64,000 nucleotides of DNA from a virus, in IMG/VR virus record IMGVR_UViG_3300025874_000005, positions 100,119 through 164,118 of that record; one strand, 5' to 3'. This document shows positions 1 to 64,000 of the stretch, piece by piece. Below the pieces are notes generated by a model that worked only from the letters and a program-made list of their open reading frames with translations, was not told where the DNA came from and made no database searches. How positions within the stretch are numbered: position 1 is the stretch's first letter; each line of letters starts with the position of its first letter. Both the position numbers and the translations under genes were made by a program.

Positions 1-1239
1 TGGTATGAAATGGAATATGATGGAGATAGAGCATGGTACCCAAAAATAAAATTTCAATTTAATGTAGCAGATTTTCCAATCAACGAAGGGATGAGTAAAG
101 CAGGCATCAAAAAACAAATCAAAGATGCAGAAGAAATATTAGATAGTGGTGAAGCTAATGGTGAACCTTTAACTTCTGAAACAGAAATGTTAGTACAGAA
201 AGAACTTAAAAGACTACTTTCACTATACAAATCAGTTAACGAAATGGATATAAATGACCCAGTACTCGTAAAAATAAGAGCTGCTAAAGATAGAACTGAT
301 AAAATACTATCCCAACCTAAATCAGATTTCGGTAAAGAATATGGTGATGCTGTTAAAAAAGCTCGTGGTGGTAATAATAATGATACTAAACTTAGATTTC
401 TTAAGAAAGAAAGAGATCAATTAATGCGTGATATGGAGCAAGAAGCTGAACCAGAAGGTGGACCAATTGCTGATGAATATGGTAGTAAACTAAACCGTAT
501 AGATAATGCAATTGCTAAACTATCAGGTAGAAAAGAAATGACTTATGACCAAGCAATAGCTGAAGGTAAAAAAATAGGAAAAAATTCATATAAAACTAGA
601 ACTGCTATAAACACAGCACCTGGAAAAACAGAAGATAAAGAAGTAATAATTGATAACATAAGTGATCTTGATAATGTTACTATTAGATGGAGAGGAACTA
701 ACCATCATGGTAATAAAACACTTACAAATTTAAAATTTAAACAAGAATCTAAAGGTGATGATGATTTAATGGCAATATCAAATGATGATAAATGGCTATT
801 TATAGTAGATAGGGATGACGACACAGGGGAGATAGATTGGAATACTTTAATCGTAGATAGTAGAGAATTAGAACAAGACGATGGTAGCTATGCCGTAGAT
901 TCTGAAGATAGAATAAATACTAAAGAATCAATAGATGAAAGTGCTTCAACAGAAGAAAAAAGAATTGCCTTACGTGCTATTAAAAGTATAGCTAAGTATA
1001 GAGGTGTTAGTGAAGATGAAGCAAAACGAGATCTTACTAGAGCAATTGAACAGTTAGGTAGTTTAAAAGAAGCAATTAAAGATATTAAAGAAACTACTGA
1101 ATTAGGAAAAAATCTAACTGAAGAACTTTGTGCTAAAGGTAAAGCATATAGAAAGAAAAGAATGGCAGCTGGTGAGAAATCATCTGCTTACTTGAATGGT
1201 CGTGCTGTTAAAGTATGTAAAGGTCAAATGAAAGGGTAG
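1..1239 (+). CDS. Virion-associated protein, 5' end outside the window
   Basis: The frame is open from the first base (W-Y-E before the first ATG at 10), so the gene probably begins upstream and this is its C-terminal 413 codons. The protein is hydrophilic and Lys/Glu-rich with long predicted helices. The last ~40 residues are Lys/Arg-rich and hold two cysteines (ELCAKGKAYRKKR and VKVCKGQMKG), a C-terminal motif I associate with structural proteins of marine T4-like phages. It ends one base before the next gene, so the two are probably co-transcribed. No enzymatic motif is visible. A core or internal virion protein is likely from context; the exact role is unknown. Confidence 0.6.
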   Translation, partial: WYEMEYDGDRAWYPKIKFQFNVADFPINEGMSKAGIKKQIKDAEEILDSGEANGEPLTSETEMLVQKELKRLLSLYKSVNEMDINDPVLVKIRAAKDRTDKILSQPKSDFGKEYGDAVKKARGGNNNDTKLRFLKKERDQLMRDMEQEAEPEGGPIADEYGSKLNRIDNAIAKLSGRKEMTYDQAIAEGKKIGKNSYKTRTAINTAPGKTEDKEVIIDNISDLDNVTIRWRGTNHHGNKTLTNLKFKQESKGDDDLMAISNDDKWLFIVDRDDDTGEIDWNTLIVDSRELEQDDGSYAVDSEDRINTKESIDESASTEEKRIALRAIKSIAKYRGVSEDEAKRDLTRAIEQLGSLKEAIKDIKETTELGKNLTEELCAKGKAYRKKRMAAGEKSSAYLNGRAVKVCKGQMKG

Positions 1240-1240
1240 T

Positions 1241-1777
1241 ATGAAAGATTTAAAAATAATACAAGAATTTTTTTCTAAACCTATCTATGAAAATGAAATA
1301 GATAGTTTAGGTGATGCTTTAGCTGATGAAATAAAAGATACCTTAGAAGATAAAAAAGATGAATTAAAAGAAATAGTTGATCCTATAACAATTTTATCTA
1401 CAGTATTAGCTAGCACAACATTAATCAACATTATAGCTAAATTCTCAGGTAAAATATTTAAAAAATATAATTTTGGTAAAGGTGAAGAAGCAGCTAAAAA
1501 AATCTATGATTTTACTCATAAATTAGAACAAGATTTTAAGGGACCCATTAAACGTGTAGTTTCATTATTTTCTAAAGATCCAAAAACAATAAAATTGGTA
1601 ACTGATGGTTTATATGCTTTATTAATTTTAAGTTTAGGTGTTAAAGCCGGTAGTGGAGCAGTACAAAGTTTATCAAAAGGTAATATAGCATCAGGAACCA
1701 TTAGTGGTTTAAAGGCAGCTTTAAAAGGTAAAGATTTAACTACACTAATTAAAGATATAGCAGGAGCAGTAACATGA
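1241..1777 (+). CDS. Hypothetical protein with two hydrophobic segments
   Basis: A 178-residue protein. Residues ~1-46 are charged and helical. Hydrophobic stretches follow at ~47-66 (PITILSTVLASTTLINIIA) and ~121-140 (LYALLILSLGVKAGSGAV), separated by a Lys-rich region with KKYNFGKGEEAAKKIYDF. The C terminus is Gly/Ala/Lys-rich. Its stop overlaps the next start by four bases (ATGATAA), implying translational coupling. Two membrane-compatible segments could suit a holin or an ejected membrane-active virion protein, but the neighbours are virion-core genes and no lysis gene is adjacent, so I make no functional call. Confidence 0.6.
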   Translation: MKDLKIIQEFFSKPIYENEIDSLGDALADEIKDTLEDKKDELKEIVDPITILSTVLASTTLINIIAKFSGKIFKKYNFGKGEEAAKKIYDFTHKLEQDFKGPIKRVVSLFSKDPKTIKLVTDGLYALLILSLGVKAGSGAVQSLSKGNIASGTISGLKAALKGKDLTTLIKDIAGAVT

Positions 1778-2064
1778 TAACAGAAGAAAGAGTATATGAA
1801 ATAGTTAAAGAATCCTTACGTGATTGGTTTAAAAAAGAAAATTGGGTAAGAATTAACACATCAGGTAATATTGCAGGTGATTGTGGTACTATGAAAAAAG
1901 GAAAGGCCACTACCAGATGTTTACCTAAGAAAAAAGCTCAATCTTTGTCAAAATCAGAAAGAAAATCTACAGTTGCTAAGAAAGTTAGGGGTAGTAAAAA
2001 AGGAAAACAATTTGTAAAAAATACAAAGTCCGCAAAATATCGAAAAGGAACGTATGAGAAATAA
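1774..2064 (+). CDS. Small basic protein with a cysteine pair
   Basis: A 96-residue, strongly basic protein. A short helical N-terminus (MITEERVYEIVKESLRDWF) is followed by WVRINTSG, a glycine turn with one cysteine (GDCGTMKKGK), a second cysteine in TTRCLPKKK, and a Lys/Ser-rich tail. The C-terminal half resembles small basic conserved proteins found beside structural genes in marine T4-like phages. It overlaps the preceding gene by four bases. The net charge suggests nucleic-acid or acidic-core binding, perhaps as a packaged internal protein. That is inference; no catalytic motif is seen. Confidence 0.6.
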   Translation: MITEERVYEIVKESLRDWFKKENWVRINTSGNIAGDCGTMKKGKATTRCLPKKKAQSLSKSERKSTVAKKVRGSKKGKQFVKNTKSAKYRKGTYEK

Positions 2065-2071
2065 TTTTTAC

Positions 2072-2080
2072 ATATTTATA
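2072..2080 (+). promoter_or_regulatory. ATATTTATA element (candidate late promoter)
   Basis: ATATTTATA followed by ATAAAA, 32 bases before the ATG at 2113. One of about fourteen intergenic copies; contains TATTTATA, the reverse complement of the T4 late -10 box TATAAATA. Confidence 0.5.
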
Positions 2081-2112
2081 ATAAAATTAATCAACAGAAA
2101 AATACAAATATA

Positions 2113-2775
2113 ATGAAAAAATCGGAATTAAAAGAAATCATCAAAAGTCAGTTTTTAGCTGAAGCTGATGACTCTAAAAAAGGAAACAGCGAAGAACAAA
2201 AACGAATGGAAGGTGCCATTCGTGATGATAGAGATCACATTAAAAATCTTGAAAAAGACATTAAAGATAACGAAGAAAAATTAGCTAAATTAAAGAAAGA
2301 CTTTAAAAAAGATGTTAATGAAGCTGAGGATGTTGATGTTGAAGATAATGAAGATATTGATGTTGAAGATAATGAAGATATTGATGTAGATATTGAAGAT
2401 GATGTTAACATTGATGATGAATCATCCAAATCAGAAATTGAAGTTGATTCAGAATTAGCAGGTGAAGATTCTGATGTAGCAGCTATATTAGGTCTTTTAA
2501 CTAAGGCACAAGAAGAAGCTAAAGGTTTAGGAGATGAAAAACTATTAGACCAAATAGGAAATACAATTACTTATTATACTAGAGCACACGTTGTAGCTAC
2601 TAATGAAGAACAAGGAATGGATCCTGAAAGATTCGTAGGTTCGGGTGGTGATGAAGTTGATTCTGATAGTATAGTTAATGTAACAAAAGACAACCCAGCT
2701 GAAGATGCTGAGATTGGATTTGCATTAGATGAGTCAATTCAAAGATTTGCTAAATTAGCAGGATTAGAAAAATAA
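2113..2775 (+). CDS. Acidic prohead-core-like protein with protease-site leader
   Basis: A 220-residue, very acidic protein. The N terminus MKKSELKEIIKSQFLAEADD contains L-A-E followed by Ala, matching the (L/I)-x-E cleavage consensus of T4 prohead protease gp21, where T4 internal proteins carry capsid-targeting peptides. Residues ~30-70 look coiled-coil; ~70-115 are tandem Asp/Glu/Val repeats (DVEDNEDI). The C terminus ends ESIQRFAKLAGLEK, like the end of the scaffold at 21962-23119 (MVARFKKLAGII). It stands alone between a late-type element and the next small gene. Role as a packaged core protein is inferred from composition and motifs. Confidence 0.65.
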   Translation: MKKSELKEIIKSQFLAEADDSKKGNSEEQKRMEGAIRDDRDHIKNLEKDIKDNEEKLAKLKKDFKKDVNEAEDVDVEDNEDIDVEDNEDIDVDIEDDVNIDDESSKSEIEVDSELAGEDSDVAAILGLLTKAQEEAKGLGDEKLLDQIGNTITYYTRAHVVATNEEQGMDPERFVGSGGDEVDSDSIVNVTKDNPAEDAEIGFALDESIQRFAKLAGLEK

Positions 2776-2810
2776 ATAAAAACAGTTATTAACAAATAAA
2801 ATTTATAAAA

Positions 2811-2966
2811 ATGGACACAAAAGAATTATTAGAAGGAATTAAAGAACAAGTATTATTAATTGAAGCAGAATTAGAAAAAACAAGTGCTGCCGCAAAGGGT
2901 AGATGTAGATCTGCTGCCAATAAAATTAAAAACTTATCTGCTGATTTCAAAAGAAACCATAAATAG
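2811..2966 (+). CDS. Small 51-residue protein with protease-like leader
   Basis: ATG at 2811, stop TAG at 2964-2966. The protein starts MDTKELLEGIKEQVLLIEAE, has L-I-E before Ala (a possible prohead-protease site) and ends with a basic tail rich in Lys/Arg/Ala with one cysteine (GRCRSAANKIK). Its start follows the leader TAACAAATAAAATTTATAAAA, a pattern shared with starts at 9939 and 54241. It fills the gap between two genes on the same strand, two bases before the next start. Its N-terminal resemblance to neighbouring small genes (2113, 13640) supports a real gene; function is unknown. Confidence 0.55.
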   Translation: MDTKELLEGIKEQVLLIEAELEKTSAAAKGRCRSAANKIKNLSADFKRNHK

Positions 2967-2968
2967 GA

Positions 2969-5113
2969 ATGAACGAGCGTAAACTGTCAAAAGCAGAACT
3001 CAAAAAGAGGGAAGATATTATCATGAATATGAAAGGTAACAAACGTGACCTTGTTAAAAAATATGGTAAAGATGCTGAGGCAGTTATGTATGGACGTGCA
3101 ACTAATATGGCTAAAAAACAAACAAAAGAAATGAGAGATCCTAATTTAACAGAGTTGATTAAAGATGCATTAAAAAACCCATCAAAAGCAGATTTAAATA
3201 AGGATGGAAAGCTATCAGATTATGAAAAAACTAGGGGGGCTGCTATTGAAAAAAACATAAAAGAATTAGACTCATCAATTCCGTTGGGAAAAGATTTTAC
3301 TTATGATTATGAAGATATAGGTCAATTTTATTTAGAAGGTTTTGGTAGACCACACTCATTAAATAATAGTGAATTAGAAGCATTAGGTAAGCAAATTGTT
3401 GGTAGACTATATGGTGGTAACATTAGTAAAGCCTATGATGATTTAAAAAATAAAGGTAAAATGAATGAAGTAGAATTACCTACATCAATTATCCAGAAAT
3501 TTGCTAATGAAATTAAGGACCCCCAAGGATTTGCAAAAGCAATGCTTGGGATTTTTAATTCTATACAAGATAAAGAACAAAAAGATTATTCTAAAAATCA
3601 AAAATTTGGAAGAGTACTTAGTTATTTAAAAGATATAGCCGATAGTGAAGCTGAAGAAATAAATGAAGCACCAGGAACAACATTAGATTTATCTCAAGAT
3701 GATATGGATAAACTTCATCAAAGTGGTAAATTAGAACTTGATGGTCATAAACTTTTATATAAAGTAAAAGAAGATATTGATTTAGGTCATGAAGATAATG
3801 AACCTGGAATGCTTAAAGCAGAGCTTTACCATATTGGTAGTTATGCTATGGAATTATATAAAATGATGGATGATTTAGAAGGTATGGGAGAAATTGATTT
3901 CCCTGCTTGGTGGCAATCAAAAATCACAACAGCTAAAAATAATATATCAGGAGCTAAACATTATCTTGAATTTGAACTTAAAGAACCTAAAATTGATGCC
4001 GTAGTTGATGTAGCTACAGACGTAGTAGATGAAGAAATAGGCCAACTAGGCACAGATGGTGATACAGGATTTCAAGCGTCATTATACACACCAAACGAAT
4101 TAGGTGATGCATCAGTAGGAAGAGAATATGCATCAGGAGCATTTGAGGAAAGTAAAAAACCAATAGAAGAAGCAATGAATATGAATAAATGGCGCCGCGC
4201 CTACAACGGAAAAGCATTTGCTAAAAAAACAGTATATTTAACAGATTATAATAATAATAAAAAGAGATATACTATTTATTTTAAATATAAGGAAACACCA
4301 TCTAAAGATGTTGTATCACTTAAAGAATCTCATTATGGTAATCATGAAGGTAGTGGAATGGCATTTGCAATGTCTAATTTACAAAACAAACCAGTATATC
4401 AATTTACATCTGATGATAAATTTGAGTGGGACAATGAAGAAGAATTTGATGCTTGGGTAGCAGAAGGACCTAAAGGTTTAGAAAGTTTACTAAGCTTTTT
4501 CTTAGGTGGTAGAAATGTTGATGATGCTATTAAATCTTGGTTTGACACAGGTGTTACTGATAAAAGTAAATTAAAAATAGGACCTGCAGAATATTATCCA
4601 GATGCAGCCGTAAATGAATCTACTTCTAAACATAGTTCAATAGCAGAAAAATTAGCTAAAGAGTTAAAAGAAGGTTTACCTAAAGGATTTTGGGATAAAA
4701 AAATCGATGCTAAAGATGAAGACCAAGATGGTAAAATAGATGAAGACTTAAAAGGTCTAATGGCACAGGGAGAAAAAATAGCTGCATTTGCTAATAAGCA
4801 AAGTGGGTATGAAGGGGGTGTATCTTCACCTGTAAGAGGTGTTTTAGCAGCTATGGCAGCAGCGGGTGCACCTGATTTTGATGGTGATGATGAAATGGTA
4901 AGTTATTATACTAGAAAATTAACTAAAGCTATTGAAACTCAAAAAGGTAAAAAATATATGAGTGGTTTTTCTATTGATGAATCATACGATACTTTAGTTA
5001 ATAAAATTAAAAAACAAGGTAAATCTAGTAAGGCAGCTAAAGCAATTGCAGGTGCAGTAGCATCATATAAAGCAAAAGGCGGAGGTAAAGGCCCAACAGC
5101 AAAACAAAAATAA
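2969..5113 (+). CDS. Large multidomain virion protein with EF-hand-like loop
   Basis: A 714-residue protein. The N-terminal ~50 residues (MNERKLSKAELKKRED, then KKYGKDAEAVMYGRATNMA) match a motif I recognise from structural genes of marine T4-like phages. Residues 75-86 (D-x-N-x-D-G-x-L-S-x-x-E) form a canonical EF-hand calcium loop; a second, incomplete D-x-D-x-D-G loop lies near 583. Residues ~283-345 look like a helical bundle with a conserved PAWWQSKITTA segment. The C terminus is Gly/Lys-rich. It starts two bases after the 2811 gene and ends two bases before the next. A virion structural or internal protein is likely; the enzymatic role, if any, is not visible. Confidence 0.6.
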   Translation: MNERKLSKAELKKREDIIMNMKGNKRDLVKKYGKDAEAVMYGRATNMAKKQTKEMRDPNLTELIKDALKNPSKADLNKDGKLSDYEKTRGAAIEKNIKELDSSIPLGKDFTYDYEDIGQFYLEGFGRPHSLNNSELEALGKQIVGRLYGGNISKAYDDLKNKGKMNEVELPTSIIQKFANEIKDPQGFAKAMLGIFNSIQDKEQKDYSKNQKFGRVLSYLKDIADSEAEEINEAPGTTLDLSQDDMDKLHQSGKLELDGHKLLYKVKEDIDLGHEDNEPGMLKAELYHIGSYAMELYKMMDDLEGMGEIDFPAWWQSKITTAKNNISGAKHYLEFELKEPKIDAVVDVATDVVDEEIGQLGTDGDTGFQASLYTPNELGDASVGREYASGAFEESKKPIEEAMNMNKWRRAYNGKAFAKKTVYLTDYNNNKKRYTIYFKYKETPSKDVVSLKESHYGNHEGSGMAFAMSNLQNKPVYQFTSDDKFEWDNEEEFDAWVAEGPKGLESLLSFFLGGRNVDDAIKSWFDTGVTDKSKLKIGPAEYYPDAAVNESTSKHSSIAEKLAKELKEGLPKGFWDKKIDAKDEDQDGKIDEDLKGLMAQGEKIAAFANKQSGYEGGVSSPVRGVLAAMAAAGAPDFDGDDEMVSYYTRKLTKAIETQKGKKYMSGFSIDESYDTLVNKIKKQGKSSKAAKAIAGAVASYKAKGGGKGPTAKQK

Positions 5114-5114
5114 C

Positions 5115-5555
5115 ATGACATCAGCAGAATTAAGGGAAAAGATAAGATTACTTGTCCCAACTGTTGTTGGTAACAAGAAACAAGCAGAAGCAGCTGCTGT
5201 GGAATATGATGAATTAACAAAATTCCCAGAGTTAAAAGCTATTATTGTTGACTTGTTAACTCATGAATTTGATTCTTTTTTATCATCAATTGATTGGGTT
5301 GCCCCAAAACCATCAACTTTTAGAATAAATTTAAAAAATGATCAAGCTTTTTATTTAACATACTCAAGAACAAGTTGGGTAGCTCAAGTAGAAGGTAAAA
5401 GATATTACTTATTAAATCTACCAGAAGAAGAAAGAGCAACAGAAGCTATTGCACGTATTTTAAGATATGGTGTAAAGGCTGACACTGATGCTGTTGAAGG
5501 TGGTGGAGAAGATGTAGATGTGGAGGTAGATGATAACGTTGATATAGACATATAA
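5115..5555 (+). CDS. Hypothetical protein with acidic tail
   Basis: A 146-residue protein. Residues 1-60 look helical, followed by a beta-rich middle (FYLTYSRTSWVAQVEGKRYYLL) and a C-terminal Asp/Val/Glu run (GEDVDVEVDDNVDIDI) like the acidic repeats in the 2113-2775 protein. It shares the base at 5555 with the start of the next gene (TAATG), so the two are probably translationally coupled. I do not recognise the family. The acidic tail and neighbourhood suggest a virion core or assembly role, by inference only. Confidence 0.55.
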   Translation: MTSAELREKIRLLVPTVVGNKKQAEAAAVEYDELTKFPELKAIIVDLLTHEFDSFLSSIDWVAPKPSTFRINLKNDQAFYLTYSRTSWVAQVEGKRYYLLNLPEEERATEAIARILRYGVKADTDAVEGGGEDVDVEVDDNVDIDI

Positions 5556-6592
5556 TGGATAATATAACAAAATATTTACATAAAATAGCATATAAATTTC
5601 CTAAAGGATATCCTGATATGGGTGATCCTAAAGATAAAGATATGTTATTTGAATTAATAAAAACTGTAATAGAAGCAGAAGAAGAAGTAGAAATTGATGT
5701 CAAAACATCACAACCTTCTGGGGGGTCTGAAACATATAATGATACTATTAGATATGCTATATATGGTAAAGATTACAAAGATAAACCAATTCCAAAACCT
5801 AAGAGTAAATACCCTTATAAAAATTCTACATTTAGTATAGCAGTTAGCTCTGAAGATAAAGAATTATTTACCAAACTATACCCTGTTAAACCCCCAAAAG
5901 TAGGAAAAGAAATAGGTAGTGCTGGTTCTTTAGGTGTGGGGAATGGAGAAATTGCATTATATTGGTTATATCATTTTTCAAATAGTGCTAAAGTAACAGA
6001 AGGTAGAGAAAAAGATGACCCGGATTTATACTTTAACAATCAGGGAGTAGAGGTTAAATCTTGGAGTACTGATAAAGGTTTACACGGTTTAGGAAGATTT
6101 GGAGCTGATAAAGAAAATTTATCATTACTTTCACTTATATTTGGGTTTAGTGCTCTAGTAAGTGTTTTTGATGGTGAAGGTGAATTGCCAAAAACAGTAA
6201 ATCCAACTAATTTTAGAGGATTTCAACTTACGGCTGCTATGGAAAAAGTAAAAGAGTTTAAAAGCCTTTTAAATAAAAATAGTGATTTAGTAGATGAATA
6301 TCCTTTATTTAAAAATATTAAATCTAATGTAGATAGAGTATACAATACATTAAATTTAGAAGATTCAGATAGCCCTCAGGATATGGGGAGAAAGATGGCA
6401 ATACAACTTTTAAAACCAAAATTAGATAGAAAACCAGGAGATGGTAACCATTTAGCAAATGTAAAAGACAATGGGGATATTAAATTCTTTCAAATTAATT
6501 TTGATGAATTAAAAAATAGTGATGAATTAATGAAAGACTTTGAAGTAAAACAGAGTGCAATTAGAATTAATTTTGATAAAATTTGGGGTTAA
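5555..6592 (+). CDS. Candidate PD-(D/E)xK nuclease-like protein
   Basis: A 345-residue protein. The arrangement E132 (in GVGNGEIALYWLY), D157 (DDPDLYF) and E166-V-K168 (GVEVKSW) fits a PD-(D/E)xK nuclease core: a helix glutamate, a strand aspartate and an E-x-K on the next strand. A Gly-rich GLGRFGAD follows at ~178. N-terminal ~50 residues are helical and acidic; the C-terminal ~120 residues are mixed. Similar GEI...GVEVKS segments occur in restriction-endonuclease-like proteins and in some phage structural clusters. It could cut host or competitor DNA, or act in packaging, or be a non-catalytic virion protein. The fold is an inference from motif spacing. Confidence 0.5.
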   Translation: MDNITKYLHKIAYKFPKGYPDMGDPKDKDMLFELIKTVIEAEEEVEIDVKTSQPSGGSETYNDTIRYAIYGKDYKDKPIPKPKSKYPYKNSTFSIAVSSEDKELFTKLYPVKPPKVGKEIGSAGSLGVGNGEIALYWLYHFSNSAKVTEGREKDDPDLYFNNQGVEVKSWSTDKGLHGLGRFGADKENLSLLSLIFGFSALVSVFDGEGELPKTVNPTNFRGFQLTAAMEKVKEFKSLLNKNSDLVDEYPLFKNIKSNVDRVYNTLNLEDSDSPQDMGRKMAIQLLKPKLDRKPGDGNHLANVKDNGDIKFFQINFDELKNSDELMKDFEVKQSAIRINFDKIWG

Positions 6593-6610
6593 AAAATAAA
6601 ATAAAACAAT

Positions 6611-7963
6611 ATGTGTAACTGCGGATGTAATACTTGTGATACTAATAAATCAACGTTAATGTTAAATGAAAATTTAGCACCGCGTGCTATATTGTCTGAG
6701 GGTTTAAAACACCATATAGACAACGATAAACCGCTTACTGAACATTTATACCGTGCGGGTTCACGTGCTTATTTTGATTTATTTGCAGAAGCAAGATCTT
6801 TATATAGTAGAGGCATTTTAAAATTTACTAATGAAGATGATTTAGCTTTACTTACAGAAACTAATTTAGGTCATTTTGGTATGTTTGAAGGTAAAAAAGT
6901 GCCTTTAGATTTTCCTATTGAATTAAATGAGCAAATGGACATATATGATGACATTGCAAATATGGAATTTGGAATGGATTATGACCAATTAGGTGATAAT
7001 GAAAAAGAATGGGTTCGTGATGAAATTGATAATATGGAAATGAATGAAGTTACCAGTTATAGTGGTTTTAATAGAAACCCAGAGGACCCAGATTCCGAAC
7101 CATTTCAACCAACAGGGTCAGTATCTGAATTTAGAGAAGATTTAAGAGCATTATTTGGTAAATTTAAGGGTGATTTAAAAAATCCTGAGTTTATAAAAGG
7201 AGTAGCTCAAATAATGGTTAATTGGAAATCACTTTTAAGAAGTCAATTAAATGAATCAGATTCTAAATATCCAAATTTTGATTTAAATAAAAATATAAAA
7301 TACAAAGATACATCTATTTCAAGTGGGATGTGGAGATACACAGGTCAAGAACAAGGTGGAGCAGGTGTTTATAGAAATTTAAATAATGGTCAAATATTAG
7401 CTTTTGATAGAAGTGATTTTGATATATTTAAAAATAATCTTAGCAGTCATTTTGATATAAATGAAGGAACATTTAATTCTCCTAACCATATTGCAATTTT
7501 TGATGGTCCTGATGGCATGGTAGATGTTTATAAGACACCAGAGGGTTATTATTTCCAAACTGATAATTATGATGGAGAAGCTTCTAATGCTAAAGAAGCA
7601 GCTAAATGGTTAAAAGATAATGGTTTTGTTAGATTACAAGCTGGTAGTTTAGATGAAGCTAAAAAGAAAAAAGCTAAGAAAAAAGATAATAGACCAATAG
7701 GAAAACCAATGCGTTCATCTTCAGGTGGAAAAGCTTACAAAGTATACGTTAAGGATCCTAAAACTAAAAAGATTAAAACCGTTAGATTTGGATCTGGTGG
7801 TTTAAGAGCAAAAATAAATGACTCTAAGGCCCGCGCAGCATTTGCAAAAAGACACAAATGTTCAACTAAAAAAGACAGAACTAAAGCAGGTTATTGGAGT
7901 TGTAGATTACCTAGATATGCAAAATTACTCGGACTCAAATCAAGCTTTTCTGGATTCTGGTAA
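6611..7963 (+). CDS. Virion protein with Cys-rich N terminus and basic C terminus
   Basis: A 450-residue protein. It begins MCNCGCNTC, a CxC cluster. Residues ~28-105 (ILSEGLKHHIDNDKPLTEHL, RAYFDLFAEARSLYSRG) match a conserved N-terminal domain I associate with marine T4-like structural proteins; L-S-E before Gly at ~28-31 could be a prohead-protease site. The middle is acidic. The last ~100 residues are a separate Lys/Arg-rich module (KAYKVYVKDPKTKKIK, AAFAKRHKCSTKKDRTKAGY, YWSCRLPRY) with two cysteines, seen in other marine phage proteins. The next gene's preferred start lies inside its 3' end. Structural role inferred. Confidence 0.6.
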   Translation: MCNCGCNTCDTNKSTLMLNENLAPRAILSEGLKHHIDNDKPLTEHLYRAGSRAYFDLFAEARSLYSRGILKFTNEDDLALLTETNLGHFGMFEGKKVPLDFPIELNEQMDIYDDIANMEFGMDYDQLGDNEKEWVRDEIDNMEMNEVTSYSGFNRNPEDPDSEPFQPTGSVSEFREDLRALFGKFKGDLKNPEFIKGVAQIMVNWKSLLRSQLNESDSKYPNFDLNKNIKYKDTSISSGMWRYTGQEQGGAGVYRNLNNGQILAFDRSDFDIFKNNLSSHFDINEGTFNSPNHIAIFDGPDGMVDVYKTPEGYYFQTDNYDGEASNAKEAAKWLKDNGFVRLQAGSLDEAKKKKAKKKDNRPIGKPMRSSSGGKAYKVYVKDPKTKKIKTVRFGSGGLRAKINDSKARAAFAKRHKCSTKKDRTKAGYWSCRLPRYAKLLGLKSSFSGFW

Positions 7964-8228
7964 ACCATATATTGACTTAGAAGTTACAGATAATTATATT
8001 CTAAGACAATTTAATGAATCAATTGATCCTATAGAATTACTTTGGCATCGTGATGATGAAGACAGAGTAGTTGAAATTATAGGAGAAACTGATTGGAGTT
8101 TACAACTTGATAATTCCCTTCCATCTTCCCTTCAGGAACGTATATTTATACCTCGACATCAGTGGCATAGAGTAATCAAAGGCACTGGAAGTTTAAAACT
8201 TAAAATATATAAAAATGAACAAATGTGA
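7917..8228 (+). CDS. Cupin-like conserved phage protein
   Basis: I choose ATG 7917 (103 residues, MQNYSDSNQ...) over the upstream in-frame ATG at 7818, because the extra 33 residues would lie inside the preceding gene's conserved basic C-terminal module and do not resemble anything. The protein is beta-rich: LLWHRDDEDRVVEIIG, WSLQLDNSLP, then IFIPRHQWHRVIKGTG and a final KLKIYK strand, the pattern of a small cupin or double-stranded beta-helix with histidines. Similar short proteins are common in T4-like phages. It overlaps the upstream gene by 47 bases and the Cys-rich micro-gene by 14. Substrate unknown. Confidence 0.6.
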   Translation: MQNYSDSNQAFLDSGKPYIDLEVTDNYILRQFNESIDPIELLWHRDDEDRVVEIIGETDWSLQLDNSLPSSLQERIFIPRHQWHRVIKGTGSLKLKIYKNEQM

Positions 8229-8283
8229 TTGTCAAATATGTAAGTGCGGTACTTCATGTAGTTGTACTTGTTGTAATTGTTAA
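8215..8283 (+). CDS. 22-residue cysteine-rich micropeptide
   Basis: ATG 8215 to TAA 8281-8283. The peptide begins MNKCDCQICKCG and ends SCSCTCCNC: nine cysteines in 22 residues (positions 4, 6, 9, 11, 15, 17, 19, 20, 22), mostly as CxC and CC, like a miniature metallothionein. It fits exactly between the end of the cupin-like gene (14-base overlap) and the next start at 8289, with an A-rich leader. The gene at 6611 in the same cluster also opens with CxC repeats. Metal binding is inferred; being so short, it needs evidence of translation. Confidence 0.45.
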   Translation: MNKCDCQICKCGTSCSCTCCNC

Positions 8284-8288
8284 ATAAA

Positions 8289-8564
8289 ATGGAAAATTTC
8301 GATTATAAAAAATATTTAGCTGAAGGTCGCTTATACGAAAACGTATTAGCTCAAAAACTTAGAGACGAAGCAAAACACCCAGACTCAAAAGTGGGTGCTG
8401 CTATATTTAACAAGTATGCTGAAAAAGTAGAAAAAGCTAAAAAAGAAGATTATGTAAAACTTATAAAAGCTATGGAAAGCGAATTAATATCTAAACACCC
8501 TGATACATTCAGTGGTGAAGATGACATTCCAGGAAGCTTTTTACGTGAGGACAAAATAAATTAA
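8289..8564 (+). CDS. Small protein with YLAE-G leader (internal-protein-like)
   Basis: Start set at ATG 8289, which has the usual TAAATAAA leader; a TTG twelve bases upstream would overlap the micro-gene's stop. The 91-residue product begins MENFDYKKYLAEGRLYEN, almost the same as the next protein (MNNFDLTKYLAEGKLLNE). Both have L-A-E before Gly, matching the prohead-protease consensus and placed like the capsid-targeting peptides of T4 internal proteins. The rest is helical and Lys/Glu-rich with no recognised domain. Probably packaged in the head or part of the core. Confidence 0.6.
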   Translation: MENFDYKKYLAEGRLYENVLAQKLRDEAKHPDSKVGAAIFNKYAEKVEKAKKEDYVKLIKAMESELISKHPDTFSGEDDIPGSFLREDKIN

Positions 8565-8569
8565 AATAA

Positions 8570-9052
8570 ATGAATAACTTCGATTTAACAAAATATTTAG
8601 CTGAAGGTAAGCTACTAAATGAATTCGTAGGTAAAGCCTTAGAAGATAGAAATCAACCTCTTTATGATAAATTAGTAGCAGGATCTGGCAAATCAGATAC
8701 TATGGAAGGTGAAATGTTAAGAGCTATTAATAGAATTGTTTATCGTTATTATAATGATGGAGATGAATACCATACAGGATATGGTACTGAAACAGCAGGA
8801 CCAGCTCATTCATTTTTGGTTAATGCTAACACAGGTGTAAGATCAGCAATGAATATGATATTTAGAAATGGAACTAATTATGAAGAAACTATTGAGGATG
8901 CTTTAGAGCATATTTTATCTCATATTGAAGCTAAACAAGGTAAATACACCCCTAATACAGTAGGTGATATGTTTGATTATGAAGCTGAATTTGAAGACGA
9001 TACATATGAAGAAGAAGATTATGATGATTATGATGATGATTATGATTATTAA
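8570..9052 (+). CDS. Small protein with YLAE-G leader and Asp/Tyr tail
   Basis: A 160-residue protein starting MNNFDLTKYLAEGKLLNE, the partner of the preceding gene's leader, with a predicted prohead-protease cut after E14. Residues ~15-135 look mainly helical and contain YRYYNDGDEYHTGYGTE. The last ~25 residues are almost all Asp, Glu and Tyr (EEEDYDDYDDDYDY). The gene follows the previous stop by five bases with an AAAATAA leader. Likely a capsid-core or internal virion protein; no family is recognised beyond the shared leader. Confidence 0.6.
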   Translation: MNNFDLTKYLAEGKLLNEFVGKALEDRNQPLYDKLVAGSGKSDTMEGEMLRAINRIVYRYYNDGDEYHTGYGTETAGPAHSFLVNANTGVRSAMNMIFRNGTNYEETIEDALEHILSHIEAKQGKYTPNTVGDMFDYEAEFEDDTYEEEDYDDYDDDYDY

Positions 9053-9062
9053 TTAAAATAAT

Positions 9063-9071
9063 ATATTTATA
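9063..9071 (+). promoter_or_regulatory. ATATTTATA element (candidate late promoter)
   Basis: ATATTTATA then ATAAAA, 17 bases before the ATG at 9089, just downstream of the 8570 gene's stop. Confidence 0.5.
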
Positions 9072-9088
9072 ATAAAAAATAATAAAAC

Positions 9089-9811
9089 ATGAAATATCAC
9101 ATATTTAGTGGATTGTACGTAGATGGAGCAGACTTTCAAACTGGCACGGGGATAGGCCTTTGGTGTAATTTTAATGATAATTCAGGACTATACACAGTAG
9201 ACCAAGAACAAAATTTTGTAATAGACACACCAAATTTTCTAAATAATTCTTCTATAGGAGGTAGCCTTAATATAGATAATGAAATGTGTGGATCAGCACC
9301 TATACAAGCAGGTACTAATTCCCAATTCCAAGGCCCCGCAGATGGTCTCCCAACTACTTTTCCTGTAGGAAAAAGTAGATTTGCAATAGGAGCAGTTGAC
9401 CTTGATGAATATGTAAGCCAGGGGGGCACTTTATCTCCATCTGATTGGTCAAATAATTTTGCTCAAATAGGATTTAGAGGAAATGCCAACCCATTAACAG
9501 TTTCAAAACTTCCAGGACAAGTTATTCCAAGTACAGATCATTATAATGTAATAGTTGCTGGAAACGAACCCTTAGGATTAAATACAAACGATGCAGGTGG
9601 AAGAGTACATTGGGATGTTGCTACCGGTACTTTAGGTCAATTTGTTAGTAAAATATTAGGTATAAAAATTGGAGAAGTTGGTGGAGCGGGAAGTATAGGA
9701 ACTGTAGTTCCTTCAACTTCCGATGAATTAGCTGCTGGTGTTTTATTACTATCAGGGTATGGAATTTTAAAAAATGATGCACTAGCATTTGCAACAGAAC
9801 CCCAACCATAA
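9089..9811 (+). CDS. Unrecognised Gly/Asn-rich, beta-type virion protein
   Basis: A 240-residue protein with a Gly/Ser/Thr/Asn-rich, beta-strand-type composition (GTGIGLWCNFNDN, GGSLNIDNEMCG, GAVDLDEYVSQGG) and a C-terminal hydrophobic stretch (LAAGVLLLSGYGIL). It has no obvious signal peptide. It is preceded by its own late-type element and followed by a strong terminator, so it ends the first transcription block. The composition resembles the fibre and decoration proteins elsewhere in the window more than the acidic core proteins upstream. A surface or decoration role is a guess. Confidence 0.55.
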   Translation: MKYHIFSGLYVDGADFQTGTGIGLWCNFNDNSGLYTVDQEQNFVIDTPNFLNNSSIGGSLNIDNEMCGSAPIQAGTNSQFQGPADGLPTTFPVGKSRFAIGAVDLDEYVSQGGTLSPSDWSNNFAQIGFRGNANPLTVSKLPGQVIPSTDHYNVIVAGNEPLGLNTNDAGGRVHWDVATGTLGQFVSKILGIKIGEVGGAGSIGTVVPSTSDELAAGVLLLSGYGILKNDALAFATEPQP

Positions 9812-9873
9812 TACAATAAACTTACAGCTCGATTCATAGCCGAGCGATTATATAAAAATAAATTTAGAGATCT

Positions 9874-9905
9874 GTGGCCTCCATTTGGAGGTCACATTTT
9901 TTTTT
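9874..9905 (+). terminator. Intrinsic terminator
   Basis: Nine-base stem GTGGCCTCC / GGAGGTCAC (one G-U pair), loop ATTT, then a run of nine T. A weaker five-base hairpin (GCTCG / CGAGC) lies upstream at 9827-9845. Ends the first block before the FAD dehydrogenase gene. Confidence 0.85.
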
Positions 9906-9938
9906 CGTATATTAATAACAAATAAAATTTAAGTCTAG

Positions 9939-11414
9939 ATGAATAAAAACATAGTAATGGTTGGAGCCGGGGTAGCAAATGTAAATGCTGCTACTAAGCT
10001 AGTAGATGAAGGTTATAATGGTAAAATTACCATTATTGATATGGGTAAAGACCCTTATTTAAGACCCTATGAAGAAGTAATGACAGGATTTTTAGGTGCA
10101 GGAGGTTGGTCTGATGGTAAATTAACTTACCATACTTCAATTGGAGGACAATTATCTAAATATTGTGGGGAAGAAAAAGCAATGGAATTATTTGATCAGG
10201 TGATAGATAATTTTAAACGTTTCCACCCCAAACCAGAGGAAGTACAATGTTCAAATCCAATTGCAGAACCAGATTTTATTAAACCCTATTTTGGTTTACG
10301 TTTATTCCCTGTATGGCACGTTGGTACAGATTACCTACACGAAATTGGAAAAAATTGGTATGATTATCTAGTATCTAAAGGTGTTAAATTTGAATGGGAA
10401 GCTAAGGTAACTTCAATTGATTTTGAAAACCAAACAGGAACTGTAATAGTACTACAATCTGATCTAACACATACATTTGAATATGACCGTCTAATATTTG
10501 GTGTAGGTAAATCAGGTATTGACTTTGGTAAACAATTAGCTGAAAAATATGAACTACCAACTGAACCAAAACCAGTACAAATTGGTGTCCGATTTGAAGC
10601 ACCACAAAAACACTTTCAAAAACTTATTGATGTAAGCTATGATTTCAAATTGTATCGTAAATTCGAAGACAAAGGAGTATCATTACGTTCATTCTGTACT
10701 AACAACAACGCAGCTTATGTTGCCGTTGAGCAAACGTATGGGGATGTTAGCTACAATGGACACGCTAAAAAAGGAGAAGAACATAGAAACAATATGACCA
10801 ATTTTGGCATATTAATGGAAATTCAAGGTATTGATGAACCTTTTACCTGGTCAAGAGAATTAGTTAAAGCTGTAAATGAAACTTGGTTTGATAATAGTAA
10901 AGGCCAAGGTAGATTTGCTCGTAAGACTCATACAGGTTTATATTATTCACCTACTCGTGAAGCAGGAATGACAAGTGAAGGTATAAAAGTTGATGCTATG
11001 CCTATTAAATCATTAGATCAAGTTAAAGATGCATTTCAAGGTTATTATGATTACATAGAAGATTTTATTGAAGATATGAAAAAAGTATTCCCAACACTTA
11101 AAGATGATTGGGGTATTTATGTACCTGAAGTAAAATATTTGTCACCTGAACCATTAGTTAACTATAATGATTTAAGTTTAACTACATACCCTAATGTACA
11201 TTTTGTAGGTGATGCTTTAAGTGCAAGAGGCATTACAGTATCAGGTGCTCAAGGGACATTAGTAGCAGAACAAATTGTAAATGACCAAAAAGAAATAAAT
11301 GATTTTTTAGAATGGGCTGATAAACCTGGACCTTGGTCTGAAGAAGATAATAAAATACATACTATAGGAGGATTAACAATGCCTAAAAAAAATACTAATA
11401 AATTAAATAAATAA
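9939..11414 (+). CDS. FAD-dependent dehydrogenase-like oxidoreductase
   Basis: A 491-residue protein. Residues 5-21 (IVMVGAGVANVNAATKL) form a Rossmann GxGxxN dinucleotide-binding loop followed by an acidic strand end (TIIDMGKD). GGWSDGKLTY (~56-65) and FVGDALSARGITVSGAQGT (~427-445) match positions of the FAD-binding motifs in the FAD-dependent dehydrogenase family I know as COG2509. KPVQIGVRFEAPQKHF fits the same family. The cytoplasmic substrate is unknown. It opens a block of enzyme genes after a terminator and a CGTATATTAATAAC element. A flavoenzyme of this size is unusual within a phage structural region and was probably acquired from a bacterium. Confidence 0.75.
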   Translation: MNKNIVMVGAGVANVNAATKLVDEGYNGKITIIDMGKDPYLRPYEEVMTGFLGAGGWSDGKLTYHTSIGGQLSKYCGEEKAMELFDQVIDNFKRFHPKPEEVQCSNPIAEPDFIKPYFGLRLFPVWHVGTDYLHEIGKNWYDYLVSKGVKFEWEAKVTSIDFENQTGTVIVLQSDLTHTFEYDRLIFGVGKSGIDFGKQLAEKYELPTEPKPVQIGVRFEAPQKHFQKLIDVSYDFKLYRKFEDKGVSLRSFCTNNNAAYVAVEQTYGDVSYNGHAKKGEEHRNNMTNFGILMEIQGIDEPFTWSRELVKAVNETWFDNSKGQGRFARKTHTGLYYSPTREAGMTSEGIKVDAMPIKSLDQVKDAFQGYYDYIEDFIEDMKKVFPTLKDDWGIYVPEVKYLSPEPLVNYNDLSLTTYPNVHFVGDALSARGITVSGAQGTLVAEQIVNDQKEINDFLEWADKPGPWSEEDNKIHTIGGLTMPKKNTNKLNK

Positions 11415-11419
11415 AAATT

Positions 11420-11686
11420 ATGAGCAGTAAATTTTATGAAGAAAAAGTAATTAAATATAAAGGAGCTAGACATTATTTAATTAGATTAGAAGGTGAAGAA
11501 CATTTTAAACATCACAGATACGATTCACCAGCAATAGTACCTATCAATAAACAATCAGAGTTTAAAAGGGGATACTTTTTAAGTGGGATTGAATATTCTG
11601 AGGAAGAGTTTAAGGATATAATGAAGGAAAGAGAAGGTTTACCTTGGTACAAAACATCAGCTGGGAAGGGAACATCAAGACATTAA
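11420..11686 (+). CDS. Small conserved hypothetical protein
   Basis: An 88-residue charged protein (MSSKFYEEKVIKYKGARHYL, EHFKHHRYDSPAI, FLSGIEYSEEEFKDIMKERE) with clustered His/Lys/Arg and a Ser/Lys/Gly tail. It lies five bases after the FAD-dehydrogenase stop and one base before the cupin gene, so it is probably expressed with them. I do not recognise a domain. It may be an accessory of the neighbouring enzymes, but nothing in the sequence shows this. Confidence 0.5.
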   Translation: MSSKFYEEKVIKYKGARHYLIRLEGEEHFKHHRYDSPAIVPINKQSEFKRGYFLSGIEYSEEEFKDIMKEREGLPWYKTSAGKGTSRH

Positions 11687-11687
11687 T

Positions 11688-12095
11688 ATGAGAGACCACA
11701 CATTAGAAGCAATGCCTTATAAAGGAGAAATTCATGAAAAAGCATGGGGTCATGAGTTATGGATAATTAATAATGAATTCTATTGCGGTAAGTTATTAGT
11801 ATTTAAAAAGGATAAATCATTTTCAATGCATTATCATTTATTAAAAGATGAAGCATGGTACATCTCTAAAGGAAAATTTTTGTACAAATATATTGATACT
11901 GAGGATGCTGAGTATAAATCAATTGAAGTAACAGAAGGAGATTGTATACATTTAATGCCAGGACAGCCTCACCAAATGTTGGCTCTCGAAGAAGGAAGTT
12001 GTATATTTGAAGTATCAACACAGCACTTTGATAGTGATAGTTATAGAATAGGAATGGGATCTTCACAGTTAGATCCAAAAAACTTACCATTTTAA
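11688..12095 (+). CDS. Metal-binding cupin protein
   Basis: A 135-residue single-domain cupin. The first motif is H48-x-H50-x4-E55 (SMHYHLLKDEAWYISKG) and the second is GDCIHLMPGQPHQM with H95; together they give the His-His-Glu-His metal site. Such cupins include sugar-phosphate isomerase-like and dioxygenase-like enzymes and cannot be told apart by sequence alone. The spacing to both neighbours is one or two bases, so it belongs to the enzyme operon starting at 9939. Sugar-nucleotide metabolism is an attractive guess given the glycosyltransferases far downstream, but unproven. Confidence 0.75.
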   Translation: MRDHTLEAMPYKGEIHEKAWGHELWIINNEFYCGKLLVFKKDKSFSMHYHLLKDEAWYISKGKFLYKYIDTEDAEYKSIEVTEGDCIHLMPGQPHQMLALEEGSCIFEVSTQHFDSDSYRIGMGSSQLDPKNLPF

Positions 12096-12097
12096 TT

Positions 12098-12385
12098 ATG
12101 AGTATTAGAAAAAAATATAAACAGGAAGACCAAGAATTAGCAGCTTCTTTACAGGAAATAAACATAAATACAGCGATATTAGAAATAAAATTATTGGGTT
12201 TATCTAAAATAAAAGATAATTTATTATATGAGTGTAGATATGTTGATAGAGGAACAATTAAAACAGTGCCGATTATAGCACAAGATGTTACTCAAGCAAT
12301 AGCTAAGTTAGATCCCTATGTAGAATCAGCAATCCCCGAAAACGTATTAAAAATAATGTTGGGCACAGAAAGATATAGTATATAA
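12098..12385 (+). CDS. Hypothetical protein, operon member
   Basis: A 95-residue protein: helical, charged N-terminal ~30 residues, then a short beta segment (LLGLSKIKDNLLYECRYVDRG, TIKTVPIIAQDV) and a helical end. Its stop overlaps the next start (TAATG), indicating coupling with the methyltransferase. No family is recognised. The small mixed fold with an alternating beta middle could be a binding or regulatory module. Confidence 0.5.
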   Translation: MSIRKKYKQEDQELAASLQEININTAILEIKLLGLSKIKDNLLYECRYVDRGTIKTVPIIAQDVTQAIAKLDPYVESAIPENVLKIMLGTERYSI

Positions 12386-13074
12386 TGATAAGAAACGGTA
12401 AACAATTTTATACAAAAGATGGAAAATTAATAGATATGTCAAGCTGGGATGTTAGTAAAGGACATCAAGATGTAGGTATTAATTATGGCTGGGAAGGTGC
12501 TATGGCTTGGGGGAATTTAATCCATGATGAGTTAAATAAATATGGACCTGGTGTTCAACCCGGTGATGTTTATTTAGATTTAGGAGCAAATATAGGACTA
12601 TCAGCTTTAAGAGCAGAATTATCAGGGGCCTCTAAATTATATTGCATTGAACCTGACCCAGGAGTATACGAGGCATTAGAAATGAATAAATCAGATAAAT
12701 GGGAGAATTTTAATTTAGCAATTGCAGACTATGATGGAGAAATAGACATACCCAAATGGCCTGATTGGTGGGATAATGTTTCACGTCCTTGTATTACTTT
12801 AGAAAATTTTATGTATTCTAATAAAATTACACATATTGATTATATGAAAGTTGATATTGAGGGACATGAAATTAAAATTTTACCCCAAATTCCAAAAGCT
12901 ATATATGATAAAATTTCAAAAATTTTTATTGAATATCATGAGGATACTACAATTTCACCAGAAGATAGAGATAAAAAAAGATTAGAATTTGTAAAATCAA
13001 TAATATCAAAAGGATATAATAATCACTTTGTTGAAGTTGGATATCATCAAAGTTTTATTTATATTTGGAAATAA
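12385..13074 (+). CDS. FkbM-type SAM-dependent methyltransferase
   Basis: A 229-residue class-I methyltransferase of the FkbM type. Motif I is VYLDLGANIGLSAL (62-75) with acidic E89 (CIEPDPGVYEAL) at the end of strand 2; IDYMKVDIEGHEIKIL is the family's DxEGxE signature after the fourth strand. FkbM enzymes usually O-methylate sugars or related hydroxyls, often in polysaccharide or glycoprotein pathways. It is coupled by TAATG to the preceding gene. A plausible target is a glycan on the phage or host surface, linking it to the glycosyltransferase cassette at 43809-48677; that link is inference. Confidence 0.8.
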   Translation: MIRNGKQFYTKDGKLIDMSSWDVSKGHQDVGINYGWEGAMAWGNLIHDELNKYGPGVQPGDVYLDLGANIGLSALRAELSGASKLYCIEPDPGVYEALEMNKSDKWENFNLAIADYDGEIDIPKWPDWWDNVSRPCITLENFMYSNKITHIDYMKVDIEGHEIKILPQIPKAIYDKISKIFIEYHEDTTISPEDRDKKRLEFVKSIISKGYNNHFVEVGYHQSFIYIWK

Positions 13075-13086
13075 AATAAATAAGTT

Positions 13087-13617
13087 ATGAAAATAGGTTT
13101 TTGTGGAACAATGTCAGTAGGTAAAACAACTTTAGTTAATGCTTTATCTGAACTACCAGAATTAAAAAATTATAAATTTAGAACAGAACGTTCTAAATAT
13201 CTTATGGAAATGGGAATCCCATTAAACACAGATAGTACCGTAAAAGGCCAGTCTGTATTTTTAGCTGAAAGAGCTAGTGAACTAATGCAAAATAATATTA
13301 TAACAGATAGAACTATTATTGATGTGATGGCGTTTGCTAAATGTTCTAAGTCTATGAATTACATGGAAGCAGATGATTTTTGCTCATTTGCTAGTAATAT
13401 GTTAGATGAATATGATTATATATTTTATGTTTCACCTGAAGGTGTTGATATAGAAAATAATGGTGTTAGAGAAACTAATGCTGAATATAGAAAATTAATT
13501 GACCAAAACATACAGCTTTTAATTATTAAGTACAGACATAAGATAAAAAACTTAATTGAAATAAAAGGTTCAACAGAGGAACGTATAAAGTTAGTTAAAC
13601 AGTCAATTTCTTTGTGA
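13087..13617 (+). CDS. P-loop NTPase / kinase-like protein
   Basis: A 176-residue P-loop protein. Walker A is GTMSVGKTT (7-15). NIITDRTIIDVMAFAKCS is consistent with the Walker B/DR region of nucleoside- or nicotinamide-kinase-like ATPases (AAA_28/NadR type), and YDYIFYVSPEGVD with the next strand. Such phage proteins may phosphorylate a nucleoside or NAD precursor, but the substrate cannot be read. The stop (TGA 13615-13617) overlaps an ATATTTATA element, so it closes the accessory-enzyme operon. Confidence 0.7.
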   Translation: MKIGFCGTMSVGKTTLVNALSELPELKNYKFRTERSKYLMEMGIPLNTDSTVKGQSVFLAERASELMQNNIITDRTIIDVMAFAKCSKSMNYMEADDFCSFASNMLDEYDYIFYVSPEGVDIENNGVRETNAEYRKLIDQNIQLLIIKYRHKIKNLIEIKGSTEERIKLVKQSISL

Positions 13618-13625
13618 TATTTATA
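13617..13625 (+). promoter_or_regulatory. ATATTTATA element (candidate late promoter)
   Basis: GATATTTATAACAAAA overlapping the upstream stop codon, 14 bases before the ATG at 13640. Nearly identical to the copy at 48677-48685. Confidence 0.55.
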
Positions 13626-13639
13626 ACAAAAATACTCTA

Positions 13640-14008
13640 ATGAAGAAATCAGAATTAAAAGCATCAATTAAAGAAGAAATCCTTGAACTATTAGAAGCAG
13701 AATCTGCAGATGAAATTAGTGCTAAAGCCGATGCACAGGCTGACCTAAATAAGGAATTAGAAAAAACTCAAGACCTTATGAAAGAAGAAGATGAAGATGA
13801 TGAGGATGTAATGGATAAGAAAGCTATAAAAGGAGCTAAAAAAGGAGACTCAGTATCTAAATTAGCATCAAAACTTCAACAAACATCTGCTGAAATGAAA
13901 AAAGTAGTAAAAAAGTGGAAAAATGCTGAAGGTTCTGAAAAACAAAAACTTACGGATCGTCTAAGAGAATTAACTAAAATTAAAAAAGAACTTGAAGGTC
14001 TTCTTTAA
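13640..14008 (+). CDS. Charged core-like protein with leader peptide
   Basis: A 122-residue coiled-coil-type protein. The leader MKKSELKASIKEEILELLEA resembles that of the 2113 gene (MKKSELKEIIKSQFLAEA); L-L-E before Ala fits the prohead-protease consensus. An acidic run (EEDEDDEDVMDKK) is followed by a Lys-rich helical region. It sits directly before the membrane protein and terminase genes. A small prohead-core or internal protein is likely by analogy with T4 core proteins. Confidence 0.6.
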   Translation: MKKSELKASIKEEILELLEAESADEISAKADAQADLNKELEKTQDLMKEEDEDDEDVMDKKAIKGAKKGDSVSKLASKLQQTSAEMKKVVKKWKNAEGSEKQKLTDRLRELTKIKKELEGLL

Positions 14009-14588
14009 AAATATCCAATTTCTACTTATTGTAGTTTTAGTTGTACTCCTTTTATTACAAAGGAGTTGTACTTCTGATCCAACTATTATTGAACCTACGA
14101 TTATAACAAAGGTTGAAACTAAATGGGATACTATTACTATTAACAAGATAGAATATGTACCTAAATGGGTAGAAAAAATAGTAACAGTATATGAAAATGA
14201 TACTATTATAATAAATACTCCTATAGATACATTAGAAGTATTAAAAGAATACTATGCCAAAAATGTTTATGTAGATAAAATTGTATTGGATTCTTTAGGG
14301 GTTGTAACTGTAACAGATACAATTTCCCAAAATAGAATATTTTCAAGACAAATAAAATCAGATATACTAATCCCTACAAAAACACTAACTCAAGAGATTT
14401 ATTTAAATAATAGAGAATTTTATTGGGGTTTAAATATAGCAGGTAGATCATCACAAATTAATTATTTAGGTGGGGGAATATTATACAAATCAAAAAGAAA
14501 AAACATATATGGTTTAGGGATAGGTGTTAATGAAAACTTTGAACCTATTATATCAGGTAGTTATTATATGAAAATAGGTAAAAAATAA
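13992..14588 (+). CDS. Single-span membrane protein (spanin-like candidate)
   Basis: Starts at TTG 13992 (no ATG precedes the membrane segment), overlapping the upstream gene by 17 bases. Residues ~9-22 (QFLLIVVLVVLLLL) form one transmembrane helix after a short basic N terminus, followed by C26 and a ~170-residue exported domain with DTI/DTL patterns (ETKWDTITINKIEYVPKW) and a C-terminal glycine-rich beta region (YWGLNIAG, YGLGIGVNENF). Proteins with this layout occur in Bacteroidota phages. It could be an inner-membrane spanin or an envelope-modifying factor; no lysozyme or holin neighbour supports a definite lysis call. Confidence 0.6.
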   Translation: MKVFFKNIQFLLIVVLVVLLLLQRSCTSDPTIIEPTIITKVETKWDTITINKIEYVPKWVEKIVTVYENDTIIINTPIDTLEVLKEYYAKNVYVDKIVLDSLGVVTVTDTISQNRIFSRQIKSDILIPTKTLTQEIYLNNREFYWGLNIAGRSSQINYLGGGILYKSKRKNIYGLGIGVNENFEPIISGSYYMKIGKK

Positions 14589-16163
14589 ATGGCTGAAGAT
14601 TTAAAAAAAATAATAAGACAAGAATATATGAAATGTGCTCAAGACCCAGCTCATTTTATGAAAAAATACTGTTTTATTCAACACCCTCAAAGAGGTAGAA
14701 TCCAGTTTAATTTATATCCTTTTCAAGAAAAAACTTTACATTTAGTTAGAGATAATCCTTATTCAATAATATTAAAGTCAAGACAATTAGGAATATCAAC
14801 CCTATCAGCCGGTTATTCTTTATGGTTAATGTTGTTTCATAAGGATAAAAACGTGTTATGTATAGCGACTAAACAAGAAACAGCGCGTAACATGGTTACT
14901 AAGGTAAAATTCATGTATGACAATTTACCATCATGGTTATCTATAAAAGCAGAAGAAAATAACAAACTATCACTTAGATTAAATAATGGATCTATAATTA
15001 AGGCAACATCAGCTAGTAGTGATGCTGGTAGATCAGAAGCAGTATCTTTACTATTAATAGATGAAGCAGCCTTTATTGATAATATTGGTGAGATTTGGGC
15101 ATCAGCTCAACAAACACTAGCAACTGGTGGGGGTGCTATAGTATTAAGTACTCCCTATGGTACCGGAAATTGGTTCCATAAAACTTGGGTTAATGCAGAA
15201 GCTAATGAAAATCAATTTATACCTATTAAATTACCTTGGTTTGTCCACCCTGAAAGAAACCAGGAGTGGAGAGATAACCAAAATGAATTATTAGGAGATC
15301 CTAGAATGGCAGCTCAAGAGTGTGATTGTGATTTTAGTACATCAGGTGATATTGTATTTTACAATGAATGGATTGAGTTTTTAAATGAAACTACTATTAA
15401 AGAGCCTATGGAAAGAAGAGGAGTAGACCAAAATTTATGGGTTTGGGAATCTGCTGATTATTCTAGAGAATATATGGTTGTAGCAGATGTTGCACGGGGT
15501 GATGGTAAAGATTATTCAGCCTGCCATGTAATGGATATAGCTACAAATACACAAGTAGCAGAATATAAAGGACAAATGCCCCCTAAAGAATTTGGATATT
15601 TTTTAACAGGTTTATCTACAGAATATAATAATGCTATGTTAGTAGTAGAAAATGCTAATATAGGGTGGGCAACCTTAGATGCGATACAAGAAAGAGGATA
15701 TAAAAATTTATACCAATCCCCCAAATCCGATGCCTTAACGGCTGAGTCATTTTTAAGAGTATTTGAAGGAAATTCAGAGATGGTACCTGGGTTTACAATG
15801 TCAATGAGAACAAGACCTCTTTGTATTAATAAATTTAGAGAATTTGTAGGAGATAAATCTGTGGTAATTAGGTCAAAACGTTTAATAGAAGAAATGAAGG
15901 TATTTATCTGGAAAAACGGAAGACCAGAAGCTCAAACTGGTTATAACGATGACTTGGTTATGTCATTTGGGATTGGTATGTTTCTACGAGACACATCATT
16001 AAAATTCCAACAGCAGAGTTTAGATATGACAAGGGCAACATTAGGTAGTGTAAAATCTAATAAAGTAACATATAGTGGAGGACATTCAGCAAACAATTCA
16101 ATTGAAAATCCATATGAGATGAAAATAAATGGTAAGTCTCATGATATAGGATGGTTATTATAA
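14589..16163 (+). CDS. terL: Terminase large subunit (packaging ATPase/nuclease)
   Basis: A 524-residue gp17-type DNA-packaging motor. The ATPase has a shifted Walker A, K63-S-R-Q-L-G-I-S-T71 (T4 has SRQLGKTT), and Walker B SLLLIDEA (D158-E159); AIVLSTPYGTGNWFH is the coupling motif. The C-terminal RNase H-like nuclease shows VVADVARGDGKDYSA (D300, D308), VVENANIGWATLD and the last acidic cluster GYNDDLVMSFGIG. It docks on the portal and pumps DNA into proheads, cutting at headful length. Starts immediately after the upstream stop (TAA-ATG). No small-terminase gene is evident in the window. Confidence 0.95.
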   Translation: MAEDLKKIIRQEYMKCAQDPAHFMKKYCFIQHPQRGRIQFNLYPFQEKTLHLVRDNPYSIILKSRQLGISTLSAGYSLWLMLFHKDKNVLCIATKQETARNMVTKVKFMYDNLPSWLSIKAEENNKLSLRLNNGSIIKATSASSDAGRSEAVSLLLIDEAAFIDNIGEIWASAQQTLATGGGAIVLSTPYGTGNWFHKTWVNAEANENQFIPIKLPWFVHPERNQEWRDNQNELLGDPRMAAQECDCDFSTSGDIVFYNEWIEFLNETTIKEPMERRGVDQNLWVWESADYSREYMVVADVARGDGKDYSACHVMDIATNTQVAEYKGQMPPKEFGYFLTGLSTEYNNAMLVVENANIGWATLDAIQERGYKNLYQSPKSDALTAESFLRVFEGNSEMVPGFTMSMRTRPLCINKFREFVGDKSVVIRSKRLIEEMKVFIWKNGRPEAQTGYNDDLVMSFGIGMFLRDTSLKFQQQSLDMTRATLGSVKSNKVTYSGGHSANNSIENPYEMKINGKSHDIGWLL

Positions 16164-16171
16164 TATTTATA
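16163..16171 (+). promoter_or_regulatory. ATATTTATA element overlapping TATAAATA
   Basis: ATATTTATAAATA just 10 bases before the portal ATG (16182). It includes an exact T4 late -10 box TATAAATA at 16168-16175. If used as in T4, transcription would start at or next to the ATG. Confidence 0.55.
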
Positions 16172-16181
16172 AATAAATAAA

Positions 16182-18074
16182 ATGGCAGATACAGGTTTAT
16201 TCCCAAGATTAAGAAGGTTATTTTCTACAGACGTAATAATTCGTAATGTAGGGGGCAGCCAACTTAAAGTTTTCGATGTTAACAAAATCCAGCAAAGTGG
16301 AGAAATTGAAACAAACACACTAGTAGATAGATTTAATAGAATCTATTCAAATTCTTCAACATCACTATATGGTCAACAAGCTGGTTTTAACTACCAGTAT
16401 TTAAGACCTATGCTATACTCAGAATATGATGCAATGGATACAGATGCTATTGTTGCATCTGCTTTAGATATTATAGCTGATGAGTCTACCCTTAAAAATG
16501 ATATGGGTGAAGTGCTACAAATTAAATCTTCTGATGAAGACATCCAAAAAATATTATATAATTTATTTTATGATGTTTTAAATATTGAATTTAATCTTTG
16601 GCCTTGGGTTAGAAATTTAGCTAAATATGGAGATTTTTTCTTAAAATTAGAAATAGCTGAAAAGTATGGAGTATATAATGTAATACCTTATACTGCTTTC
16701 CATATTGAAAGAATGGAGGGAGATGGTGAAAACCCAACTGAAGTTAAATTTAGATTTGACCCAGAAGGAGTATCAGCATCAGATTATGGTATGATGAGTG
16801 TACCAAATGCGGGAGTTAATAATTCCCGCTCTATTATATTTGACAACTATGAAATGGCTCATTTTCGTCTATTAACAGATATGAACTTTTTACCTTATGG
16901 TAGATCATATATAGAGCCTGCTCGTAAATTATTTAAACAGTATGTTTTAATGGAAGATGCTATGTTAATTCATAGAATTGTTCGTGCACCTGAAAAACGT
17001 ATCTTTTATATGAATGTTGGGTCAATTCCTCCAAATGAGGTAGATGCCTTTATGGAAAAAACATTAAGTAAACTTAAACGTACTCCTCACGTAGATGAGA
17101 AAACTGGAGAGTATAACTTAAGATACAACATGCAAAACCTTTTAGAAGATTATTATATTCCTGTTAGAGGTAATGATTCAAGTACTAAAATTGAAAGTGC
17201 AAACGGGTTACAATGGGATGGGATTGCTGATGTTGAATATTTAAGAGATAAATTATTTGCTGCCTTAAAAGTACCAAAAGCATTTTTAGGGTATGATGAA
17301 AATACGGATGGTAAAGCAACACTAGCAGCTCAAGATATTAGATTTGCACGTACTATTGAAAGAATACAAAGAATTATAGTATCAGAATTATATAAAATAG
17401 GATTAGTCCATTTATACACTCAGGGCTATAGAGATGAACAATTAGCTAATTTTGAATTATCATTAACTACCCCATCAATTATATATGATCAAGAAAGGGT
17501 AGCATTAATGAAAGAAAAAATGGATTTAGCAGCTCAAATGACTGAAACTAATTTATTTCCTTCTGATTTCATTTACGACCATTTATTCCATTTAAGTGAA
17601 GACCAATATGATGATTTTAGAGATTTGATTAGAGAAGATGCTAAACGTAAATTTAGAATAGACCAAATAGAAGCAGAAGGTAATGATCCTGTTGAAACTG
17701 GCAAATCATATGGTACACCTCATGATTTAGCTTCACTATATGGTAAGGGTAGAATGTATTCAAACCCAGGTGATGTTCCTAAACCTGAAACATATGATAA
17801 AGATGGAGATAAAGATGTATTAGGTAGACCAAAAGAAAAAGCTTCTAAAAGAAACACACAAGATGATAATTTTGGTAAAGATAGATTAGGTGCTAAAGGT
17901 ATAAAAAAGGATTATAATGATACAAATAAAAGTGGTATGGCTTTAGAAAATAATAGCCACTTTGCAAAGCATCAATCCATGTTAAAATCTATCCCTACAG
18001 GTAAAAAGTTAGTATTTGAAGATAAACCCGCAAAAAGTTCGCTTCTTGACGAGTCAAATATTAAGGAACAATAA
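16182..18074 (+). CDS. gp20: Portal protein (gp20)
   Basis: A 630-residue portal of the T4 gp20 family, the dodecamer at the unique head vertex through which DNA enters and leaves. Recognisable segments are FLPYGRSYIEPARKLFKQY, IHRIVRAPEKRIFYMNVG, the DYYIPVRGNDSSTKIE region, VPKAFLGYDENTDGKA and ARTIERIQRIIV. The C-terminal ~120 residues are low-complexity and charged (Lys/Asp/Gly), longer than I would expect from T4. It follows terL as in many T4-like genomes, while core-protein genes lie downstream. Confidence 0.95.
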   Translation: MADTGLFPRLRRLFSTDVIIRNVGGSQLKVFDVNKIQQSGEIETNTLVDRFNRIYSNSSTSLYGQQAGFNYQYLRPMLYSEYDAMDTDAIVASALDIIADESTLKNDMGEVLQIKSSDEDIQKILYNLFYDVLNIEFNLWPWVRNLAKYGDFFLKLEIAEKYGVYNVIPYTAFHIERMEGDGENPTEVKFRFDPEGVSASDYGMMSVPNAGVNNSRSIIFDNYEMAHFRLLTDMNFLPYGRSYIEPARKLFKQYVLMEDAMLIHRIVRAPEKRIFYMNVGSIPPNEVDAFMEKTLSKLKRTPHVDEKTGEYNLRYNMQNLLEDYYIPVRGNDSSTKIESANGLQWDGIADVEYLRDKLFAALKVPKAFLGYDENTDGKATLAAQDIRFARTIERIQRIIVSELYKIGLVHLYTQGYRDEQLANFELSLTTPSIIYDQERVALMKEKMDLAAQMTETNLFPSDFIYDHLFHLSEDQYDDFRDLIREDAKRKFRIDQIEAEGNDPVETGKSYGTPHDLASLYGKGRMYSNPGDVPKPETYDKDGDKDVLGRPKEKASKRNTQDDNFGKDRLGAKGIKKDYNDTNKSGMALENNSHFAKHQSMLKSIPTGKKLVFEDKPAKSSLLDESNIKEQ

Positions 18075-18081
18075 TTTTAGT

Positions 18082-18090
18082 ATATTTATA
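18082..18090 (+). promoter_or_regulatory. ATATTTATA element (candidate late promoter)
   Basis: TATATTTATAAAAAAA, 15 bases before ATG 18106. Confidence 0.5.
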
Positions 18091-18105
18091 AAAAAATATT
18101 GATTG

Positions 18106-18963
18106 ATGTATATAAAACATTCAAAATTCAGGAATACAGGCATTTTATTCGAGGTAATAGTAAGAAAAATTACATCAGAAACCCTGTCAGGAAAAGATTC
18201 ACCAGCTATTAACATTCTAAAATCCCACTTTGTAAATACTGAGTTAGGGAAAGAATATAAATTGTATGAAACTATATTTAAATCTAAAAATCTAGATAGT
18301 ACTAGAGCTAGTACAGTTTTAGATACCATATTAGAATCTTCAAAAAGACTTAATAGAACTAGGATTAGAAAAGAAAAATACAATCTTATAAAAGAACTTA
18401 AAGCTCACTATAATGTTGAAGATTTATTTAAAACAAAACTTAATGATTATAAAGCACAGGCTTCATTGTATACTTTATTAGAAACATACAACACAGAAAA
18501 ATTAATAGACCCAAATCAAATTATAGATAATAAAGTTACACTATTAGAATATTTAACATCTAAAGATATAAATAGAGATAATGTTAAAGAAGATGTAATT
18601 GAAGAGTTTAAATCTCAAGATAAAGATATTCGTACATTAACATATTATGTATTACTAGAAAAATTTAATGATAAATACTCAACATTAAACCCTAGACAAA
18701 AGAATATTCTTAAAGAATTTATTGAGTCTGTAGATAACACACCATCATTAAAAGAATTTTATAATAAAGAAGTTCTTTTTATTAAAGAATCAATTAAATC
18801 TCAAATTGCTAAAACAGAAAGTAAAGTAATTAAGATTAAATTAAATGAAGTTAATTCTTTGATTAGTGAGTTAAATAAAAAAACAACCATTAAAAGTGAT
18901 CACTTAGTTGATTTGTTACAATACCATTCATTAATAGAAGAATTAACAAAATCAAATGGATAG
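18106..18963 (+). CDS. Prohead-core/assembly protein, marine T4-like type
   Basis: I use ATG 18106 (285 residues); the TTG three bases earlier adds only one residue. The all-helical, Lys-rich protein starts MYIKHSKFRNTGILFEVIVR and contains ITSETLSGKDSPAI, TELGKEYKLYETIF and RIRKEKYNLIKELKAHYN, a pattern I recognise as a conserved gene lying between portal and protease in marine T4-like phages, where T4 has gp67/gp68. It overlaps the next gene by eight bases. Probably a minor core component; the exact role is not established. Confidence 0.65.
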   Translation: MYIKHSKFRNTGILFEVIVRKITSETLSGKDSPAINILKSHFVNTELGKEYKLYETIFKSKNLDSTRASTVLDTILESSKRLNRTRIRKEKYNLIKELKAHYNVEDLFKTKLNDYKAQASLYTLLETYNTEKLIDPNQIIDNKVTLLEYLTSKDINRDNVKEDVIEEFKSQDKDIRTLTYYVLLEKFNDKYSTLNPRQKNILKEFIESVDNTPSLKEFYNKEVLFIKESIKSQIAKTESKVIKIKLNEVNSLISELNKKTTIKSDHLVDLLQYHSLIEELTKSNG

Positions 18964-19993
18964 CATAGTAGAAAAAATAATTGGCTTGATAAAAGAAGTT
19001 AAAAGAAAAGATATTGATCCAAAATTAATAACTTGGATTGAAGATAGATATGGTCCTTGGGATGATAGAGATTTTATATCTGATGATGGTGATACTTATT
19101 TTAAAACAGATGCTGATTATGAATCTGAAGGAGGTGGAATTTCACATAAAATAGTTAAATTGCCTTCATTTTCAGTATTAATCAAACAATTAAAAGCAAC
19201 TAGGGATGCTGCTAATGAATTAGTTAAAGGTGAATCTGTAAGAGATGATGAGATATTAAGAGATATATCTAATGAATTAAAAAGAGAATTTAATAGATTT
19301 AGAACTCATTTAAGAAAAGAATACCCAGCATTTTATGCTCAATTAAAATCTCAACTTACTAAAGAAGAATTAGAGGAAATGTCTACAACTGGCGGTGGAG
19401 CAGGTGCTGCTTCATTTACCCCGGGTACAGGAATGCAATATGCAACCCCATATGCTTTTAAAAAAGCTAAAAAAGCAGTGCAAAAAGAAGCATTACAACT
19501 AGTACATGTTTACGATAAAGATGGTAAAATGTATGGTACTGGATCAGTTGAAAAGGTAGAAGGGGATAAAACGACAGTTCGTTTTGATGGTAGTACAGTT
19601 AAAATATTTCCTAGCAATAGAGTAAAACTAGTAAAAGAGGATATTGGAGCAACATTAGGCCCAGGACCTAAAGCAGGTCCAGAAGGAGTAAAAGATAATG
19701 CATACGTAAAACAATTTAAATATAGTTTAGTACCTAAGAAAATAAAAGGATCTGGTTTAGAAGTTAAGCAGTTATTTGAAGCTGATGATGTAAAATCATT
19801 CCAACAAGAAAGAATAGCTGCTTTTGATGTAATTGAACAACAACTTAATGATATTTATAAGATGTTAAGCAATGCTAAAAATGAAACAGGGGATTATTAC
19901 ACAGAAAACCCTACATCATTTTCAGTTATAAAACCAACAGATCTAGTATTAGATTATATAAAAGATATAAAAGACTTATTAAAAGGAGAATAA
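18956..19993 (+). CDS. Head-core protein sharing a segment with the capsid protein
   Basis: A 345-residue protein. Residues 1-140 are charged and helical. A Gly/Thr-rich hinge follows (142-165; TTGGGAGAASFTPGTGMQ) that closely resembles residues 62-81 of the major capsid protein (TGGPLPGAGTFTPGTGAQ). Then comes a small beta domain (~180-225; LQLVHVYDKDGKMYGTGSV) like a KOW or SH3-type barrel, and a helical C terminus. L-E-E before Met just ahead of the hinge could be cut by gp21. The position between portal and protease fits a prohead core or scaffold component. Confidence 0.6.
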   Translation: MDSIVEKIIGLIKEVKRKDIDPKLITWIEDRYGPWDDRDFISDDGDTYFKTDADYESEGGGISHKIVKLPSFSVLIKQLKATRDAANELVKGESVRDDEILRDISNELKREFNRFRTHLRKEYPAFYAQLKSQLTKEELEEMSTTGGGAGAASFTPGTGMQYATPYAFKKAKKAVQKEALQLVHVYDKDGKMYGTGSVEKVEGDKTTVRFDGSTVKIFPSNRVKLVKEDIGATLGPGPKAGPEGVKDNAYVKQFKYSLVPKKIKGSGLEVKQLFEADDVKSFQQERIAAFDVIEQQLNDIYKMLSNAKNETGDYYTENPTSFSVIKPTDLVLDYIKDIKDLLKGE

Positions 19994-21160
19994 ATGAAAA
20001 CATTACAAGAACAATACAACCAAATTAAAAAGGGAAAAGGCAGTAAGCATATTTTCCTTAAAGAAGTTAAAGCTAAATATCCTAATTTAGTACGTAATGC
20101 TGCAGGATTTGATGAAGCATCATCTGCTCTAATTGGTAGAAGCATTATAGCTGAAAACCTTTATGTAGGAACAGGAAACACTAAAAAACCAGACTGGTTT
20201 AAACTTTTTGATGACAACATGAACTTAATCTCTGAGGAAGAAGCTAAAGCTATAGAAAAAAAGGTAACAAAAGGAGTAACTGATTTACAAGCACCTGATA
20301 AAGGATACGATTATAAAGATGATAAAATGCTTAATAATGTATCTGGTGAGCAATTTCGTCAAGGATATTTTACAGAACTTACTTGTGTATCTAATAAAGA
20401 CAAAACTAAGGAAGAATTAATAGATTTAGTTATTAAAAATATTGATAAAAACCCCCTATATTATATTGAGGAAGCTCAATTTGGCATTAAAGGGATAGGA
20501 TATACTGAAGATGCACCCGCTTTAGGTAAAGGTAAAATGGTTAAAGATCCGGGTGTTGGTGGTGGATATGGTGAAGCTACAAAAAAAGACTTCCCAGAAG
20601 GTGAAGTAGGTACTGGTTATTTAGAAATTAAAGAAAACAAAATGATATCATTATTAAACTTATTAGAAAATAGTCCTTTAGGTGAAAAACCAAAGGCAAA
20701 AGTAAAAAAGAAAGTAAAAAAAGAAACAACAGATAGCAAATTAGCCGAGATTGAAAATAATGGTAGAATTGCTACTCTTGAGTTACAAATTAATGCCTTA
20801 GATGAAATCATTGAAAGTAAAAATGATAGAATTTCTATGGTATCCGAAGATGAAAGTTTATCTGAATTAGTAGATAAGAAAAAAATGAAAGAAATGCAAC
20901 GTGAAGTAAAAGTTCTTGAAAAGAAAAAAGCGGGCATGGAGAAAATGTATGAAAAGATGTGTGGTAAATCATACAAAAAAGTAGTTACTGAAATGGATCC
21001 TGAAGCATGGAAAAGACAAAATGGTCAAGATGCTGATTGGGCACCAAGAAATGAAGAAAGTAATGCTAACAGTAATGAAGGATCTAACGAAAATTCAAAC
21101 GAAAATTCAAACGATAATAAAGAATCATATTCAGGATTATCAAAATTTAGAACTGCATAA
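19994..21160 (+). CDS. Coiled-coil head-assembly protein
   Basis: A 388-residue protein starting right after the previous stop, preceded by AAAGGAGAATAA, one of few good Shine-Dalgarno-like sequences here. Residues ~1-60 are basic (KGKGSKHIFLKEVKAKYPN), ~60-200 mixed, ~225-245 a Lys run (KAKVKKKVKKE), ~250-335 a long predicted coiled coil, and the C terminus has Asn/Glu/Ser repeats (SNENSNENSND). It lies directly before the prohead protease gene. A core or scaffold partner is the natural reading; no enzymatic motif is seen. Confidence 0.6.
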   Translation: MKTLQEQYNQIKKGKGSKHIFLKEVKAKYPNLVRNAAGFDEASSALIGRSIIAENLYVGTGNTKKPDWFKLFDDNMNLISEEEAKAIEKKVTKGVTDLQAPDKGYDYKDDKMLNNVSGEQFRQGYFTELTCVSNKDKTKEELIDLVIKNIDKNPLYYIEEAQFGIKGIGYTEDAPALGKGKMVKDPGVGGGYGEATKKDFPEGEVGTGYLEIKENKMISLLNLLENSPLGEKPKAKVKKKVKKETTDSKLAEIENNGRIATLELQINALDEIIESKNDRISMVSEDESLSELVDKKKMKEMQREVKVLEKKKAGMEKMYEKMCGKSYKKVVTEMDPEAWKRQNGQDADWAPRNEESNANSNEGSNENSNENSNDNKESYSGLSKFRTA

Positions 21161-21168
21161 AACATATT

Positions 21169-21771
21169 ATGAGTCAATTACTAATAGAAACACACGTATT
21201 TAAACCTAAGGGAGTCATTTTAAATGAATCACGCTCAAAACGAGGTTTACCCTTAGTTGAAGGAATATTAGCTACTGCTGAAGTAAAAAACGGTAATGGT
21301 AGGTATTATTCTAAAGAATTGTGGGATAGAGAAATTGACAAATATAGAGTATTAGTTGATGAAAATAGAGCAATGGGAGAATTAGACCACCCAGAATCCT
21401 CAGTAATAAATTTACAGAATGTATCACATAATATTTCTGAAATGTGGTGGGATGGAGATAATGTAATGGGTAAAATAGAAATTTTACCTACACCAAATGG
21501 TAATATACTCAAAGCATTAGTTGAAAGTGGGATTACAGTAGGTGTGTCTTCAAGAGGAATGGGTTCATTAGAACAAAAAGGTGAATTAATGGAAGTTCAA
21601 GATGACTTTGAATTATTATGTTGGGATTTTGTCTCAACACCATCTAACCCAGACTCATTTATGCATTTAGTAAGAGAAAATAAAGAATTTAAATCACAAG
21701 ATAAATATAAAAACGTAAATAATATATTAGGTGAAATATTATGTTCATACGGACATTGCCCTATATTATAG
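21169..21771 (+). CDS. gp21: Prohead protease (gp21)
   Basis: A 200-residue serine protease of the T4 gp21 family. H74 lies in MGELDHPESS and the nucleophile in VGVSSRGMGS (S127 or S128); NVSHNISEMWWDG and GKIEILPTPNG are family segments. It is built into the prohead core, activates after capsid assembly, and degrades scaffold and trims capsid and internal proteins at (L/I)-x-E sites. Several window proteins carry such sites near their N termini. It follows the core-protein genes and is terminated before the scaffold gene. Confidence 0.93.
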   Translation: MSQLLIETHVFKPKGVILNESRSKRGLPLVEGILATAEVKNGNGRYYSKELWDREIDKYRVLVDENRAMGELDHPESSVINLQNVSHNISEMWWDGDNVMGKIEILPTPNGNILKALVESGITVGVSSRGMGSLEQKGELMEVQDDFELLCWDFVSTPSNPDSFMHLVRENKEFKSQDKYKNVNNILGEILCSYGHCPIL

Positions 21772-21800
21772 CTTAACAATACAACCCCTGATTCCTAGAA

Positions 21801-21831
21801 GAGGCGCACTCATTTTTTTGATGCGCCTTTT
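21801..21831 (+). terminator. Intrinsic terminator after prohead protease
   Basis: Stem AGGCGCA / TGCGCCT, extendable to ten pairs, with a T-rich 13-base loop and a short T run. Separates gp21 from the gp22-gp23 unit. Confidence 0.8.
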
Positions 21832-21869
21832 CGACTTTTATACCTTTGCATATACGTATAATTGATAAT

Positions 21870-21890
21870 ATGTCATTTCTCATATGACAT
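21870..21890 (+). repeat. Inverted repeat in the scaffold leader (first)
   Basis: Perfect seven-base arms ATGTCAT / ATGACAT around a seven-base loop, no T tract. Part of the 190-base gap before gp22 that also holds a terminator, ATACGTATAAT and a second hairpin. Confidence 0.6.
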
Positions 21891-21916
21891 CAATAATTTT
21901 TTATTATAACCCCCAT

Positions 21917-21936
21917 TACGTTTCTTAATAAACGTA
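21917..21936 (+). repeat. Inverted repeat in the scaffold leader (second)
   Basis: Perfect seven-base arms TACGTTT / AAACGTA around CTTAAT, 25 bases before the scaffold ATG. No T tract, so a control or mRNA-protecting hairpin is more likely than a terminator. Confidence 0.6.
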
Positions 21937-21961
21937 GTTTCCCAACAAAAAATTTAGGAAA

Positions 21962-23119
21962 ATGAATAGAAACTTTTTACAAGAGGCTATCGCCGATGCT
22001 AAAGCAGTCAAAGAATCTGCAATAGCAAATGCTAAAGTCGCATTAGAAGAAGCTTTCTCACCTCAAGTTCAAGCCATGTTTGCTAGTAAACTAGAAGAAA
22101 TGGAAAAAGACGAAGAAGTGAATGAAGCTTATGATGATGTAGATGAAGCAAAAGATGATGAAATTTCAGAAAAGAAAGAGTACATGACCAAAAAGGAAAA
22201 GCGCGAAGGTGACGATCGTAAGTCTGATAATAAGGCTGAGACTGAAACTGAAAAAATGCGTAAAATCAAAGAGGAAGAAGAAATGGACTTAGACGAAATT
22301 TTAGCAGAGTTAGAAAAAGATGAAGATCTTAAAGAAAATGCTCGTACAGACGCTGAAGAAGAAGGCTACAAGGACGGTATGAAGGACGAAAAAGAGGACT
22401 TGAAAGAGGACGAACGTACGGATGCTGAAGAAGAAGGCTACTTAGACGGTGAAAAAGACGAGAAAGAAGACATGGATGATGAGGACGATGAAGATATCGA
22501 CCTTGAAGATATGTCAGAAGAAGACCTTAAGAAATTTATCGAAGACGTAATCGAAGATATGGTTAGTGCAGGTGAAATTGAAGCCGGCGAATCATTCGAA
22601 GATGATGTAGATGTTGATGTTGATGCAGATGGTGAAATTGAAATAGAAGATGATGAAGAAACTTCTGTAGATGTAGCTGAAGCTAAAGACGACATTGATG
22701 AATACGGTAAAGAAGAAATCGATGAAGCAAAAGACGAAATGGATGAAGTTAAAAAAGATTTAGATGAAGCAATGAAAACTGTTGCTACTTTAAGATCTGA
22801 ACTAAATGAAATCAATTTGTTAAATGCTAAATTACTTTACACAAACAAAGTGTTCCGCGGTAAAAATTTATCTGAAAACCAAAAGGTTAAAGTGTTAGGT
22901 GCTTTTGATAAAGCTGAAACAGTTAAAGAAGTAAAACTTGTATTTGAAACTATTAATAGTAGTGTTAAATCAAAAACTACAAATAATTCTATAAGCGAAG
23001 GCTTTAGAGCTAAAGGTAGTGCCTCAAATATGTCAGCTCCAAAAGTAACTAAAAAACAACCAATTGTTGAATCAGATGAAATGGTCGCTCGCTTTAAAAA
23101 ATTAGCTGGAATAATCTAA
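21962..23119 (+). CDS. gp22: Prohead scaffolding core protein (gp22)
   Basis: A 385-residue, extremely acidic scaffold. The N terminus MNRNFLQEAIADAKAVKESA and the conserved C-terminal helix (EINLLNAKLLYTNKVFRGKN, then VKVLGAFDKAETVKEV) identify gp22. The middle is Asp/Glu-rich with a near-perfect internal duplication around residues 127-170. I-S-E before Gly in NNSISEGFRAKG is a candidate protease site. It forms the core on which gp23 assembles and is degraded by gp21. It has a long hairpin-rich leader and is followed after 46 bases by gp23. The codons look more GC-rich than in most neighbours. Confidence 0.9.
   Translation: MNRNFLQEAIADAKAVKESAIANAKVALEEAFSPQVQAMFASKLEEMEKDEEVNEAYDDVDEAKDDEISEKKEYMTKKEKREGDDRKSDNKAETETEKMRKIKEEEEMDLDEILAELEKDEDLKENARTDAEEEGYKDGMKDEKEDLKEDERTDAEEEGYLDGEKDEKEDMDDEDDEDIDLEDMSEEDLKKFIEDVIEDMVSAGEIEAGESFEDDVDVDVDADGEIEIEDDEETSVDVAEAKDDIDEYGKEEIDEAKDEMDEVKKDLDEAMKTVATLRSELNEINLLNAKLLYTNKVFRGKNLSENQKVKVLGAFDKAETVKEVKLVFETINSSVKSKTTNNSISEGFRAKGSASNMSAPKVTKKQPIVESDEMVARFKKLAGII
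22341..22470 (+). repeat. Tandem duplication within the scaffold gene
   Basis: Two copies of about 24 codons encode RTDAEEEGYKDGMKDEKED and RTDAEEEGYLDGEKDEKED with matching DNA (GCTGAAGAAGAAGGCTAC in both). Confidence 0.7.
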
Positions 23120-23165
23120 TTAAGTAAAACAAAACAATTAATTATTAAATTTAAAAACGTAAAAA

Positions 23166-24806
23166 ATGAGTCAATTAAATTCTCTTTTAGAAAGCGCTAA
23201 TCCTTACAAGTCACTACAAAGTGATGCTGCAAGATTAGCCAACAAATGGAACAAGACAGGCTTGTTAGAAGGTATCGGAAACGAAACTGAGAAAAACAAT
23301 ATGTCTATGATCCTTGAAAACCAAGCTAAGCAATTAGTGATGGAAGAAAGTAACACCGGTGGTCCACTTCCTGGAGCAGGTACATTCACTCCTGGAACAG
23401 GAGCACAATGGGCAGGTGTAGCTTTACCACTAGTAAGAAAGGTATTTGGTCAAATCGCAGCGAAAGAATTCGTTTCGGTTCAACCAATGAATTTACCTTC
23501 TGGTCTAGTATTTTATCTAGATTTCCAATACGGAACTGCAGGTAAACAACCTTTTGCACAAGGCGGATCACTTTACGGTGATACTGACGGTAACTTACCA
23601 TTTGGTAATGGTGCTACAGGTGGTCTTTATGGTGCTGGTAGATTTGGTTATTCAATTAACAATACTCAATCTGCTGCTTATGCAGTAGCTTCTGGTTCTG
23701 TTGATTGGTATAGTGATTTGAATGCTGATTCTTCAGTATCTCAGTCTTATGTTGCAGGTGCTTCAGGTCAAATTGTAAAATTAACTGTCCCTTCTGCTTC
23801 ATTACCTAACTTTGATGAAAGAGCAGTAAGAGGTTTTTACCTTTCAGGTTCAGCTGCTGATTTACCAGCTTCTGCTACTCAATACCCACAATTTACTAAA
23901 ATCAATGGTGCAAACATTGAATTCTTTGTAGGTTCTGATGTTGTTGAAGCAGGTGCATTAAAAGTTGAGTATTTACTACAAACAAATGACGCTCAAAGAG
24001 GTGATTTTGAAGATGGTAATAACAACTTAAATGCTGACAACACTCCAATTTCAATTCCAGAAATCAATATTCAAATGCAGTCGGAAGCAATTGTTGCTAA
24101 GACTCGTAAATTGAAAGCTGTTTGGACTCCTGAGTTTGCTCAAGATCTTAACGCTTACCACTCTTTGGATGCTGAAGCTGAATTAACTTCAATTATGAGT
24201 GAGTATATCTCATTAGAAATTGATTTAGAAATTCTTGATATGTTGATCGAATCTGCTGCTGCTGGTACTGAGTACTGGAGTGCACAGAATAACTTAGCAT
24301 TAGCTTCAACAGGTGTTGTAGATTCAGATTTAGGTTTCTACAACTCACAAGGACAATGGTTCCAAACTTTAGGAACTAAAGTTCAGAAATTGAGTAATAT
24401 CATTCACCAGAAAACTCTAAGAGGTGGAGCTAATTTTATGGTATGTTCTCCAACAGTAGCTACAATTATCGAATCCATTCCAGGATTTGCTAGTACTTCT
24501 GATGGTGATGCTGCTAAAATGAGCTACGCATTTGGTGTACAAAAAGCAGGTACTATCAATTCAAGATACACAGTTTATAAGAATCCATACATGACTGAAA
24601 ATACCATTTTAATGGGCTTTAGAGGTGGACAATTCTTAGAAGCAGGTGCTGTATTTGCTCCATATATTCCGTTAATCATGACTCCATTAGTATACGATCC
24701 AAATACCTTTACTCCAAGAAAAGGTCTATTAACTCGTTACGCTAAGAAAGTCGTAAGACCAGAATTTTATGGTAAGATCTTCGTAGAAGGTTTAAACACT
24801 CTATAA
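23166..24806 (+). CDS. gp23: Major capsid protein (gp23)
   Basis: A 546-residue HK97-fold capsid protein of the T4 gp23 family. The N-terminal ~60 residues are a propeptide (LLESANPYKSLQSDAARLAN); the likely gp21 cut is around E60-E61 (QLVMEESNTGG), close to T4's E65. FVSVQPMNLPSGLVFYLDF, VAKTRKLKAVWTPEFAQDL, DAEAELTSIMSEYISLEIDL and IFVEGLNTL at the end are hallmark segments. It forms the icosahedral lattice after scaffold removal. It shares a unit with gp22 and is followed by a strong terminator. No separate vertex protein (gp24) gene is seen nearby. Confidence 0.96.
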   Translation: MSQLNSLLESANPYKSLQSDAARLANKWNKTGLLEGIGNETEKNNMSMILENQAKQLVMEESNTGGPLPGAGTFTPGTGAQWAGVALPLVRKVFGQIAAKEFVSVQPMNLPSGLVFYLDFQYGTAGKQPFAQGGSLYGDTDGNLPFGNGATGGLYGAGRFGYSINNTQSAAYAVASGSVDWYSDLNADSSVSQSYVAGASGQIVKLTVPSASLPNFDERAVRGFYLSGSAADLPASATQYPQFTKINGANIEFFVGSDVVEAGALKVEYLLQTNDAQRGDFEDGNNNLNADNTPISIPEINIQMQSEAIVAKTRKLKAVWTPEFAQDLNAYHSLDAEAELTSIMSEYISLEIDLEILDMLIESAAAGTEYWSAQNNLALASTGVVDSDLGFYNSQGQWFQTLGTKVQKLSNIIHQKTLRGGANFMVCSPTVATIIESIPGFASTSDGDAAKMSYAFGVQKAGTINSRYTVYKNPYMTENTILMGFRGGQFLEAGAVFAPYIPLIMTPLVYDPNTFTPRKGLLTRYAKKVVRPEFYGKIFVEGLNTL

Positions 24807-24830
24807 TCAATAGATTATAAATAAATTAAG

Positions 24831-24859
24831 AGCCCCGCGTCAGCGGGGCTTTTTTTTTG
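24831..24859 (+). terminator. Strong intrinsic terminator after the capsid gene
   Basis: Eight-base GC-rich stem AGCCCCGC / GCGGGGCT, loop GTCA, then a ten-T run. Confidence 0.92.
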
Positions 24860-24889
24860 TTACTAGTGTGTACCTAGTAGGTAGTTAGT

Positions 24890-24898
24890 ATATTTATA
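24890..24898 (+). promoter_or_regulatory. ATATTTATA element followed by TCGAATATTAA
   Basis: ATATTTATA then CTCGAATATTAATTAAAA, 29 bases before ATG 24928. The same TATAC-N-CGAATATTAA string lies after the 54165 terminator. Confidence 0.5.
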
Positions 24899-24927
24899 CT
24901 CGAATATTAATTAAAATAGTTTTTAAA

Positions 24928-25842
24928 ATGAAAGAAACCCCTTCACAGTTACCGATTCAAAGTTATGTAATGAATTTCCCACATACTTTCTCAACAAATG
25001 ACCCTAATAACGTTTGGATGAAAGAAATGTCCGATAAAGAGTTAGCTATAAATAGACCTAAAGCATACAAACAATTTATGGATTTGTATAATTTTATGGC
25101 TGGTCAATCATTAGTACATTTGTTACCTGCAGAAGGTAATTTTCAAGATTTAATATACGTTGCTAATTTAGGGTTACAATTACCCCACATTAAAGATGAA
25201 AACCATATTTTATTATCAAATTATACTTCACCTCCAAGACAGGGTGAAGAATATGTTGGTGAAAAATTCTTTAATCAAATGGGTTATAAAACCCACATTT
25301 CTCCCCATAAATGGGAAGGGGAAGCAGATATAAAATATCTAAAAGATAATGTTTATATTGGGGGGTATGATATAAGATCAGATATTAAAACCTACCACTG
25401 GATGGAAGAAAATTTTGATATGAAAGTAATCAAAGTTAAAATGGTTGATGAATATATGTATCACTTAGACTGCAGTATCTTCCCGTTAAATACGCGATCA
25501 ACTATGGTTTGCACTGAGTTATATGATAAAACAGAGTTAGCGCAAATAAGCAAATATACAAATATAATAGATATAAATGCTGATGATTCTACTTATGGAA
25601 TGGCCAATTCTGTTAGATTAGGAAACATGATATTATGTGCCTCAAACATTTCAGAATTAAAAAAATCAGATGAATTTTATGAGGGTGAAAAACACAAAAT
25701 TGAATCATTAGAAAAAATATGTTCTGACGAGGGGATGGAACCTGTTATATTTAATTTATCTGAATATATGAAATCTGGAGCTATGTTAAGTTGTATGGTA
25801 ATGCATTTAAATAGAGTTGATCACTTTAAATCACTTCTTTAA
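24928..25842 (+). CDS. Amidinotransferase/deiminase-superfamily protein
   Basis: A 304-residue protein with the catalytic layout of the guanidino-modifying superfamily (arginine deiminase, DDAH, amidinotransferases): a FQDLIYVANLGL strand (~72-83), E130 and D134 in WEGEADIKYL, H179 in YMYHLDCSIFPLN and a C-terminal nucleophile C289 in SGAMLSCMVMHLNR. These enzymes act on arginine or other guanidines through a covalent Cys adduct. The stop overlaps the next start (TAATG), so it is coupled to the decarboxylase-like gene. Substrate unknown; free arginine, a methylated arginine or an amine acceptor are options. Unexpected in a structural gene cluster. Confidence 0.72.
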   Translation: MKETPSQLPIQSYVMNFPHTFSTNDPNNVWMKEMSDKELAINRPKAYKQFMDLYNFMAGQSLVHLLPAEGNFQDLIYVANLGLQLPHIKDENHILLSNYTSPPRQGEEYVGEKFFNQMGYKTHISPHKWEGEADIKYLKDNVYIGGYDIRSDIKTYHWMEENFDMKVIKVKMVDEYMYHLDCSIFPLNTRSTMVCTELYDKTELAQISKYTNIIDINADDSTYGMANSVRLGNMILCASNISELKKSDEFYEGEKHKIESLEKICSDEGMEPVIFNLSEYMKSGAMLSCMVMHLNRVDHFKSLL

Positions 25843-26609
25843 TGGCTGAAAAACTAGAAGACTGGTTAAATGGAGAAGTTGCAGAATTATCTAAAAAGTC
25901 TGTAGGAGAGTTAAGTAATAATTTTTTCTTTAGAGATCCATTAAGGCCAACACATATAGATTATAAGCATTTTTATAGCCCAGCAGATGGAACTATTTTA
26001 TATCAAAAAGTAGTACAACCTGGTGATCAAGTTTTAGAAATAAAAGGTGTTGATTACACACTTCAAGATGTAATGGGAGATCGTGATTATAATCACCCTT
26101 CTTTAGTTATTGGAATATTTATGTCATTTTATGATGTACATATTAATAGAATTCCATACGGGGGTGTACTTAAATATAAACGTTTGGAGCCTATTGAATC
26201 TACTAATCAACCTATGTTAGCTGTAGAGAAGGATATATTAAATAAAGTAATTAATCCTAACAACATGGCATATTTAAAATACAATGAAAGAATGTCTAAC
26301 CAAGTGTATGTTCCCTCTTTGGATTATACATACCATTTAATACAAATTGCCGATGAAGATGTAAATGTAATAGCCCCTTTTAAACAACAAAATGATCTTT
26401 GTGTCCAAAACGAAAGATTCAGTTTAATTAGATGGGGTTCCCAAGTAGATTTAGTTCTACCTCTAGATTCTAGATATGAGTTTGAGACTGTATTAGATAA
26501 TACAATGCATGTAAATGCTGGTCTTGATAAATTAATTAAAATAAACCACACTCAAAAATGCCTTCAAAACCCCACACAGACGAAGTACACAGAAAACAAA
26601 GAACTGTGA
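25842..26609 (+). CDS. Phosphatidylserine decarboxylase-like protein
   Basis: A 255-residue homologue of PS decarboxylases, self-processing pyruvoyl enzymes. The family triad appears intact: D49 in YSPADG, H100 in SFYDVHINRIPYGG and S200 in RFSLIRWGSQVDLVLP, where autocleavage between G199 and S200 would create the pyruvoyl group. FFFRDPLRP near the start also fits. No transmembrane helix is evident, as in soluble Psd-like decarboxylases. A bacterial Psd makes phosphatidylethanolamine from phosphatidylserine at the inner membrane; here the substrate may be a lipid or another amine compound. Coupled to the preceding gene and overlapping phoH by 52 bases. Confidence 0.78.
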   Translation: MAEKLEDWLNGEVAELSKKSVGELSNNFFFRDPLRPTHIDYKHFYSPADGTILYQKVVQPGDQVLEIKGVDYTLQDVMGDRDYNHPSLVIGIFMSFYDVHINRIPYGGVLKYKRLEPIESTNQPMLAVEKDILNKVINPNNMAYLKYNERMSNQVYVPSLDYTYHLIQIADEDVNVIAPFKQQNDLCVQNERFSLIRWGSQVDLVLPLDSRYEFETVLDNTMHVNAGLDKLIKINHTQKCLQNPTQTKYTENKEL

Positions 26610-27292
26610 AGAACCCAATAAAATTCAAAATAAGTTTAAACGAGGAACAAAAAGAAGCCAAACAAAAAATATTAGATAACACATTAACCCTATTAGCCGG
26701 AAGAGCAGGATCTGGAAAAACACTCCTAGCATGTCAAGTTGCTTTAGATGGTCTTATACGAAGACACTATTCAAAAATAATCATTACTAGACCTACAGTT
26801 TCAAAAGAAGAAATAGGATTTTTACCTGGGGATTTAAGAGAAAAAATGGATCCTTGGATTCAACCTATTTACCAAAATATGTATGCCTTATATGATAAGG
26901 TAAAAGTAGAAAAATTAATTGAGGATGGCAAAGTAGAAATAGTTCCTTTAGCATTTATGAGAGGAAGAACCTTTTTAGACTCTTGTATTATTGTAGATGA
27001 AGCTCAGAATGTTACTCATGAACAAATGGAAATGATTTCAACCCGAATAGGATTAAGATCAAAAATGATTATTTGTGGTGATGACCACCAAGTTGATTTG
27101 AAATCAAAACGAGAATCTGGTTTTAGATTTTTATACTCAGCAGCTCGTAAAGTAAAAAATATGTGTTCTATTACTTTAATGCAAAATCATAGAGACCCAA
27201 TTGTGGATAACTTGATTGAAATTTATGAAGAAGCTGAAAGTAGGGGGATTATTAAAGGATCCTCCGGCACTAGCGGAAAAGCTAGGCGATAG
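26558..27292 (+). CDS. phoH: PhoH-family P-loop ATPase
   Basis: A 244-residue PhoH protein, widespread in marine phages. Walker A is AGRAGSGKT (47-55); TRPTVSKEEIGFLPGDLREK, SCIIVDEAQNVTHEQM (Walker B), GDDHQVDL and LMQNHRDPIVDNL are family segments. The cytoplasmic role is uncertain; an RNA- or stress-linked ATPase has been proposed for the family. The start ATG 26558 overlaps the upstream gene by 52 bases in another frame and is the first methionine before the conserved domain. A terminator follows within 20 bases. Confidence 0.9.
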   Translation: MPSKPHTDEVHRKQRTVKNPIKFKISLNEEQKEAKQKILDNTLTLLAGRAGSGKTLLACQVALDGLIRRHYSKIIITRPTVSKEEIGFLPGDLREKMDPWIQPIYQNMYALYDKVKVEKLIEDGKVEIVPLAFMRGRTFLDSCIIVDEAQNVTHEQMEMISTRIGLRSKMIICGDDHQVDLKSKRESGFRFLYSAARKVKNMCSITLMQNHRDPIVDNLIEIYEEAESRGIIKGSSGTSGKARR

Positions 27293-27307
27293 TCCTAAAA
27301 ATTTAAA

Positions 27308-27336
27308 AGGGGCTTAGCAATTAAGCCTCTTTTTTT
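27308..27336 (+). terminator. Intrinsic terminator after phoH
   Basis: Nine-base stem AGGGGCTTA / TAAGCCTCT (one G-U pair), loop GCAAT, then seven T. The ATATTTATA element begins three bases later. Confidence 0.88.
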
Positions 27337-27338
27337 AT

Positions 27339-27347
27339 ATATTTATA
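27339..27347 (+). promoter_or_regulatory. ATATTTATA element (candidate late promoter)
   Basis: ATATTTATAACAAAA, 12 bases before ATG 27360 and directly behind a terminator, the arrangement expected of a promoter. Confidence 0.6.
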
Positions 27348-27359
27348 ACAAAAATAATT

Positions 27360-28673
27360 ATGGCATCAATACTTACTCCATCAGCATTTCAGATTAAAAT
27401 AAAGGAGGAACACGTAGTTAAGGGTATTAAAACTACAAATGAAACATTTTTTACATTAGGGAATATTACTAATGTAGATAGAAGAATAGTTACAATACCA
27501 GCTCAAACTCCAATTGATTTATTTAATGTCAATGGGGTAAGACCTTCAGCAGGAACTTTTCCATCAAGTAGTATGAAATATGCTAGGATTACTAATTTAG
27601 ACACAACATCTTCATTAGCAGTTTCTTTTACATCATCAAAGTCACCTGATGGGATAGGCGTTATAGGTACGGATTTAACTTCATCTTATACAAGCGGTGG
27701 TGTTGGGGGTGTAATTGGGTTATACGCAGGTGTACCAACTACAGCAAGTGTTAGTGGTAGTGGGATGACATTAGATGTTGTTATTTCTTCATCTTTAATA
27801 ATGAGTCAAAGTTTAGGATTAAATATTGCACCCGATGATTGTGCTACTGGAACTTATAATGTTAATTTAATAGGAGGTAGCGGTACTGGAGCAACAGCTC
27901 AAGCAGTAGTTACAGGAGCAAATCCATCTACACCAACATTATCAACTGTAATGGTATTAAATCCTGGAAGAGGATATGTAGTAGGAGATTTATTAACAAT
28001 TGCAAGCGGAGATTTAGGAACGGGACAATTAGTAACAAATCAACCTTTTACTAATAACGGTTTAATTCCTAATGTAACAAATAATATAACAAGAGAAATA
28101 GCAGTTTATACAGCTACAGGTCAAGGTGGTACAGTTAGTGTAAAGTCAGATGGTGGTGTAATTACAGTAGTAAAACCAGTAAATATAGGAACAGGATATT
28201 TGGAAAATCAAACAATTACAATATCTCAAGATCAACTAACTAATGTAGGGTTTGGAGTAGTAAGTTCAGATTATACTAATACATTAATAGCAGATGATGT
28301 TGCTGATTCATCTGCAGCATCTATGTTAGCCTTAACTAGTAGTAATATAAATACAAACGTATTTCAAGCAAAAATAGCAGCAGGTGGAAGTGGGTATGAA
28401 GTAGGAGAAACAATTACAGTAAATGGTGCTGAAATAGGTAATTCAACAGATGCCGTATTTACTTTAACCTTAAATGATTTTACAGAAAATGGAGCAAGAA
28501 GTTACTGGACGATGGATGTATTACCTACATCATCTTTAATGTTTTCAAGTCCTCAAGTTACAGGAAGTACATTTAACGGCTTCTTTGAGCAAGATATAGA
28601 ATTTGTTTCTGTGTATGCTGAAACAGAAAGGATGGATGTTGAATACGTAGTTGTTAACTCAGATAACGCATAA
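27360..28673 (+). CDS. Virion protein with Gly-rich decoration repeats
   Basis: A 437-residue beta-rich protein. The N-terminal ~90 residues (MASILTPSAFQIKIKEEHVV, TPIDLFNVNG) and C-terminal ~60 flank a middle region of repeats shaped like Gly-x-Gly-Tyr-x-x-Gly-(D/E)-x-(L/I)-T: NPGRGYVVGDLLTI, NIGTGYLENQTITI and GGSGYEVGETITV. The same type of module is inserted in the tail sheath at 51002-53596. It begins a new unit after a terminator and lies before the neck genes. A decoration, whisker or head-tail protein is plausible; the family is not named here. Confidence 0.6.
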   Translation: MASILTPSAFQIKIKEEHVVKGIKTTNETFFTLGNITNVDRRIVTIPAQTPIDLFNVNGVRPSAGTFPSSSMKYARITNLDTTSSLAVSFTSSKSPDGIGVIGTDLTSSYTSGGVGGVIGLYAGVPTTASVSGSGMTLDVVISSSLIMSQSLGLNIAPDDCATGTYNVNLIGGSGTGATAQAVVTGANPSTPTLSTVMVLNPGRGYVVGDLLTIASGDLGTGQLVTNQPFTNNGLIPNVTNNITREIAVYTATGQGGTVSVKSDGGVITVVKPVNIGTGYLENQTITISQDQLTNVGFGVVSSDYTNTLIADDVADSSAASMLALTSSNINTNVFQAKIAAGGSGYEVGETITVNGAEIGNSTDAVFTLTLNDFTENGARSYWTMDVLPTSSLMFSSPQVTGSTFNGFFEQDIEFVSVYAETERMDVEYVVVNSDNA

Positions 28674-28683
28674 ATAAAAAACT

Positions 28684-29847
28684 ATGGCAAATATACCAAT
28701 ATGGCCCGGATCTAGTTCATTCCACCCAGGAGATACACCTTTTGGGTTTTATGATAATGATCCTGAATTCCAAATAGACGCAGATAAATTTTCAACTTTT
28801 GCAGCAAGAAGATTAGGATATCCTATTGTGGATGTTGAACTTCAAGATTTAAACTTTTATGCTGCTTTTGAAGAAGCAGTAACAATATATGCTAATGAAT
28901 TATACGGGTTTAAAATTAGAGATAATTATTTAACCTTAGAAGGAGCAGATGCTTCTACTATGGATATTGAAAATTCAGTTGTTGTTCCAAATCTAGGAAG
29001 AATAATCCAAATGTCAGAACAATATGGGGTTGAAGCTGGTACTGGTGGTAATGTTGACTGGCATACAGGTCATGTTAATTTAACAAAATCAGTACAAGAT
29101 TATAATTTAGAAGAATGGGCAAAGGATACTATACCACATTATAAGGATCATGATATAGAAATTATGAGAGTTTTTTATGAAGCTCCACCTGCAATGTTAA
29201 GATTTTTTGATCCTTATGTAGGAGCAGGAATGGGTACTATGGATATGATGGATACTTTTGGTTGGGATGGATTTTCTCCTGCTGGTGTAAATTTCATGTT
29301 AATGCCTATTAATTATGATTTACAAGTTATCCAACAAATAGAATTTAATGATATGATCAGAAGAGCAAATTATTCTTTTGAAATGCATAACAATAATTTA
29401 AGAATTTTCCCAATACCCGATGGATCAGTCCCAAAATTATACTTTGAATATATTCTTAACTCAGAAAGATCTTCAGCTTCCTTTGTAGTAGGTGGAAGTA
29501 GTACTATTACTAATATATATGATGTACCTTATAAAAACCCAAATTACGATGATATTAACTCAGTAGGTAGAAGTTGGATATTTGAATATGCTTTAGCTTT
29601 ATGTAAAGAAATGTTAGGGTATGTTAGAGGTAAATATCAAGTAGTACCAGTCCCTGGGGATAATGTTACACTAAATGCAAATGATTTAATTACAGCAGCT
29701 ACTGGAGAAAAAGAAAGATTAATTGATAGGTTAAGGGCTTATTTAGGAGAAACATCAAGAGAAAAATTACTAGAAAGAAGAACAGCCGAAAGCGATTTCA
29801 TTGAAAAAGAATTAGGCAAGGTTCCATTTCCAATTTATATAGGATAA
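28684..29847 (+). CDS. gp13: Neck protein (gp13-like)
   Basis: A 387-residue protein matching marine T4-like gp13 neck proteins: MANIPIWPGSSSFHPGDTPF at the start, ARRLGYPIVDVELQDLNFYA, AVTIYANELYGFKIRDNYL, MRVFYEAPPAMLRFFDPY, and NNNLRIFPIPDGSVPKLYFE. In T4, gp13 and gp14 form the neck that seals the packaged head and receives the tail. The order here (gp13, gp14, gp15-like) is that of T4, which supports the call. Confidence 0.75.
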   Translation: MANIPIWPGSSSFHPGDTPFGFYDNDPEFQIDADKFSTFAARRLGYPIVDVELQDLNFYAAFEEAVTIYANELYGFKIRDNYLTLEGADASTMDIENSVVVPNLGRIIQMSEQYGVEAGTGGNVDWHTGHVNLTKSVQDYNLEEWAKDTIPHYKDHDIEIMRVFYEAPPAMLRFFDPYVGAGMGTMDMMDTFGWDGFSPAGVNFMLMPINYDLQVIQQIEFNDMIRRANYSFEMHNNNLRIFPIPDGSVPKLYFEYILNSERSSASFVVGGSSTITNIYDVPYKNPNYDDINSVGRSWIFEYALALCKEMLGYVRGKYQVVPVPGDNVTLNANDLITAATGEKERLIDRLRAYLGETSREKLLERRTAESDFIEKELGKVPFPIYIG

Positions 29848-29848
29848 T

Positions 29849-30445
29849 ATGGCATTATTTGGAGGAGCAAGAGACATAAGTTTATTTAGACATCTAAATA
29901 GAGAGTTAATGGCAGACATCATTACTCAGCAATGTTCTTTTTATAAGTTTAAGTTAGAAGAAACTAAAGTAAACATATATGGAGAAGCAGCAGAGGAAAA
30001 ATTCTACATGGGTCCTGTTTTACTAAATTGTCTAATTGAAAGATCAAATGAAGAATTTCCTGAAACAGATTTAGGTACTGACTTTACTTGGGGTGCTACC
30101 TTTAAATTTTTAAGAGATGATTTATTAGGAAAAATGAAAGAATTTAATTTAGATTTTGCACCTACAAACTATCAATATGGAGCTGATTTAGTTCCTGAAG
30201 TTGGAGATATAATTTTATATAATGAAGGATATTATGAAGTAGATAATGTAAATGCTAACCAATATTTTATGGGTAAAAATCCAGATTATCCTAATTCACC
30301 TCAATTACAAAACCCAGGCTTAGAAAATTTTGGAACTTCAGTTTCAATTATAGTTGAAACACATTATGTACCTGCTGATAAGGTTGGTATTACACAAGAA
30401 AGATTGTATACTGGAAATAATTCAAACCCATCACTAAATGGCTAA
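29849..30445 (+). CDS. gp14: Neck protein (gp14-like)
   Basis: A 198-residue protein one base after the gp13-like stop, overlapping the next gene by eight bases. Segments GGARDISLFRHLNRELMADI, QQCSFYKFKLEETKVNIYGE, PEVGDIILYNEGYYEVDNV and VSIIVETHYVPADKVGI look like the marine T4-like gp14 neck family: a helical start, then a beta-barrel-like core. It would join gp13 in the head-completion collar. The assignment leans on gene order as well as sequence. Confidence 0.65.
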   Translation: MALFGGARDISLFRHLNRELMADIITQQCSFYKFKLEETKVNIYGEAAEEKFYMGPVLLNCLIERSNEEFPETDLGTDFTWGATFKFLRDDLLGKMKEFNLDFAPTNYQYGADLVPEVGDIILYNEGYYEVDNVNANQYFMGKNPDYPNSPQLQNPGLENFGTSVSIIVETHYVPADKVGITQERLYTGNNSNPSLNG

Positions 30446-31397
30446 AAGAGGAAAAATACCAACACCTAAAACTCAAAGAGAAATATTAAATTCTCAAATT
30501 GATCCATACAGCCCACCAGCTGGTTCTCCTGGTTTTTCAGATACAGGTAATCCTAATAATGCTGATACTCCTAATAGAGGTAACCAAGTATCATTTAGAG
30601 ATGATACTACTAAACCTTTTAGTTTAGGAATTAAAGATATAGATGAAGCTATTGCTTATTATATGGAAGAAGTAATTCAACCTACCGTAATACAAAATGG
30701 GGCAGTACAACAAGTACCATTTATTTATGGTTCTCCTGAAAGGTGGAAGCAGGTACAAAAAGATGGGTATTATAGAGATAAAAAAGGTAAAATTATGTTA
30801 CCTTTAATTACTTTTAAACGTAACAATATTGAAAAAGTTAGAAATATAGCTAATAAATTAGATGCAAATAACCCACATAATGTAAATATTTTTCAAAAAC
30901 AATATAGTGTTAGTAATGCTTATGATAATTTTGATATACTAAATAATAAAAGACCTGATAAGGTTAATTATGCAGTAGTAGTACCTGACTATGTAAATAT
31001 TACTTATGATTTTATTGTTGCTACTTACTATATAGAACAATTAAATAAAATAGTCGAAGCTATTAACTATGCTTCAGATTCTTATTGGGGCAATCCTGAA
31101 AGATATCAATTTAGAGCTAGAATAGATAATTTTGCTACACCTGTACAAGTAGAACAAAAAGGAGAAAGATCAGTTAAAGCAACATTTAGCCTAAAATTAT
31201 ATGGTTATTTAGTTCCTGACACAGTCCAAAAACAATTAAACGCAATAAAAAAATTCAATACCCCAACACAAATTATATTTAATATGGAAACAGTACAAAG
31301 TATAGAAGAGTTAAACCAAAGAAAAAAATTAGATAATTCCCGTCTTAGTATTCAAACGGATAATAATTTTACAGAATTTCCAAAATCTGGGAAATAA
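30438..31397 (+). CDS. gp15: Tail sheath stabilizer / terminator (gp15-like)
   Basis: A 319-residue protein. The N-terminal ~55 residues are flexible and Pro/Asn-rich. The core follows the T4 gp15 layout: VPFIYGSPERWKQVQKDG, a KIMLPLITFKR strand, a central beta/helix region (NYAVVVPDYVNITYDFIVAT) with a long helix (YIEQLNKIVEAINYAS), and SVKATFSLKLYGYLVPD. gp15 caps the finished tail tube and sheath and binds the neck. It follows gp13- and gp14-like genes as in T4. I rate family membership as likely rather than certain. Confidence 0.6.
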   Translation: MAKRGKIPTPKTQREILNSQIDPYSPPAGSPGFSDTGNPNNADTPNRGNQVSFRDDTTKPFSLGIKDIDEAIAYYMEEVIQPTVIQNGAVQQVPFIYGSPERWKQVQKDGYYRDKKGKIMLPLITFKRNNIEKVRNIANKLDANNPHNVNIFQKQYSVSNAYDNFDILNNKRPDKVNYAVVVPDYVNITYDFIVATYYIEQLNKIVEAINYASDSYWGNPERYQFRARIDNFATPVQVEQKGERSVKATFSLKLYGYLVPDTVQKQLNAIKKFNTPTQIIFNMETVQSIEELNQRKKLDNSRLSIQTDNNFTEFPKSGK

Positions 31398-31411
31398 TAC
31401 TGTTTTTTATA

Positions 31412-31420
31412 ATATTTATA
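31412..31420 (+). promoter_or_regulatory. ATATTTATA element overlapping TATAAATA
   Basis: ATATTTATAAATAAAA, 11 bases before ATG 31432, with an exact T4 late box TATAAATA at 31417-31424. Confidence 0.55.
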
Positions 31421-31431
31421 AATAAAATTAG

Positions 31432-33972
31432 ATGGGTATAATATTAAGACAGAACAAAGGTTCCGAGTTAACATTCGCAGAAGTAGATGGCAATTTTCAG
31501 TCACTCTACTACTCTAGTTCTCTGTCTGGTACTGACCTTCAATTCTTTTTTGCAAGTAGTAGTGTAACACATAGTATAGATTTACAAAATGTTCCGGGAT
31601 TTACAGGAGTTACAATTGAAAGTGGAAGTACTTTAATAAGTAATGGTGTTCAAACTCTAAATTTTTTAGGAGATGGTATAGCTAGTATAACAAACTCCCC
31701 AACAACAAACCAAGTTGATATTAATATCCAAGGAGGTGGTGGTGGTGGTGGTTCTGGAACAGGAATATTCCAATTATTAGGAGCTACAGATATATATTTT
31801 GCAACCTCTTCATTACAAGTTACAGCCAGTACTTACCAAGAATCTGAGTATACTACTATAGGCGTTACACAAAACCCAAACAATGATGGCACTGGAGGTA
31901 ATGTAGCTAAGTATGGAATGATGTTTAGCCAATCAGTATGGCATTATACGGATAATGTAGGTTACCCAACATCAAAAGCATGGCAGACAGATTTAGAAGG
32001 ATCGGTATTTAATAACTATGACCAAAATACAGATACAGCAGAAATTTTAAGGTTTATTGCAACACAATTAAGTGCATCATCCCCAGATACTTCCCCAAAT
32101 GCTCGTTATTATTCTGGTACTTCTGAAACAATTGCTTCAAATGGAACTGGTGGGGTTACGGGTTATGTACCCAATTCTACAACCGACCCCATTTTATTAT
32201 ATTTGCAAGGAAAAGGATGGGCTATAGCAGGACAAAGTGTATTTCAAGGAATTACCCCAATTTATAATAATTCAGGCTATAATATAAAATATACATCAGT
32301 TGCAGCTGGTTCGACTACATGCCCCTCATCATCTTATGATCCTTCTTTCCAATTATTCAATTTAGGATTAGTAAGTTCTTCATTTACAACATCAGGTTCT
32401 TTAAGAAGAATTTTTGCTGATAACTCTGCAAAAACCCAAACAGTAGTAGATGAACAACAATATACTTTAGTAAAAACCCCACCACCTTTTAATACAACAT
32501 CAGGTCAAACTATTGGGGCAATACCTACAGTAGGAGGATTAGATATAAAATATCAAGATGGTAAATTTGCTACGATTTTCCAAAATAATTTATATAATGG
32601 GGGTATTTCTTTCACAACAAAAGAGGCTACAGGTTGGTATAGATTATCTTCATCAATAGGAGTACAATCAGGTTCTTCTAATTATACTACTTTTTATGAT
32701 CAAGATACTGAAATATTTTGGTCGGAAGTACAAACTAGTGATTTTTCTCAAACAGTAGGTTTTAATACTAGACAAAGTTCATCTTTATCAGCAACCTCAA
32801 GATCACTTTCAGGAGCTCCTTTATTATTAACATCAAATTTTAAAGAAGGATCTCATCTTACAGGATATTTCAATCCTTTATTTTCAGCACAACCTACATT
32901 TGCTTCAATTACAGAAACAGATTCTTTAGTAACCCCCTCTAACCCAACAGGTGGAACTAGAAATGGAAGTACAAATGGGGGTACTGTTCAAACTTCTAAT
33001 TTTATATATTCTAGTGGGGGTGTTGTTAGAACTGTAGGAACTATACCAAGTCAAGGAGATGTTGTTTATTTGACAGCAAGTTTAGCATTTAATGCAGGAT
33101 CAGGAGGGGCTGATAATATCAACCAAACCGGATTTGGCACAACAACATTTATAACAACAACAAAAGGTAGAGAATTTGGAGGATCGTTAAATACCGTATT
33201 TACTAATACTTATGCTTATTTTGACCCAGGGGCATATGGACAAAATGTACTGTCAGGTTCTATGGGTTACTACGGTAGAGCTCAAGGATATGATGGTGGC
33301 ACCTTAACTGGGGCTTCAAGTAATACAATATTTACAGAACAATTTTCAGGAGAAGATTATAGAATAGTTATTGATGATGATTTATTAACAGGATCCTATG
33401 CTAGTGGAACAAAATTGGCAACGGGTGTGTATGCAGAGTATGTTCAACAACCCTTAGAATTACAAATAAAACCAGGATATTTAGTAACCCCAGGAGGAAC
33501 ATATGGTTATTGGACTCCTGCAAACGCTGGTGCAAATACTTATCAATATTATTCAAGAGCATTTCAAAGAGATTTAACAACAGGAGCAAGTGATGTAACA
33601 GCTAGTTTTGGTGCAGCTTTAAATACGTGGGATAGCACAGCTAATGGGGTATCAGTAGCATTTTTGTTTTCAGGTTCGGGTGCACAAGCTTATACAAATC
33701 CAAGAATATTTGATCCTGCAACAACCGTAGGAGATGCTTTACAAATAGGTATAACAAATAATAATTTTACAAATCCATTTAGTGATCCAATTGATTTATA
33801 TGCTTGTAAAACAGGTACAGTAAGAGGAAGTGGAGCTGGTACAAGTTATGAATTTCCTCTTTTAAATGGAAATGGTATGACTTTAGATCAGTTAACACAG
33901 GACTTTATAGTTATAATAAGATATAAAGGAGACCCAGTTCCAGTAGAAGATATAGACATAACGATTACGTAA
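31432..33972 (+). CDS. Tail fibre-like structural protein
   Basis: An 846-residue Ser/Thr/Gly/Asn-rich, beta-type protein. The N terminus, LRQNKGSELTFAEVDGNFQS, is a widespread phage-fibre attachment motif (NKG-x-x-LT-x-x-E-x-D-x-NF). A Gly run (GGGGGGSGTG, ~100) separates it from long beta-rich regions with many Ser-Ser and Tyr residues. The C-terminal end (LTQDFIVIIRYKGDPVPVED) is compact. It lies in the same unit as the collagen-like fibre, 17 bases upstream of it. A host-recognition or whisker fibre is the likely role. Confidence 0.7.
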   Translation: MGIILRQNKGSELTFAEVDGNFQSLYYSSSLSGTDLQFFFASSSVTHSIDLQNVPGFTGVTIESGSTLISNGVQTLNFLGDGIASITNSPTTNQVDINIQGGGGGGGSGTGIFQLLGATDIYFATSSLQVTASTYQESEYTTIGVTQNPNNDGTGGNVAKYGMMFSQSVWHYTDNVGYPTSKAWQTDLEGSVFNNYDQNTDTAEILRFIATQLSASSPDTSPNARYYSGTSETIASNGTGGVTGYVPNSTTDPILLYLQGKGWAIAGQSVFQGITPIYNNSGYNIKYTSVAAGSTTCPSSSYDPSFQLFNLGLVSSSFTTSGSLRRIFADNSAKTQTVVDEQQYTLVKTPPPFNTTSGQTIGAIPTVGGLDIKYQDGKFATIFQNNLYNGGISFTTKEATGWYRLSSSIGVQSGSSNYTTFYDQDTEIFWSEVQTSDFSQTVGFNTRQSSSLSATSRSLSGAPLLLTSNFKEGSHLTGYFNPLFSAQPTFASITETDSLVTPSNPTGGTRNGSTNGGTVQTSNFIYSSGGVVRTVGTIPSQGDVVYLTASLAFNAGSGGADNINQTGFGTTTFITTTKGREFGGSLNTVFTNTYAYFDPGAYGQNVLSGSMGYYGRAQGYDGGTLTGASSNTIFTEQFSGEDYRIVIDDDLLTGSYASGTKLATGVYAEYVQQPLELQIKPGYLVTPGGTYGYWTPANAGANTYQYYSRAFQRDLTTGASDVTASFGAALNTWDSTANGVSVAFLFSGSGAQAYTNPRIFDPATTVGDALQIGITNNNFTNPFSDPIDLYACKTGTVRGSGAGTSYEFPLLNGNGMTLDQLTQDFIVIIRYKGDPVPVEDIDITIT

Positions 33973-33989
33973 AAGAATAAAGATATAGA

Positions 33990-36900
33990 ATGGCATTAGA
34001 TAAAATAAAAAAGTCGAATAGATTACTCCAGAGTAAGAGATATACAATGGAGCAGAGTACTGATGCTCAGGAGGCATTCACAAGAACTCTCGACATTAAT
34101 GCTGGTGATGTTTATATAAGAGAAAATTTTGTTCCCTTAAATAATTTACCATATTCTGGTAGTGGACAGAACCAAGATACAATAGAATCAGGTTCAGCTT
34201 TAACAGCTGTTGATATTGTAAAGTTTCACTTCCAACATCAATTAACACCATCATCGGTTGTTAATGGTAGTAAAACAGAAGTATTTTTCTTTATATCAAA
34301 ATCAGCACATGATCCTACAATAGCTGTTACTCCTCAAATTATACAGGATGGACAACAAACAAACTTTTTATCACCAAAATATTCAGATGCTTCCTTAACA
34401 TTTAAAAATACTGAGGATAATGTACCCGCAGGAAACGGTACACCTGGATATAATGTTACTGTTAGAGTAAATGGTACTGAACAAGATTCAGCTTTTTATC
34501 AATTTGATTATAAAACAGGTGTAATACAATTCGTAGATAATTCAGTCTCACCATCAACCGGAGATACTGTCGTTTTATCAGCATACCAATATGTAGGTCC
34601 TACATTAGCAGATGGTGGTGTTGGTGGAGGTAATGCTTTTCCATTTTCAGGATCAGCACAAATAACAGGATCAGTTGGGGGTGTTCCAGGTGGATTCGCA
34701 GTAACCGGTAGTAGTACATTTGATGTAAGTGGTACCGGAGATGATTTTTCTATAATATCAGCTCCAATACAAGATAGACCTGAATTATTAACATATAACC
34801 CTTCAACAGGTCTTATAGGATATGTAAATGCAACTAGTGGTACTAGTGGATTTTCAGGTTCAAGTGGTACAGCAGGCCAATCTGGTACTTCAGGTACAAG
34901 TGGTTCATCAGGTTCAACAGGAACAAATGGTACTTCAGGAGAATCTGGTACTTCAGGAACATCAGGTGAAAGTGCTACTTCAGGTACATCAGGTACATCA
35001 GGTACTTCAGGTACATCAGGTGAAAACGGAACAAACGGTACTTCAGGTTTAAGTGCAACAAGTGGTTCTTCAGGAACAAGTGGTACTTCAGGTGAATCAG
35101 GCACAGCAGGAACAAGCGGAGAAAGTGCAACATCAGGCTCAAGTGGTACTTCAGGTACTTCAGGTGAAAGCGGCACAGTAGGTACATCAGGAGAAAGTGC
35201 AACATCAGGCTCAAGTGGTACATCAGGTACTTCAGGAGCAGATGGAACAAGAGGTACTTCAGGTTCAAGTGGTACAAGTGGTACTTCAGGTACATCAGGT
35301 ACTTCAGGAGCAGATGGGACAAGAGGTACGTCAGGAGAAAGTGCAACATCCGGCTCATCAGGTACTAGTGGTACTTCAGGTGAATCAGGCACAGCAGGAA
35401 CAAGCGGAGAAAGTGCAACATCAGGCTCAAGTGGTACTTCAGGTACTTCAGGAGCAGATGGAACACGCGGAACTTCAGGAGAAAGCGCTACTTCAGGATC
35501 AACAGGTACTTCAGGTACATCAGGTTCAAACGGAGTAGCAGGAGAAAGTGGCTTAAGTGCTACAAGTGGTACATCAGGAACCAGTGGTGCAGATGGTACA
35601 TCAGGTACTTCAGGTTTAAGTGCAACAAGTGGTTCTTCAGGAACAAGTGGTACTTCAGGAGCAGATGGAACAAGAGGTACATCAGGAGAAAGTGCAACAT
35701 CAGGCTCAAGTGGTACTTCAGGTACTTCAGGAGAATCTGGTACTGCGGGAACATCAGGTGAAAGTAGTACAAGTGGTTCTTCAGGTACTAGTGGTACCTC
35801 AGGAGCAGATGGAACATCAGGTACATCAGGTAAAAGTGCAACAAGTGGTTCTACAGGAACAAATGGAACTTCAGGTTCAAATGGTGTTGCCGGAGAAAGT
35901 GGCTTAAGTGCTACAAGTGGTACATCAGGAACCAGTGGTGCAGATGGCACCTCAGGAACTTCAGGTGTAAGTGGTACAGCAGGTTCATCAGGAACTTCAG
36001 GTACTTCAGGAGCAGATGGAACAAGAGGTACTTCAGGAGAAAGTGCAACATCCGGCTCATCAGGTACTAGTGGTACTTCAGGTGAATCAGGCACAGCAGG
36101 AACATCAGGAGAAAGTGAAACTTCAGGATCTTCAGGAACAAGCGGTACTTCAGGAGCAGATGGAACATCAGGTACATCAGGTTTAAGTGCAACAAGTGGT
36201 TCAACAGGAACAAATGGTACAAGTGGCTCAAACGGAGTAGCAGGTGAAAGTGGCTTAAGTGCAACTTCAGGTACTTCAGGAACAAGTGGAGTTGATGGTA
36301 CATCTGGAACAAACGGAAAAAGCGGAACAAGTGGTTCATCAGGAACAAGTGGTACTTCAGGAGCAGATGGAACAAACGGAACTTCAGGTTTAAGTGCAAC
36401 TTCAGGATCATCAGGTACTTCAGGTACTTCAGGTACTTCAGGAGAATCTGGTACTGCAGGAACATCAGGTGAAAGTGCTACAAGTGGTTCAGCAGGTACA
36501 TCAGGTACTTCAGGTGAAAGTGGAACAAATGGCACATCAGGAGAAAGTGCAACCTCAGGTTCAACAGGAACAAATGGTACATCAGGTTCAAATGGGGTAG
36601 CAGGAGAAAGTGGCCTAAGTGCAACTTCAGGAACCTCAGGAACTTCAGGTGTAGATGGCACCTCAGGAACTTCAGGTGTAAGTGGTACAGGAGGTTCATC
36701 AGGTACATCAGGTACTTCAGGAGCAGATGGAACAAATGGTACAAGTGGTTTAAGTTCAACTTCAGGTTCAACAGGAACAAGCGGTACTTCAGGTGAATCA
36801 GGTACTGCAGGAACATCAGGAGAAAGCGAAACTTCAGGATCTTCAGGAACAAGCGGTACCTCAGGAGCAGATGGAACATCAGGTACATCAGGTTTAAGTG

Positions 36901-39900
36901 CAACTTCAGGTTCAACAGGTACTTCAGGTACATCAGGTTCAAATGGGGTAGCAGGTGAAAGTGGCTTAAGTGCAACTTCAGGAACTTCAGGAACTTCAGG
37001 AGCAGATGGAACTTCAGGTACAAGTGGCGAAAGTGGCGAAAGTGGCTCATCAGGTACTAGTGGTACTTCAGGAGCAGATGGAACATCAGGAACAAGTGGT
37101 CTAAGTGCAACTTCAGGTTCATCAGGTACATCAGGTACTTCAGGAGCAGAGGGAACAAAAGGAACTTCAGGAAAAAGCGGAAAAAGCGGAACTAGTGGTT
37201 CAGCAGGTACTTCAGGTACTTCAGGTGAAACAGGAACAAATGGTACATCAGGTTTAAGTGCAACAAGCGGTTCAACAGGAACAAATGGTACAAGTGGCTC
37301 AAATGGAGTAGCAGGGGAAAGCGGTTTAAGCGCAACTTCAGGTACTTCAGGAACTTCAGGTGTAGATGGTACATCAGGTACAAGTGGTGTAAGCGGAACT
37401 GGAGGTTCATCAGGAACTTCAGGTACTTCAGGAGCAGATGGAACAGCAGGAACATCAGGTGAAAGTAGTACAAGTGGTTCTTCAGGTACTAGTGGTACTT
37501 CAGGTGAATCAGGTACTGCAGGAACATCAGGAGAAAGTAAAACAAGTGGTTCATCAGGTACTTCAGGTACTTCAGGTGAAACTGGAACAAATGGTACATC
37601 AGGTAAAAGTGCAACATCAGGATCAACGGGTACTAATGGTACTTCAGGTTCAAACGGAGTAGCAGGTGAAAGTGGCTTAAGTGCAACTTCAGGTACTTCA
37701 GGAACTTCAGGAGTAGATGGAACTTCAGGTACAAGTGGCATTAGTGGTACAAGTGGCTCATCAGGTACATCAGGTACATCAGGAGCAGATGGAACAAACG
37801 GAACTTCAGGTTTAAGTGCAACTTCAGGATCAGGAGGTACTTCAGGTACTTCAGGAGCAGATGGAACAAACGGAACTTCAGGAAAAAGTGCAACTTCAGG
37901 ATCATCAGGTACATCAGGTACTTCAGGTAAAACAGGAACAAACGGAACTTCAGGTAAATCAAATACTTCAGGTACATCAGGTACTTCAGGTTCCTCAGGT
38001 ACTAATGGTACAAGAGGTTTATCAGGTAAATCAAATACTTCAGGTACATCAGGTACTTCAGGTTCGACAGGTACTTCAGGTACATCAGGTGAATCAGGCA
38101 CAGCAGGAACAAGCGGAGAAAGTGCAACTTCAGGTTCGACAGGTACTTCAGGTACATCAGGTTCAAATGGAGTAGCAGGTGAAAGTGGCTTAAGTGCAAC
38201 TTCAGGAACTTCAGGAACTTCAGGTGTAGATGGCACCTCAGGAACTTCAGGTGTAAGTGCAACAAGCGGTTCATCAGGTACTTCAGGTACAAGTGGTGCT
38301 GATGGTACAGCAGGAACATCAGGTGAAAGTAATTTAAGTGGTACATCAGGTACATCTGGTACATCAGGTACATCAGGTTCAAGAGGTACTTCAGGTACTT
38401 CAGGCGAAAATGGTACATCAGGTACAAGTGGTGTAAGTGCAACAAGTGGTTCAGCAGGTACATCAGGTACTTCAGGTGAAACCGGAACAAATGGTACGTC
38501 AGGTTTAAGTGGTAAAAGTGGTACTTCAGGTTCAGCAGGTACTTCAGGTACATCAGGTAAATCAGGTAAAAACGGCACAGCAGGAACAAGTGGTAAAAGT
38601 TCAACTTCAGGATCAGCAGGTACAAATGGTACTTCAGGTAAAAATGGAACAGCAGGAACAAGTGGTAAATCAGGAACTTCAGGTTCAACAGGAACAAATG
38701 GTACATCAGGTTCAAATGGGGTAGCAGGAGAAAGTGGCCTAAGTGCAACTTCAGGAACCTCAGGAACTTCAGGTGTAGATGGTACTTCAGGTACAAGTGG
38801 TGAAAGTGGAGGAAGTGGTTCATCCGGTACTAGCGGTACTTCAGGAACAGACGGAACAAATGGAACAAAAGGTTCAAGTGGAAATAGTGCAACATCAGGT
38901 TCATCAGGTACATCAGGTACATCAGGTGAAAGTGGAACTTCAGGAACCTCAGGTTTAAGTTCAACTTCAGGAAGTTCAGGTACTTCAGGTACAAGTGGTA
39001 AATCAGGAAAAGATGGTACTGCTGGTACATCAGGTAAATCAAATACTTCAGGAAGTTCAGGTACTTCAGGTACATCAGGTACATCAGGTGAAAGTGGAAC
39101 TTCAGGAACCTCAGGTTTAAGTTCAACTTCAGGATCAAGTGGTACTTCAGGTACAAGTGGTAAAAATGGAACAGCAGGAACAAGTGGTAAATCAAATACA
39201 TCAGGAACAACAGGTACTTCAGGTACAAGTGGTTCAAACGGAGTGGCAGGAGAAAGTGGCCTAAGTGCAACTTCAGGAACCTCAGGAACTTCAGGTGTAG
39301 ATGGAACTTCAGGCACATCAGGTTTAAGTGGTACTGCAGGTTCAAGTGGTACAGCAGGTACTTCAGGTAAATCAGGAAAAGATGGCACTTCAGGTACATC
39401 AGGCAAATCAGGTACTTCAGGATCAGCAGGTACAAATGGTACTTCAGGTAAAAGTTCAACTTCAGGTACCTCAGGTTTAAGTTCAACTTCAGGAAGTTCA
39501 GGAACTTCAGGTACTTCAGGAGCAGATGGAACAGCAGGAACCTCAGGTGAAAGTAATTTAAGTGGTACATCAGGTACATCAGGTACATCAGGTACATCAG
39601 GATCAAGGGGTACTTCAGGTACTTCCGGTAAAAATGGAACAGCAGGAACCTCAGGTTTAAGTTCAACTTCAGGATCAGCAGGTACAGCAGGTACTTCCGG
39701 TAAAAGTGGAACAGCAGGTACAAGCGGTAAATCAAATACATCAGGTACATCAGGTACTTCAGGATCATCAGGTACTAATGGTACAAGAGGTTTATCAGGT
39801 CAATCAAATACCTCAGGTACATCAGGTTCTTCGGGTTCAACAGGTACAGCAGGTACTTCCGGTAAAAGTGGAGTAGCAGGTACAAGTGGTAAAAGTTCAA

Positions 39901-42900
39901 CTTCAGGAACAACAGGTACTTCGGGTACAAGTGGCTCAAACGGAGTAGCAGGTGAAAGTGGTTTAAGCGCAACTTCAGGTACTTCAGGAACGAGTGGAGT
40001 TGATGGTACATCAGGTACAAGTGGTGTAAGTGCAACAAGTGGTTCAGCAGGTACATCAGGTACTTCAGGTAAATCAGGAGCAGATGGAACAGCAGGTACT
40101 TCAGGTAAAAGTGCAACTTCAGGATCAGGAGGTACATCAGGTACAAGCGGTAAAAACGGAACAGCAGGAACCTCAGGTAAATCTAATACTTCAGGAAGTT
40201 CAGGTACAAATGGTACTTCAGGTAAAAATGGAACAGCAGGAACCTCAGGTAAATCAAATACTTCAGGAACATCAGGTACTTCGGGATCATCAGGTACTAA
40301 CGGTACAAGAGGCCTATCAGGTCAATCAAATACCTCAGGTACATCAGGTTCTTCAGGTTCAACGGGTACGGCAGGTACAAGCGGTAAATCAGGAGCAGAT
40401 GGAACAGCAGGAACTTCAGGTGTATCAAATACTTCAGGTTCTACAGGTACTTCAGGTAAGTCAGGAGCAGATGGAACCGCAGGAACCTCAGGTAAATCTA
40501 ATACTTCAGGATCAGGAGGTACTTCAGGTACTTCAGGTAAATCAGGAGCAGATGGAACAGCAGGAACTTCAGGTAAATCAAATACTTCAGGTTCTACAGG
40601 TACAAGTGGTACTTCCGGTAAAAGTGGAACAGCAGGTACAAGCGGTAAATCAAATACTTCAGGTACATCAGGTACTTCAGGATCATCAGGTACTAATGGT
40701 ACAAGAGGCCTATCAGGTCAATCAAATACCTCAGGTACATCAGGTTCTTCGGGTTCAACAGGTACAGCAGGTACAAGCGGTAAATCAGGAAAAGATGGTA
40801 CTGCGGGTACTTCAGGTGTATCAAATACTTCAGGTTCTACAGGTACTTCAGGTAAATCAGGAGCAGATGGAACAGCAGGAACATCAGGTAAAAGTTCAAC
40901 TTCAGGATCAGCAGGTACTTCAGGTAAATCAGGAGCAGATGGAACAGCAGGAACCTCAGGTAAATCAAATACATCAGGATCATCAGGTACATCAGGATCA
41001 TCAGGTATAGATGGGGGTAGTGGTGAAAGTGGCGAAAGCGCTACAAGTGGATCATCAGGTACTTCAGGTACTTCAGGTAAAAATGGTACTGCTGGAACTT
41101 CAGGTGTATCAAATACTTCAGGAAGTTCAGGTACAAATGGTACTTCAGGTAAAAATGGAACAGCAGGAACAAGTGGTAAATCAAACACTTCAGGTACATC
41201 AGGTACTTCGGGTTCCTCGGGTACTAATGGTACAAGAGGCCTATCAGGTCAATCAAATACCTCAGGTACCTCAGGTACATCAGGTTCTTCAGGTTCAACA
41301 GGTACGGCAGGTACAAGCGGTAAATCAGGAAAAGATGGAACAGCCGGAACATCAGGTAAAAGTGCAACTTCAGGATCAGGAGGTACTTCAGGTACTTCAG
41401 GTAAGTCAGGAGCAGATGGAACAGCAGGTACTTCAGGTAAAAGTGCAACTTCAGGATCAGGAGGTACATCAGGTACTTCAGGTAAAAATGGAACAGCAGG
41501 AACAAGTGGTAAATCAAACACTTCAGGAACATCCGGTACTTCAGGTTCCTCAGGTACTAACGGTACAAGAGGCCTATCAGGTCAATCAAATACCTCAGGT
41601 ACCTCAGGTACATCAGGTTCTTCAGGTTCAACGGGTACAGCAGGTACTTCAGGTAAATCAGGAGCAGATGGAACAGCAGGAACATCAGGTAAATCTAATA
41701 CTTCAGGTTCTACAGGTACTTCAGGTAAGTCAGGAGCAGATGGAACAGCAGGTACTTCAGGTGTATCAAATACTTCAGGATCAGCAGGTACTTCAGGTAA
41801 ATCAGGAGCAGATGGAACAGCAGGTACTTCAGGTGTATCAAATACTTCAGGATCAGCAGGTACTTCAGGTAAATCAGGAGCAGATGGAACAGCAGGAACC
41901 TCAGGTAAATCAAACACTTCAGGTTCTACAGGTACTTCAGGTACTTCAGGTAAATCAGGAGCAGATGGAACAGCAGGAACTTCAGGTAAATCAAATACTT
42001 CAGGTTCAACGGGTACGGCAGGTACAAGCGGTAAATCAGGAGCAGATGGAACAGCAGGAACATCAGGTAAATCTAATACTTCAGGATCAGCAGGTACTTC
42101 AGGTAAATCAGGAGCAGATGGAACAGCAGGAACCTCAGGTAAAAGTGCAACTTCAGGATCAGGAGGTACTTCAGGTACAAGCGGTAAAAACGGAACAGCA
42201 GGTACGTCAGGTACTTCAGGATCATCAGGTACAACTGGTTCAAGTGGTGTAGGTGGTGCTGGTGGTGTTTCAGGTGGATCAGGTACATCTGGTACATCAG
42301 GAAAAGATGGTACTTCAGGATCATCAGGTACATCAGGTACATCAGGTACTTCAGGTACTTCAGGTAAAAATGGTACAAGTGGTACATCAGGTATAAACGG
42401 TGCCTCAGGAGCGAGTGGAACACCTTTAGAGGTTTGGGTTGATGATAATACATCATTAGATTATGCTGCAAATATTAAGATAAATGGAGCAAATTATACA
42501 CAAGCATCACCATTTACATTAAATACAGATTTTTCATTAGGTATTACAAACCCATTCCAAATAGGTAAAAACCAACCAGACTTAACTAATACAAGTGCAA
42601 TTAATGGTACAGGATTTATTGAATATCTAATCCCAGGTGCAGATGGTTTTACTGGGGAATTTTATACTGGTGGGGGGAATGCAGGTGGAGTAACTCAATT
42701 TGAATTAGTAGCTTTAAACAGTGCTGGTAATTGGGATGAAGCAGATGCTGATTTATCATCAACAAAGAATTTATTGGGTGTTGCATATAAGGCAACCGGA
42801 GTATTGGTTGATGTTATATTAAGAGGTATGATTAAATCTAAGACTTTTAGTTTTACTGTTGGAGCACCAGTTTATGTTTCAAGAACACCTGGGGGTTTCA

Positions 42901-43013
42901 CACAATCATTAACAGGATTTGTTACTGGTGATTATGTAAGATTAGTAGGACATTCCATAGAAACTAATGTTTTATATTTCAACCCAGAACCAACATGGAT
43001 CTTAATTTCATAA
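33990..43013 (+). CDS. Giant collagen-like Gly-Thr-Ser repeat fibre
   Basis: A 3007-residue protein. Residues 1-280 form an ordered N-terminal domain (MALDKIKKSNRLLQSKRY, VVLSAYQYVGPT). Residues ~281-2809 are an almost unbroken Gly-x-y triplet array, mainly GTS with GES, GKS, GAD, GSS and GTA, without proline in the array I read. At intervals Gly is replaced in register (GES-ATS, GKS-NTS, GES-STS). The first part is Glu/Asp-rich and the later part Lys-rich. Residues ~2810-3007 form a globular C-terminal domain (LEVWVDDNTSLDYAANIKIN, GAPVYVSRTPGGFT). It should form a long trimeric triple-helix-like fibre. Three glycosyltransferase genes lie downstream. Confidence 0.85.
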   Translation: MALDKIKKSNRLLQSKRYTMEQSTDAQEAFTRTLDINAGDVYIRENFVPLNNLPYSGSGQNQDTIESGSALTAVDIVKFHFQHQLTPSSVVNGSKTEVFFFISKSAHDPTIAVTPQIIQDGQQTNFLSPKYSDASLTFKNTEDNVPAGNGTPGYNVTVRVNGTEQDSAFYQFDYKTGVIQFVDNSVSPSTGDTVVLSAYQYVGPTLADGGVGGGNAFPFSGSAQITGSVGGVPGGFAVTGSSTFDVSGTGDDFSIISAPIQDRPELLTYNPSTGLIGYVNATSGTSGFSGSSGTAGQSGTSGTSGSSGSTGTNGTSGESGTSGTSGESATSGTSGTSGTSGTSGENGTNGTSGLSATSGSSGTSGTSGESGTAGTSGESATSGSSGTSGTSGESGTVGTSGESATSGSSGTSGTSGADGTRGTSGSSGTSGTSGTSGTSGADGTRGTSGESATSGSSGTSGTSGESGTAGTSGESATSGSSGTSGTSGADGTRGTSGESATSGSTGTSGTSGSNGVAGESGLSATSGTSGTSGADGTSGTSGLSATSGSSGTSGTSGADGTRGTSGESATSGSSGTSGTSGESGTAGTSGESSTSGSSGTSGTSGADGTSGTSGKSATSGSTGTNGTSGSNGVAGESGLSATSGTSGTSGADGTSGTSGVSGTAGSSGTSGTSGADGTRGTSGESATSGSSGTSGTSGESGTAGTSGESETSGSSGTSGTSGADGTSGTSGLSATSGSTGTNGTSGSNGVAGESGLSATSGTSGTSGVDGTSGTNGKSGTSGSSGTSGTSGADGTNGTSGLSATSGSSGTSGTSGTSGESGTAGTSGESATSGSAGTSGTSGESGTNGTSGESATSGSTGTNGTSGSNGVAGESGLSATSGTSGTSGVDGTSGTSGVSGTGGSSGTSGTSGADGTNGTSGLSSTSGSTGTSGTSGESGTAGTSGESETSGSSGTSGTSGADGTSGTSGLSATSGSTGTSGTSGSNGVAGESGLSATSGTSGTSGADGTSGTSGESGESGSSGTSGTSGADGTSGTSGLSATSGSSGTSGTSGAEGTKGTSGKSGKSGTSGSAGTSGTSGETGTNGTSGLSATSGSTGTNGTSGSNGVAGESGLSATSGTSGTSGVDGTSGTSGVSGTGGSSGTSGTSGADGTAGTSGESSTSGSSGTSGTSGESGTAGTSGESKTSGSSGTSGTSGETGTNGTSGKSATSGSTGTNGTSGSNGVAGESGLSATSGTSGTSGVDGTSGTSGISGTSGSSGTSGTSGADGTNGTSGLSATSGSGGTSGTSGADGTNGTSGKSATSGSSGTSGTSGKTGTNGTSGKSNTSGTSGTSGSSGTNGTRGLSGKSNTSGTSGTSGSTGTSGTSGESGTAGTSGESATSGSTGTSGTSGSNGVAGESGLSATSGTSGTSGVDGTSGTSGVSATSGSSGTSGTSGADGTAGTSGESNLSGTSGTSGTSGTSGSRGTSGTSGENGTSGTSGVSATSGSAGTSGTSGETGTNGTSGLSGKSGTSGSAGTSGTSGKSGKNGTAGTSGKSSTSGSAGTNGTSGKNGTAGTSGKSGTSGSTGTNGTSGSNGVAGESGLSATSGTSGTSGVDGTSGTSGESGGSGSSGTSGTSGTDGTNGTKGSSGNSATSGSSGTSGTSGESGTSGTSGLSSTSGSSGTSGTSGKSGKDGTAGTSGKSNTSGSSGTSGTSGTSGESGTSGTSGLSSTSGSSGTSGTSGKNGTAGTSGKSNTSGTTGTSGTSGSNGVAGESGLSATSGTSGTSGVDGTSGTSGLSGTAGSSGTAGTSGKSGKDGTSGTSGKSGTSGSAGTNGTSGKSSTSGTSGLSSTSGSSGTSGTSGADGTAGTSGESNLSGTSGTSGTSGTSGSRGTSGTSGKNGTAGTSGLSSTSGSAGTAGTSGKSGTAGTSGKSNTSGTSGTSGSSGTNGTRGLSGQSNTSGTSGSSGSTGTAGTSGKSGVAGTSGKSSTSGTTGTSGTSGSNGVAGESGLSATSGTSGTSGVDGTSGTSGVSATSGSAGTSGTSGKSGADGTAGTSGKSATSGSGGTSGTSGKNGTAGTSGKSNTSGSSGTNGTSGKNGTAGTSGKSNTSGTSGTSGSSGTNGTRGLSGQSNTSGTSGSSGSTGTAGTSGKSGADGTAGTSGVSNTSGSTGTSGKSGADGTAGTSGKSNTSGSGGTSGTSGKSGADGTAGTSGKSNTSGSTGTSGTSGKSGTAGTSGKSNTSGTSGTSGSSGTNGTRGLSGQSNTSGTSGSSGSTGTAGTSGKSGKDGTAGTSGVSNTSGSTGTSGKSGADGTAGTSGKSSTSGSAGTSGKSGADGTAGTSGKSNTSGSSGTSGSSGIDGGSGESGESATSGSSGTSGTSGKNGTAGTSGVSNTSGSSGTNGTSGKNGTAGTSGKSNTSGTSGTSGSSGTNGTRGLSGQSNTSGTSGTSGSSGSTGTAGTSGKSGKDGTAGTSGKSATSGSGGTSGTSGKSGADGTAGTSGKSATSGSGGTSGTSGKNGTAGTSGKSNTSGTSGTSGSSGTNGTRGLSGQSNTSGTSGTSGSSGSTGTAGTSGKSGADGTAGTSGKSNTSGSTGTSGKSGADGTAGTSGVSNTSGSAGTSGKSGADGTAGTSGVSNTSGSAGTSGKSGADGTAGTSGKSNTSGSTGTSGTSGKSGADGTAGTSGKSNTSGSTGTAGTSGKSGADGTAGTSGKSNTSGSAGTSGKSGADGTAGTSGKSATSGSGGTSGTSGKNGTAGTSGTSGSSGTTGSSGVGGAGGVSGGSGTSGTSGKDGTSGSSGTSGTSGTSGTSGKNGTSGTSGINGASGASGTPLEVWVDDNTSLDYAANIKINGANYTQASPFTLNTDFSLGITNPFQIGKNQPDLTNTSAINGTGFIEYLIPGADGFTGEFYTGGGNAGGVTQFELVALNSAGNWDEADADLSSTKNLLGVAYKATGVLVDVILRGMIKSKTFSFTVGAPVYVSRTPGGFTQSLTGFVTGDYVRLVGHSIETNVLYFNPEPTWILIS
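34830..42418 (+). repeat. ~7.6 kb degenerate tandem repeat (GGT-ACT-TCA type)
   Basis: The coding triplet repeat of the giant fibre. Nine-base units such as GGTACTTCA and GGAACAAGT vary in synonymous codons. About eleven long units encode GSNGVAGESGLSATSG, and about seven in the second half encode GTRGLSG(K/Q)SNTSG. Confidence 0.9.
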
Positions 43014-43017
43014 AAAT

Positions 43018-43746
43018 ATGCCTCAAGTAAATTTAGCCCCATATACTACAAACAGCTCTAACTATGCTTTAGGTAATATTAGAAGAACGGGTGTAGGTTC
43101 CTGGACTTCTATTAGAACAGGCACACCAGTTTCAGGAAATGTGTCTCAAACAGGTAATTCTACTAAAAGTATTGGTGTTGCTTGGACTGGAGGTAGTAGA
43201 GGATCATATAGCTTATATAGAAATTATATATGGTATGATGTAACAGCCTACCAAAGCGTTTTAATAACTTCAGCAGAATTAACTTGTCCTACAACGGCAG
43301 GGGTAACTGCTTTAGCACTTCCAGTAATAGCAGTAGATAGTAGTACTGCTTTTAGTAATAATTCAAACACAACATTAAGTTTAAGTCAATTTCTTTCTAC
43401 TTCTTTTGTAGCTTATAGTAATTCTACAAATTGGGCACAAACCACAGGTTTCCAACAAATAACCCTAAATAGTTCAGCAATAGTAGCAATACAAAATGGA
43501 AATAATTTTGGAGTTGGTATTATAGACCATAATTATGATTTTCAAAATGTTCAACCCTCAGGTATTGGATTTGATGGTTTTTATTTAGGTGATATGTCAA
43601 ATGCAACACAAAGATCAAGATGGACATTAACTTTAAATTACATAGCAGGATGGTCAGCCGGAGACATGAATGGAGTGGCAAGTAGTGACATGGGGGAAGT
43701 TAATGGTGTAGCTATAGCAGACATAAGTGAAATTAATGGTATTTAA
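43018..43746 (+). CDS. Fibre-associated protein with C-terminal NGVA repeats
   Basis: A 242-residue beta-rich protein four bases after the giant-fibre stop. The body has alternating strands (SYSLYRNYIWYDVTAYQSV, SSAIVAIQNGNNFGVGII) like a jelly-roll. The last ~30 residues are short repeats: GDMNGVASSDMGEVNG and VAIADISEINGI, of the (D-x-x-x-NGV-A) type often ending phage tail or adhesin proteins. Its position suggests a tip or accessory of the collagen-like fibre. It is the last gene before the glycosyltransferase block. Confidence 0.6.
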   Translation: MPQVNLAPYTTNSSNYALGNIRRTGVGSWTSIRTGTPVSGNVSQTGNSTKSIGVAWTGGSRGSYSLYRNYIWYDVTAYQSVLITSAELTCPTTAGVTALALPVIAVDSSTAFSNNSNTTLSLSQFLSTSFVAYSNSTNWAQTTGFQQITLNSSAIVAIQNGNNFGVGIIDHNYDFQNVQPSGIGFDGFYLGDMSNATQRSRWTLTLNYIAGWSAGDMNGVASSDMGEVNGVAIADISEINGI

Positions 43747-43768
43747 CAATAGTTTGGATATGTAATTA

Positions 43769-43777
43769 ATATTTATT
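43769..43777 (+). promoter_or_regulatory. Variant ATATTTATT element
   Basis: ATATTTATTATATT, one base different from the common element, 31 bases before the glycosyltransferase ATG at 43809. Confidence 0.4.
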
Positions 43778-43808
43778 ATATTGTCAAGTAGTTTTAAAAA
43801 ATAGTTAT

Positions 43809-46520
43809 ATGAAGAAAATCTTATTTATAGCGCCTCATCTTTCAACAGGAGGACTCCCACAATATTTAACTAAAAAAATTGAACTTATTAAAGATGAGTT
43901 TGAAGTATATGTAGTAGAATGGGTAGATTGTACTGGGGGGAAATTAGTTGTAACCAAAAATAAAATATTAGAATTAGTAGATAATAATAAATTTTTTACA
44001 CTTGAAGAAGATAAAAGTGAATTATTTAATATTATAGATAGGATTACACCAGACATTATTCATTTAGAAGAAATTCCTGAGTATTTTATGGATGATGATA
44101 TAGCTCGAAAGTTATATGATGTAAATAGAAGTTATTTTTTAGTAGAAACATCACATGATTCTTCTATGGATACAGACACTAAAATATTCTCACCAGATAA
44201 GTTTATGTTTGTGTCAAACTGGCAAATAGAACAGTATAAAAACATAGATATACCTAAAATACTGGTAGAATACCCAATTGAATATATCCCCAGACCTAAT
44301 AGAGAAAATGCGTTAAAACGCTTAAATCTCGACCCATCAAAAAAACATATATTACATATAGGTTTATTTACTTCTAGAAAAAACCAAAAAGAATTTTTTG
44401 AATATGCTGAAGCATTACCTGAATATGAATTTCATAGTGTAGGAAACCAGGCAGATAATTTTAAATGGTATTGGGAACCTTTAATGGAAAATAAACCAAC
44501 TAATTTAACTTGGTGGGGTGAACGAACTGATGTAAATAATTTCTATCAATCAATGGATTTATTTTTATTTACATCTAGAGGAAGTAAAAATGATAAAGAA
44601 ACAATGCCTCTAGTAATACGTGAAGCTTTATCTTATCAAATACCACAACTATTATATAATTTAGAAGTTTATCAAAATTATTTTGAAGACTATAATACAA
44701 TTAATTATTTAGATTTTGCAGATTTTAATAAGAACGTTAAATTAATTAAAAATCAACTAAATACCCCTTCTATAATACCCCCAGATGTTGAAGAAAAAGA
44801 AGCATATGTGATTTGTACTTACCCAAATACACAAGCAGTAGTAGATACCACAATAGAATGTATTAAATCATTAAGAAAAAACAGTAATAGAAAAATAATT
44901 ATATCCGCACATTGTCCTGTTCCAAAGGAATTACAGGGTATGGTTGATTATGTTTTTTATGAAAAAAATAATTTATTAACAAAACATACATTCTACTCAG
45001 GTTATTGGATGTATCATGATCAATATGATACCCATGTAAATTTAAAAGGTGAAGATAATGATAGATATCACGGCCCAGCATGTTATACATCCTTCTATAA
45101 CCCAGCAACATTTGCTAAAGAATTAGGGATTGAAAAATTATACTATATTAACTTTGATTATATTCTTAAAGATAGTAGTTATATAGATTATATATCTAAA
45201 AAATTAAATACTCATGATACTTTCTTTGGTGAATATGAAGCACAAGAAGGTAAATGTTATTATACATATTTCTTTGCAGTCAAACCAGATGCAATTTTAA
45301 GACATTGTGATTTTATAGAAACTGAAAATCAATATAATAGTCTTATGGATAAGTATGAGGCTGAATCTAATGGTATTGAAAATTTATATTATCATATATT
45401 TAAAAATAATATAAATAACTATATTGAACCAAAAGAAAAATTTGAATCTGATGCTGAAAAGTATTTTGAATTTGAGGATTATTCAATGATTGAATATTAT
45501 ACTATACTTCCTACAGATGTAGATAATCATTTTTGTCCTTGGATAACTATTTCTAATGCTAAAGAAAGTAAGAATATCTACTATACAGTAGAAAAAAATG
45601 GTGAAGTTATCATTGATAGATTGCTAGAAGTTAGGGGAAAATTTTCATTTTGGGATTTAGTAAAATATGATTTAGATGATAACATCATAGTTACATTTGA
45701 TGTAAAAGATACTAATACTGGAGAAAGTGTAAAATATCATAAATTTAATTTAAATAAAGATTATTTTTTAAATACAATGCCTAATAATGGTATGTTTAAT
45801 TGGAAAGGAGATAGAAGTAGATACAACCCAAAAATTAAACTAATGCATTTAGTTACAGAACCAGATGTAAATGAAAAAGAAATAAGATCAGTAAAAAATA
45901 TTAAAGAATTTTGTGAATCAACAGGTATAGAATACGAACAAAGAATAAATAAAATATGGACTGACTTACCCCCAATTGATACTTGTAATAGACCTGAAGA
46001 TGTTCAAGACAAACCAGGATATTATAAACTAGCACCAGGACATTATGGGTGTTATAAAGCACACACAAATGCTATTATGTCTGAAAATAATAAAGATTAT
46101 GATTATATTTTAATCTTTGAAGGGGATGTTATTGTTGATTCCCCATTTGATGAATTAAAACAAGCTTTAAATCGTTTTAGTAATCTATCTAAATCTAATA
46201 ATCAGGACATTATAGGATTTGGCAACCCTTACCAAAATCGTAATTTAAATGGGCCTAAAATTGAAGACATATACACTAATATATCTCCATTTATACCTGC
46301 ACAATCTTATTTAATAAATAAAAATAAATTACAACTTATTCAAGATAAAATTAAAAATACAAAATGGGATGCTTTTGATATGTGGGTATGTAATGTAGCT
46401 AAATTAAAAGTAGGAACAGCAGAAAAAATTTATACTAAACATCTACCAGGATTTAGTATAATTGAGCAAGAAATAAAAACAACAGACGAAAATAGTCCTT
46501 TAATATACGCTGGAGAATGA
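43809..46520 (+). CDS. Three-module glycosyltransferase fusion
   Basis: A 903-residue protein. Residues ~1-320 are a GT-B/GT4-like module (ILFIAPHLSTGGLPQYLTKK; ILHIGLFTSRKNQKEFFEYA; FLFTSRGSKNDKETMPLVIR). Residues ~335-560 look like a second transferase-like domain (AYVICTYPNTQAVVDTTIEC; LYYINFDYILKD). Residues ~560-660 are a beta module. Residues ~670-903 resemble GT25 enzymes (DTCNRPEDV, GHYGCYKAHTNAIM, YILIFEGDVIVDSPFDEL with an acidic metal motif). It could build a short glycan alone. The stop overlaps the next start (ATGA), so it is coupled to the GT4 gene. Confidence 0.75.
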   Translation: MKKILFIAPHLSTGGLPQYLTKKIELIKDEFEVYVVEWVDCTGGKLVVTKNKILELVDNNKFFTLEEDKSELFNIIDRITPDIIHLEEIPEYFMDDDIARKLYDVNRSYFLVETSHDSSMDTDTKIFSPDKFMFVSNWQIEQYKNIDIPKILVEYPIEYIPRPNRENALKRLNLDPSKKHILHIGLFTSRKNQKEFFEYAEALPEYEFHSVGNQADNFKWYWEPLMENKPTNLTWWGERTDVNNFYQSMDLFLFTSRGSKNDKETMPLVIREALSYQIPQLLYNLEVYQNYFEDYNTINYLDFADFNKNVKLIKNQLNTPSIIPPDVEEKEAYVICTYPNTQAVVDTTIECIKSLRKNSNRKIIISAHCPVPKELQGMVDYVFYEKNNLLTKHTFYSGYWMYHDQYDTHVNLKGEDNDRYHGPACYTSFYNPATFAKELGIEKLYYINFDYILKDSSYIDYISKKLNTHDTFFGEYEAQEGKCYYTYFFAVKPDAILRHCDFIETENQYNSLMDKYEAESNGIENLYYHIFKNNINNYIEPKEKFESDAEKYFEFEDYSMIEYYTILPTDVDNHFCPWITISNAKESKNIYYTVEKNGEVIIDRLLEVRGKFSFWDLVKYDLDDNIIVTFDVKDTNTGESVKYHKFNLNKDYFLNTMPNNGMFNWKGDRSRYNPKIKLMHLVTEPDVNEKEIRSVKNIKEFCESTGIEYEQRINKIWTDLPPIDTCNRPEDVQDKPGYYKLAPGHYGCYKAHTNAIMSENNKDYDYILIFEGDVIVDSPFDELKQALNRFSNLSKSNNQDIIGFGNPYQNRNLNGPKIEDIYTNISPFIPAQSYLINKNKLQLIQDKIKNTKWDAFDMWVCNVAKLKVGTAEKIYTKHLPGFSIIEQEIKTTDENSPLIYAGE

Positions 46521-47473
46521 AAATATGCCATGTAGACCCAGCTTGTGGGTTAGATATCCCACCAAAAAATTGGGGAGCAATTGAAAAAATTATTTGGGAA
46601 TTTATAAATAATCAAAAATTACTAGGCCATGAATCTACCTACAAATTATCTTCTCATATTAATCTTGGAGAATTTGATATTGTACATTGTCATGTAGCTA
46701 ATTTAGCAATTGGTTTACAAGAAAGAAATATACCCTATATATTCCAACTTCATGACCACCATGCATTTCATTATGGTAAAGACTCACATATATTTAAAGA
46801 AAATTTAAAAGCTATAGAAGGATCACTTTTAACCTTACTACCAGGTAAATTTTTAGTTGATTATTTTAACCACCCCAAAGCACAATATTTTTCTCATGGG
46901 GTTAATGTTAATGAATTTTATCCTTCACCTAACCCAAATCCTATAAAAATAACAAACCCCAAACTGTTGATGGTTGCAGCTAATGGTTTAGCTGGTGATA
47001 AGGGTTATGATAGAAAAGGATTTAAATATGGATTAGCTTTAGCAGCAAAACATAATTTAGATATAACCATAGCAGGTCCAAACTTTAATAAAGAATTTTT
47101 TAATCAACATTTAGAAATGTTTAATTATCCAAAATTAAACTTAGTCTTTGATACACCCAACAATAAATTATTAGAATTATATCACAAACATGATATTTTT
47201 ATTCACCCTACAATGCTAGAAGCAGGCCACCCAAATTTAACTATGATTGAAGCCGCAGCTGCTGGTTTACCTATAATAGCAAATTGGGAATATGAAACAG
47301 ATTTTCATGGTGCTTGGAGATCACCACGTGATATATTTCACATGGAAGTAGGGTTAAAAGATATAATAAATAACTATGACTATTATAAAGTTAGAGCAGT
47401 AGCTACTGGAAAAGAATTAAGCTGGAAAAACAGAACAAAAGATTTATTAGAAATTTATAAAAATTTTATATAA
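46517..47473 (+). CDS. GT4-family glycosyltransferase
   Basis: A 318-residue GT-B enzyme. The N-terminal domain starts MKICHVDPACGLDIPPKNWG with the acceptor-side Gly region, has FDIVHCHVANLAIGL and YIFQLHDHHAFHYG; the C-terminal donor domain has LLMVAANGLAGDKGYDRKG, and the family signature HPTMLEAGHPNLTMIEAAAA ending in AGLPIIANWEYE (E-x7-E). It lacks membrane segments and should act in the cytoplasm on a nucleotide-sugar donor. It overlaps the upstream fusion by four bases and precedes the heptosyltransferase by one, forming a compact glycosylation operon. Confidence 0.85.
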   Translation: MKICHVDPACGLDIPPKNWGAIEKIIWEFINNQKLLGHESTYKLSSHINLGEFDIVHCHVANLAIGLQERNIPYIFQLHDHHAFHYGKDSHIFKENLKAIEGSLLTLLPGKFLVDYFNHPKAQYFSHGVNVNEFYPSPNPNPIKITNPKLLMVAANGLAGDKGYDRKGFKYGLALAAKHNLDITIAGPNFNKEFFNQHLEMFNYPKLNLVFDTPNNKLLELYHKHDIFIHPTMLEAGHPNLTMIEAAAAGLPIIANWEYETDFHGAWRSPRDIFHMEVGLKDIINNYDYYKVRAVATGKELSWKNRTKDLLEIYKNFI

Positions 47474-47474
47474 T

Positions 47475-48677
47475 ATGAAAGAAATTTTAATCCAAGAATA
47501 TAATAATTTATCTAAATTACTTATTAAACCAAAACCTCAATCTAACTTTTACCACATTAACTTTATTAATGGGGCTAAATTAGAAATTACAGGTAAAATA
47601 GATAAAAAATATAACATCCAATTTTACGACCAAAATACATTAGAATTACTTTTTGAAAGTGAAATTACAAATAATATGTGGACTAAATTTAACAAAACAT
47701 ATTATATAAATTATAATATTAAAGTAATAGATTTAGAAAATAATACAGTTGTTTTTGAACATAAATTTAATGCAAAAAACAAAAGAGTTTATATTCATTT
47801 TGCCTCAAAAGCCTTAGGGGATACTATAGCATGGTTTCCATTTGCTGAAGAGTTTAGAAAAAAGCACCAATGTGAATTAATTGTTTCTACTTTCCATAAC
47901 AGTATGTTTAAGGAAAACTATCCAAACATTAAATTTATAACTCCTGGAGAAGAACAATTTGACTTATATGCTATGTATGAAGTTGGGTGGCATTATAATG
48001 AAGATGAAAAAATAGATTATAATAAAAATATATCAGATTTTAGAAAACATGGTTTACAAAAATGTAGTGGTGAAATTTTAGGAGTTAACCAATCAGAAAT
48101 TAAACCAAAACTAACATTCAAAAATACAGGATCTACAATAGAAGGAAAATATGTCGTTATAGCACCCCATGGGTCGGCACATGCTAAGTATTGGAATTAT
48201 AAAGGAGGGTGGCAAACAATAATAGATTATTTAAATAATAAAGGTTATAAAGTAGTAATGATAACACAAGAATTATTAGGAGACAAATGGCATGATTCTA
48301 AATTAGGAGGAACTTTAACGGGGGTTATTGATAAAACTGGAGATTACCCTTTAAGTGAAAGAGCTAATGATATGTTAAATGCTAAAGCTTTTATTGGTAT
48401 TGGAAGTGGGTTAAGTTGGTTAGCTTGGGCTTTAAAAACCCCTGTAGTAATGATATCAGGATTTAGTGAAGCTTATAGTGAATTTGAAGATTGTGAAAGA
48501 ATATCATCACCTAAAAATAAATGTTCTGGATGTTTTAATAGAGTAAGATTAGATGCAGGAGATTGGGAATGGTGTCCTGATCATAAGGATACAGATAGAA
48601 TGTTTGAATGTACTAAATCAATAACACCAGATACAGTAATTGCTGCTATAAACCATCAATTAGAAAAATCTCTTTGA
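47475..48677 (+). CDS. TibC/Aah-type protein O-heptosyltransferase-like
   Basis: A 400-residue GT9-fold protein like bacterial autotransporter heptosyltransferases. It has the N-terminal beta domain (~25-105), then VYIHFASKALGDTIAWFPFA (D116, the likely catalytic base), VVIAPHGSAHAKYWNY, AFIGIGSGLSWLAWAL and TPVVMISGF. Four C-terminal cysteines, C350-x2-C353-x13-C367-x11-C379 (KCSGCFN, EWCPDH, FECTKSI), match the iron finger of that family. TibC and Aah add heptose to serines of repetitive adhesins. The natural neighbour target here is the Ser/Thr-rich 33990 fibre. Closes the glycosyltransferase operon before a late-type element. Confidence 0.82.
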   Translation: MKEILIQEYNNLSKLLIKPKPQSNFYHINFINGAKLEITGKIDKKYNIQFYDQNTLELLFESEITNNMWTKFNKTYYINYNIKVIDLENNTVVFEHKFNAKNKRVYIHFASKALGDTIAWFPFAEEFRKKHQCELIVSTFHNSMFKENYPNIKFITPGEEQFDLYAMYEVGWHYNEDEKIDYNKNISDFRKHGLQKCSGEILGVNQSEIKPKLTFKNTGSTIEGKYVVIAPHGSAHAKYWNYKGGWQTIIDYLNNKGYKVVMITQELLGDKWHDSKLGGTLTGVIDKTGDYPLSERANDMLNAKAFIGIGSGLSWLAWALKTPVVMISGFSEAYSEFEDCERISSPKNKCSGCFNRVRLDAGDWEWCPDHKDTDRMFECTKSITPDTVIAAINHQLEKSL

Positions 48678-48685
48678 TATTTATA
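48677..48685 (+). promoter_or_regulatory. ATATTTATA element (candidate late promoter)
   Basis: TGATATTTATAACAAAA overlapping the upstream stop, 13 bases before ATG 48699; almost the same string as 13614-13630. Confidence 0.55.
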
Positions 48686-48698
48686 ACAAAATTATAGA

Positions 48699-50651
48699 AT
48701 GGCAATTAAACTTTCAAATACAGGCATAACACCAGGAGCAGTAGTTAAATCCGCTGAAGTTTCTCAATCTATAGATGCTTTTACAGGTACTATAGCCTAT
48801 GATATTCAACAATCAGGCTCATTTAGCCAAACAGGTTCTTCTATACTATCAGGTTCAGTTTATCTACCAGATAATACTCATATGGGGATTGGTACTGCAC
48901 CATCTCCAACAGCTGGAGTTAAATTAACTTTAAAAGCAAATGACTCTTCAAATGATCCAACAATCTTATTAGAAGCATTTGGAGCAGCAGATTCAGCTAC
49001 TATAGGGTGGAAAAATCCTGATGTAAGGTGGAATTTAGGGTTAGCTGGAGGAAGTTCTGATTCTTTTGTTCTACAAAATCAAACAACTAATAAGTTTCCT
49101 ATTTTAATAGATTACTCTTCTTCTGATGCATCAATAGTACTTAGAAATGATAATGGGTCAGATTTATTTCAAAAAGTTGGTATTAATTGGCCTTATGGTG
49201 AGATGGGTTTTGGATCACCAAATCATACACTTTTAGTTAGTGGCTCTGTAACATCATCAGTAGGTTTTTATGGTGATTTAATAGGAACAGCTTCTGTAAC
49301 GGATAAGGCTAAAGTAAGTAATATGATTGCAAATCAAACCAATCCAGTTTTAGTTATGCCCGGAACAGTTGATGGAGGTTATAAAGATGTTATGGCCGAT
49401 CCATTATATCTTAACTTTAATAATATAACAAAAATATTAGAAACAACTGCATCATGGGCAACAGAGTCAATTTCTGCTTCTTATAGTGAAACAGCATCTT
49501 ATGCCTTAACAGCTGAATCAGCAAATCCTCTTTGGTATGATGGGGGTACTTATATCTCATCTTCTTACGGTACTATTGTAAGTGGATCGACAGCAGAATT
49601 TGTACTTTATAGAGGGGGTGTAACCAATACATCCTTAGTATCATCATCTGCAGTCCACTCAATAAATTTTTCTGGAAGCAATTATACAGCTTCAAGTGCT
49701 GTATCCAGTATTGTTATAGGATCTAATAATATATCTTACGATTATAATGGAAGAAGCTACATCCAAAATAAAAATGTAGGAGCTAGTGCTACATTAAATA
49801 TTGGGGTAGGTGGCGTTGGAGGAACAACATCTTCAGCAATAATAATAAATAGTAACAATGAAACCTCAATTGGTTCATCATCACCTGCTTTTAGTTACCC
49901 ATTAGGATATACAGCTGGAGAAATACATTCATATGTCCAAATGCAGAATAACCACCAAGATTCTTCATCAGTATTAGCTGTAAAAGGTGCAAATGGAAGT
50001 GACGGTATTATTTATTTAGGAGGAAATGAAGCATATGGTGGAGGTATTTTATATCATGGTGGGGGTGGAACTTCCCAAATACCTACTGCATTTGCTAGTC
50101 AGAAAACAGCATTATATAGAAGTAGTCAATCTGTTCCATTCCCAGTAATAGATTTTCCTACAGATAATAATCACATTATGGCAAGGTTAGATTCTAGCCC
50201 TGAATCTGATGCTAATTTAGATTATTTTGGTATGGGTCCTTCAGGTAATATAGAGCCCTATAGAAGAACTTACATGCTTAATGGGATACTTACATCTGGT
50301 GCAGGTAATTCTGTCTCCTTAGGTCAAGTATCTGCCGTTCAATCTGGTACTTATTTAGTAAAATTAACTGTAGGTAAATCTAATAATCAATCCCCAACTG
50401 ACGTTGGAGCTATAATAGAAGAAATACAAACCTTTTATGTAGATTCATTTGGAAATCAACCACAAGCTTTGATTACTGGAACAGCACCAGGCCCTACAAC
50501 AGTAGCTGAGGGATCATTCGGTAGTGGAAACACAACCATCCAAATACTCCCCATTTCAACCGGTTTTCAATTCCGCGCTAATGGTAATGTAGGAGAAAAT
50601 ATGAACTTACAAGGCTTTGCAGAAGTAACATTTTTCCCTAATTCTATTTAA
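48699..50651 (+). CDS. Tail fibre-like structural protein
   Basis: A 650-residue Ser/Thr/Ala/Gly-rich beta protein. The N terminus is MAIKLSNTGITPGAVVKSAE; TLLVSGSVTSSVGFYGDLIG and ETASYALTAESANPLWYDGG are fibre-type repeats, with several Ser-rich stretches. The C-terminal ~150 residues look like a compact beta domain (SVSLGQVSAVQSGTYLVKLT, EEIQTFYVDSFGNQ). It sits just after the glycosyltransferases and has its own late-type element. It is a second candidate for both host binding and glycosylation. Confidence 0.7.
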   Translation: MAIKLSNTGITPGAVVKSAEVSQSIDAFTGTIAYDIQQSGSFSQTGSSILSGSVYLPDNTHMGIGTAPSPTAGVKLTLKANDSSNDPTILLEAFGAADSATIGWKNPDVRWNLGLAGGSSDSFVLQNQTTNKFPILIDYSSSDASIVLRNDNGSDLFQKVGINWPYGEMGFGSPNHTLLVSGSVTSSVGFYGDLIGTASVTDKAKVSNMIANQTNPVLVMPGTVDGGYKDVMADPLYLNFNNITKILETTASWATESISASYSETASYALTAESANPLWYDGGTYISSSYGTIVSGSTAEFVLYRGGVTNTSLVSSSAVHSINFSGSNYTASSAVSSIVIGSNNISYDYNGRSYIQNKNVGASATLNIGVGGVGGTTSSAIIINSNNETSIGSSSPAFSYPLGYTAGEIHSYVQMQNNHQDSSSVLAVKGANGSDGIIYLGGNEAYGGGILYHGGGGTSQIPTAFASQKTALYRSSQSVPFPVIDFPTDNNHIMARLDSSPESDANLDYFGMGPSGNIEPYRRTYMLNGILTSGAGNSVSLGQVSAVQSGTYLVKLTVGKSNNQSPTDVGAIIEEIQTFYVDSFGNQPQALITGTAPGPTTVAEGSFGSGNTTIQILPISTGFQFRANGNVGENMNLQGFAEVTFFPNSI

Positions 50652-50703
50652 TAGTTTTTAATAATAATATAATTTTAATAACAAGTTTTAATACGTATAA
50701 AAG

Positions 50704-50949
50704 ATGACAAAATTACAAAGTGAAGAAATCAAAAAGGTTAATGATTTAAAAAATAAGTTTAATGAAACAGTACAAGCCCTAGGTAGTATTGAACTTCAAC
50801 TTTTAAACATCAATTTAAAAAAGGAACAACTTAAAATGGAAGCAGTCGAAATTCAAAAAGAAGAAATAGATTTAGCAAAAGAGTTAGAGGAAAAATATGG
50901 TAGCGGAACTATTTCTTTAGAAACTGGTGAATTTTCTCCAACTAAATAG
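50704..50949 (+). CDS. Small coiled-coil protein
   Basis: An 81-residue, Lys/Glu-rich coiled coil (NDLKNKFNETVQALGSIELQ, LKKEQLKMEAVEIQKEEIDL) with a short tail (YGSGTISLETGEFSPTK) seen in small proteins before tail genes of marine T4-like phages. It has a TACGTATAAAAG leader and stands alone ahead of the sheath gene. Function unknown; an assembly or chaperone role is possible. Confidence 0.6.
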   Translation: MTKLQSEEIKKVNDLKNKFNETVQALGSIELQLLNINLKKEQLKMEAVEIQKEEIDLAKELEEKYGSGTISLETGEFSPTK

Positions 50950-50968
50950 ACTTTTGACAGAAAACCAT

Positions 50969-50977
50969 ATATTTATT
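50969..50977 (+). promoter_or_regulatory. Variant ATATTTATT element
   Basis: ATATTTATTATCAAAATATAAC, 24 bases before the sheath ATG at 51002. Confidence 0.45.
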
Positions 50978-51001
50978 ATCAAAATATAACAATTACATAA
51001 C

Positions 51002-53596
51002 ATGGCAGAAACATTAATTTCCCCAGGAGTATTAGCAAGAGAAAACGATCAATCCCAGATTACATCTCAACCAATACAAGCCGGTGCAGCAATAATAGGA
51101 CCAACAGTAAAAGGTCAAGTAAACATTCCAAGGCTTATTACCACTTATAGTGAGTATCAAGCTAATTTTGGTACTACCTTCGAAAGTGGGTCGGCAAACC
51201 AAAAAAGTGAATATACTTTCTTAACTTCAATCTCAGCTTATAATTACTTCTCAAATGGAGGTACTTCGCTAATTGTTACTAGAGTAGCCTCAGGTTCTTT
51301 TTCACCAGCAACTTCTTCTAAGATTGCTAATGATCAAGAAACAGGACAAATTTTAGCTACAACTAATTTATTAGGATCTGCCGTAGGTGGTGGAGGTGGA
51401 GATGCTACATTCTCTGGAACACCTGCTTTTACAGGAGGAACAGGAACAGGATTAACACTTAACGCAGCAGTAACAACAAATGGGGGTGTTAAAGTAGCAG
51501 TAGATACTTTATTAGATAATTTAAATGCAGGTACAAATCCAACAGATGCAGTAGATGGATCTTACACAGTTCCATTAGTTGGAGGAACAGGAACAAATTT
51601 AACAGCTTCAATTACAGTATCAGGCCAAACAGTTACTTCTATTACAACTCCCCTAGCAACATCAGGTTCAGGTTACACAGCTTTAGATGCTTTAACTTTC
51701 CCAGCAGGTGCTTTATCAGATGGTCAGTTAAAAACAGCTCAAGATATATTATCTATATCTAATGGTGGCGCTTTAGCAATAGGAGCAGGTGGTCCAGCAA
51801 CTGGAGTAGCTATTACAACAGTTACTGGGGGTACAGTACAAACAGGAACAGGAGCAACAGTCGATATAACATCAGATGGAACAAATGTTTCAGTACTAAC
51901 AGTAAATGCATTAGGAACAGGATATGTTACAGGTAATGTATTAACAATTACACAAGCAGATTTAGTTACAGCTGGATTCGCAACTGCAGCAGCAGATTTA
52001 ACAATTACATTAACCCCTGCAAATGTTGAATTATCAACAGCAGGAGCCTTAACATTACAAGCTGCAGATTTATTTTACTCACTAACAACTTTAAATGCTG
52101 CTACAGAAGGTACAGGATATGAAGTTAATGATCAATTAACAATTGTAGCAGGTGCTATGGGTGCAAATTCATCAGAATGTATAATTACATTAGTAGATGC
52201 TGATATAGTAGATGGAAATGCATTTATATTAGAATCAATTGGTCAAGGCCAAATCATGAATAGTACAGGAGCTGAAAATTCTCAAGGTGCTTTAACAAAT
52301 GGATCATCAAATAATTTAAGATGGGAAATTACATCACCAAATACCTCTTCAGGTACGTTTAGTGTAGTAATTAGACAAGGTAATGATAATACAAGAGCTA
52401 AATCAGTACTTGAAAGCTTTACTAATGTATCATTAGACCCAAAATCATCAAATTATATTTCAAGAGTAATTGGTGATCAAACACAAACAGTAAAAGGAGT
52501 TGGAACAACAGATGTTTACCTACAAACAACTGGATCTTATGCCAATGCTTCAAGATACGTAAGAGTAAAAGAAGTTAATTTCAAAACACCAGATTATTTA
52601 GATAATAGTGGACAAGCAAAACCAGAATATACAGCTTCTATACCAGTACAAGCTTCAGGAACATTTGGAGATGCAGTAGGTAGTATTTTAACCGGAACTG
52701 GAAAATATTATGATAAAATTACAGCAGATGATACTCAAGGATTAGTTGGAGATAATTATACAACTGCAATTAATTTATTAGCAAATAAAGATGATTACAA
52801 ATACAACATTATCTCAACACCAGGTTTAACTCAAGCAGATTATACATCAACAACCAATAAATTAATTTCTAACACAGAAAATAGAGGAGATAATATTGTA
52901 ATATTAGATCTTGAACTATATGCTAAGTCTATTACAAATGTTACTACAACGGCAGCAAGTAAAGACTCATCATATGCAGCTTCATATTGGCCTTGGTGTA
53001 TGGTAACAGATCCAGATTCAGGACAAAGAGTTTGGGTACCAGCAGGAACATTAATTCCAGGAGTTTATGCTAATAATGATAGAACAGCAGAAGCATGGTT
53101 TGCCCCAGCAGGTATTAATAGAGGTGGATTAGGTCAAGTAATTCAAGCTGAAAGAAAATTAACTCAAGCTAATAGAGATGAATTATATATTAATAAAGTA
53201 AATCCTATTGCAACCTTCCCAGGAAGAGGAGTAGTAGTATTTGGTCAGAAAACACTACAAAATCAAGCATCAGCTTTAGATAGAGTAAATGTTAGAAGAT
53301 TGTTAATTGCACTTAAAAATTATATTTCTCAATTATCTGATAATTTAGTATTTGAACAAAATACAGCGGCTACAAGAAATACATTCTTAAGCCAAGTTAA
53401 TCCATATTTAGAGTCAGTACAGCAAAGACAGGGTTTATACGCGTTTAAAGTTGTTATGAATGATTCAAATAATGGACCCGATGTAATTGATAGAAACGAA
53501 TTAAGAGGTGCTATATACATACAACCTACTAAAACGGCTGAATTCATTTACTTAGATTTCAACATTTTACCAACTGGAGCAGAATTTCCAGCATAA
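51002..53596 (+). CDS. gp18: Tail sheath protein (gp18) with a large repeat insertion
   Basis: An 864-residue contractile sheath. N-terminal (LISPGVLARENDQSQITSQP, AGAAIIGPTVKGQVNIPRLI) and C-terminal (WVPAGTLIPGVYANNDRTAE, FAPAGINRGGLGQVI, VNPIATFPGRGVVVFGQKTL, VRRLLIALKNYI) regions are typical. The T4 gp18 core is interrupted at ~120-415 by beta-rich modules with G(T/S)GYxxxDxLT repeats (SGSGYTALDALTF, LGTGYVTGNVLTI, EGTGYEVNDQLTI), like those of the 27360 protein. The insertion probably decorates the tail surface. It is followed by the tube gene as in T4. Confidence 0.93.
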   Translation: MAETLISPGVLARENDQSQITSQPIQAGAAIIGPTVKGQVNIPRLITTYSEYQANFGTTFESGSANQKSEYTFLTSISAYNYFSNGGTSLIVTRVASGSFSPATSSKIANDQETGQILATTNLLGSAVGGGGGDATFSGTPAFTGGTGTGLTLNAAVTTNGGVKVAVDTLLDNLNAGTNPTDAVDGSYTVPLVGGTGTNLTASITVSGQTVTSITTPLATSGSGYTALDALTFPAGALSDGQLKTAQDILSISNGGALAIGAGGPATGVAITTVTGGTVQTGTGATVDITSDGTNVSVLTVNALGTGYVTGNVLTITQADLVTAGFATAAADLTITLTPANVELSTAGALTLQAADLFYSLTTLNAATEGTGYEVNDQLTIVAGAMGANSSECIITLVDADIVDGNAFILESIGQGQIMNSTGAENSQGALTNGSSNNLRWEITSPNTSSGTFSVVIRQGNDNTRAKSVLESFTNVSLDPKSSNYISRVIGDQTQTVKGVGTTDVYLQTTGSYANASRYVRVKEVNFKTPDYLDNSGQAKPEYTASIPVQASGTFGDAVGSILTGTGKYYDKITADDTQGLVGDNYTTAINLLANKDDYKYNIISTPGLTQADYTSTTNKLISNTENRGDNIVILDLELYAKSITNVTTTAASKDSSYAASYWPWCMVTDPDSGQRVWVPAGTLIPGVYANNDRTAEAWFAPAGINRGGLGQVIQAERKLTQANRDELYINKVNPIATFPGRGVVVFGQKTLQNQASALDRVNVRRLLIALKNYISQLSDNLVFEQNTAATRNTFLSQVNPYLESVQQRQGLYAFKVVMNDSNNGPDVIDRNELRGAIYIQPTKTAEFIYLDFNILPTGAEFPA

Positions 53597-53611
53597 AAGT
53601 TAAAAAGTATA

Positions 53612-53620
53612 ATATTTATA
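53612..53620 (+). promoter_or_regulatory. ATATTTATA element (candidate late promoter)
   Basis: ATATTTATAATTGAATAAA, 29 bases before the tube ATG at 53650. Confidence 0.5.
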
Positions 53621-53649
53621 ATTGAATAAAAAAATTAAAAAAACATAAA

Positions 53650-54138
53650 ATGGCAGTATTAGATCCAAACGAAATATTTTTCACAGCATTTGAGCCAAAG
53701 GTAGCTAATAGATTTATCATGTACGTAGATGGATTTCCATCATACATTATTAAAGGTATTAGTGGATTAGGGTTCGCACAAGATGAAATTACATTAAATC
53801 ATATCAACACTTATAGAAAAGTTAAAGGTAAGTTAAGATGGAATGACATTACGATGCAATTATTTGACCCTATAACACCTTCAGGAGCACAAGCTGTAAT
53901 GGAGTGGGTTAGATTACACCATGAATCAGTAACTGGTAGAGATGGTTACTCTGATTTCTATAAAAAAGATTTAACAATTGATGTGTTAGGTCCTGTAGGT
54001 GATGTTGTTTCTGAATGGATCATAAAAGGAGCATTTATCAAAGACGGATCGTTTGCTGATATGAATTGGGACACTGATGGTGAAGCTCAAAACATTGATT
54101 TAACAATTGGAATGGATTACTGCGTGTTGAATTTCTAA
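53650..54138 (+). CDS. gp19: Tail tube protein (gp19)
   Basis: A 162-residue tube subunit. DPNEIFFTAFEPKVANRFIM, IKGISGLGFAQDEITLNHIN, KGKLRWNDITMQLFDPITPS and GAFIKDGSFADMNWDTDGE are characteristic of the gp19 family. Hexameric rings stack to form the inner tube driven through the envelope by the sheath. It follows the sheath, as in T4, and is closed by a terminator. Confidence 0.94.
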   Translation: MAVLDPNEIFFTAFEPKVANRFIMYVDGFPSYIIKGISGLGFAQDEITLNHINTYRKVKGKLRWNDITMQLFDPITPSGAQAVMEWVRLHHESVTGRDGYSDFYKKDLTIDVLGPVGDVVSEWIIKGAFIKDGSFADMNWDTDGEAQNIDLTIGMDYCVLNF

Positions 54139-54164
54139 TAAGAAATTATATATTTTTGAAAAAT

Positions 54165-54190
54165 AGCTTGGCTTCGGTCAAGCTTTTTTT
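54165..54190 (+). terminator. Intrinsic terminator with UUCG loop
   Basis: Stem AGCTTGGC / GTCAAGCT, tetraloop TTCG, then a seven-T run. Ends the sheath-tube unit. Confidence 0.9.
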
Positions 54191-54240
54191 TATATTATAT
54201 ATGTATACGCGAATATTAAGTTATAACAAATAAAATTTAT

Positions 54241-54975
54241 ATGGAAGAATTTAAACTACCTACTGAAAACGTAGAATTACCTTCAAAGGGATTATTATAC
54301 CCTGAAGACAACCCACTATCTTCTGGTATGGTTGAAATAAAATATATGACTGCTAAAGAAGAAGATATTTTAACTAACCAATCATACATTAAAAAAGGAA
54401 TTGTACTAGATAAACTACTACAATCACTTATAGTTAATAAATCTATTAAATATGATGATATTATCGTAGGAGATAAAAATGCACTACTTATTGCAGCCCG
54501 TATCTTAGGATATGGTGCAACCTATGACTTTGATTATAATGGCGAAAAACAATCAGTTGATTTATCTACATTAGAAAATGTTCAGTTCAATGAAGATTTA
54601 ATTACAAAAGGAGTAAATGAGTTTGATTATGAACTCCCAAAAATTAAAGCTAAAATATCTTTTAAAATATTAGATGGAAAAGATGAAAGAGCTATTGAAA
54701 GAGAACTTCAAGGACTTAAAAAGATTAATAAGGATGCTAATCCTGAAATGTCTACTCGTTTAAAATATATTATAACAGCAATTGAGGGAAATCCTGATAG
54801 AAAATCAATTAGGGAGTTTGTAGATAATTATCTGCTAGCCCAGGATTCCAGGGCATTAAGAAACTATATAAAATTAGTTCAACCAGATGTTGATCTAACT
54901 TTTTTTCCCGACGGAAGGACTGATGACGCAATCCTCCCCATTGGACTTAACTTTTTTTGGCCTGACGCTCGATAA
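54241..54975 (+). CDS. gp26: Baseplate / tail assembly chaperone (gp26-like)
   Basis: A 244-residue protein of the T4 gp26-like family (Pfam name T4_baseplate as I recall it): NVELPSKGLLYPEDNPLSSG, VEIKYMTAKEEDILTNQSYI and KKGIVLDKLLQSLI near the start, and a conserved end (ILPIGLNFFWPDAR). Genes in this slot between tube and tape measure are tail assembly chaperones in many phages. It overlaps the next ORF by 53 bases in the +1 frame, over a seven-T run, so a fused product is possible. Preceded by CGAATATTAA and AACAAATAAAATTTA elements. Confidence 0.8.
   Translation: MEEFKLPTENVELPSKGLLYPEDNPLSSGMVEIKYMTAKEEDILTNQSYIKKGIVLDKLLQSLIVNKSIKYDDIIVGDKNALLIAARILGYGATYDFDYNGEKQSVDLSTLENVQFNEDLITKGVNEFDYELPKIKAKISFKILDGKDERAIERELQGLKKINKDANPEMSTRLKYIITAIEGNPDRKSIREFVDNYLLAQDSRALRNYIKLVQPDVDLTFFPDGRTDDAILPIGLNFFWPDAR
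54892..54958 (+). repeat. Direct repeat GA-y-TAACTTTTTTT bracketing the overlap
   Basis: GATCTAACTTTTTTT (54892-54906) and GACTTAACTTTTTTT (54944-54958), offset by 52 bases. The first encodes DLTFF in the upstream frame, the second DLTFF in the downstream frame. Confidence 0.7.
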
Positions 54976-55252
54976 TGCGCCCGGAGTTAGAGTAAACGTA
55001 TTTAATACAATACACGAAATTGTATTCAATGGTAAGGGTGGATATGATTGGAACACTGTGTATAACATGCCTATATGGCTACGTAAGTTTACTTTTAATA
55101 AACTAAAAAGTCATTATGATGAAGTTGAAGAGAATAGAAAAAAAGCTAATAAGGGAAAAGGCACACAAATAGATTTAAATAACCCAACTAAATCCCAACC
55201 ACCAAAAAGTATATCACCCCCCTCTTACGTTTCAAAAAGAACGCAAAAATAG
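54923..55252 (+). CDS. gp51: Baseplate hub assembly protein (gp51-like)
   Basis: A 109-residue protein starting at ATG 54923 inside the previous gene. After MTQSSPLDLTFFGLTLD it has VFNTIHEIVFNGKGGYDWNT and VYNMPIWLRKFTFNKLKSHY, resembling the gp51-like helical segment (mostly around MPxxLRRxF) in T4-like phages, and ends in a Lys/Pro/Ser-rich tail. In T4, gp51 helps hub assembly. Its first 12 codons overlap the gp26-like gene's 3' end, so it may also be made as the C-terminal part of a +1 frameshift product. Confidence 0.65.
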   Translation: MTQSSPLDLTFFGLTLDNAPGVRVNVFNTIHEIVFNGKGGYDWNTVYNMPIWLRKFTFNKLKSHYDEVEENRKKANKGKGTQIDLNNPTKSQPPKSISPPSYVSKRTQK

Positions 55253-55261
55253 GTTTTTCTA

Positions 55262-55270
55262 ATATTTATA
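55262..55270 (+). promoter_or_regulatory. ATATTTATA element (candidate late promoter)
   Basis: ATATTTATAATAAAA, 16 bases before the tape-measure ATG at 55287. Confidence 0.5.
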
Positions 55271-55286
55271 ATAAAACAAACCTATA

Positions 55287-58250
55287 ATGGCTGATAATAG
55301 TTTAGACCCTAAAAAATACCAACAGGTAGTTGAACTTCTTAAACAGATAAGAAGAGGCTATGAATCTTTAGGTAAAGCAAATCCTTTTACGGGTCAAACA
55401 GCACGTGAGTTTATTGACGCTATGGAGGATGCTGATGATGCTATTATTAAACTAGTTGATGGTGTAGATGAATTAGATAAGCAATTAGATAATGTTGGGA
55501 AAAATGCAAAGGGTTACTTTGAAACTTTAATAGGTTTAAATGGTGCCCTAAAAAAGCAAAATGAAAGTCTTAACATTACTAAAAGAGCAACCAGCCAAAT
55601 CCAGGGAATTGCTGAAAAGTTAAAAGATGATCAAGAGGGTATTAACAGACTAAACGCTAAAGAACTTGCCCAACTCCAACAAAAATACAAATCCCAACTT
55701 TCTAACTTTCAAATAGCTAATAAAGAAATACTTTTAGGAAAAGATGGTGAAAAATTAAATGAAGCTAATCTAAAAAAACGTTTAGCATCATTATTAGTAC
55801 AAGAAAAGATTACTGAGGGTCATGCTGATATGATAATGGAGATGCAGGCTGAGTCTTCAGTTTTAACTGACATAAACCAAAAATTAGCAGACAGGCAAGC
55901 AAAAGAAGCAAAGGTTGCTGAGTACAATGAATTAACCAATAAAGCATTAGACTCAGCTGGTGGGTTAATGAAAAGTTTAGGATTTGGTAAATATGCTGAT
56001 ATGTTTAAGGACATAAGTAAAGAAGCTAATGAATTAACTGAAGAACTTTACGACCAACAACAAGCAGCTAATGATTTTAATACGGAATTAAAAAAAGCCC
56101 AGGCAAACGGTGAAAGAACAGGTGAAGAGCTTAAAGATTTAAGTAAACTAGGTTTAGAGGATGCCGACATTGAGGCAAAAGTTTTAGGAGATACACTTGT
56201 AAAGGGAGCTACAAAGTTTAAGAAGGAAATGTTAGCTGCTTTAGATGTAGCTATACTTAAGGGTTTAAAAGATGGAATTAAAAAGTTTGGGGAAGAAAGA
56301 GAAGATTTAGCTAAAACATTTGCCCTAGGGAGAGATGATGCTAATAATTTAAAATCTTCATTAAATGTAGCTGCTAATTCTAGTGGAGAACTTCATTTTA
56401 ATATTGCAGATGCTGTTAAAGGTATACAAGAATTCAACCAAGAAATAGGAGGTGCTGTTAAACTAACCCAAGATGAATTAAAAACATTTTCATTATTATC
56501 TAATGAATTTGGGTTAACCAATGAACAAGCAGCTCAATTTGTAAAATCAGCAAAATTAAGAGGTGAAAGTGCTGAAGATCTTACTGCAACCTTAAGAGGA
56601 CAAGTAGCAATTTTAGCAGAACAAGAAGGAGTAGCAGTAAACCAACAACAAACATTTGCTGCCATTGGTAATATTAGTGCTGCTAATAGATTATCAATGG
56701 AAGGTCAAGGTAAATCATTAGCTAATGCAGCATTCCAAGCTGCTAAATTAGGAATGAGTCAATCACAACTTGAAAAAACATCATCATCACTATTAGACTT
56801 TGAAAGTTCTATAGCAGCAGAGATGGAAGCTGAATTAATGACTGGTAAACAGTTAAATTTAGAAGATGCCAGAAGAGCTGCTTTAATGGGTGATCAAGAA
56901 GGATTAGCCAAAGCAATATCTAGAGAAATAGGAACAGCTAAAGATTTTAGTAAAATGAATGTTTTACAACAACAATCATTAGCCAAAGCCTTTGGAATGT
57001 CAAGGGAAGAATTAGCAGAAACTTTAGAAACCCAAGAGCTTTTAACAGGTGAAGCTAAATCTATGACAGCTGCTTCTGATGCTTATAATAAAGCAATGGA
57101 GGATGGAGTTATAACAGCTGATGAACAAAGACAAATTGGATCTGATCAATTAACAGATCAACTACATGCTGAGGCTGCTAGTAAAAGATTTGCAGATGCT
57201 ATGGTAAAATTAAAAGATCAATTAACTCCTATTATGGAATCCATATCTAAGATATTAGATGGATTAATGGATATGGTTGAAGCTGCCCAAAGTGTAGGAG
57301 GTTTATTTACAAGTATAGGTAAATATATGGGAATTATATCTGGGATTAGGATATTTGCAAGAATGAAAGCAGGTTTAGGAGTATTAAAAAATATGTTTGG
57401 TTTTTTAACTAAAATAGGAGGAGCTGCATCATCTTTAGCAAGTACATTAGGGTTTGGTTCAACAGCTGCGTCATCAGCAGCATCCACATCAGCTAATGTT
57501 GCTGAGGGGGTTGCAGGAGCATCTACTAAAGCAGCAGCATCAAAAGTAGCAACAGCAGGTGGTGCAGCTGGTGGAGGTATGATGTCTAAAATTGGAGGAC
57601 TTTTTAGTAAAATAAATCCTATAAATGCTTTAAAAGATGCTATTAAACCTGTAATTGGTAAAGCTGCTTTAGGTCAAACTTTAAAATCATTAACAAAAAG
57701 AATTCCTATAATAGGAAGTTTTATTGAAGGAGTATTTGCAAACTCAGACATTAAAGGAATGATTGCTGACGGTAAAACTAAAAAAGAGATAGACGTAGCA
57801 ATAGGAAAAAGAGTAAATGAAGGTATAGGAGCAGTTATTGGGTCCGCTGGTGGAATGGCAGCTATTCAAGCTTTAAACATAGCACCAGGTTTAGGAATAG
57901 CTTTAACCCCAGTTGCAGGTATAGCAGGAGATTGGTTAGGAAGAAGATTAGGAGGGTTAATGCCAGGACAAGAAACTGTAGGGGGTATTGTTAGAAATAC
58001 ATTCTATGACAAAGAATCAGAAGCTGCGGGTATAGCAGAAGATTTTATTTCAAGACCAGGACAACCTATTCAAAAGTTTAGAGCTGATGATATTATAATG
58101 GGGGGAACTAATCTTACAGGTGGGGGTGATAATTCTCAAGTAGTAACTCTATTAAAAGAATTAATATCAGCAGTAAAAAGTGGCGGTGATGTTTATATTG
58201 ATGGAGCTAAAGCAGGTAAAGCAATGGTTATGGCGACTTCCAATATTTAA
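55287..58250 (+). CDS. Tail tape-measure-like protein
   Basis: A 987-residue protein. Residues ~1-330 are coiled-coil rich (VVELLKQIRRGYESLGKANP, ALKKQNESLNITKRATSQIQ). The middle (~340-660) is helical and Ala/Gln/Glu-rich. Around 680-740 and 860-900 there are hydrophobic/Gly-rich segments (AIQALNIAPGLGIALTPVAG) as in tape measures that insert into the host membrane. The length sets the tail length in such proteins (gp29 in T4). It follows the gp26/gp51-like chaperone genes, which is the usual chaperone-tape order. Confidence 0.75.
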   Translation: MADNSLDPKKYQQVVELLKQIRRGYESLGKANPFTGQTAREFIDAMEDADDAIIKLVDGVDELDKQLDNVGKNAKGYFETLIGLNGALKKQNESLNITKRATSQIQGIAEKLKDDQEGINRLNAKELAQLQQKYKSQLSNFQIANKEILLGKDGEKLNEANLKKRLASLLVQEKITEGHADMIMEMQAESSVLTDINQKLADRQAKEAKVAEYNELTNKALDSAGGLMKSLGFGKYADMFKDISKEANELTEELYDQQQAANDFNTELKKAQANGERTGEELKDLSKLGLEDADIEAKVLGDTLVKGATKFKKEMLAALDVAILKGLKDGIKKFGEEREDLAKTFALGRDDANNLKSSLNVAANSSGELHFNIADAVKGIQEFNQEIGGAVKLTQDELKTFSLLSNEFGLTNEQAAQFVKSAKLRGESAEDLTATLRGQVAILAEQEGVAVNQQQTFAAIGNISAANRLSMEGQGKSLANAAFQAAKLGMSQSQLEKTSSSLLDFESSIAAEMEAELMTGKQLNLEDARRAALMGDQEGLAKAISREIGTAKDFSKMNVLQQQSLAKAFGMSREELAETLETQELLTGEAKSMTAASDAYNKAMEDGVITADEQRQIGSDQLTDQLHAEAASKRFADAMVKLKDQLTPIMESISKILDGLMDMVEAAQSVGGLFTSIGKYMGIISGIRIFARMKAGLGVLKNMFGFLTKIGGAASSLASTLGFGSTAASSAASTSANVAEGVAGASTKAAASKVATAGGAAGGGMMSKIGGLFSKINPINALKDAIKPVIGKAALGQTLKSLTKRIPIIGSFIEGVFANSDIKGMIADGKTKKEIDVAIGKRVNEGIGAVIGSAGGMAAIQALNIAPGLGIALTPVAGIAGDWLGRRLGGLMPGQETVGGIVRNTFYDKESEAAGIAEDFISRPGQPIQKFRADDIIMGGTNLTGGGDNSQVVTLLKELISAVKSGGDVYIDGAKAGKAMVMATSNI

Positions 58251-58252
58251 TA

Positions 58253-58261
58253 ATATTTATA
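58253..58261 (+). promoter_or_regulatory. ATATTTATA element (candidate late promoter)
   Basis: ATATTTATAACAAAACAAC, 29 bases before ATG 58291. Confidence 0.5.
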
Positions 58262-58290
58262 ACAAAACAACAAATTAAACACATACAATT

Positions 58291-58590
58291 ATGGCAAATT
58301 CAATTCAAAAAATGTTTGATACTGATGGATCACCTTTAGGTGTTCCTGTATCACCAGCAAGCCCACAAGCTCCAGACGCAGTTAGCATTGTAGGTAATTC
58401 ATTACTCCACAATCAATACTCAAATATTGGAGACCCAACATTAACAAATCCAGCATATGATAATTTTGGTGCAGGAGCTATGGGATATACTAATCCAAGT
58501 ACTTCTCAATTAGGTGAACAAACACAAGCATACCAAGAACCAGTAAACAGATATGCAAATAACTTACCTGAAGGAGCAGCAGGAATCTAA
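58291..58590 (+). CDS. Small Pro/Gly/Asn-rich tail protein
   Basis: A 99-residue low-complexity protein (SPLGVPVSPASPQAPDAVSI, NPAYDNFGAGAMGYTNPS, YQEPVNRYANNLPEGAAGI) with little predicted structure. It starts a unit of baseplate genes, nine bases before the next. No family is recognised; a small flexible baseplate or tail component fits the context. Confidence 0.5.
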   Translation: MANSIQKMFDTDGSPLGVPVSPASPQAPDAVSIVGNSLLHNQYSNIGDPTLTNPAYDNFGAGAMGYTNPSTSQLGEQTQAYQEPVNRYANNLPEGAAGI

Positions 58591-58599
58591 ATTTAAAAT

Positions 58600-60723
58600 A
58601 TGCCTCTAATTAATTTCCAAACAGATTTTACAAATCTGCCTTGGGGGAGAGACAGACGTAATAGTGACGACAGTCGTCAACCTTATATTACTAAAGATAT
58701 TCCTCAAGGTGATGATAACCTTCCTGTAAGATCAGGACCGGATTTTATCGTTAGGGGAGGATTAAAGGCAGTTTCAAATGCGTTAGATGATGTAGGTAGA
58801 TTAGCCCAAATGTTTGTGGATACTAAAAATCCATCAGCAGGTTTAGGATTTATAGCTAAACAAAATATATTATCTAGAACATCAGTTAAAACCCCAGCTT
58901 CATTTGGTTTAGGATATGCCGGTTTTACACCTTATGTTTGGGGTGTAAATGAAAATGGACTAATAGCTGAAGGTGGTGGTAATATAAATCAAGGAGTTTA
59001 TACTCCTATAGGTACTATAGCAACAGCTTTAGGAAATGGGTTAGGATTTCATGCAAATTTATTAGGTTTAGACCCTTTTTCCCCAATGAGTGGTGTAGTA
59101 GAAGGGGGTTTATTTCAGGGTGATTTACCTCCAGGGATGAGTTTATTAGGTTTAAATACCTATGAAGCAGCTACTAAACAATTAAATGAAACAGCTGAAA
59201 ATAATAGATTAGTAACATTCTTAACTAGGGCTGAAGAAGTAGGCAACAGCCCAGACCAAAATATTTTTGCTTATAGTGGAGGACCGGGTGCTATTTTAGG
59301 AATAGGTAAAACAAATATTAGATTTGCAGATCAACGAACAGGAGTAGCAAATCCTCAATCTGTATCAAACCCTGGACAGTTTTATTTAGGTGGAGTTACT
59401 AGAAGATCATATCAAACTGATGATTTATCAAAATTCCAATACCAACTTTCCATCCAAAATAGTGCCACAGCTAAATACGGCCAATTATATTTAACATCAA
59501 ATGAAAAATTTAAATTCCAGAGAAATAGAGAATTTTTATTTGATGATGTTAATGGTCCCGCAATATTAAAAGGAATAAATGGTCCTTACCAAACTTTTAA
59601 TTATAAGGTAGATGGGTTAGTAAATGAGATAAATTCATTTACAGATGATGAAACTGGAGAAGTAACAACATATAATACTCAAAAATTTATAGTAAATAAT
59701 AATGTATTATACAAAAATAACTCAAGAACATATTCACAACCACAATTAATAGGTAAAGAAAATGTAATTGAAGGAGGAGCTGCGGGTTTATACCCTACAG
59801 ATTTTAGAAAAGAACTATATGATGTAGATGGAGTTAATTTAGAAGATACAAAAGTATCATCTGTAATAGGTTTATCCCCTAACTATAGAGTTAAAAATAT
59901 AGATGAAAGGCTTAATATGGGTATGCCTGGAAAAGAAGGTGGTGAATACAGAGCAGATTACACTGGAAATAAAAATGTATGGAATTATGGAATCCCAGCA
60001 ACTGAATTACAAGCATTAGATAAAATTACAGCTATGCCTATGTATGATGGTACAGGGCCTGACGCAAACCAACCAATTAATGATTTAGTTAAGTTTAGAA
60101 TAGCAGCTATAAATAATGATGGCACAGATGGTGAAGCTGTTTATATGCATTTTAGAGCATTTTTAGATAATATGTCAGATAATTATGAAGCTAATTGGAA
60201 TAGTATTAAGTATGTTGGAAGGGGAGAACCATTATACAATTATGAAGGGTTTGGTAGAACTATATCATTAGGTTTTACAGTTGCAGCACAATCAAAAGCT
60301 GAACTTATCCCCATGTATAAAAAATTAAATTATTTAGCATCAACTTTAGCTCCTGATTACACAGCAGCAGGGTTTATGAGAGGAAATTTAGTTAGACTAA
60401 CAGTAGGGGGATATTTATATGAACAGCCTGGTTTTATTACATCATTAACATATGATATACCTGATACTTCAACTTGGGAAATAGCTATTGATGCTGAAGG
60501 AGGATCAGATGGTAGTGTTAAAGAACTCCCCCATGTTATTAAAGTAAGCGGGTTTTCATTCACCCCAATTCATACATTCCTACCAGAAAAACCAAATAAT
60601 GCAAATAATCCAAATAGTAAATTTATTGCATTAAGTAATGGGGTTAATAATAATTACAATGATGTATATGAAACATATCAACCAACTGCAGGTAGTGGAG
60701 GAGATAACCAAAGCCAAACATAA
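58600..60723 (+). CDS. Baseplate tail-tube cap / initiator-like protein
   Basis: A 707-residue protein. N-terminal ~150 residues hold a positively charged start (LPWGRDRRNSDDSRQPYI) and a Gly-rich region. The C-terminal third (~495-690; DLVKFRIAAINNDGTDGEAV, IKYVGRGEPLYNYEGFGRTI, AELIPMYKKLNYLASTLAPD, ITSLTYDIPDTSTWEIAIDA) resembles gp48/gp54-type baseplate cap proteins, which have a tube-like fold and start tube assembly. It overlaps the next gene by one base (TAATG). The exact T4 equivalent (48 or 54) is not settled by sequence alone. Confidence 0.65.
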   Translation: MPLINFQTDFTNLPWGRDRRNSDDSRQPYITKDIPQGDDNLPVRSGPDFIVRGGLKAVSNALDDVGRLAQMFVDTKNPSAGLGFIAKQNILSRTSVKTPASFGLGYAGFTPYVWGVNENGLIAEGGGNINQGVYTPIGTIATALGNGLGFHANLLGLDPFSPMSGVVEGGLFQGDLPPGMSLLGLNTYEAATKQLNETAENNRLVTFLTRAEEVGNSPDQNIFAYSGGPGAILGIGKTNIRFADQRTGVANPQSVSNPGQFYLGGVTRRSYQTDDLSKFQYQLSIQNSATAKYGQLYLTSNEKFKFQRNREFLFDDVNGPAILKGINGPYQTFNYKVDGLVNEINSFTDDETGEVTTYNTQKFIVNNNVLYKNNSRTYSQPQLIGKENVIEGGAAGLYPTDFRKELYDVDGVNLEDTKVSSVIGLSPNYRVKNIDERLNMGMPGKEGGEYRADYTGNKNVWNYGIPATELQALDKITAMPMYDGTGPDANQPINDLVKFRIAAINNDGTDGEAVYMHFRAFLDNMSDNYEANWNSIKYVGRGEPLYNYEGFGRTISLGFTVAAQSKAELIPMYKKLNYLASTLAPDYTAAGFMRGNLVRLTVGGYLYEQPGFITSLTYDIPDTSTWEIAIDAEGGSDGSVKELPHVIKVSGFSFTPIHTFLPEKPNNANNPNSKFIALSNGVNNNYNDVYETYQPTAGSGGDNQSQT

Positions 60724-61043
60724 TGAATAGGTATTCTAACGTAAAAGAAATAAGAAATACAAATGAATTTGTAGGCACTATTGGTACTAGATATTATACT
60801 AATAATACTTATCCCGAAGTTCCCCCAAATGAAAATGATATATGGGTTGAAACAGAATTTGGTGATAGATTAGATTCATTAGCATTTCAATTTTATAATG
60901 ATGTTACCTTATATTGGGTAATATCTATAGCAAACCCAAATAAGATTAATATGGGCTCCTTATTTTTAGACCCAGGTGCCCAAATAAGAATCCCAACAAA
61001 TATAGTCCAAATAGTAGATAGTTATAATATATTAAATAGGTAA
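60723..61043 (+). CDS. Baseplate wedge-like / LysM-type protein (gp53-like)
   Basis: A 106-residue protein. The C-terminal half, TEFGDRLDSLAFQFYNDVTL followed by YWVISIANPNKINMG, LDPGAQIRIPTN, is the LysM-like motif of gp53 and gpX-type baseplate proteins, where it binds other baseplate parts rather than free peptidoglycan. It is coupled to the previous gene (TAATG) and lies five bases before the hub gene. Likely a baseplate wedge subunit. Confidence 0.65.
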   Translation: MNRYSNVKEIRNTNEFVGTIGTRYYTNNTYPEVPPNENDIWVETEFGDRLDSLAFQFYNDVTLYWVISIANPNKINMGSLFLDPGAQIRIPTNIVQIVDSYNILNR

Positions 61044-61048
61044 AAGTT

Positions 61049-63976
61049 ATGGGTCAATCATTTACAGGAACCCCTTTTGATCAAGGTGTAAAAACTCAAA
61101 TAGAAACAAGACAAAAATCTTTAGGAAAATATACTAATATTCCTTCTAAAGATCTTCAATATTATAATACAAAAACCCCATTTTTAAGGCTAGCAAGTTC
61201 AGTTGATTTAGAATTTTATAACCCCCTAAAAGGAGTACCTAAACAGTTAAAAAATCTAGGATATCCTGTAGATACATGGGATGGGTATTACTTAGCAAAA
61301 AATATAATACTTCAAGGAGGAGTAATGTCAGCAGATTTTGATGAAGGGTCAAACCCAGGAAAATTAAAATTTGGTTTAAATGATGGTAATAGCGTTTTTA
61401 ATGGTGCTTATGGGTGGGGAGGTACATCAGAAAGAGGATATGTTCCTATGCCTGGTATTACAACAGCCGATGTAACATATTATAATAATGGAGCTTTAGC
61501 TAAGTGTAACATTAATATAAAATGCTTCAGTAAGGCTCAATTTCAATTAATTGATATACTCTATTTAAGACCAGGATATACTTTATTAATGGAATTTGGA
61601 CATTCTGTATGGTTAGATAATGAACAAAATCTAAAATCTATGGATAGTTTCTTAACAGAACCTATGTCTAAATTTCTTTCACCCGATGAAGGAACAAACC
61701 AATACGAAATTTATCAATCTATTAAAACGGCTAGAGAAACATATGATTATAACTATGAAGCTTTTTTTGGTCAGATAAGTAATTTTAATTGGCAGTTTAA
61801 TAGTGATGGTAGTTATGATTGTCAAGTCCAATTAACATCCTTAGGAGATGTTATTTCAGCCCTAAAATGTAATATTACAGACCCTTCTTTAATAGAAATT
61901 AAAACAGATACAAGGGGATGGTGGAAAAAATTATGGACATCAGATCCAGACCCCACACAACAACCCCCATTAGTAGCAAATGCAAATAAAACAATAGTAA
62001 ATAGAGAATTATATGGTATATACCAAGCTGCTCAAGTTTCAGATCCTCAATTACAACTTTTAGATTATGAACTTGTAGATTATAGAGGTATAGATGAAAG
62101 TGGAAAACCTGAAACCCAATCATCTTTAACATTTTCTAAAGGACTACTTACAATTCCCGGCACAACCGCAGATATAGAAGAAAACCAATCACCCCAAGTT
62201 TATATAAAATATGGAGCTTTTTTAGCTTATTTACAATCAAAAATTCTATTATATGATAATAGTACTGATACACCTTTAGTTGTTTTTGATATGGATTTTA
62301 AAAACCTCGATAAAGATGAAAATGTAATATTTAAAGTACCAGGACAATTTTCAGCAGATCCTAGAATATGTATAATTCCTTATTCAAATACTAACATAGG
62401 AGAAGGTGTAACTCTACCCCAAACAAAAATTAATGAAGTTGTTTCTGCAACAGCTTGGGAATATCAAACTTATTTAGGTAGAGTAGGTAACATTATGGTA
62501 AATGTTAATTTTTTAGCTACTTGTTTAGTAGATGCCTCTGATGAAAAAGGTAATATTAATGTTATTAATTATCTTAAAAGTATTAATAATGGATTAATAA
62601 CAGCATTGGGAGATATAAATGAATTTAAAATCAAATTATCCGATGATGGTTTAAAATTAATATTTAATGAAAATATCCCCCAAAGAAGAACACCAGATAC
62701 CCCAACAAGTGAATATACTAGATTTAATGTGTATGGTGTAAAACCTGGAGTTGAGGGAAGTTTTATTAGAAATGTAAGTTTAAATGCTTCAATTCCTTCA
62801 AATTTTGCTACTATGATATCTATTGGGGCCCAAAGTAATGGAAATCAATTATCTGAAAATGCAACTTCGTTTTCAAATTATAATATGGGGTTAGCAGATA
62901 GGATTATAAAAGTAAAAGAAAGCATTTACCCTAAAAAAACACCAACTAATGAAGATGAAGTAGATGAAGTAACAATAAAAACTAATTTTGATGATAATAT
63001 AAATGCAACTAATGAAGAAGGTGCAAGTTTATTTTTAAAAATTTATGGGGATGCAAGTTTAAAATTTTTAAATGATAACATAGGTTCTCTAGTAAGCCAC
63101 AATAAAACTCATGCTTCTTTATTAGTAGGAAAATTAACTAAAGATAACCAAATACAAGCTCCTTTCTTTTTACCATTTAACTTCCAACTTGAAATGGATG
63201 GACTTTCAGGTATGAAATTATATCAGAAATTTTTAATGACTGATGACATTTTACCACCCACATATACTAATGATGGGGTTGATTTACAAATTACGGGTAT
63301 AAATCATAAAATAGACACATCATCTTGGATTACAGAGGTAACAACTCAAAGTGTAGCAGCCGAAACTTTAGGAGCTCCCGCAAGACCAAAACAATTAGTA
63401 TCATCACAAACAACACAACAATCATCAGCCCAAGGCGATGCATTACCTTTATCAACAAATGAGGCACCAGCATCTGATGATCCAGAATCAGTTGAAAGGT
63501 TTAATGCTATGCAAGCCTCTTACAATTATGTATTTAGTAGAGATGGAGAAATAAGTGGGATGTGTGCTAGATATTCTTATAATTTAGCTTTAAATTACAT
63601 GAGATATTTACGAGATAACAACCCAGAAAAAAGACAATTAGCAGCAGGGGGTAATGCTAACAATAACCAAGAATATTATAATAATTTAACAGCCTTAGGA
63701 TATACTAAAACCCAATCTGTTGTTACTAAAACACAACTATTAAATGACTTAGCTACCCGTACTTGGGGTTATGGGGATGTTGTAGCATACTATTGTAATA
63801 ATGGTCCTACACAAGAATCCCATGTAAAATATGGTCACACGCAAGTTTATGTAGGGACTATTAACTCTGTTGGGTGGACAACATCAACAAGATCAAATTA
63901 TAATACAGATTTCCCATATAGATCTAGAGTAGGAGATAATTGGACATATTTAATATTTACAGCACCCGCAGAATAA
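61049..63976 (+). CDS. Baseplate hub protein with C-terminal CHAP-like hydrolase
   Basis: A 975-residue protein. Residues ~1-300 (SVDLEFYNPLKGVPKQLKNL, LAKCNINIKCFSKAQFQLID, ILYLRPGYTLLMEFGHSVW, SNFNWQFNSDGSYDCQVQLT) look like a gp27-type hub with tube-like beta domains; ~300-780 continues the structural part. A Ser/Gln/Thr linker (~785-815) leads to a C-terminal ~145-residue domain with C839 in GMCARYSYNLALNYM and H930 in YGHTQVYVGTINSVGW, the CHAP arrangement. This would replace the gp5 lysozyme and cut peptidoglycan (amidase or endopeptidase) during injection. Confidence 0.75.
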   Translation: MGQSFTGTPFDQGVKTQIETRQKSLGKYTNIPSKDLQYYNTKTPFLRLASSVDLEFYNPLKGVPKQLKNLGYPVDTWDGYYLAKNIILQGGVMSADFDEGSNPGKLKFGLNDGNSVFNGAYGWGGTSERGYVPMPGITTADVTYYNNGALAKCNINIKCFSKAQFQLIDILYLRPGYTLLMEFGHSVWLDNEQNLKSMDSFLTEPMSKFLSPDEGTNQYEIYQSIKTARETYDYNYEAFFGQISNFNWQFNSDGSYDCQVQLTSLGDVISALKCNITDPSLIEIKTDTRGWWKKLWTSDPDPTQQPPLVANANKTIVNRELYGIYQAAQVSDPQLQLLDYELVDYRGIDESGKPETQSSLTFSKGLLTIPGTTADIEENQSPQVYIKYGAFLAYLQSKILLYDNSTDTPLVVFDMDFKNLDKDENVIFKVPGQFSADPRICIIPYSNTNIGEGVTLPQTKINEVVSATAWEYQTYLGRVGNIMVNVNFLATCLVDASDEKGNINVINYLKSINNGLITALGDINEFKIKLSDDGLKLIFNENIPQRRTPDTPTSEYTRFNVYGVKPGVEGSFIRNVSLNASIPSNFATMISIGAQSNGNQLSENATSFSNYNMGLADRIIKVKESIYPKKTPTNEDEVDEVTIKTNFDDNINATNEEGASLFLKIYGDASLKFLNDNIGSLVSHNKTHASLLVGKLTKDNQIQAPFFLPFNFQLEMDGLSGMKLYQKFLMTDDILPPTYTNDGVDLQITGINHKIDTSSWITEVTTQSVAAETLGAPARPKQLVSSQTTQQSSAQGDALPLSTNEAPASDDPESVERFNAMQASYNYVFSRDGEISGMCARYSYNLALNYMRYLRDNNPEKRQLAAGGNANNNQEYYNNLTALGYTKTQSVVTKTQLLNDLATRTWGYGDVVAYYCNNGPTQESHVKYGHTQVYVGTINSVGWTTSTRSNYNTDFPYRSRVGDNWTYLIFTAPAE

Positions 63977-63978
63977 TT

Positions 63979-64000
63979 ATGTATATACCAAAAAGTAGAA
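63979..64000 (+). CDS. Start of a downstream gene (partial)
   Basis: ATG 63979, two bases after the hub stop, encodes MYIPKSR before the window ends. Probably another baseplate gene, from its position; nothing more can be said. Confidence 0.4.

What the first reader, a model, noticed from the sequence alone, without database searches (positions are those of the whole stretch)
33990..48677. Candidate phage-encoded virion O-glycosylation system: giant Ser/Thr-rich fibre plus three glycosyltransferase genes
A 3007-residue Gly-Thr-Ser fibre is followed, after one small gene, by a three-module glycosyltransferase, a GT4 enzyme and a homologue of the autotransporter O-heptosyltransferases TibC/Aah, the last two tightly coupled. 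TibC-type enzymes are known to glycosylate serines of repetitive adhesins. Here the obvious substrate is the fibre next door, with hundreds of Ser/Thr. The three enzymes could prime and extend a glycan. This would differ from DNA glycosylation (T4) and from host LPS modification.
Basis: partly seen in the sequence, partly recalled or inferred. Interest (0 to 1): 0.92.

Follow-up and report, generated by a model that had tools for sequence, protein, structure and literature searches.

The report
Phage cassette to glycosylate collagen-like fibre
A large aquatic phage, with many unrelated phages, carries a protein-glycosylating enzyme of a family known from bacterial adhesins next to a giant Gly-Thr-Ser collagen-like fibre, which suggests that these viruses put sugars on their own fibres; nobody has yet tested this at the bench.

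Summary
A 3007-aa fibre (33990-43013), one small gene, then three coupled glycosyltransferase genes (43809-48677) precede the tail sheath. The fibre is collagen-like: about 847 Gly-X-Y triplets in one register, mostly Gly-Thr-Ser, with no proline. The third enzyme is a clear Aah/TibC-type protein O-heptosyltransferase: 336 bits against a cut-off of 200, with the catalytic Asp, sugar-binding Lys/Trp and iron-finger Cys kept. The first enzyme carries a tandem GT-A module whose best PDB fold matches are collagen glycosyltransferases (COLGALT1, LH3). The enzyme-fibre link holds in tests. Of 50 viral contigs chosen only for Gly-Thr-Ser repeats, 19 carry the TibC-like gene, against 1 of 50 proline-collagen contigs, and that one also encodes a Gly-Thr-Ser fibre. 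In six bacterial genomes a TibC-like gene lies 22-117 nt from a gene for a secreted Gly-Thr-Ser-repeat protein. Best explanation: a phage-encoded module that glycosylates fibre serines, then extends the glycan. Exceptions: some Gly-Thr-Ser fibres have no TibC in their contig, and one huge phage has a distant TibC without collagen. The glycan, the donor sugar and the effect on infection are untested.

The parts
33990..34802 (+). Fibre gene, N-terminal non-repetitive domain (res 1-271), presumed attachment to the virion
   Evidence: attachment inferred from position among tail genes
34803..42461 (+). Fibre gene, Gly-X-Y collagen-like region (res 272-2824), mainly Gly-Thr-Ser, no proline, 24-residue super-repeat; the proposed glycan acceptor
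   Evidence: Pfam Collagen 1.6e-260; register and composition; super-repeat
42462..43013 (+). Fibre gene, C-terminal non-repetitive domain (res 2825-3007)
   Evidence: related C-termini in relatives
43018..43746 (+). Small gene of unknown function, probably structural; present in only part of the relatives, so not an essential part
   Evidence: no Pfam, PHROG or NCBIfam match; conservation in relatives
43809..44783 (+). GT enzyme 1, module 1 (res 1-325): GT-B fold, GT4-type
   Evidence: Pfam PF00534 2.5e-10; model and fold match to GT4 enzymes
44787..45758 (+). GT enzyme 1, module 2 (res 327-650): GT-A-like domain plus beta-sandwich
   Evidence: models; with module 3 it matches COLGALT1/LH3 folds
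45831..46487 (+). GT enzyme 1, module 3 (res 675-893): GT25-like GT-A domain with invariant E-x-D; optional, absent in several relatives
   Evidence: PF01755 2.2e-4; alignment A6; module presence; fold
46517..47473 (+). GT enzyme 2: GT4-family glycosyltransferase
   Evidence: PF00534 4.9e-8; conserved in relatives
47475..48677 (+). GT enzyme 3: Aah/TibC-type protein O-heptosyltransferase homologue (proposed priming enzyme)
   Evidence: TIGR04414 336 bits, cut-off 200; TibC structure 4rap 2.3e-63; conserved D116, K238, R296, W315 and C350/353/367/379
51002..53596 (+). Tail sheath gene downstream, used as a neutral anchor (context, not part of the module)
   Evidence: PHROG 23 tail sheath 3.5e-64

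Best explanation
The cassette is a phage-encoded protein O-glycosylation module for the phage's own giant collagen-like fibre. The TibC-like enzyme, soluble in the infected cell, uses an ADP-sugar (probably ADP-heptose or a related sugar) to modify serines along the Gly-Thr-Ser tract before or during virion assembly. The two other enzymes (GT4, and the GT4 + tandem GT-A protein that looks like a collagen glycosyltransferase) extend the first sugar or decorate other side chains. The result would be a long, proline-free fibre coated with sugars, which may stiffen or solubilise it, protect it from proteases, or mediate attachment to sugar-binding surfaces. Shown here: enzyme families, conserved catalytic residues, gene coupling, and a specific repeated association with Gly-Thr-Ser proteins in phages and bacteria. 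Inferred: that the fibre is the acceptor, that serine is the site, the donor sugar, the order of the enzymes, and the benefit to the phage.
For: TibC identity over the full length: TIGR04414 equivalog 2.6e-100, PDB TibC 2.3e-63; catalytic D110, sugar-binding K230/R286/W305 and all four iron-finger cysteines of TibC (roles in PMC4358343) conserved in the phage clade. TibC was shown to modify Ser, not Thr, in repetitive proteins (PMC4358343); Ser holds position Y in 606 of 839 triplets. Gene order fibre-GT-GT-TibC-sheath is conserved in contigs whose TibC-like proteins are 57-100% identical. In a sheath-anchored sample, 13 of 16 sheath clusters have the cassette; of the 3 without it, the immuto phage has no such fibre and one clade has only a low-Ser/Thr (22%) collagen. 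Reverse test: 19/50 contigs picked for GTS repeats have TibC (E <= 6.7e-85) vs 1/50 proline-collagen contigs; 15/20 vs 1/12 at >= 60 kb, and the single positive control contig also encodes a 2642-aa GTS fibre. Most of the 19 lack a detectable relative of this phage's capsid protein; 7 of 19 have opposite orientation. Bacterial pairs: TibC-like gene 22-117 nt from a secreted or lipoprotein-like (GTS)n gene in six genomes; in four of the five of these genomes where the exact (GT[S/T])3 DNA pattern was found, that gene is the only site. Collagen-glycosyltransferase fold: the top 17 PDB matches of modules 2-3 are COLGALT1 or LH3 entries, with an unnamed glycosyltransferase (9u7h, 9u7i) ranked among them (best 1.7e-13). 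An ADP-heptose adenylyltransferase-like gene lies elsewhere in the phage (2.3e-29, below curated cut-off).
Against: No glycan has been seen; all evidence is genomic. GTS fibres without TibC in the same contig exist: L126/G001 (34-kb fragment, 3579-aa fibre), and among contigs >= 60 kb G018, G041, G044, G052, plus G016 with a weak collagen; G041 and G044 have other GT or sugar genes next to a fibre. TibC without collagen: LR756504 (35% identity). The stereoselectivity residue P300 of TibC is Gly here, so the donor may not be the one TibC uses. About 10% of triplets lack Gly and Pro is absent, so a stable collagen triple helix is not assured. Association tests share phylogeny and are not fully independent; contigs are fragments.
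Confidence: 0.77

Rival explanations
1. The three enzymes modify the host's surface polysaccharide (LPS O-chain), for example to block superinfection, and lie near the fibre because both sit in the host-interaction region of the genome. This is how glycosyltransferases in the corresponding region of T4-like pelagimyophages were interpreted.
For: PMC7029224 reports glycosyltransferases in the host-recognition cluster of T4-like marine phages and proposes LPS modification. GT4 and GT25 families include many LPS enzymes; a beta-1,4-galactosyltransferase also matches by fold (8xlz, 2.2e-6).
Against: The third enzyme belongs to a protein O-heptosyltransferase equivalog, far above its cut-off and far better than to LPS heptosyltransferases (336 vs 41 bits). 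The association is with Gly-Thr-Ser fibres specifically, not with collagen fibres in general. Bacterial two-gene units pair the enzyme with a secreted Gly-Thr-Ser protein and no cassette GT beside it.
Confidence: 0.12
2. The enzymes glycosylate virion proteins, but the main acceptor is another structural protein (the 242-aa protein, the 846-aa or 650-aa neighbours, or the sheath) rather than the Gly-Thr-Ser fibre.
For: Neighbouring structural proteins are also Ser/Thr-rich; mycobacteriophage capsid and tail tube are known to be glycosylated (Freeman et al. 2023, as cited in PMC12619734).
Against: The 242-aa and 650-aa genes are not always present in cassette-bearing relatives. Only Gly-Thr-Ser proteins are shared between phage and bacterial TibC contexts.
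Confidence: 0.06
3. The enzymes glycosylate the phage DNA or a small molecule, as in T4.
For: Glycosyltransferases of T4-like phages commonly act on modified bases (general knowledge).
Against: No match to DNA glucosyltransferase families; location in the structural block; protein O-glycosyltransferase family membership.
Confidence: 0.02
4. The association is only inherited synteny of one phage clade; the genes are neighbours with unrelated functions.
For: Within the immuto-like clade the order is inherited as a block, and related sequences inflate the counts.
Against: The pairing recurs with shuffled orientation and fused or permuted domains in phages without a detectable relative of this capsid protein and in Methylococcaceae genomes; two of the three cassette-less clusters of the clade also lack a Gly-Thr-Ser fibre.
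Confidence: 0.03

Closest known systems
Aah/TibC bacterial autotransporter heptosyltransferases (BAHT; TIGR04414; TibC structures 4rap, 4rb4)
   Same: Full-length homology above curated cut-off; catalytic Asp, sugar-binding Lys/Arg/Trp and four-Cys iron finger; gene beside a long repetitive Ser-rich protein.
   Different: Phage-encoded; neighbour is a collagen-like fibre, not an autotransporter; accompanied by or fused to further glycosyltransferases; Pro300 position is Gly; a well-supported branch separates nearly all GTS-associated proteins from a bacterial group that includes Acetobacteraceae with a Ser/Thr-rich 3068-aa neighbour.
Collagen hydroxylysine glycosyltransferases (COLGALT1/GLT25D1, LH3, mimivirus R655/R699)
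   Same: Tandem GT-A domains with a GT25-like module, beside a collagen-like protein; top fold matches in the PDB. Two tandem Rossmann domains are also reported for mimivirus R699 (PMC11838735).
   Different: About 9% identity and no sequence-level match; extra GT-B module; beta-sandwich after the first GT-A domain; acceptor here is rich in Ser/Thr; a lysyl hydroxylase was not searched for.
Virion glycosylation of mycobacteriophages (Che8 and others; Freeman et al. 2023)
   Same: Phage-encoded glycosyltransferases thought to act on virion proteins.
   Different: Targets there are capsid and tail tube C-termini (as summarised in PMC12619734 and PMC11256854; the original was not held); no TibC family or collagen fibre is mentioned in the passages read.
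Glycosyltransferases of pelagimyophage host-recognition clusters (PMC7029224)
   Same: T4-like marine phages; glycosyltransferases next to tail fibre genes; triple collagen repeats noted among structural proteins.
   Different: Read there as host LPS modification; TibC is not mentioned.

Membership tests
Aah/TibC (BAHT) protein O-heptosyltransferases | Match to the curated equivalog model TIGR04414 above cut-off | tested here: met
   336 bits against 200, residues 29-393
Aah/TibC (BAHT) protein O-heptosyltransferases | Catalytic Asp110 and sugar-binding Lys230, Arg286, Trp305 | tested here: met
   D116, K238, R296, W315; all invariant in A3; roles from PMC4358343; R296 is not conserved in distant homologues
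Aah/TibC (BAHT) protein O-heptosyltransferases | Four-Cys iron finger | tested here: met
   C350, C353, C367, C379 invariant in A1, aligned to TibC C339/342/358/370
Aah/TibC (BAHT) protein O-heptosyltransferases | Stereoselectivity residue (Pro300 in TibC, Ser294 in Aah) | tested here: inconclusive
   Gly310 at this position; effect on donor choice unknown
Aah/TibC (BAHT) protein O-heptosyltransferases | Substrate is an AIDA-type autotransporter encoded nearby | tested here: not met
   No autotransporter among the neighbouring genes scanned; the neighbour is a collagen-like fibre. It is therefore described as a homologue that works like the family, with another acceptor
Aah/TibC (BAHT) protein O-heptosyltransferases | Dodecamer and use of ADP-heptose | not testable with these tools
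   Needs biochemistry
GT25 / collagen galactosyltransferases | Pfam PF01755 above gathering score | tested here: not met
   21.6 bits against 24
GT25 / collagen galactosyltransferases | Tandem GT-A fold like COLGALT1/LH3 | tested here: met
   Best PDB match 9evj_A E 1.7e-13; global TM-score low (0.26-0.28) because domain placement differs or is uncertain
GT25 / collagen galactosyltransferases | Transfer to hydroxylysine of collagen | not testable with these tools
   Needs assay
Collagen-like proteins | Long Gly-X-Y register (PF01391) | tested here: met
   1.6e-260, 26 stretches; single register over residues 272-2824
Collagen-like proteins | Gly at every third position, with proline-stabilised triple helix | tested here: not met
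   Gly in 754 of 839 triplets and no proline; whether it forms a triple helix is not testable here

The most novel reading that the evidence does not exclude
Aquatic phages, and some bacteria, evolved a prokaryotic counterpart of collagen glycosylation: a TibC-type enzyme primes serines of a proline-free Gly-Thr-Ser helix and, in the phages, a COLGALT-like tandem GT-A enzyme extends it, with the glycan replacing proline as the stabiliser of the fibre.
Probability: 0.3. Interest if true: 0.88.

Novelty: new variant of a known kind. Interest (0 to 1): 0.76.

Why it matters
It would identify a widespread protein glycosylation system dedicated to phage fibres, with a simple acceptor sequence (Gly-Thr-Ser repeats) and a known enzyme family, and would recast many glycosyltransferases of large aquatic phages that are now read as LPS or DNA modifiers. 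It gives a concrete, cheap test (enzyme plus short repeat peptide), a bacterial two-gene minimal system, and a possible explanation of how proline-free collagen-like fibres are stabilised.

Tried and rejected
Single-sequence and profile searches of the PDB did not place modules 2-3 of enzyme 1 (the 3p9z match at 0.0013 is taken as chance); folding them did. PHROGs gave no useful name for enzymes 1 and 3. Apparent exceptions L068 (proline collagens beside TibC) and G063 (proline-collagen control with TibC) were rejected as exceptions after reading more of each contig: both also encode a giant Gly-Thr-Ser fibre. A link between TibC and phage-encoded ADP-heptose synthesis was tested: rfaE domain II-like genes in 7/22 TibC-bearing vs 1/18 other records, p = 0.054, suggestive only. 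The sigma-70 promoter scan gave no more sites than shuffles. Text searches for a paper linking heptosyltransferases with collagen-like phage proteins found none in the held library, which misses most subscription journals. In the tree the 'GTS' label was also given to some short fragments whose fibre lies outside the contig, so its label-change statistics are not used as evidence.
Full report
WHERE IT IS. The window is the last 64 kb of a 164-kb viral record (G000:C1:100119-164118). Its capsid protein and sheath are closest to Flavobacterium phage immuto among isolated phages (60% and 53% identity), so it is a T4-like phage, probably of a Flavobacteriia host (inference). The fibre and the enzymes sit in the structural block, upstream of the tail sheath at 51002.

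OBSERVATION. All genes are present at the stated coordinates. The fibre matches Pfam Collagen at 1.6e-260. Its repeat region keeps one register over residues 272-2824. In the stretch 284-2802, Gly opens 754 of 839 triplets, Thr holds X in 492, Ser holds Y in 606, and there is no proline; 724 Ser and 522 Thr lie in 2519 residues. There is an 8-triplet super-repeat in which the Gly is replaced by Ala, Asn or Ser at one place. GTS is written with 23 different nine-base codings, so the tract is maintained at protein level.

THE ENZYMES. Enzyme 3 (47475-48677) passes the curated Aah/TibC equivalog (336 bits, cut-off 200) and aligns with TibC of known structure over residues 21-396 (2.3e-63). The TibC catalytic Asp110, the sugar-binding Lys230, Arg286 and Trp305, and the four iron-finger cysteines (roles from PMC4358343) correspond to D116, K238, R296, W315 and C350/353/367/379 and are invariant in the clade. 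Thr226 is Ser here, and Pro300, which sets stereoselectivity, is Gly. Enzyme 2 is a GT4 enzyme. Enzyme 1 has a GT-B GT4 module, a GT-A-like module, a beta-sandwich and a GT25-like GT-A module. Modules 2-3, folded alone (pLDDT 87.8), match human COLGALT1 best of all PDB chains (1.7e-13), followed by LH3, then mimivirus R655. The global TM-score is low (0.26-0.28) and identity about 9%, so this is a fold and domain-order resemblance, not a membership claim; a beta-1,4-galactosyltransferase also matches, more weakly. The GT25 module is missing in several relatives, and in huge phage LR756501 the module order is permuted.

IS THE LINK TO THE FIBRE REAL? Four tests. (1) Forward: 80 viral loci with the TibC-like gene mostly show GT-GT-TibC-sheath, with a Ser/Thr-rich Gly-X-Y ORF upstream in most of the contigs that reach that far. 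(2) Neutral anchor: loci fetched by the sheath alone, plus immuto, fall into 16 clusters; 13 have the cassette. Of the 3 without, immuto has no such fibre, one clade has only a low-Ser/Thr (22%) collagen, and one (L126, 34-kb contig) has a Gly-Thr-Ser fibre without TibC. (3) Reverse with control: among 50 contigs chosen only for a Gly-Thr-Ser-coding DNA pattern, 19 carry a TibC homologue (E <= 6.7e-85); among 50 chosen for a Gly-Pro-Gln-coding pattern, 1 does (Fisher 5.8e-6; 15/20 vs 1/12 at >= 60 kb, p = 6e-4). That one control contig also encodes a 2642-aa Gly-Thr-Ser fibre. In the Gly-Thr-Ser set, the Gly-X-Y reading was checked first; 4 of the 50 controls were kept although their Gly-X-Y tract was below the length threshold. 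Only 4 of the 19 contigs hold a close full-length relative of this phage's capsid protein and one more a distant one, and fibre and enzyme are on opposite strands in 7 of 19. (4) Outside phages: of 30 bacterial- or archaeal-bin loci with a TibC homologue, six in Methylococcaceae, Polaromonas and Arenicellales have, 22-117 nt away, a gene for a protein with a signal- or lipoprotein-like N-terminus and a (Gly-Thr-Ser/Thr)n tract. In four of the five of these genomes where the exact (GT[S/T])3 DNA pattern was found, it is the only place in the genome with that pattern. The signal-peptide reading is by eye.

EXCEPTIONS. Gly-Thr-Ser fibres without TibC in the record: L126/G001 (fragment) and, at >= 60 kb, G016 (weak collagen), G018, G041, G044, G052. 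G041 has a GT2-radical SAM protein and a sugar-transfer ATP-grasp-like protein next to a fibre, and G044 has GT2, GT4 and a UDP-GlcNAc 2-epimerase next to one, so other glycosyltransferases may substitute there. The ORFs beside the fibres of G018 and G052 were listed but not scanned for families. TibC without collagen: LR756504 (35% identity). L071 is a 29-kb fragment with a mixed collagen only.

MECHANISM. Most likely the TibC-like enzyme primes serines of the Gly-Thr-Ser tract in the cytoplasm during late infection; TibC itself was shown to modify Ser and not Thr (PMC4358343). The GT4 and tandem GT-A enzymes then extend or add sugars. Shown: families, residues, coupling, specific association. 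Inferred: acceptor, site, donor, order, benefit. The phage also encodes a heptose-1-phosphate adenylyltransferase-like protein at G000:68063-68467 (2.3e-29 but 102 bits against a cut-off of 181.5); such genes occur in 7/22 TibC-bearing and 1/18 other records (p = 0.054), a hint that the donor may be ADP-heptose.

KNOWN OR NEW. Phage virion glycosylation is known in mycobacteriophages (capsid and tail tube; Freeman et al. 2023 as cited in PMC12619734). Phage proteins named 'Glycosyltransferase Aah/TibC' exist as database annotation (A0A6J5SVC1). Glycosyltransferases in the host-recognition region of T4-like marine phages were interpreted as LPS modifiers (PMC7029224). I found no paper in the held library that links TibC-type enzymes to collagen-like fibres. 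I therefore call it a new variant of a known kind: BAHT-type protein O-glycosylation, applied to phage collagen-like fibres and combined with a collagen-glycosyltransferase-like enzyme.

Noticed in passing
L461:8966-11122, L462:9944-11930, L463:8959-11137, L464:8877-11116, L460:10001-11441, L467:3596-5178: Two-gene units in bacterial genomes: TibC-like gene next to a gene for a secreted or lipoprotein-like protein with a (Gly-Thr-Ser/Thr)n tract, without the other cassette glycosyltransferases; possibly a minimal cellular version of the same system.
   Followed up: partly
L002:2-3052 (Microcystis phage Mel-JY01, PP395634.1): A 1016-aa Gly-Thr-Ser fibre ORF is not annotated in the record; reverse-strand ORFs, probably shadows of the repeat, are annotated in its place, close to a fused GT-TibC gene named 'methyltransferase FkbM'.
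   Followed up: partly
G000:C1:68063-68467 (L444:8063-8467), outside the window: 134-aa protein most like the ADP-heptose adenylyltransferase domain of RfaE/HldE (2.3e-29, below curated cut-off).
   Followed up: partly
L473:9794-13085, L478:1053-3978: In Lentisphaeria MAGs a TibC-like gene overlaps a gene for a GEKGE-type collagen-like protein with few Ser/Thr, suggesting that TibC-like enzymes may meet other collagen-like proteins too.
   Followed up: no
L003:15404-21191 (LR756501, 735-kb phage): Huge phage with the same enzymes in permuted domain order (GT4-GT25-second GT-A) and GT4 fused to TibC, and several Gly-X-Y open frames of about 2400-3500 aa elsewhere in the genome.
   Followed up: partly
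L458, L459, L465, L485: Contigs binned as Flavobacteriales, Winogradskyella, Pacearchaeota and Nitrosotalea MAGs carry this enzyme (L458, L459 with the whole cassette and fibre); probably phage contigs in bacterial or archaeal bins. The first two hint at Flavobacteriia hosts.
   Followed up: no
L011:9503-11197, L026:7212-8930: In two relatives the TibC-like protein carries an N-terminal extension; in L011 it matches a methyltransferase domain (PF13489, 0.0013), which might cap or modify the glycan.
   Followed up: no
window 34508-39406 minus strand: A 1632-aa ORF made mostly of the antisense reading of the repeat (P-E-V-P rich); a shadow, not a gene, but likely to trap automatic annotation.
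   Followed up: yes

Follow-up and report, generated by a model that had tools for sequence, protein, structure and literature searches.

A probable fused three-domain glycosyltransferase of a T4-like marine virus, encoded beside a TibC-family homologue and a giant collagen-like fibre gene

Why does a marine phage encode a 903-aa protein that reads like three glycosyltransferases in one chain, and what would such a protein modify? The gene lies in the window analysed here, a stretch of 64,000 nucleotides that corresponds to positions 100119-164118 of a 164,118-base phage record (IMGVR_UViG_3300025874_000005). The protein is most likely a glycosyltransferase with three fused domains, encoded by a T4-like virus close to the Flavobacterium phages. 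Since its gene lies beside those for a relative of the TibC-type adhesin glycosyltransferases and for a giant collagen-like fibre, the phage may decorate its own fibre with sugars. We lean, with some reserve, towards the reading that the fusion, the GT4 gene at 46517 and the TibC-family gene at 47475 form a glycosylation cassette for this fibre. The features discussed are collected in Table 1.

Table 1. Features of the fusion gene and its surroundings (window positions unless a locus is named)
Feature	Position	Strand	Basis
Collagen-like Gly-X-Y fibre-type protein, 3007 aa (GTS repeats), proposed substrate	33990..43013	+	repeat composition
Fusion protein, 903 aa, GT-B / GT-A-like (MID) / beta / GT25	43809..46520	+	ORF, Pfam, AF2 models, relatives
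GT-B domain, GT4-like, residues 1-322	43809..44774	+	PF00534; VIA Z 17.9 to 4xsu_B
E-x7-E motif, E264...E272, GT-B domain	44598..44624	+	both Glu invariant 35/35
MID, GT-A-fold domain, residues about 331-556	44799..45476	+	AF2 model, VIA fold matches
N448-F-D450-Y451, at DxD-type motif position in MID	45150..45161	+	N, D, Y invariant 35/35 and 48/48
Beta module, residues 562-664	45492..45800	+	DSSP of models
GT25 domain, residues 672-903	45822..46517	+	PF01755 26.7 bits, cut-off 24, domain alone
E771-G-D773, acidic ExD motif of GT25	46119..46127	+	E, D invariant 24/24, incl. 735-kb phage copy
Separate GT4-type glycosyltransferase, 318 aa	46517..47473	+	PF00534 33.1 bits, cut-off 26.4
TibC/BAHT-family (GT9) protein O-glycosyltransferase homologue, 400 aa	47475..48677	+	TIGR04414, PDB 4rap
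D116, aligned to the TibC position mutated to Ala in 4rb4 (D110A)	47820..47822	+	invariant 27/27
Iron-finger-type C350, C353, C367, C379	48522..48611	+	invariant 27/27 relatives
Tail sheath protein, marks virion structural region	51002..53596	+	phrog_23, E 3.5e-64
2OG-Fe(II) oxygenase	L015:8735-9328, L059:9401-9994, L133:4696-5289		PF13640, E 2.7e-14 in L015

The fusion gene is one intact, ATG-initiated reading frame. Five other IMG/VR contigs carry an identical 903-aa ORF, so the fusion is no assembly artefact. A scan of viral contigs for the protein gave 112 candidate stretches, all of which encode relatives, and the best 80 of the 112 were retained. The fused state is kept in relatives down to about 54% identity; split ORFs at the locus (2 of 155 loci, L139 and L140) count against our main explanation. 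Eight relatives compared with the window gave dN/dS values of 0.036-0.358 across all four modules, and every domain of the fusion is under purifying selection. PHROGs holds no family for the protein. A PDB sequence search with the whole fusion returned chance-looking matches only (HemD, a nucleoprotein), and searches with the GT25 alignment and with the alignment of MID and the beta module gave nothing credible.

An AlphaFold model of the 903 residues from 35 sequences reached a pLDDT of 81 and a pTM of 0.51, with a weak stretch at residues 115-154 in the GT-B part. The domain limits (Table 1) lie within a few residues of the blocks 1-320, 335-560, 560-660 and 670-903 proposed in the first-pass annotation. 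In the GT-B part, Glycos_transf_1 (PF00534) scored 40.6 bits over residues 165-297, against a cut-off of 26.4, and the model aligned with the GT4 enzyme 4xsu_B over 279 residues at an rmsd of 4.3. SdgB, TarM and WaaG were also among the fold matches listed. Together with E264 and E272, which form the E-x7-E motif, the family score and the predicted GT-B fold point to a GT4-type domain. Phage glycosyltransferases can act on DNA, and the T4 alpha-glucosyltransferase 1y8z is found among the fold matches of this part (Z 15.9). However, it is one among many GT-B folds matched, the gene has a TibC-family neighbour and lies in the structural region, and no DNA-base-modifying enzyme was seen within the cassette. 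We therefore regard it as highly improbable that the fusion domains modify phage DNA.

The second domain, MID, was modelled alone with the beta module at a pLDDT of 95.0 and a pTM of 0.90. Its predicted GT-A fold resembles glycogenin (1ll2; VIA Z 14.1, rmsd 6.0, 201 residues aligned), 6eqj (Z 14.0, rmsd 3.7, 184 aligned) and the N-domain of COLGALT1 (9evk; Z 13.3, rmsd 3.3, 185 aligned), and many GT-A enzymes match at Z 12.7-14. No credible Pfam family was found for it in a scan of 48 members. The motif YINFDYI, to which the first-pass annotation had drawn attention, is real, as N448, D450 and Y451 are invariant. It reads N-x-D instead of the usual D-x-D, the first Asp being absent; this counts against our main explanation and makes the activity of MID the least certain of the domains. 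An origin of MID and the GT25 domain by duplication was rejected, with no profile match between the two (probability 0.7%).

For the last domain, Glyco_transf_25 scored 21.6 bits at 738-850 in the whole-protein scan, below the cut-off of 24, and passed it when the domain was scanned alone. The GT25 domains of relatives match this family at E 0.01 in 18 of 24 cases. The suspected acidic motif FEGDVIVD is likewise genuine and holds the invariant ExD pair; with the score of the isolated domain, it argues for membership in GT25. The beta module had been thought to resemble the N-terminus of the 47475 protein. This idea found no support at the level of sequence: hhalign gave probabilities of 5.3% (small alignments) and 2.1% (89 TibC clusters) for a match with the TibC N-terminal barrel, and TibC_1st is missing from the Pfam families listed across the 48 fusion members.

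A single polypeptide with three glycosyltransferase-type domains is thus confirmed, with conserved motifs, dN/dS of 0.04-0.36 and no domain visibly decayed. Its interpretation as three enzymes is partly supported: each domain may be active, and the three may act in sequence. The whole model has COLGALT1 (9evj) as its top Foldseek PDB match, but this is a fold-level hint only, because the 660 columns align at an rmsd of 22 and GT-A folds match in general. Viral GT25 models and multi-glycosyltransferase viral proteins are among its BFVD matches.

Function is indicated more clearly by the TibC homologue and the collagen-like fibre gene next door than by the fusion. The start of the GT4 gene at 46517 overlaps the stop of the fusion gene, and it is followed by the 47475 gene. 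The product of the latter scores 336 bits with the equivalog model TIGR04414 (cut-off 200), compared with only 40.7 bits for RfaQ, and matches the TibC crystal chain 4rap at E 2.3e-63 with its residues 21-396 aligned. By these scores it belongs to the TibC/BAHT family and is a homologue of protein O-heptosyltransferases. According to PMC4358343, iron is bound in TibC by Cys-339/342/358/370, the D110A mutant is inactive and the adhesin TibA is an acceptor, for example at Ser-176; invariant residues of the 47475 protein correspond to the iron-finger cysteines and the catalytic Asp (Table 1). Four other loci (L102:5181-6884, L110, L111 and L140) encode TibC homologues with about 170-178 additional N-terminal residues, which in L102 are weakly methyltransferase-like.

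These neighbours bear on the main rival explanation, in which the cassette remodels LPS/O-antigen polysaccharide on the surface of the infected host, superinfection exclusion being one possible purpose, and the fibre merely shares a variable host-recognition region. The same reading was published for glycosyltransferase-rich pelagimyophage regions (PMC7029224), LPS enzymes occur in the GT25 and GT9 families according to Pfam names, and a second sugar island of the phage encodes glycosyltransferases, epimerases and a nucleotide-sugar dehydrogenase. However, the TibC subfamily scores best, not the LPS heptosyltransferases, and the known acceptor of TibC is a protein (PMC4358343).

The Gly-X-Y repeats of the fibre protein extend over 2535 residues, Ser and Thr make up 49%, and its gene is the sole Gly-X-Y ORF of the 164-kb record (the window and six stretches spanning the rest). 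We grouped TibC homologues from 268 loci into 89 clusters at 90% identity. A Gly-X-Y ORF lies in the locus in 60 of the 89 and is lacking in 2; the 27 others, with flanks too short to judge, were excluded from the following count. Of the 46 clusters whose upstream flank reaches 7.5 kb or more, 44 show a collagen-like ORF, usually Ser/Thr-rich, at the locus. The fibre is upstream on the same strand in 30 of 31 loci with at least 6 kb upstream, and on the other strand in L083.

Within one lineage, this linkage is partly inherited synteny. It exceeds one inherited gene order, since it recurs in several settings. In L314-L324 the same cassette follows different upstream genes, and the Gly-X-Y gene is downstream on the opposite strand (the contigs L315 and L323 stop before it). 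In the 735-kb phage LR756501 the fibre is upstream of the cassette on the other strand. Microcystis phage Mel-JY01, whose deposited record names the host, also has it upstream, on the strand of the cassette. In the Mel-JY01 entry (L295:2-3052, PP395634.1), the collagen-like ORF is overlain by 'hypothetical proteins' annotated on the minus strand, and coding-strand annotation covers only its end. That the linkage survives relocation and strand change in L314-L324 also argues against the remodelling of host polysaccharide, which we consider rather unlikely.

The genes upstream of the cassette in L314-L324 are, by our reading, putative T4-like portal and capsid genes. This placement, and that of the window's cassette among structural genes, would suit enzymes whose target is not the repeats but a different protein of the virion (capsid, tube, or one of the 242-aa and 650-aa neighbours), much as glycans are found on capsid and tail tube of Mycobacterium phages (cited in PMC12619734). 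The neighbour common across settings, in 44 of the 46 clusters, is the Gly-X-Y gene, however, and modification of a different virion protein appears distinctly improbable.

Several loci count against the proposed cassette for the fibre. L299 has the cassette with no Gly-X-Y gene in the ~78 kb read of its contig. In L296 (LR756504, a phage record of 636 kb), the TibC homologue stands alone, and the 25 kb that were read contain no collagen-like gene. Conversely, L198, L220 and L225 carry a Gly-X-Y fibre without the cassette, and TibC was missing from all three records searched (L198, L225 and L224, fragments of 34-46 kb). Two strict versions of the linkage are thereby ruled out: a Ser/Thr-rich fibre does not need the cassette, as L198 shows, and TibC is not always near Gly-X-Y, given the 2 of 46 clusters without it. 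Judged by the tail sheath (53%), the closest relative with a name is Flavobacterium phage immuto, which has no annotated glycosyltransferase within 20 kb upstream of its sheath.

The modules of the fusion are shuffled among phages: GT25 is absent or swapped, methyltransferases are added, the order is altered and MID is fused to a TibC homologue. We counted architectures over 155 loci, a redundant set picked in part by a GT25 scan. GTB+MID+BETA+GT25 accounts for 115 ORFs, 25 ORFs are without GT25, and other partial architectures are mostly ORFs cut off where the contig stops. The modules are not equally similar to the window, as fits module exchange: identity for GTB, MID, BETA and GT25 is 82, 88, 89 and 40% in L017 and 73, 45, 44 and 82% in L022. 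The fusions of L014, L015 and L058 have an extra N-terminal extension, an FkbM methyltransferase in L015. In LR756501 a 1140-aa fusion reads GTB-GT25, a stretch that we read as beta-rich, then MID-BETA, and the next gene joins GT4 and TibC homologues in one 738-aa protein. L299 encodes GTB-FkbM-GT25 in one protein and GT2-GT4-TibC in the next. A 1227-aa protein of Mel-JY01 unites GT4, MID (57.9 bits at 427-614), a stretch that we read as methyltransferase-like, and TibC. The first-pass annotation had imagined the fusion as an assembly line that adds two or three sugars in turn; these shuffled fusions and the adjacent GT4 and TibC-family genes strengthen this idea of enzymes that would act one after another.

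The intact fusion, the TibC-family score, the fusion links in Mel-JY01 and LR756501, the 44/46 linkage and the sole Gly-X-Y ORF all support the reading of a fibre-directed cassette. In such a scheme, the TibC homologue would prime Ser/Thr residues within the Gly-X-Y repeats of the 3007-aa fibre by attaching heptose, or a sugar related to it, taken from an ADP donor. Joined in one chain, the GT-B, GT-A and GT25 domains would then extend the glycan sugar by sugar, with the beta module spacing or docking the tethered domains. The activity of each domain, the order of the steps, the identity of the sugars and the fibre's role as acceptor are all putative. The supply of heptose counts against this scheme, as gmhA has no match in the record and the RfaE-domain-I-like (TIGR02198-like) kinase of the second sugar island scores well below its cut-off. 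That island (record positions 36101-51265, outside the window) also encodes an FkbM methyltransferase, GT4, GT2, epimerases and a dehydrogenase; the NDP-sugar dehydrogenase is above its cut-off and the epimerases are below theirs.

A 2OG-Fe(II) oxygenase is present in the island of all three clusters with Pro-rich repeats, as against 0 of 57 other TibC clusters. This restriction suggests that the enzymes of an island suit the fibre they accompany. Only these loci carry, in the interval from the fibre gene to the fusion gene, the oxygenase together with one DUF6445 and one GT2-methyltransferase protein. The oxygenase-bearing clusters may be one clade. The Pro-rich repeats contain about 10-19% Ser/Thr and TibC is nevertheless retained, which counts against our main explanation. 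In L069, a fourth cluster with the oxygenase, the fibre is outside the view. A broader proposal, which we put forward as tentative, is a self-contained, modular collagen-maturation line: fused glycosyltransferases and a TibC-type initiator, with a prolyl-hydroxylase-like enzyme for Pro-rich repeats, would build a glycosylated fibre thousands of residues long, and the shuffled modules would diversify its glycan as phage coat or adhesin.

How does this compare with known systems? The 47475 protein shares with TibC/BAHT (TIGR04414; 4rap) the family score, the iron-finger Cys, the catalytic Asp and a Ser/Thr-rich repeat protein encoded alongside. It differs in being phage-encoded, in its linkage or fusion to GT4, GT-A, GT25 and methyltransferase modules, and in having no known autotransporter partner. 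COLGALT1 and the GT25 collagen galactosyltransferases are alike in the top Foldseek match, in the similarity of MID to the N-domain and in a collagen-type acceptor, which in the phage is a proposed one. The target of COLGALT1 is hydroxylysine. However, the seven Y residues most frequent in the window's repeats do not include Lys, and a PF13640 hydroxylase is absent from the record (PF13640 was the model searched), so the sequence does not suggest a collagen hydroxylysine galactosyltransferase. SdgB (7vfl; Z 15.6), a Ser-Asp repeat glycosyltransferase, also has a GT-B fold and modifies a Ser-containing repeat peptide, but the match is at fold level only and many unrelated GT4 enzymes score equally.

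Several glycosyltransferase domains per polypeptide are already known from viral proteins in BFVD: a 985-aa protein of Virus NIOZ-UU157 (Foldseek E 7.5e-28), the 924-aa 'Aah/TibC' protein A0A6J5SVC1 of an uncultured Caudovirales (E 8.9e-18), which shows that a phage protein has been so labelled, and a multiple glycosyltransferase protein of CeV-01B (E 6.6e-11). Glycans on virion proteins are likewise known from mycobacteriophages (Freeman et al. 2023, cited in PMC12619734), where capsid and tail tube, not a collagen-like fibre, are glycosylated; the available parts of PMC12619734 mention no TibC homologue. Among the matches listed from the open-licence PMC literature, we recognised no paper on phage TibC or on a glycosylated phage collagen-like fibre, and Mel-JY01 had no match there.

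If the proposed role of the cassette is true, it would define a phage branch of TibC-type protein O-glycosylation with a concrete substrate, the collagen-like GTS repeats. The shuffled fusions would be naturally tethered multi-step glycan enzymes. It would also offer a testable answer to the question why aquatic phages hold glycosyltransferase clusters beside their tail genes, clusters that have so far been interpreted as modifiers of the host O-antigen.
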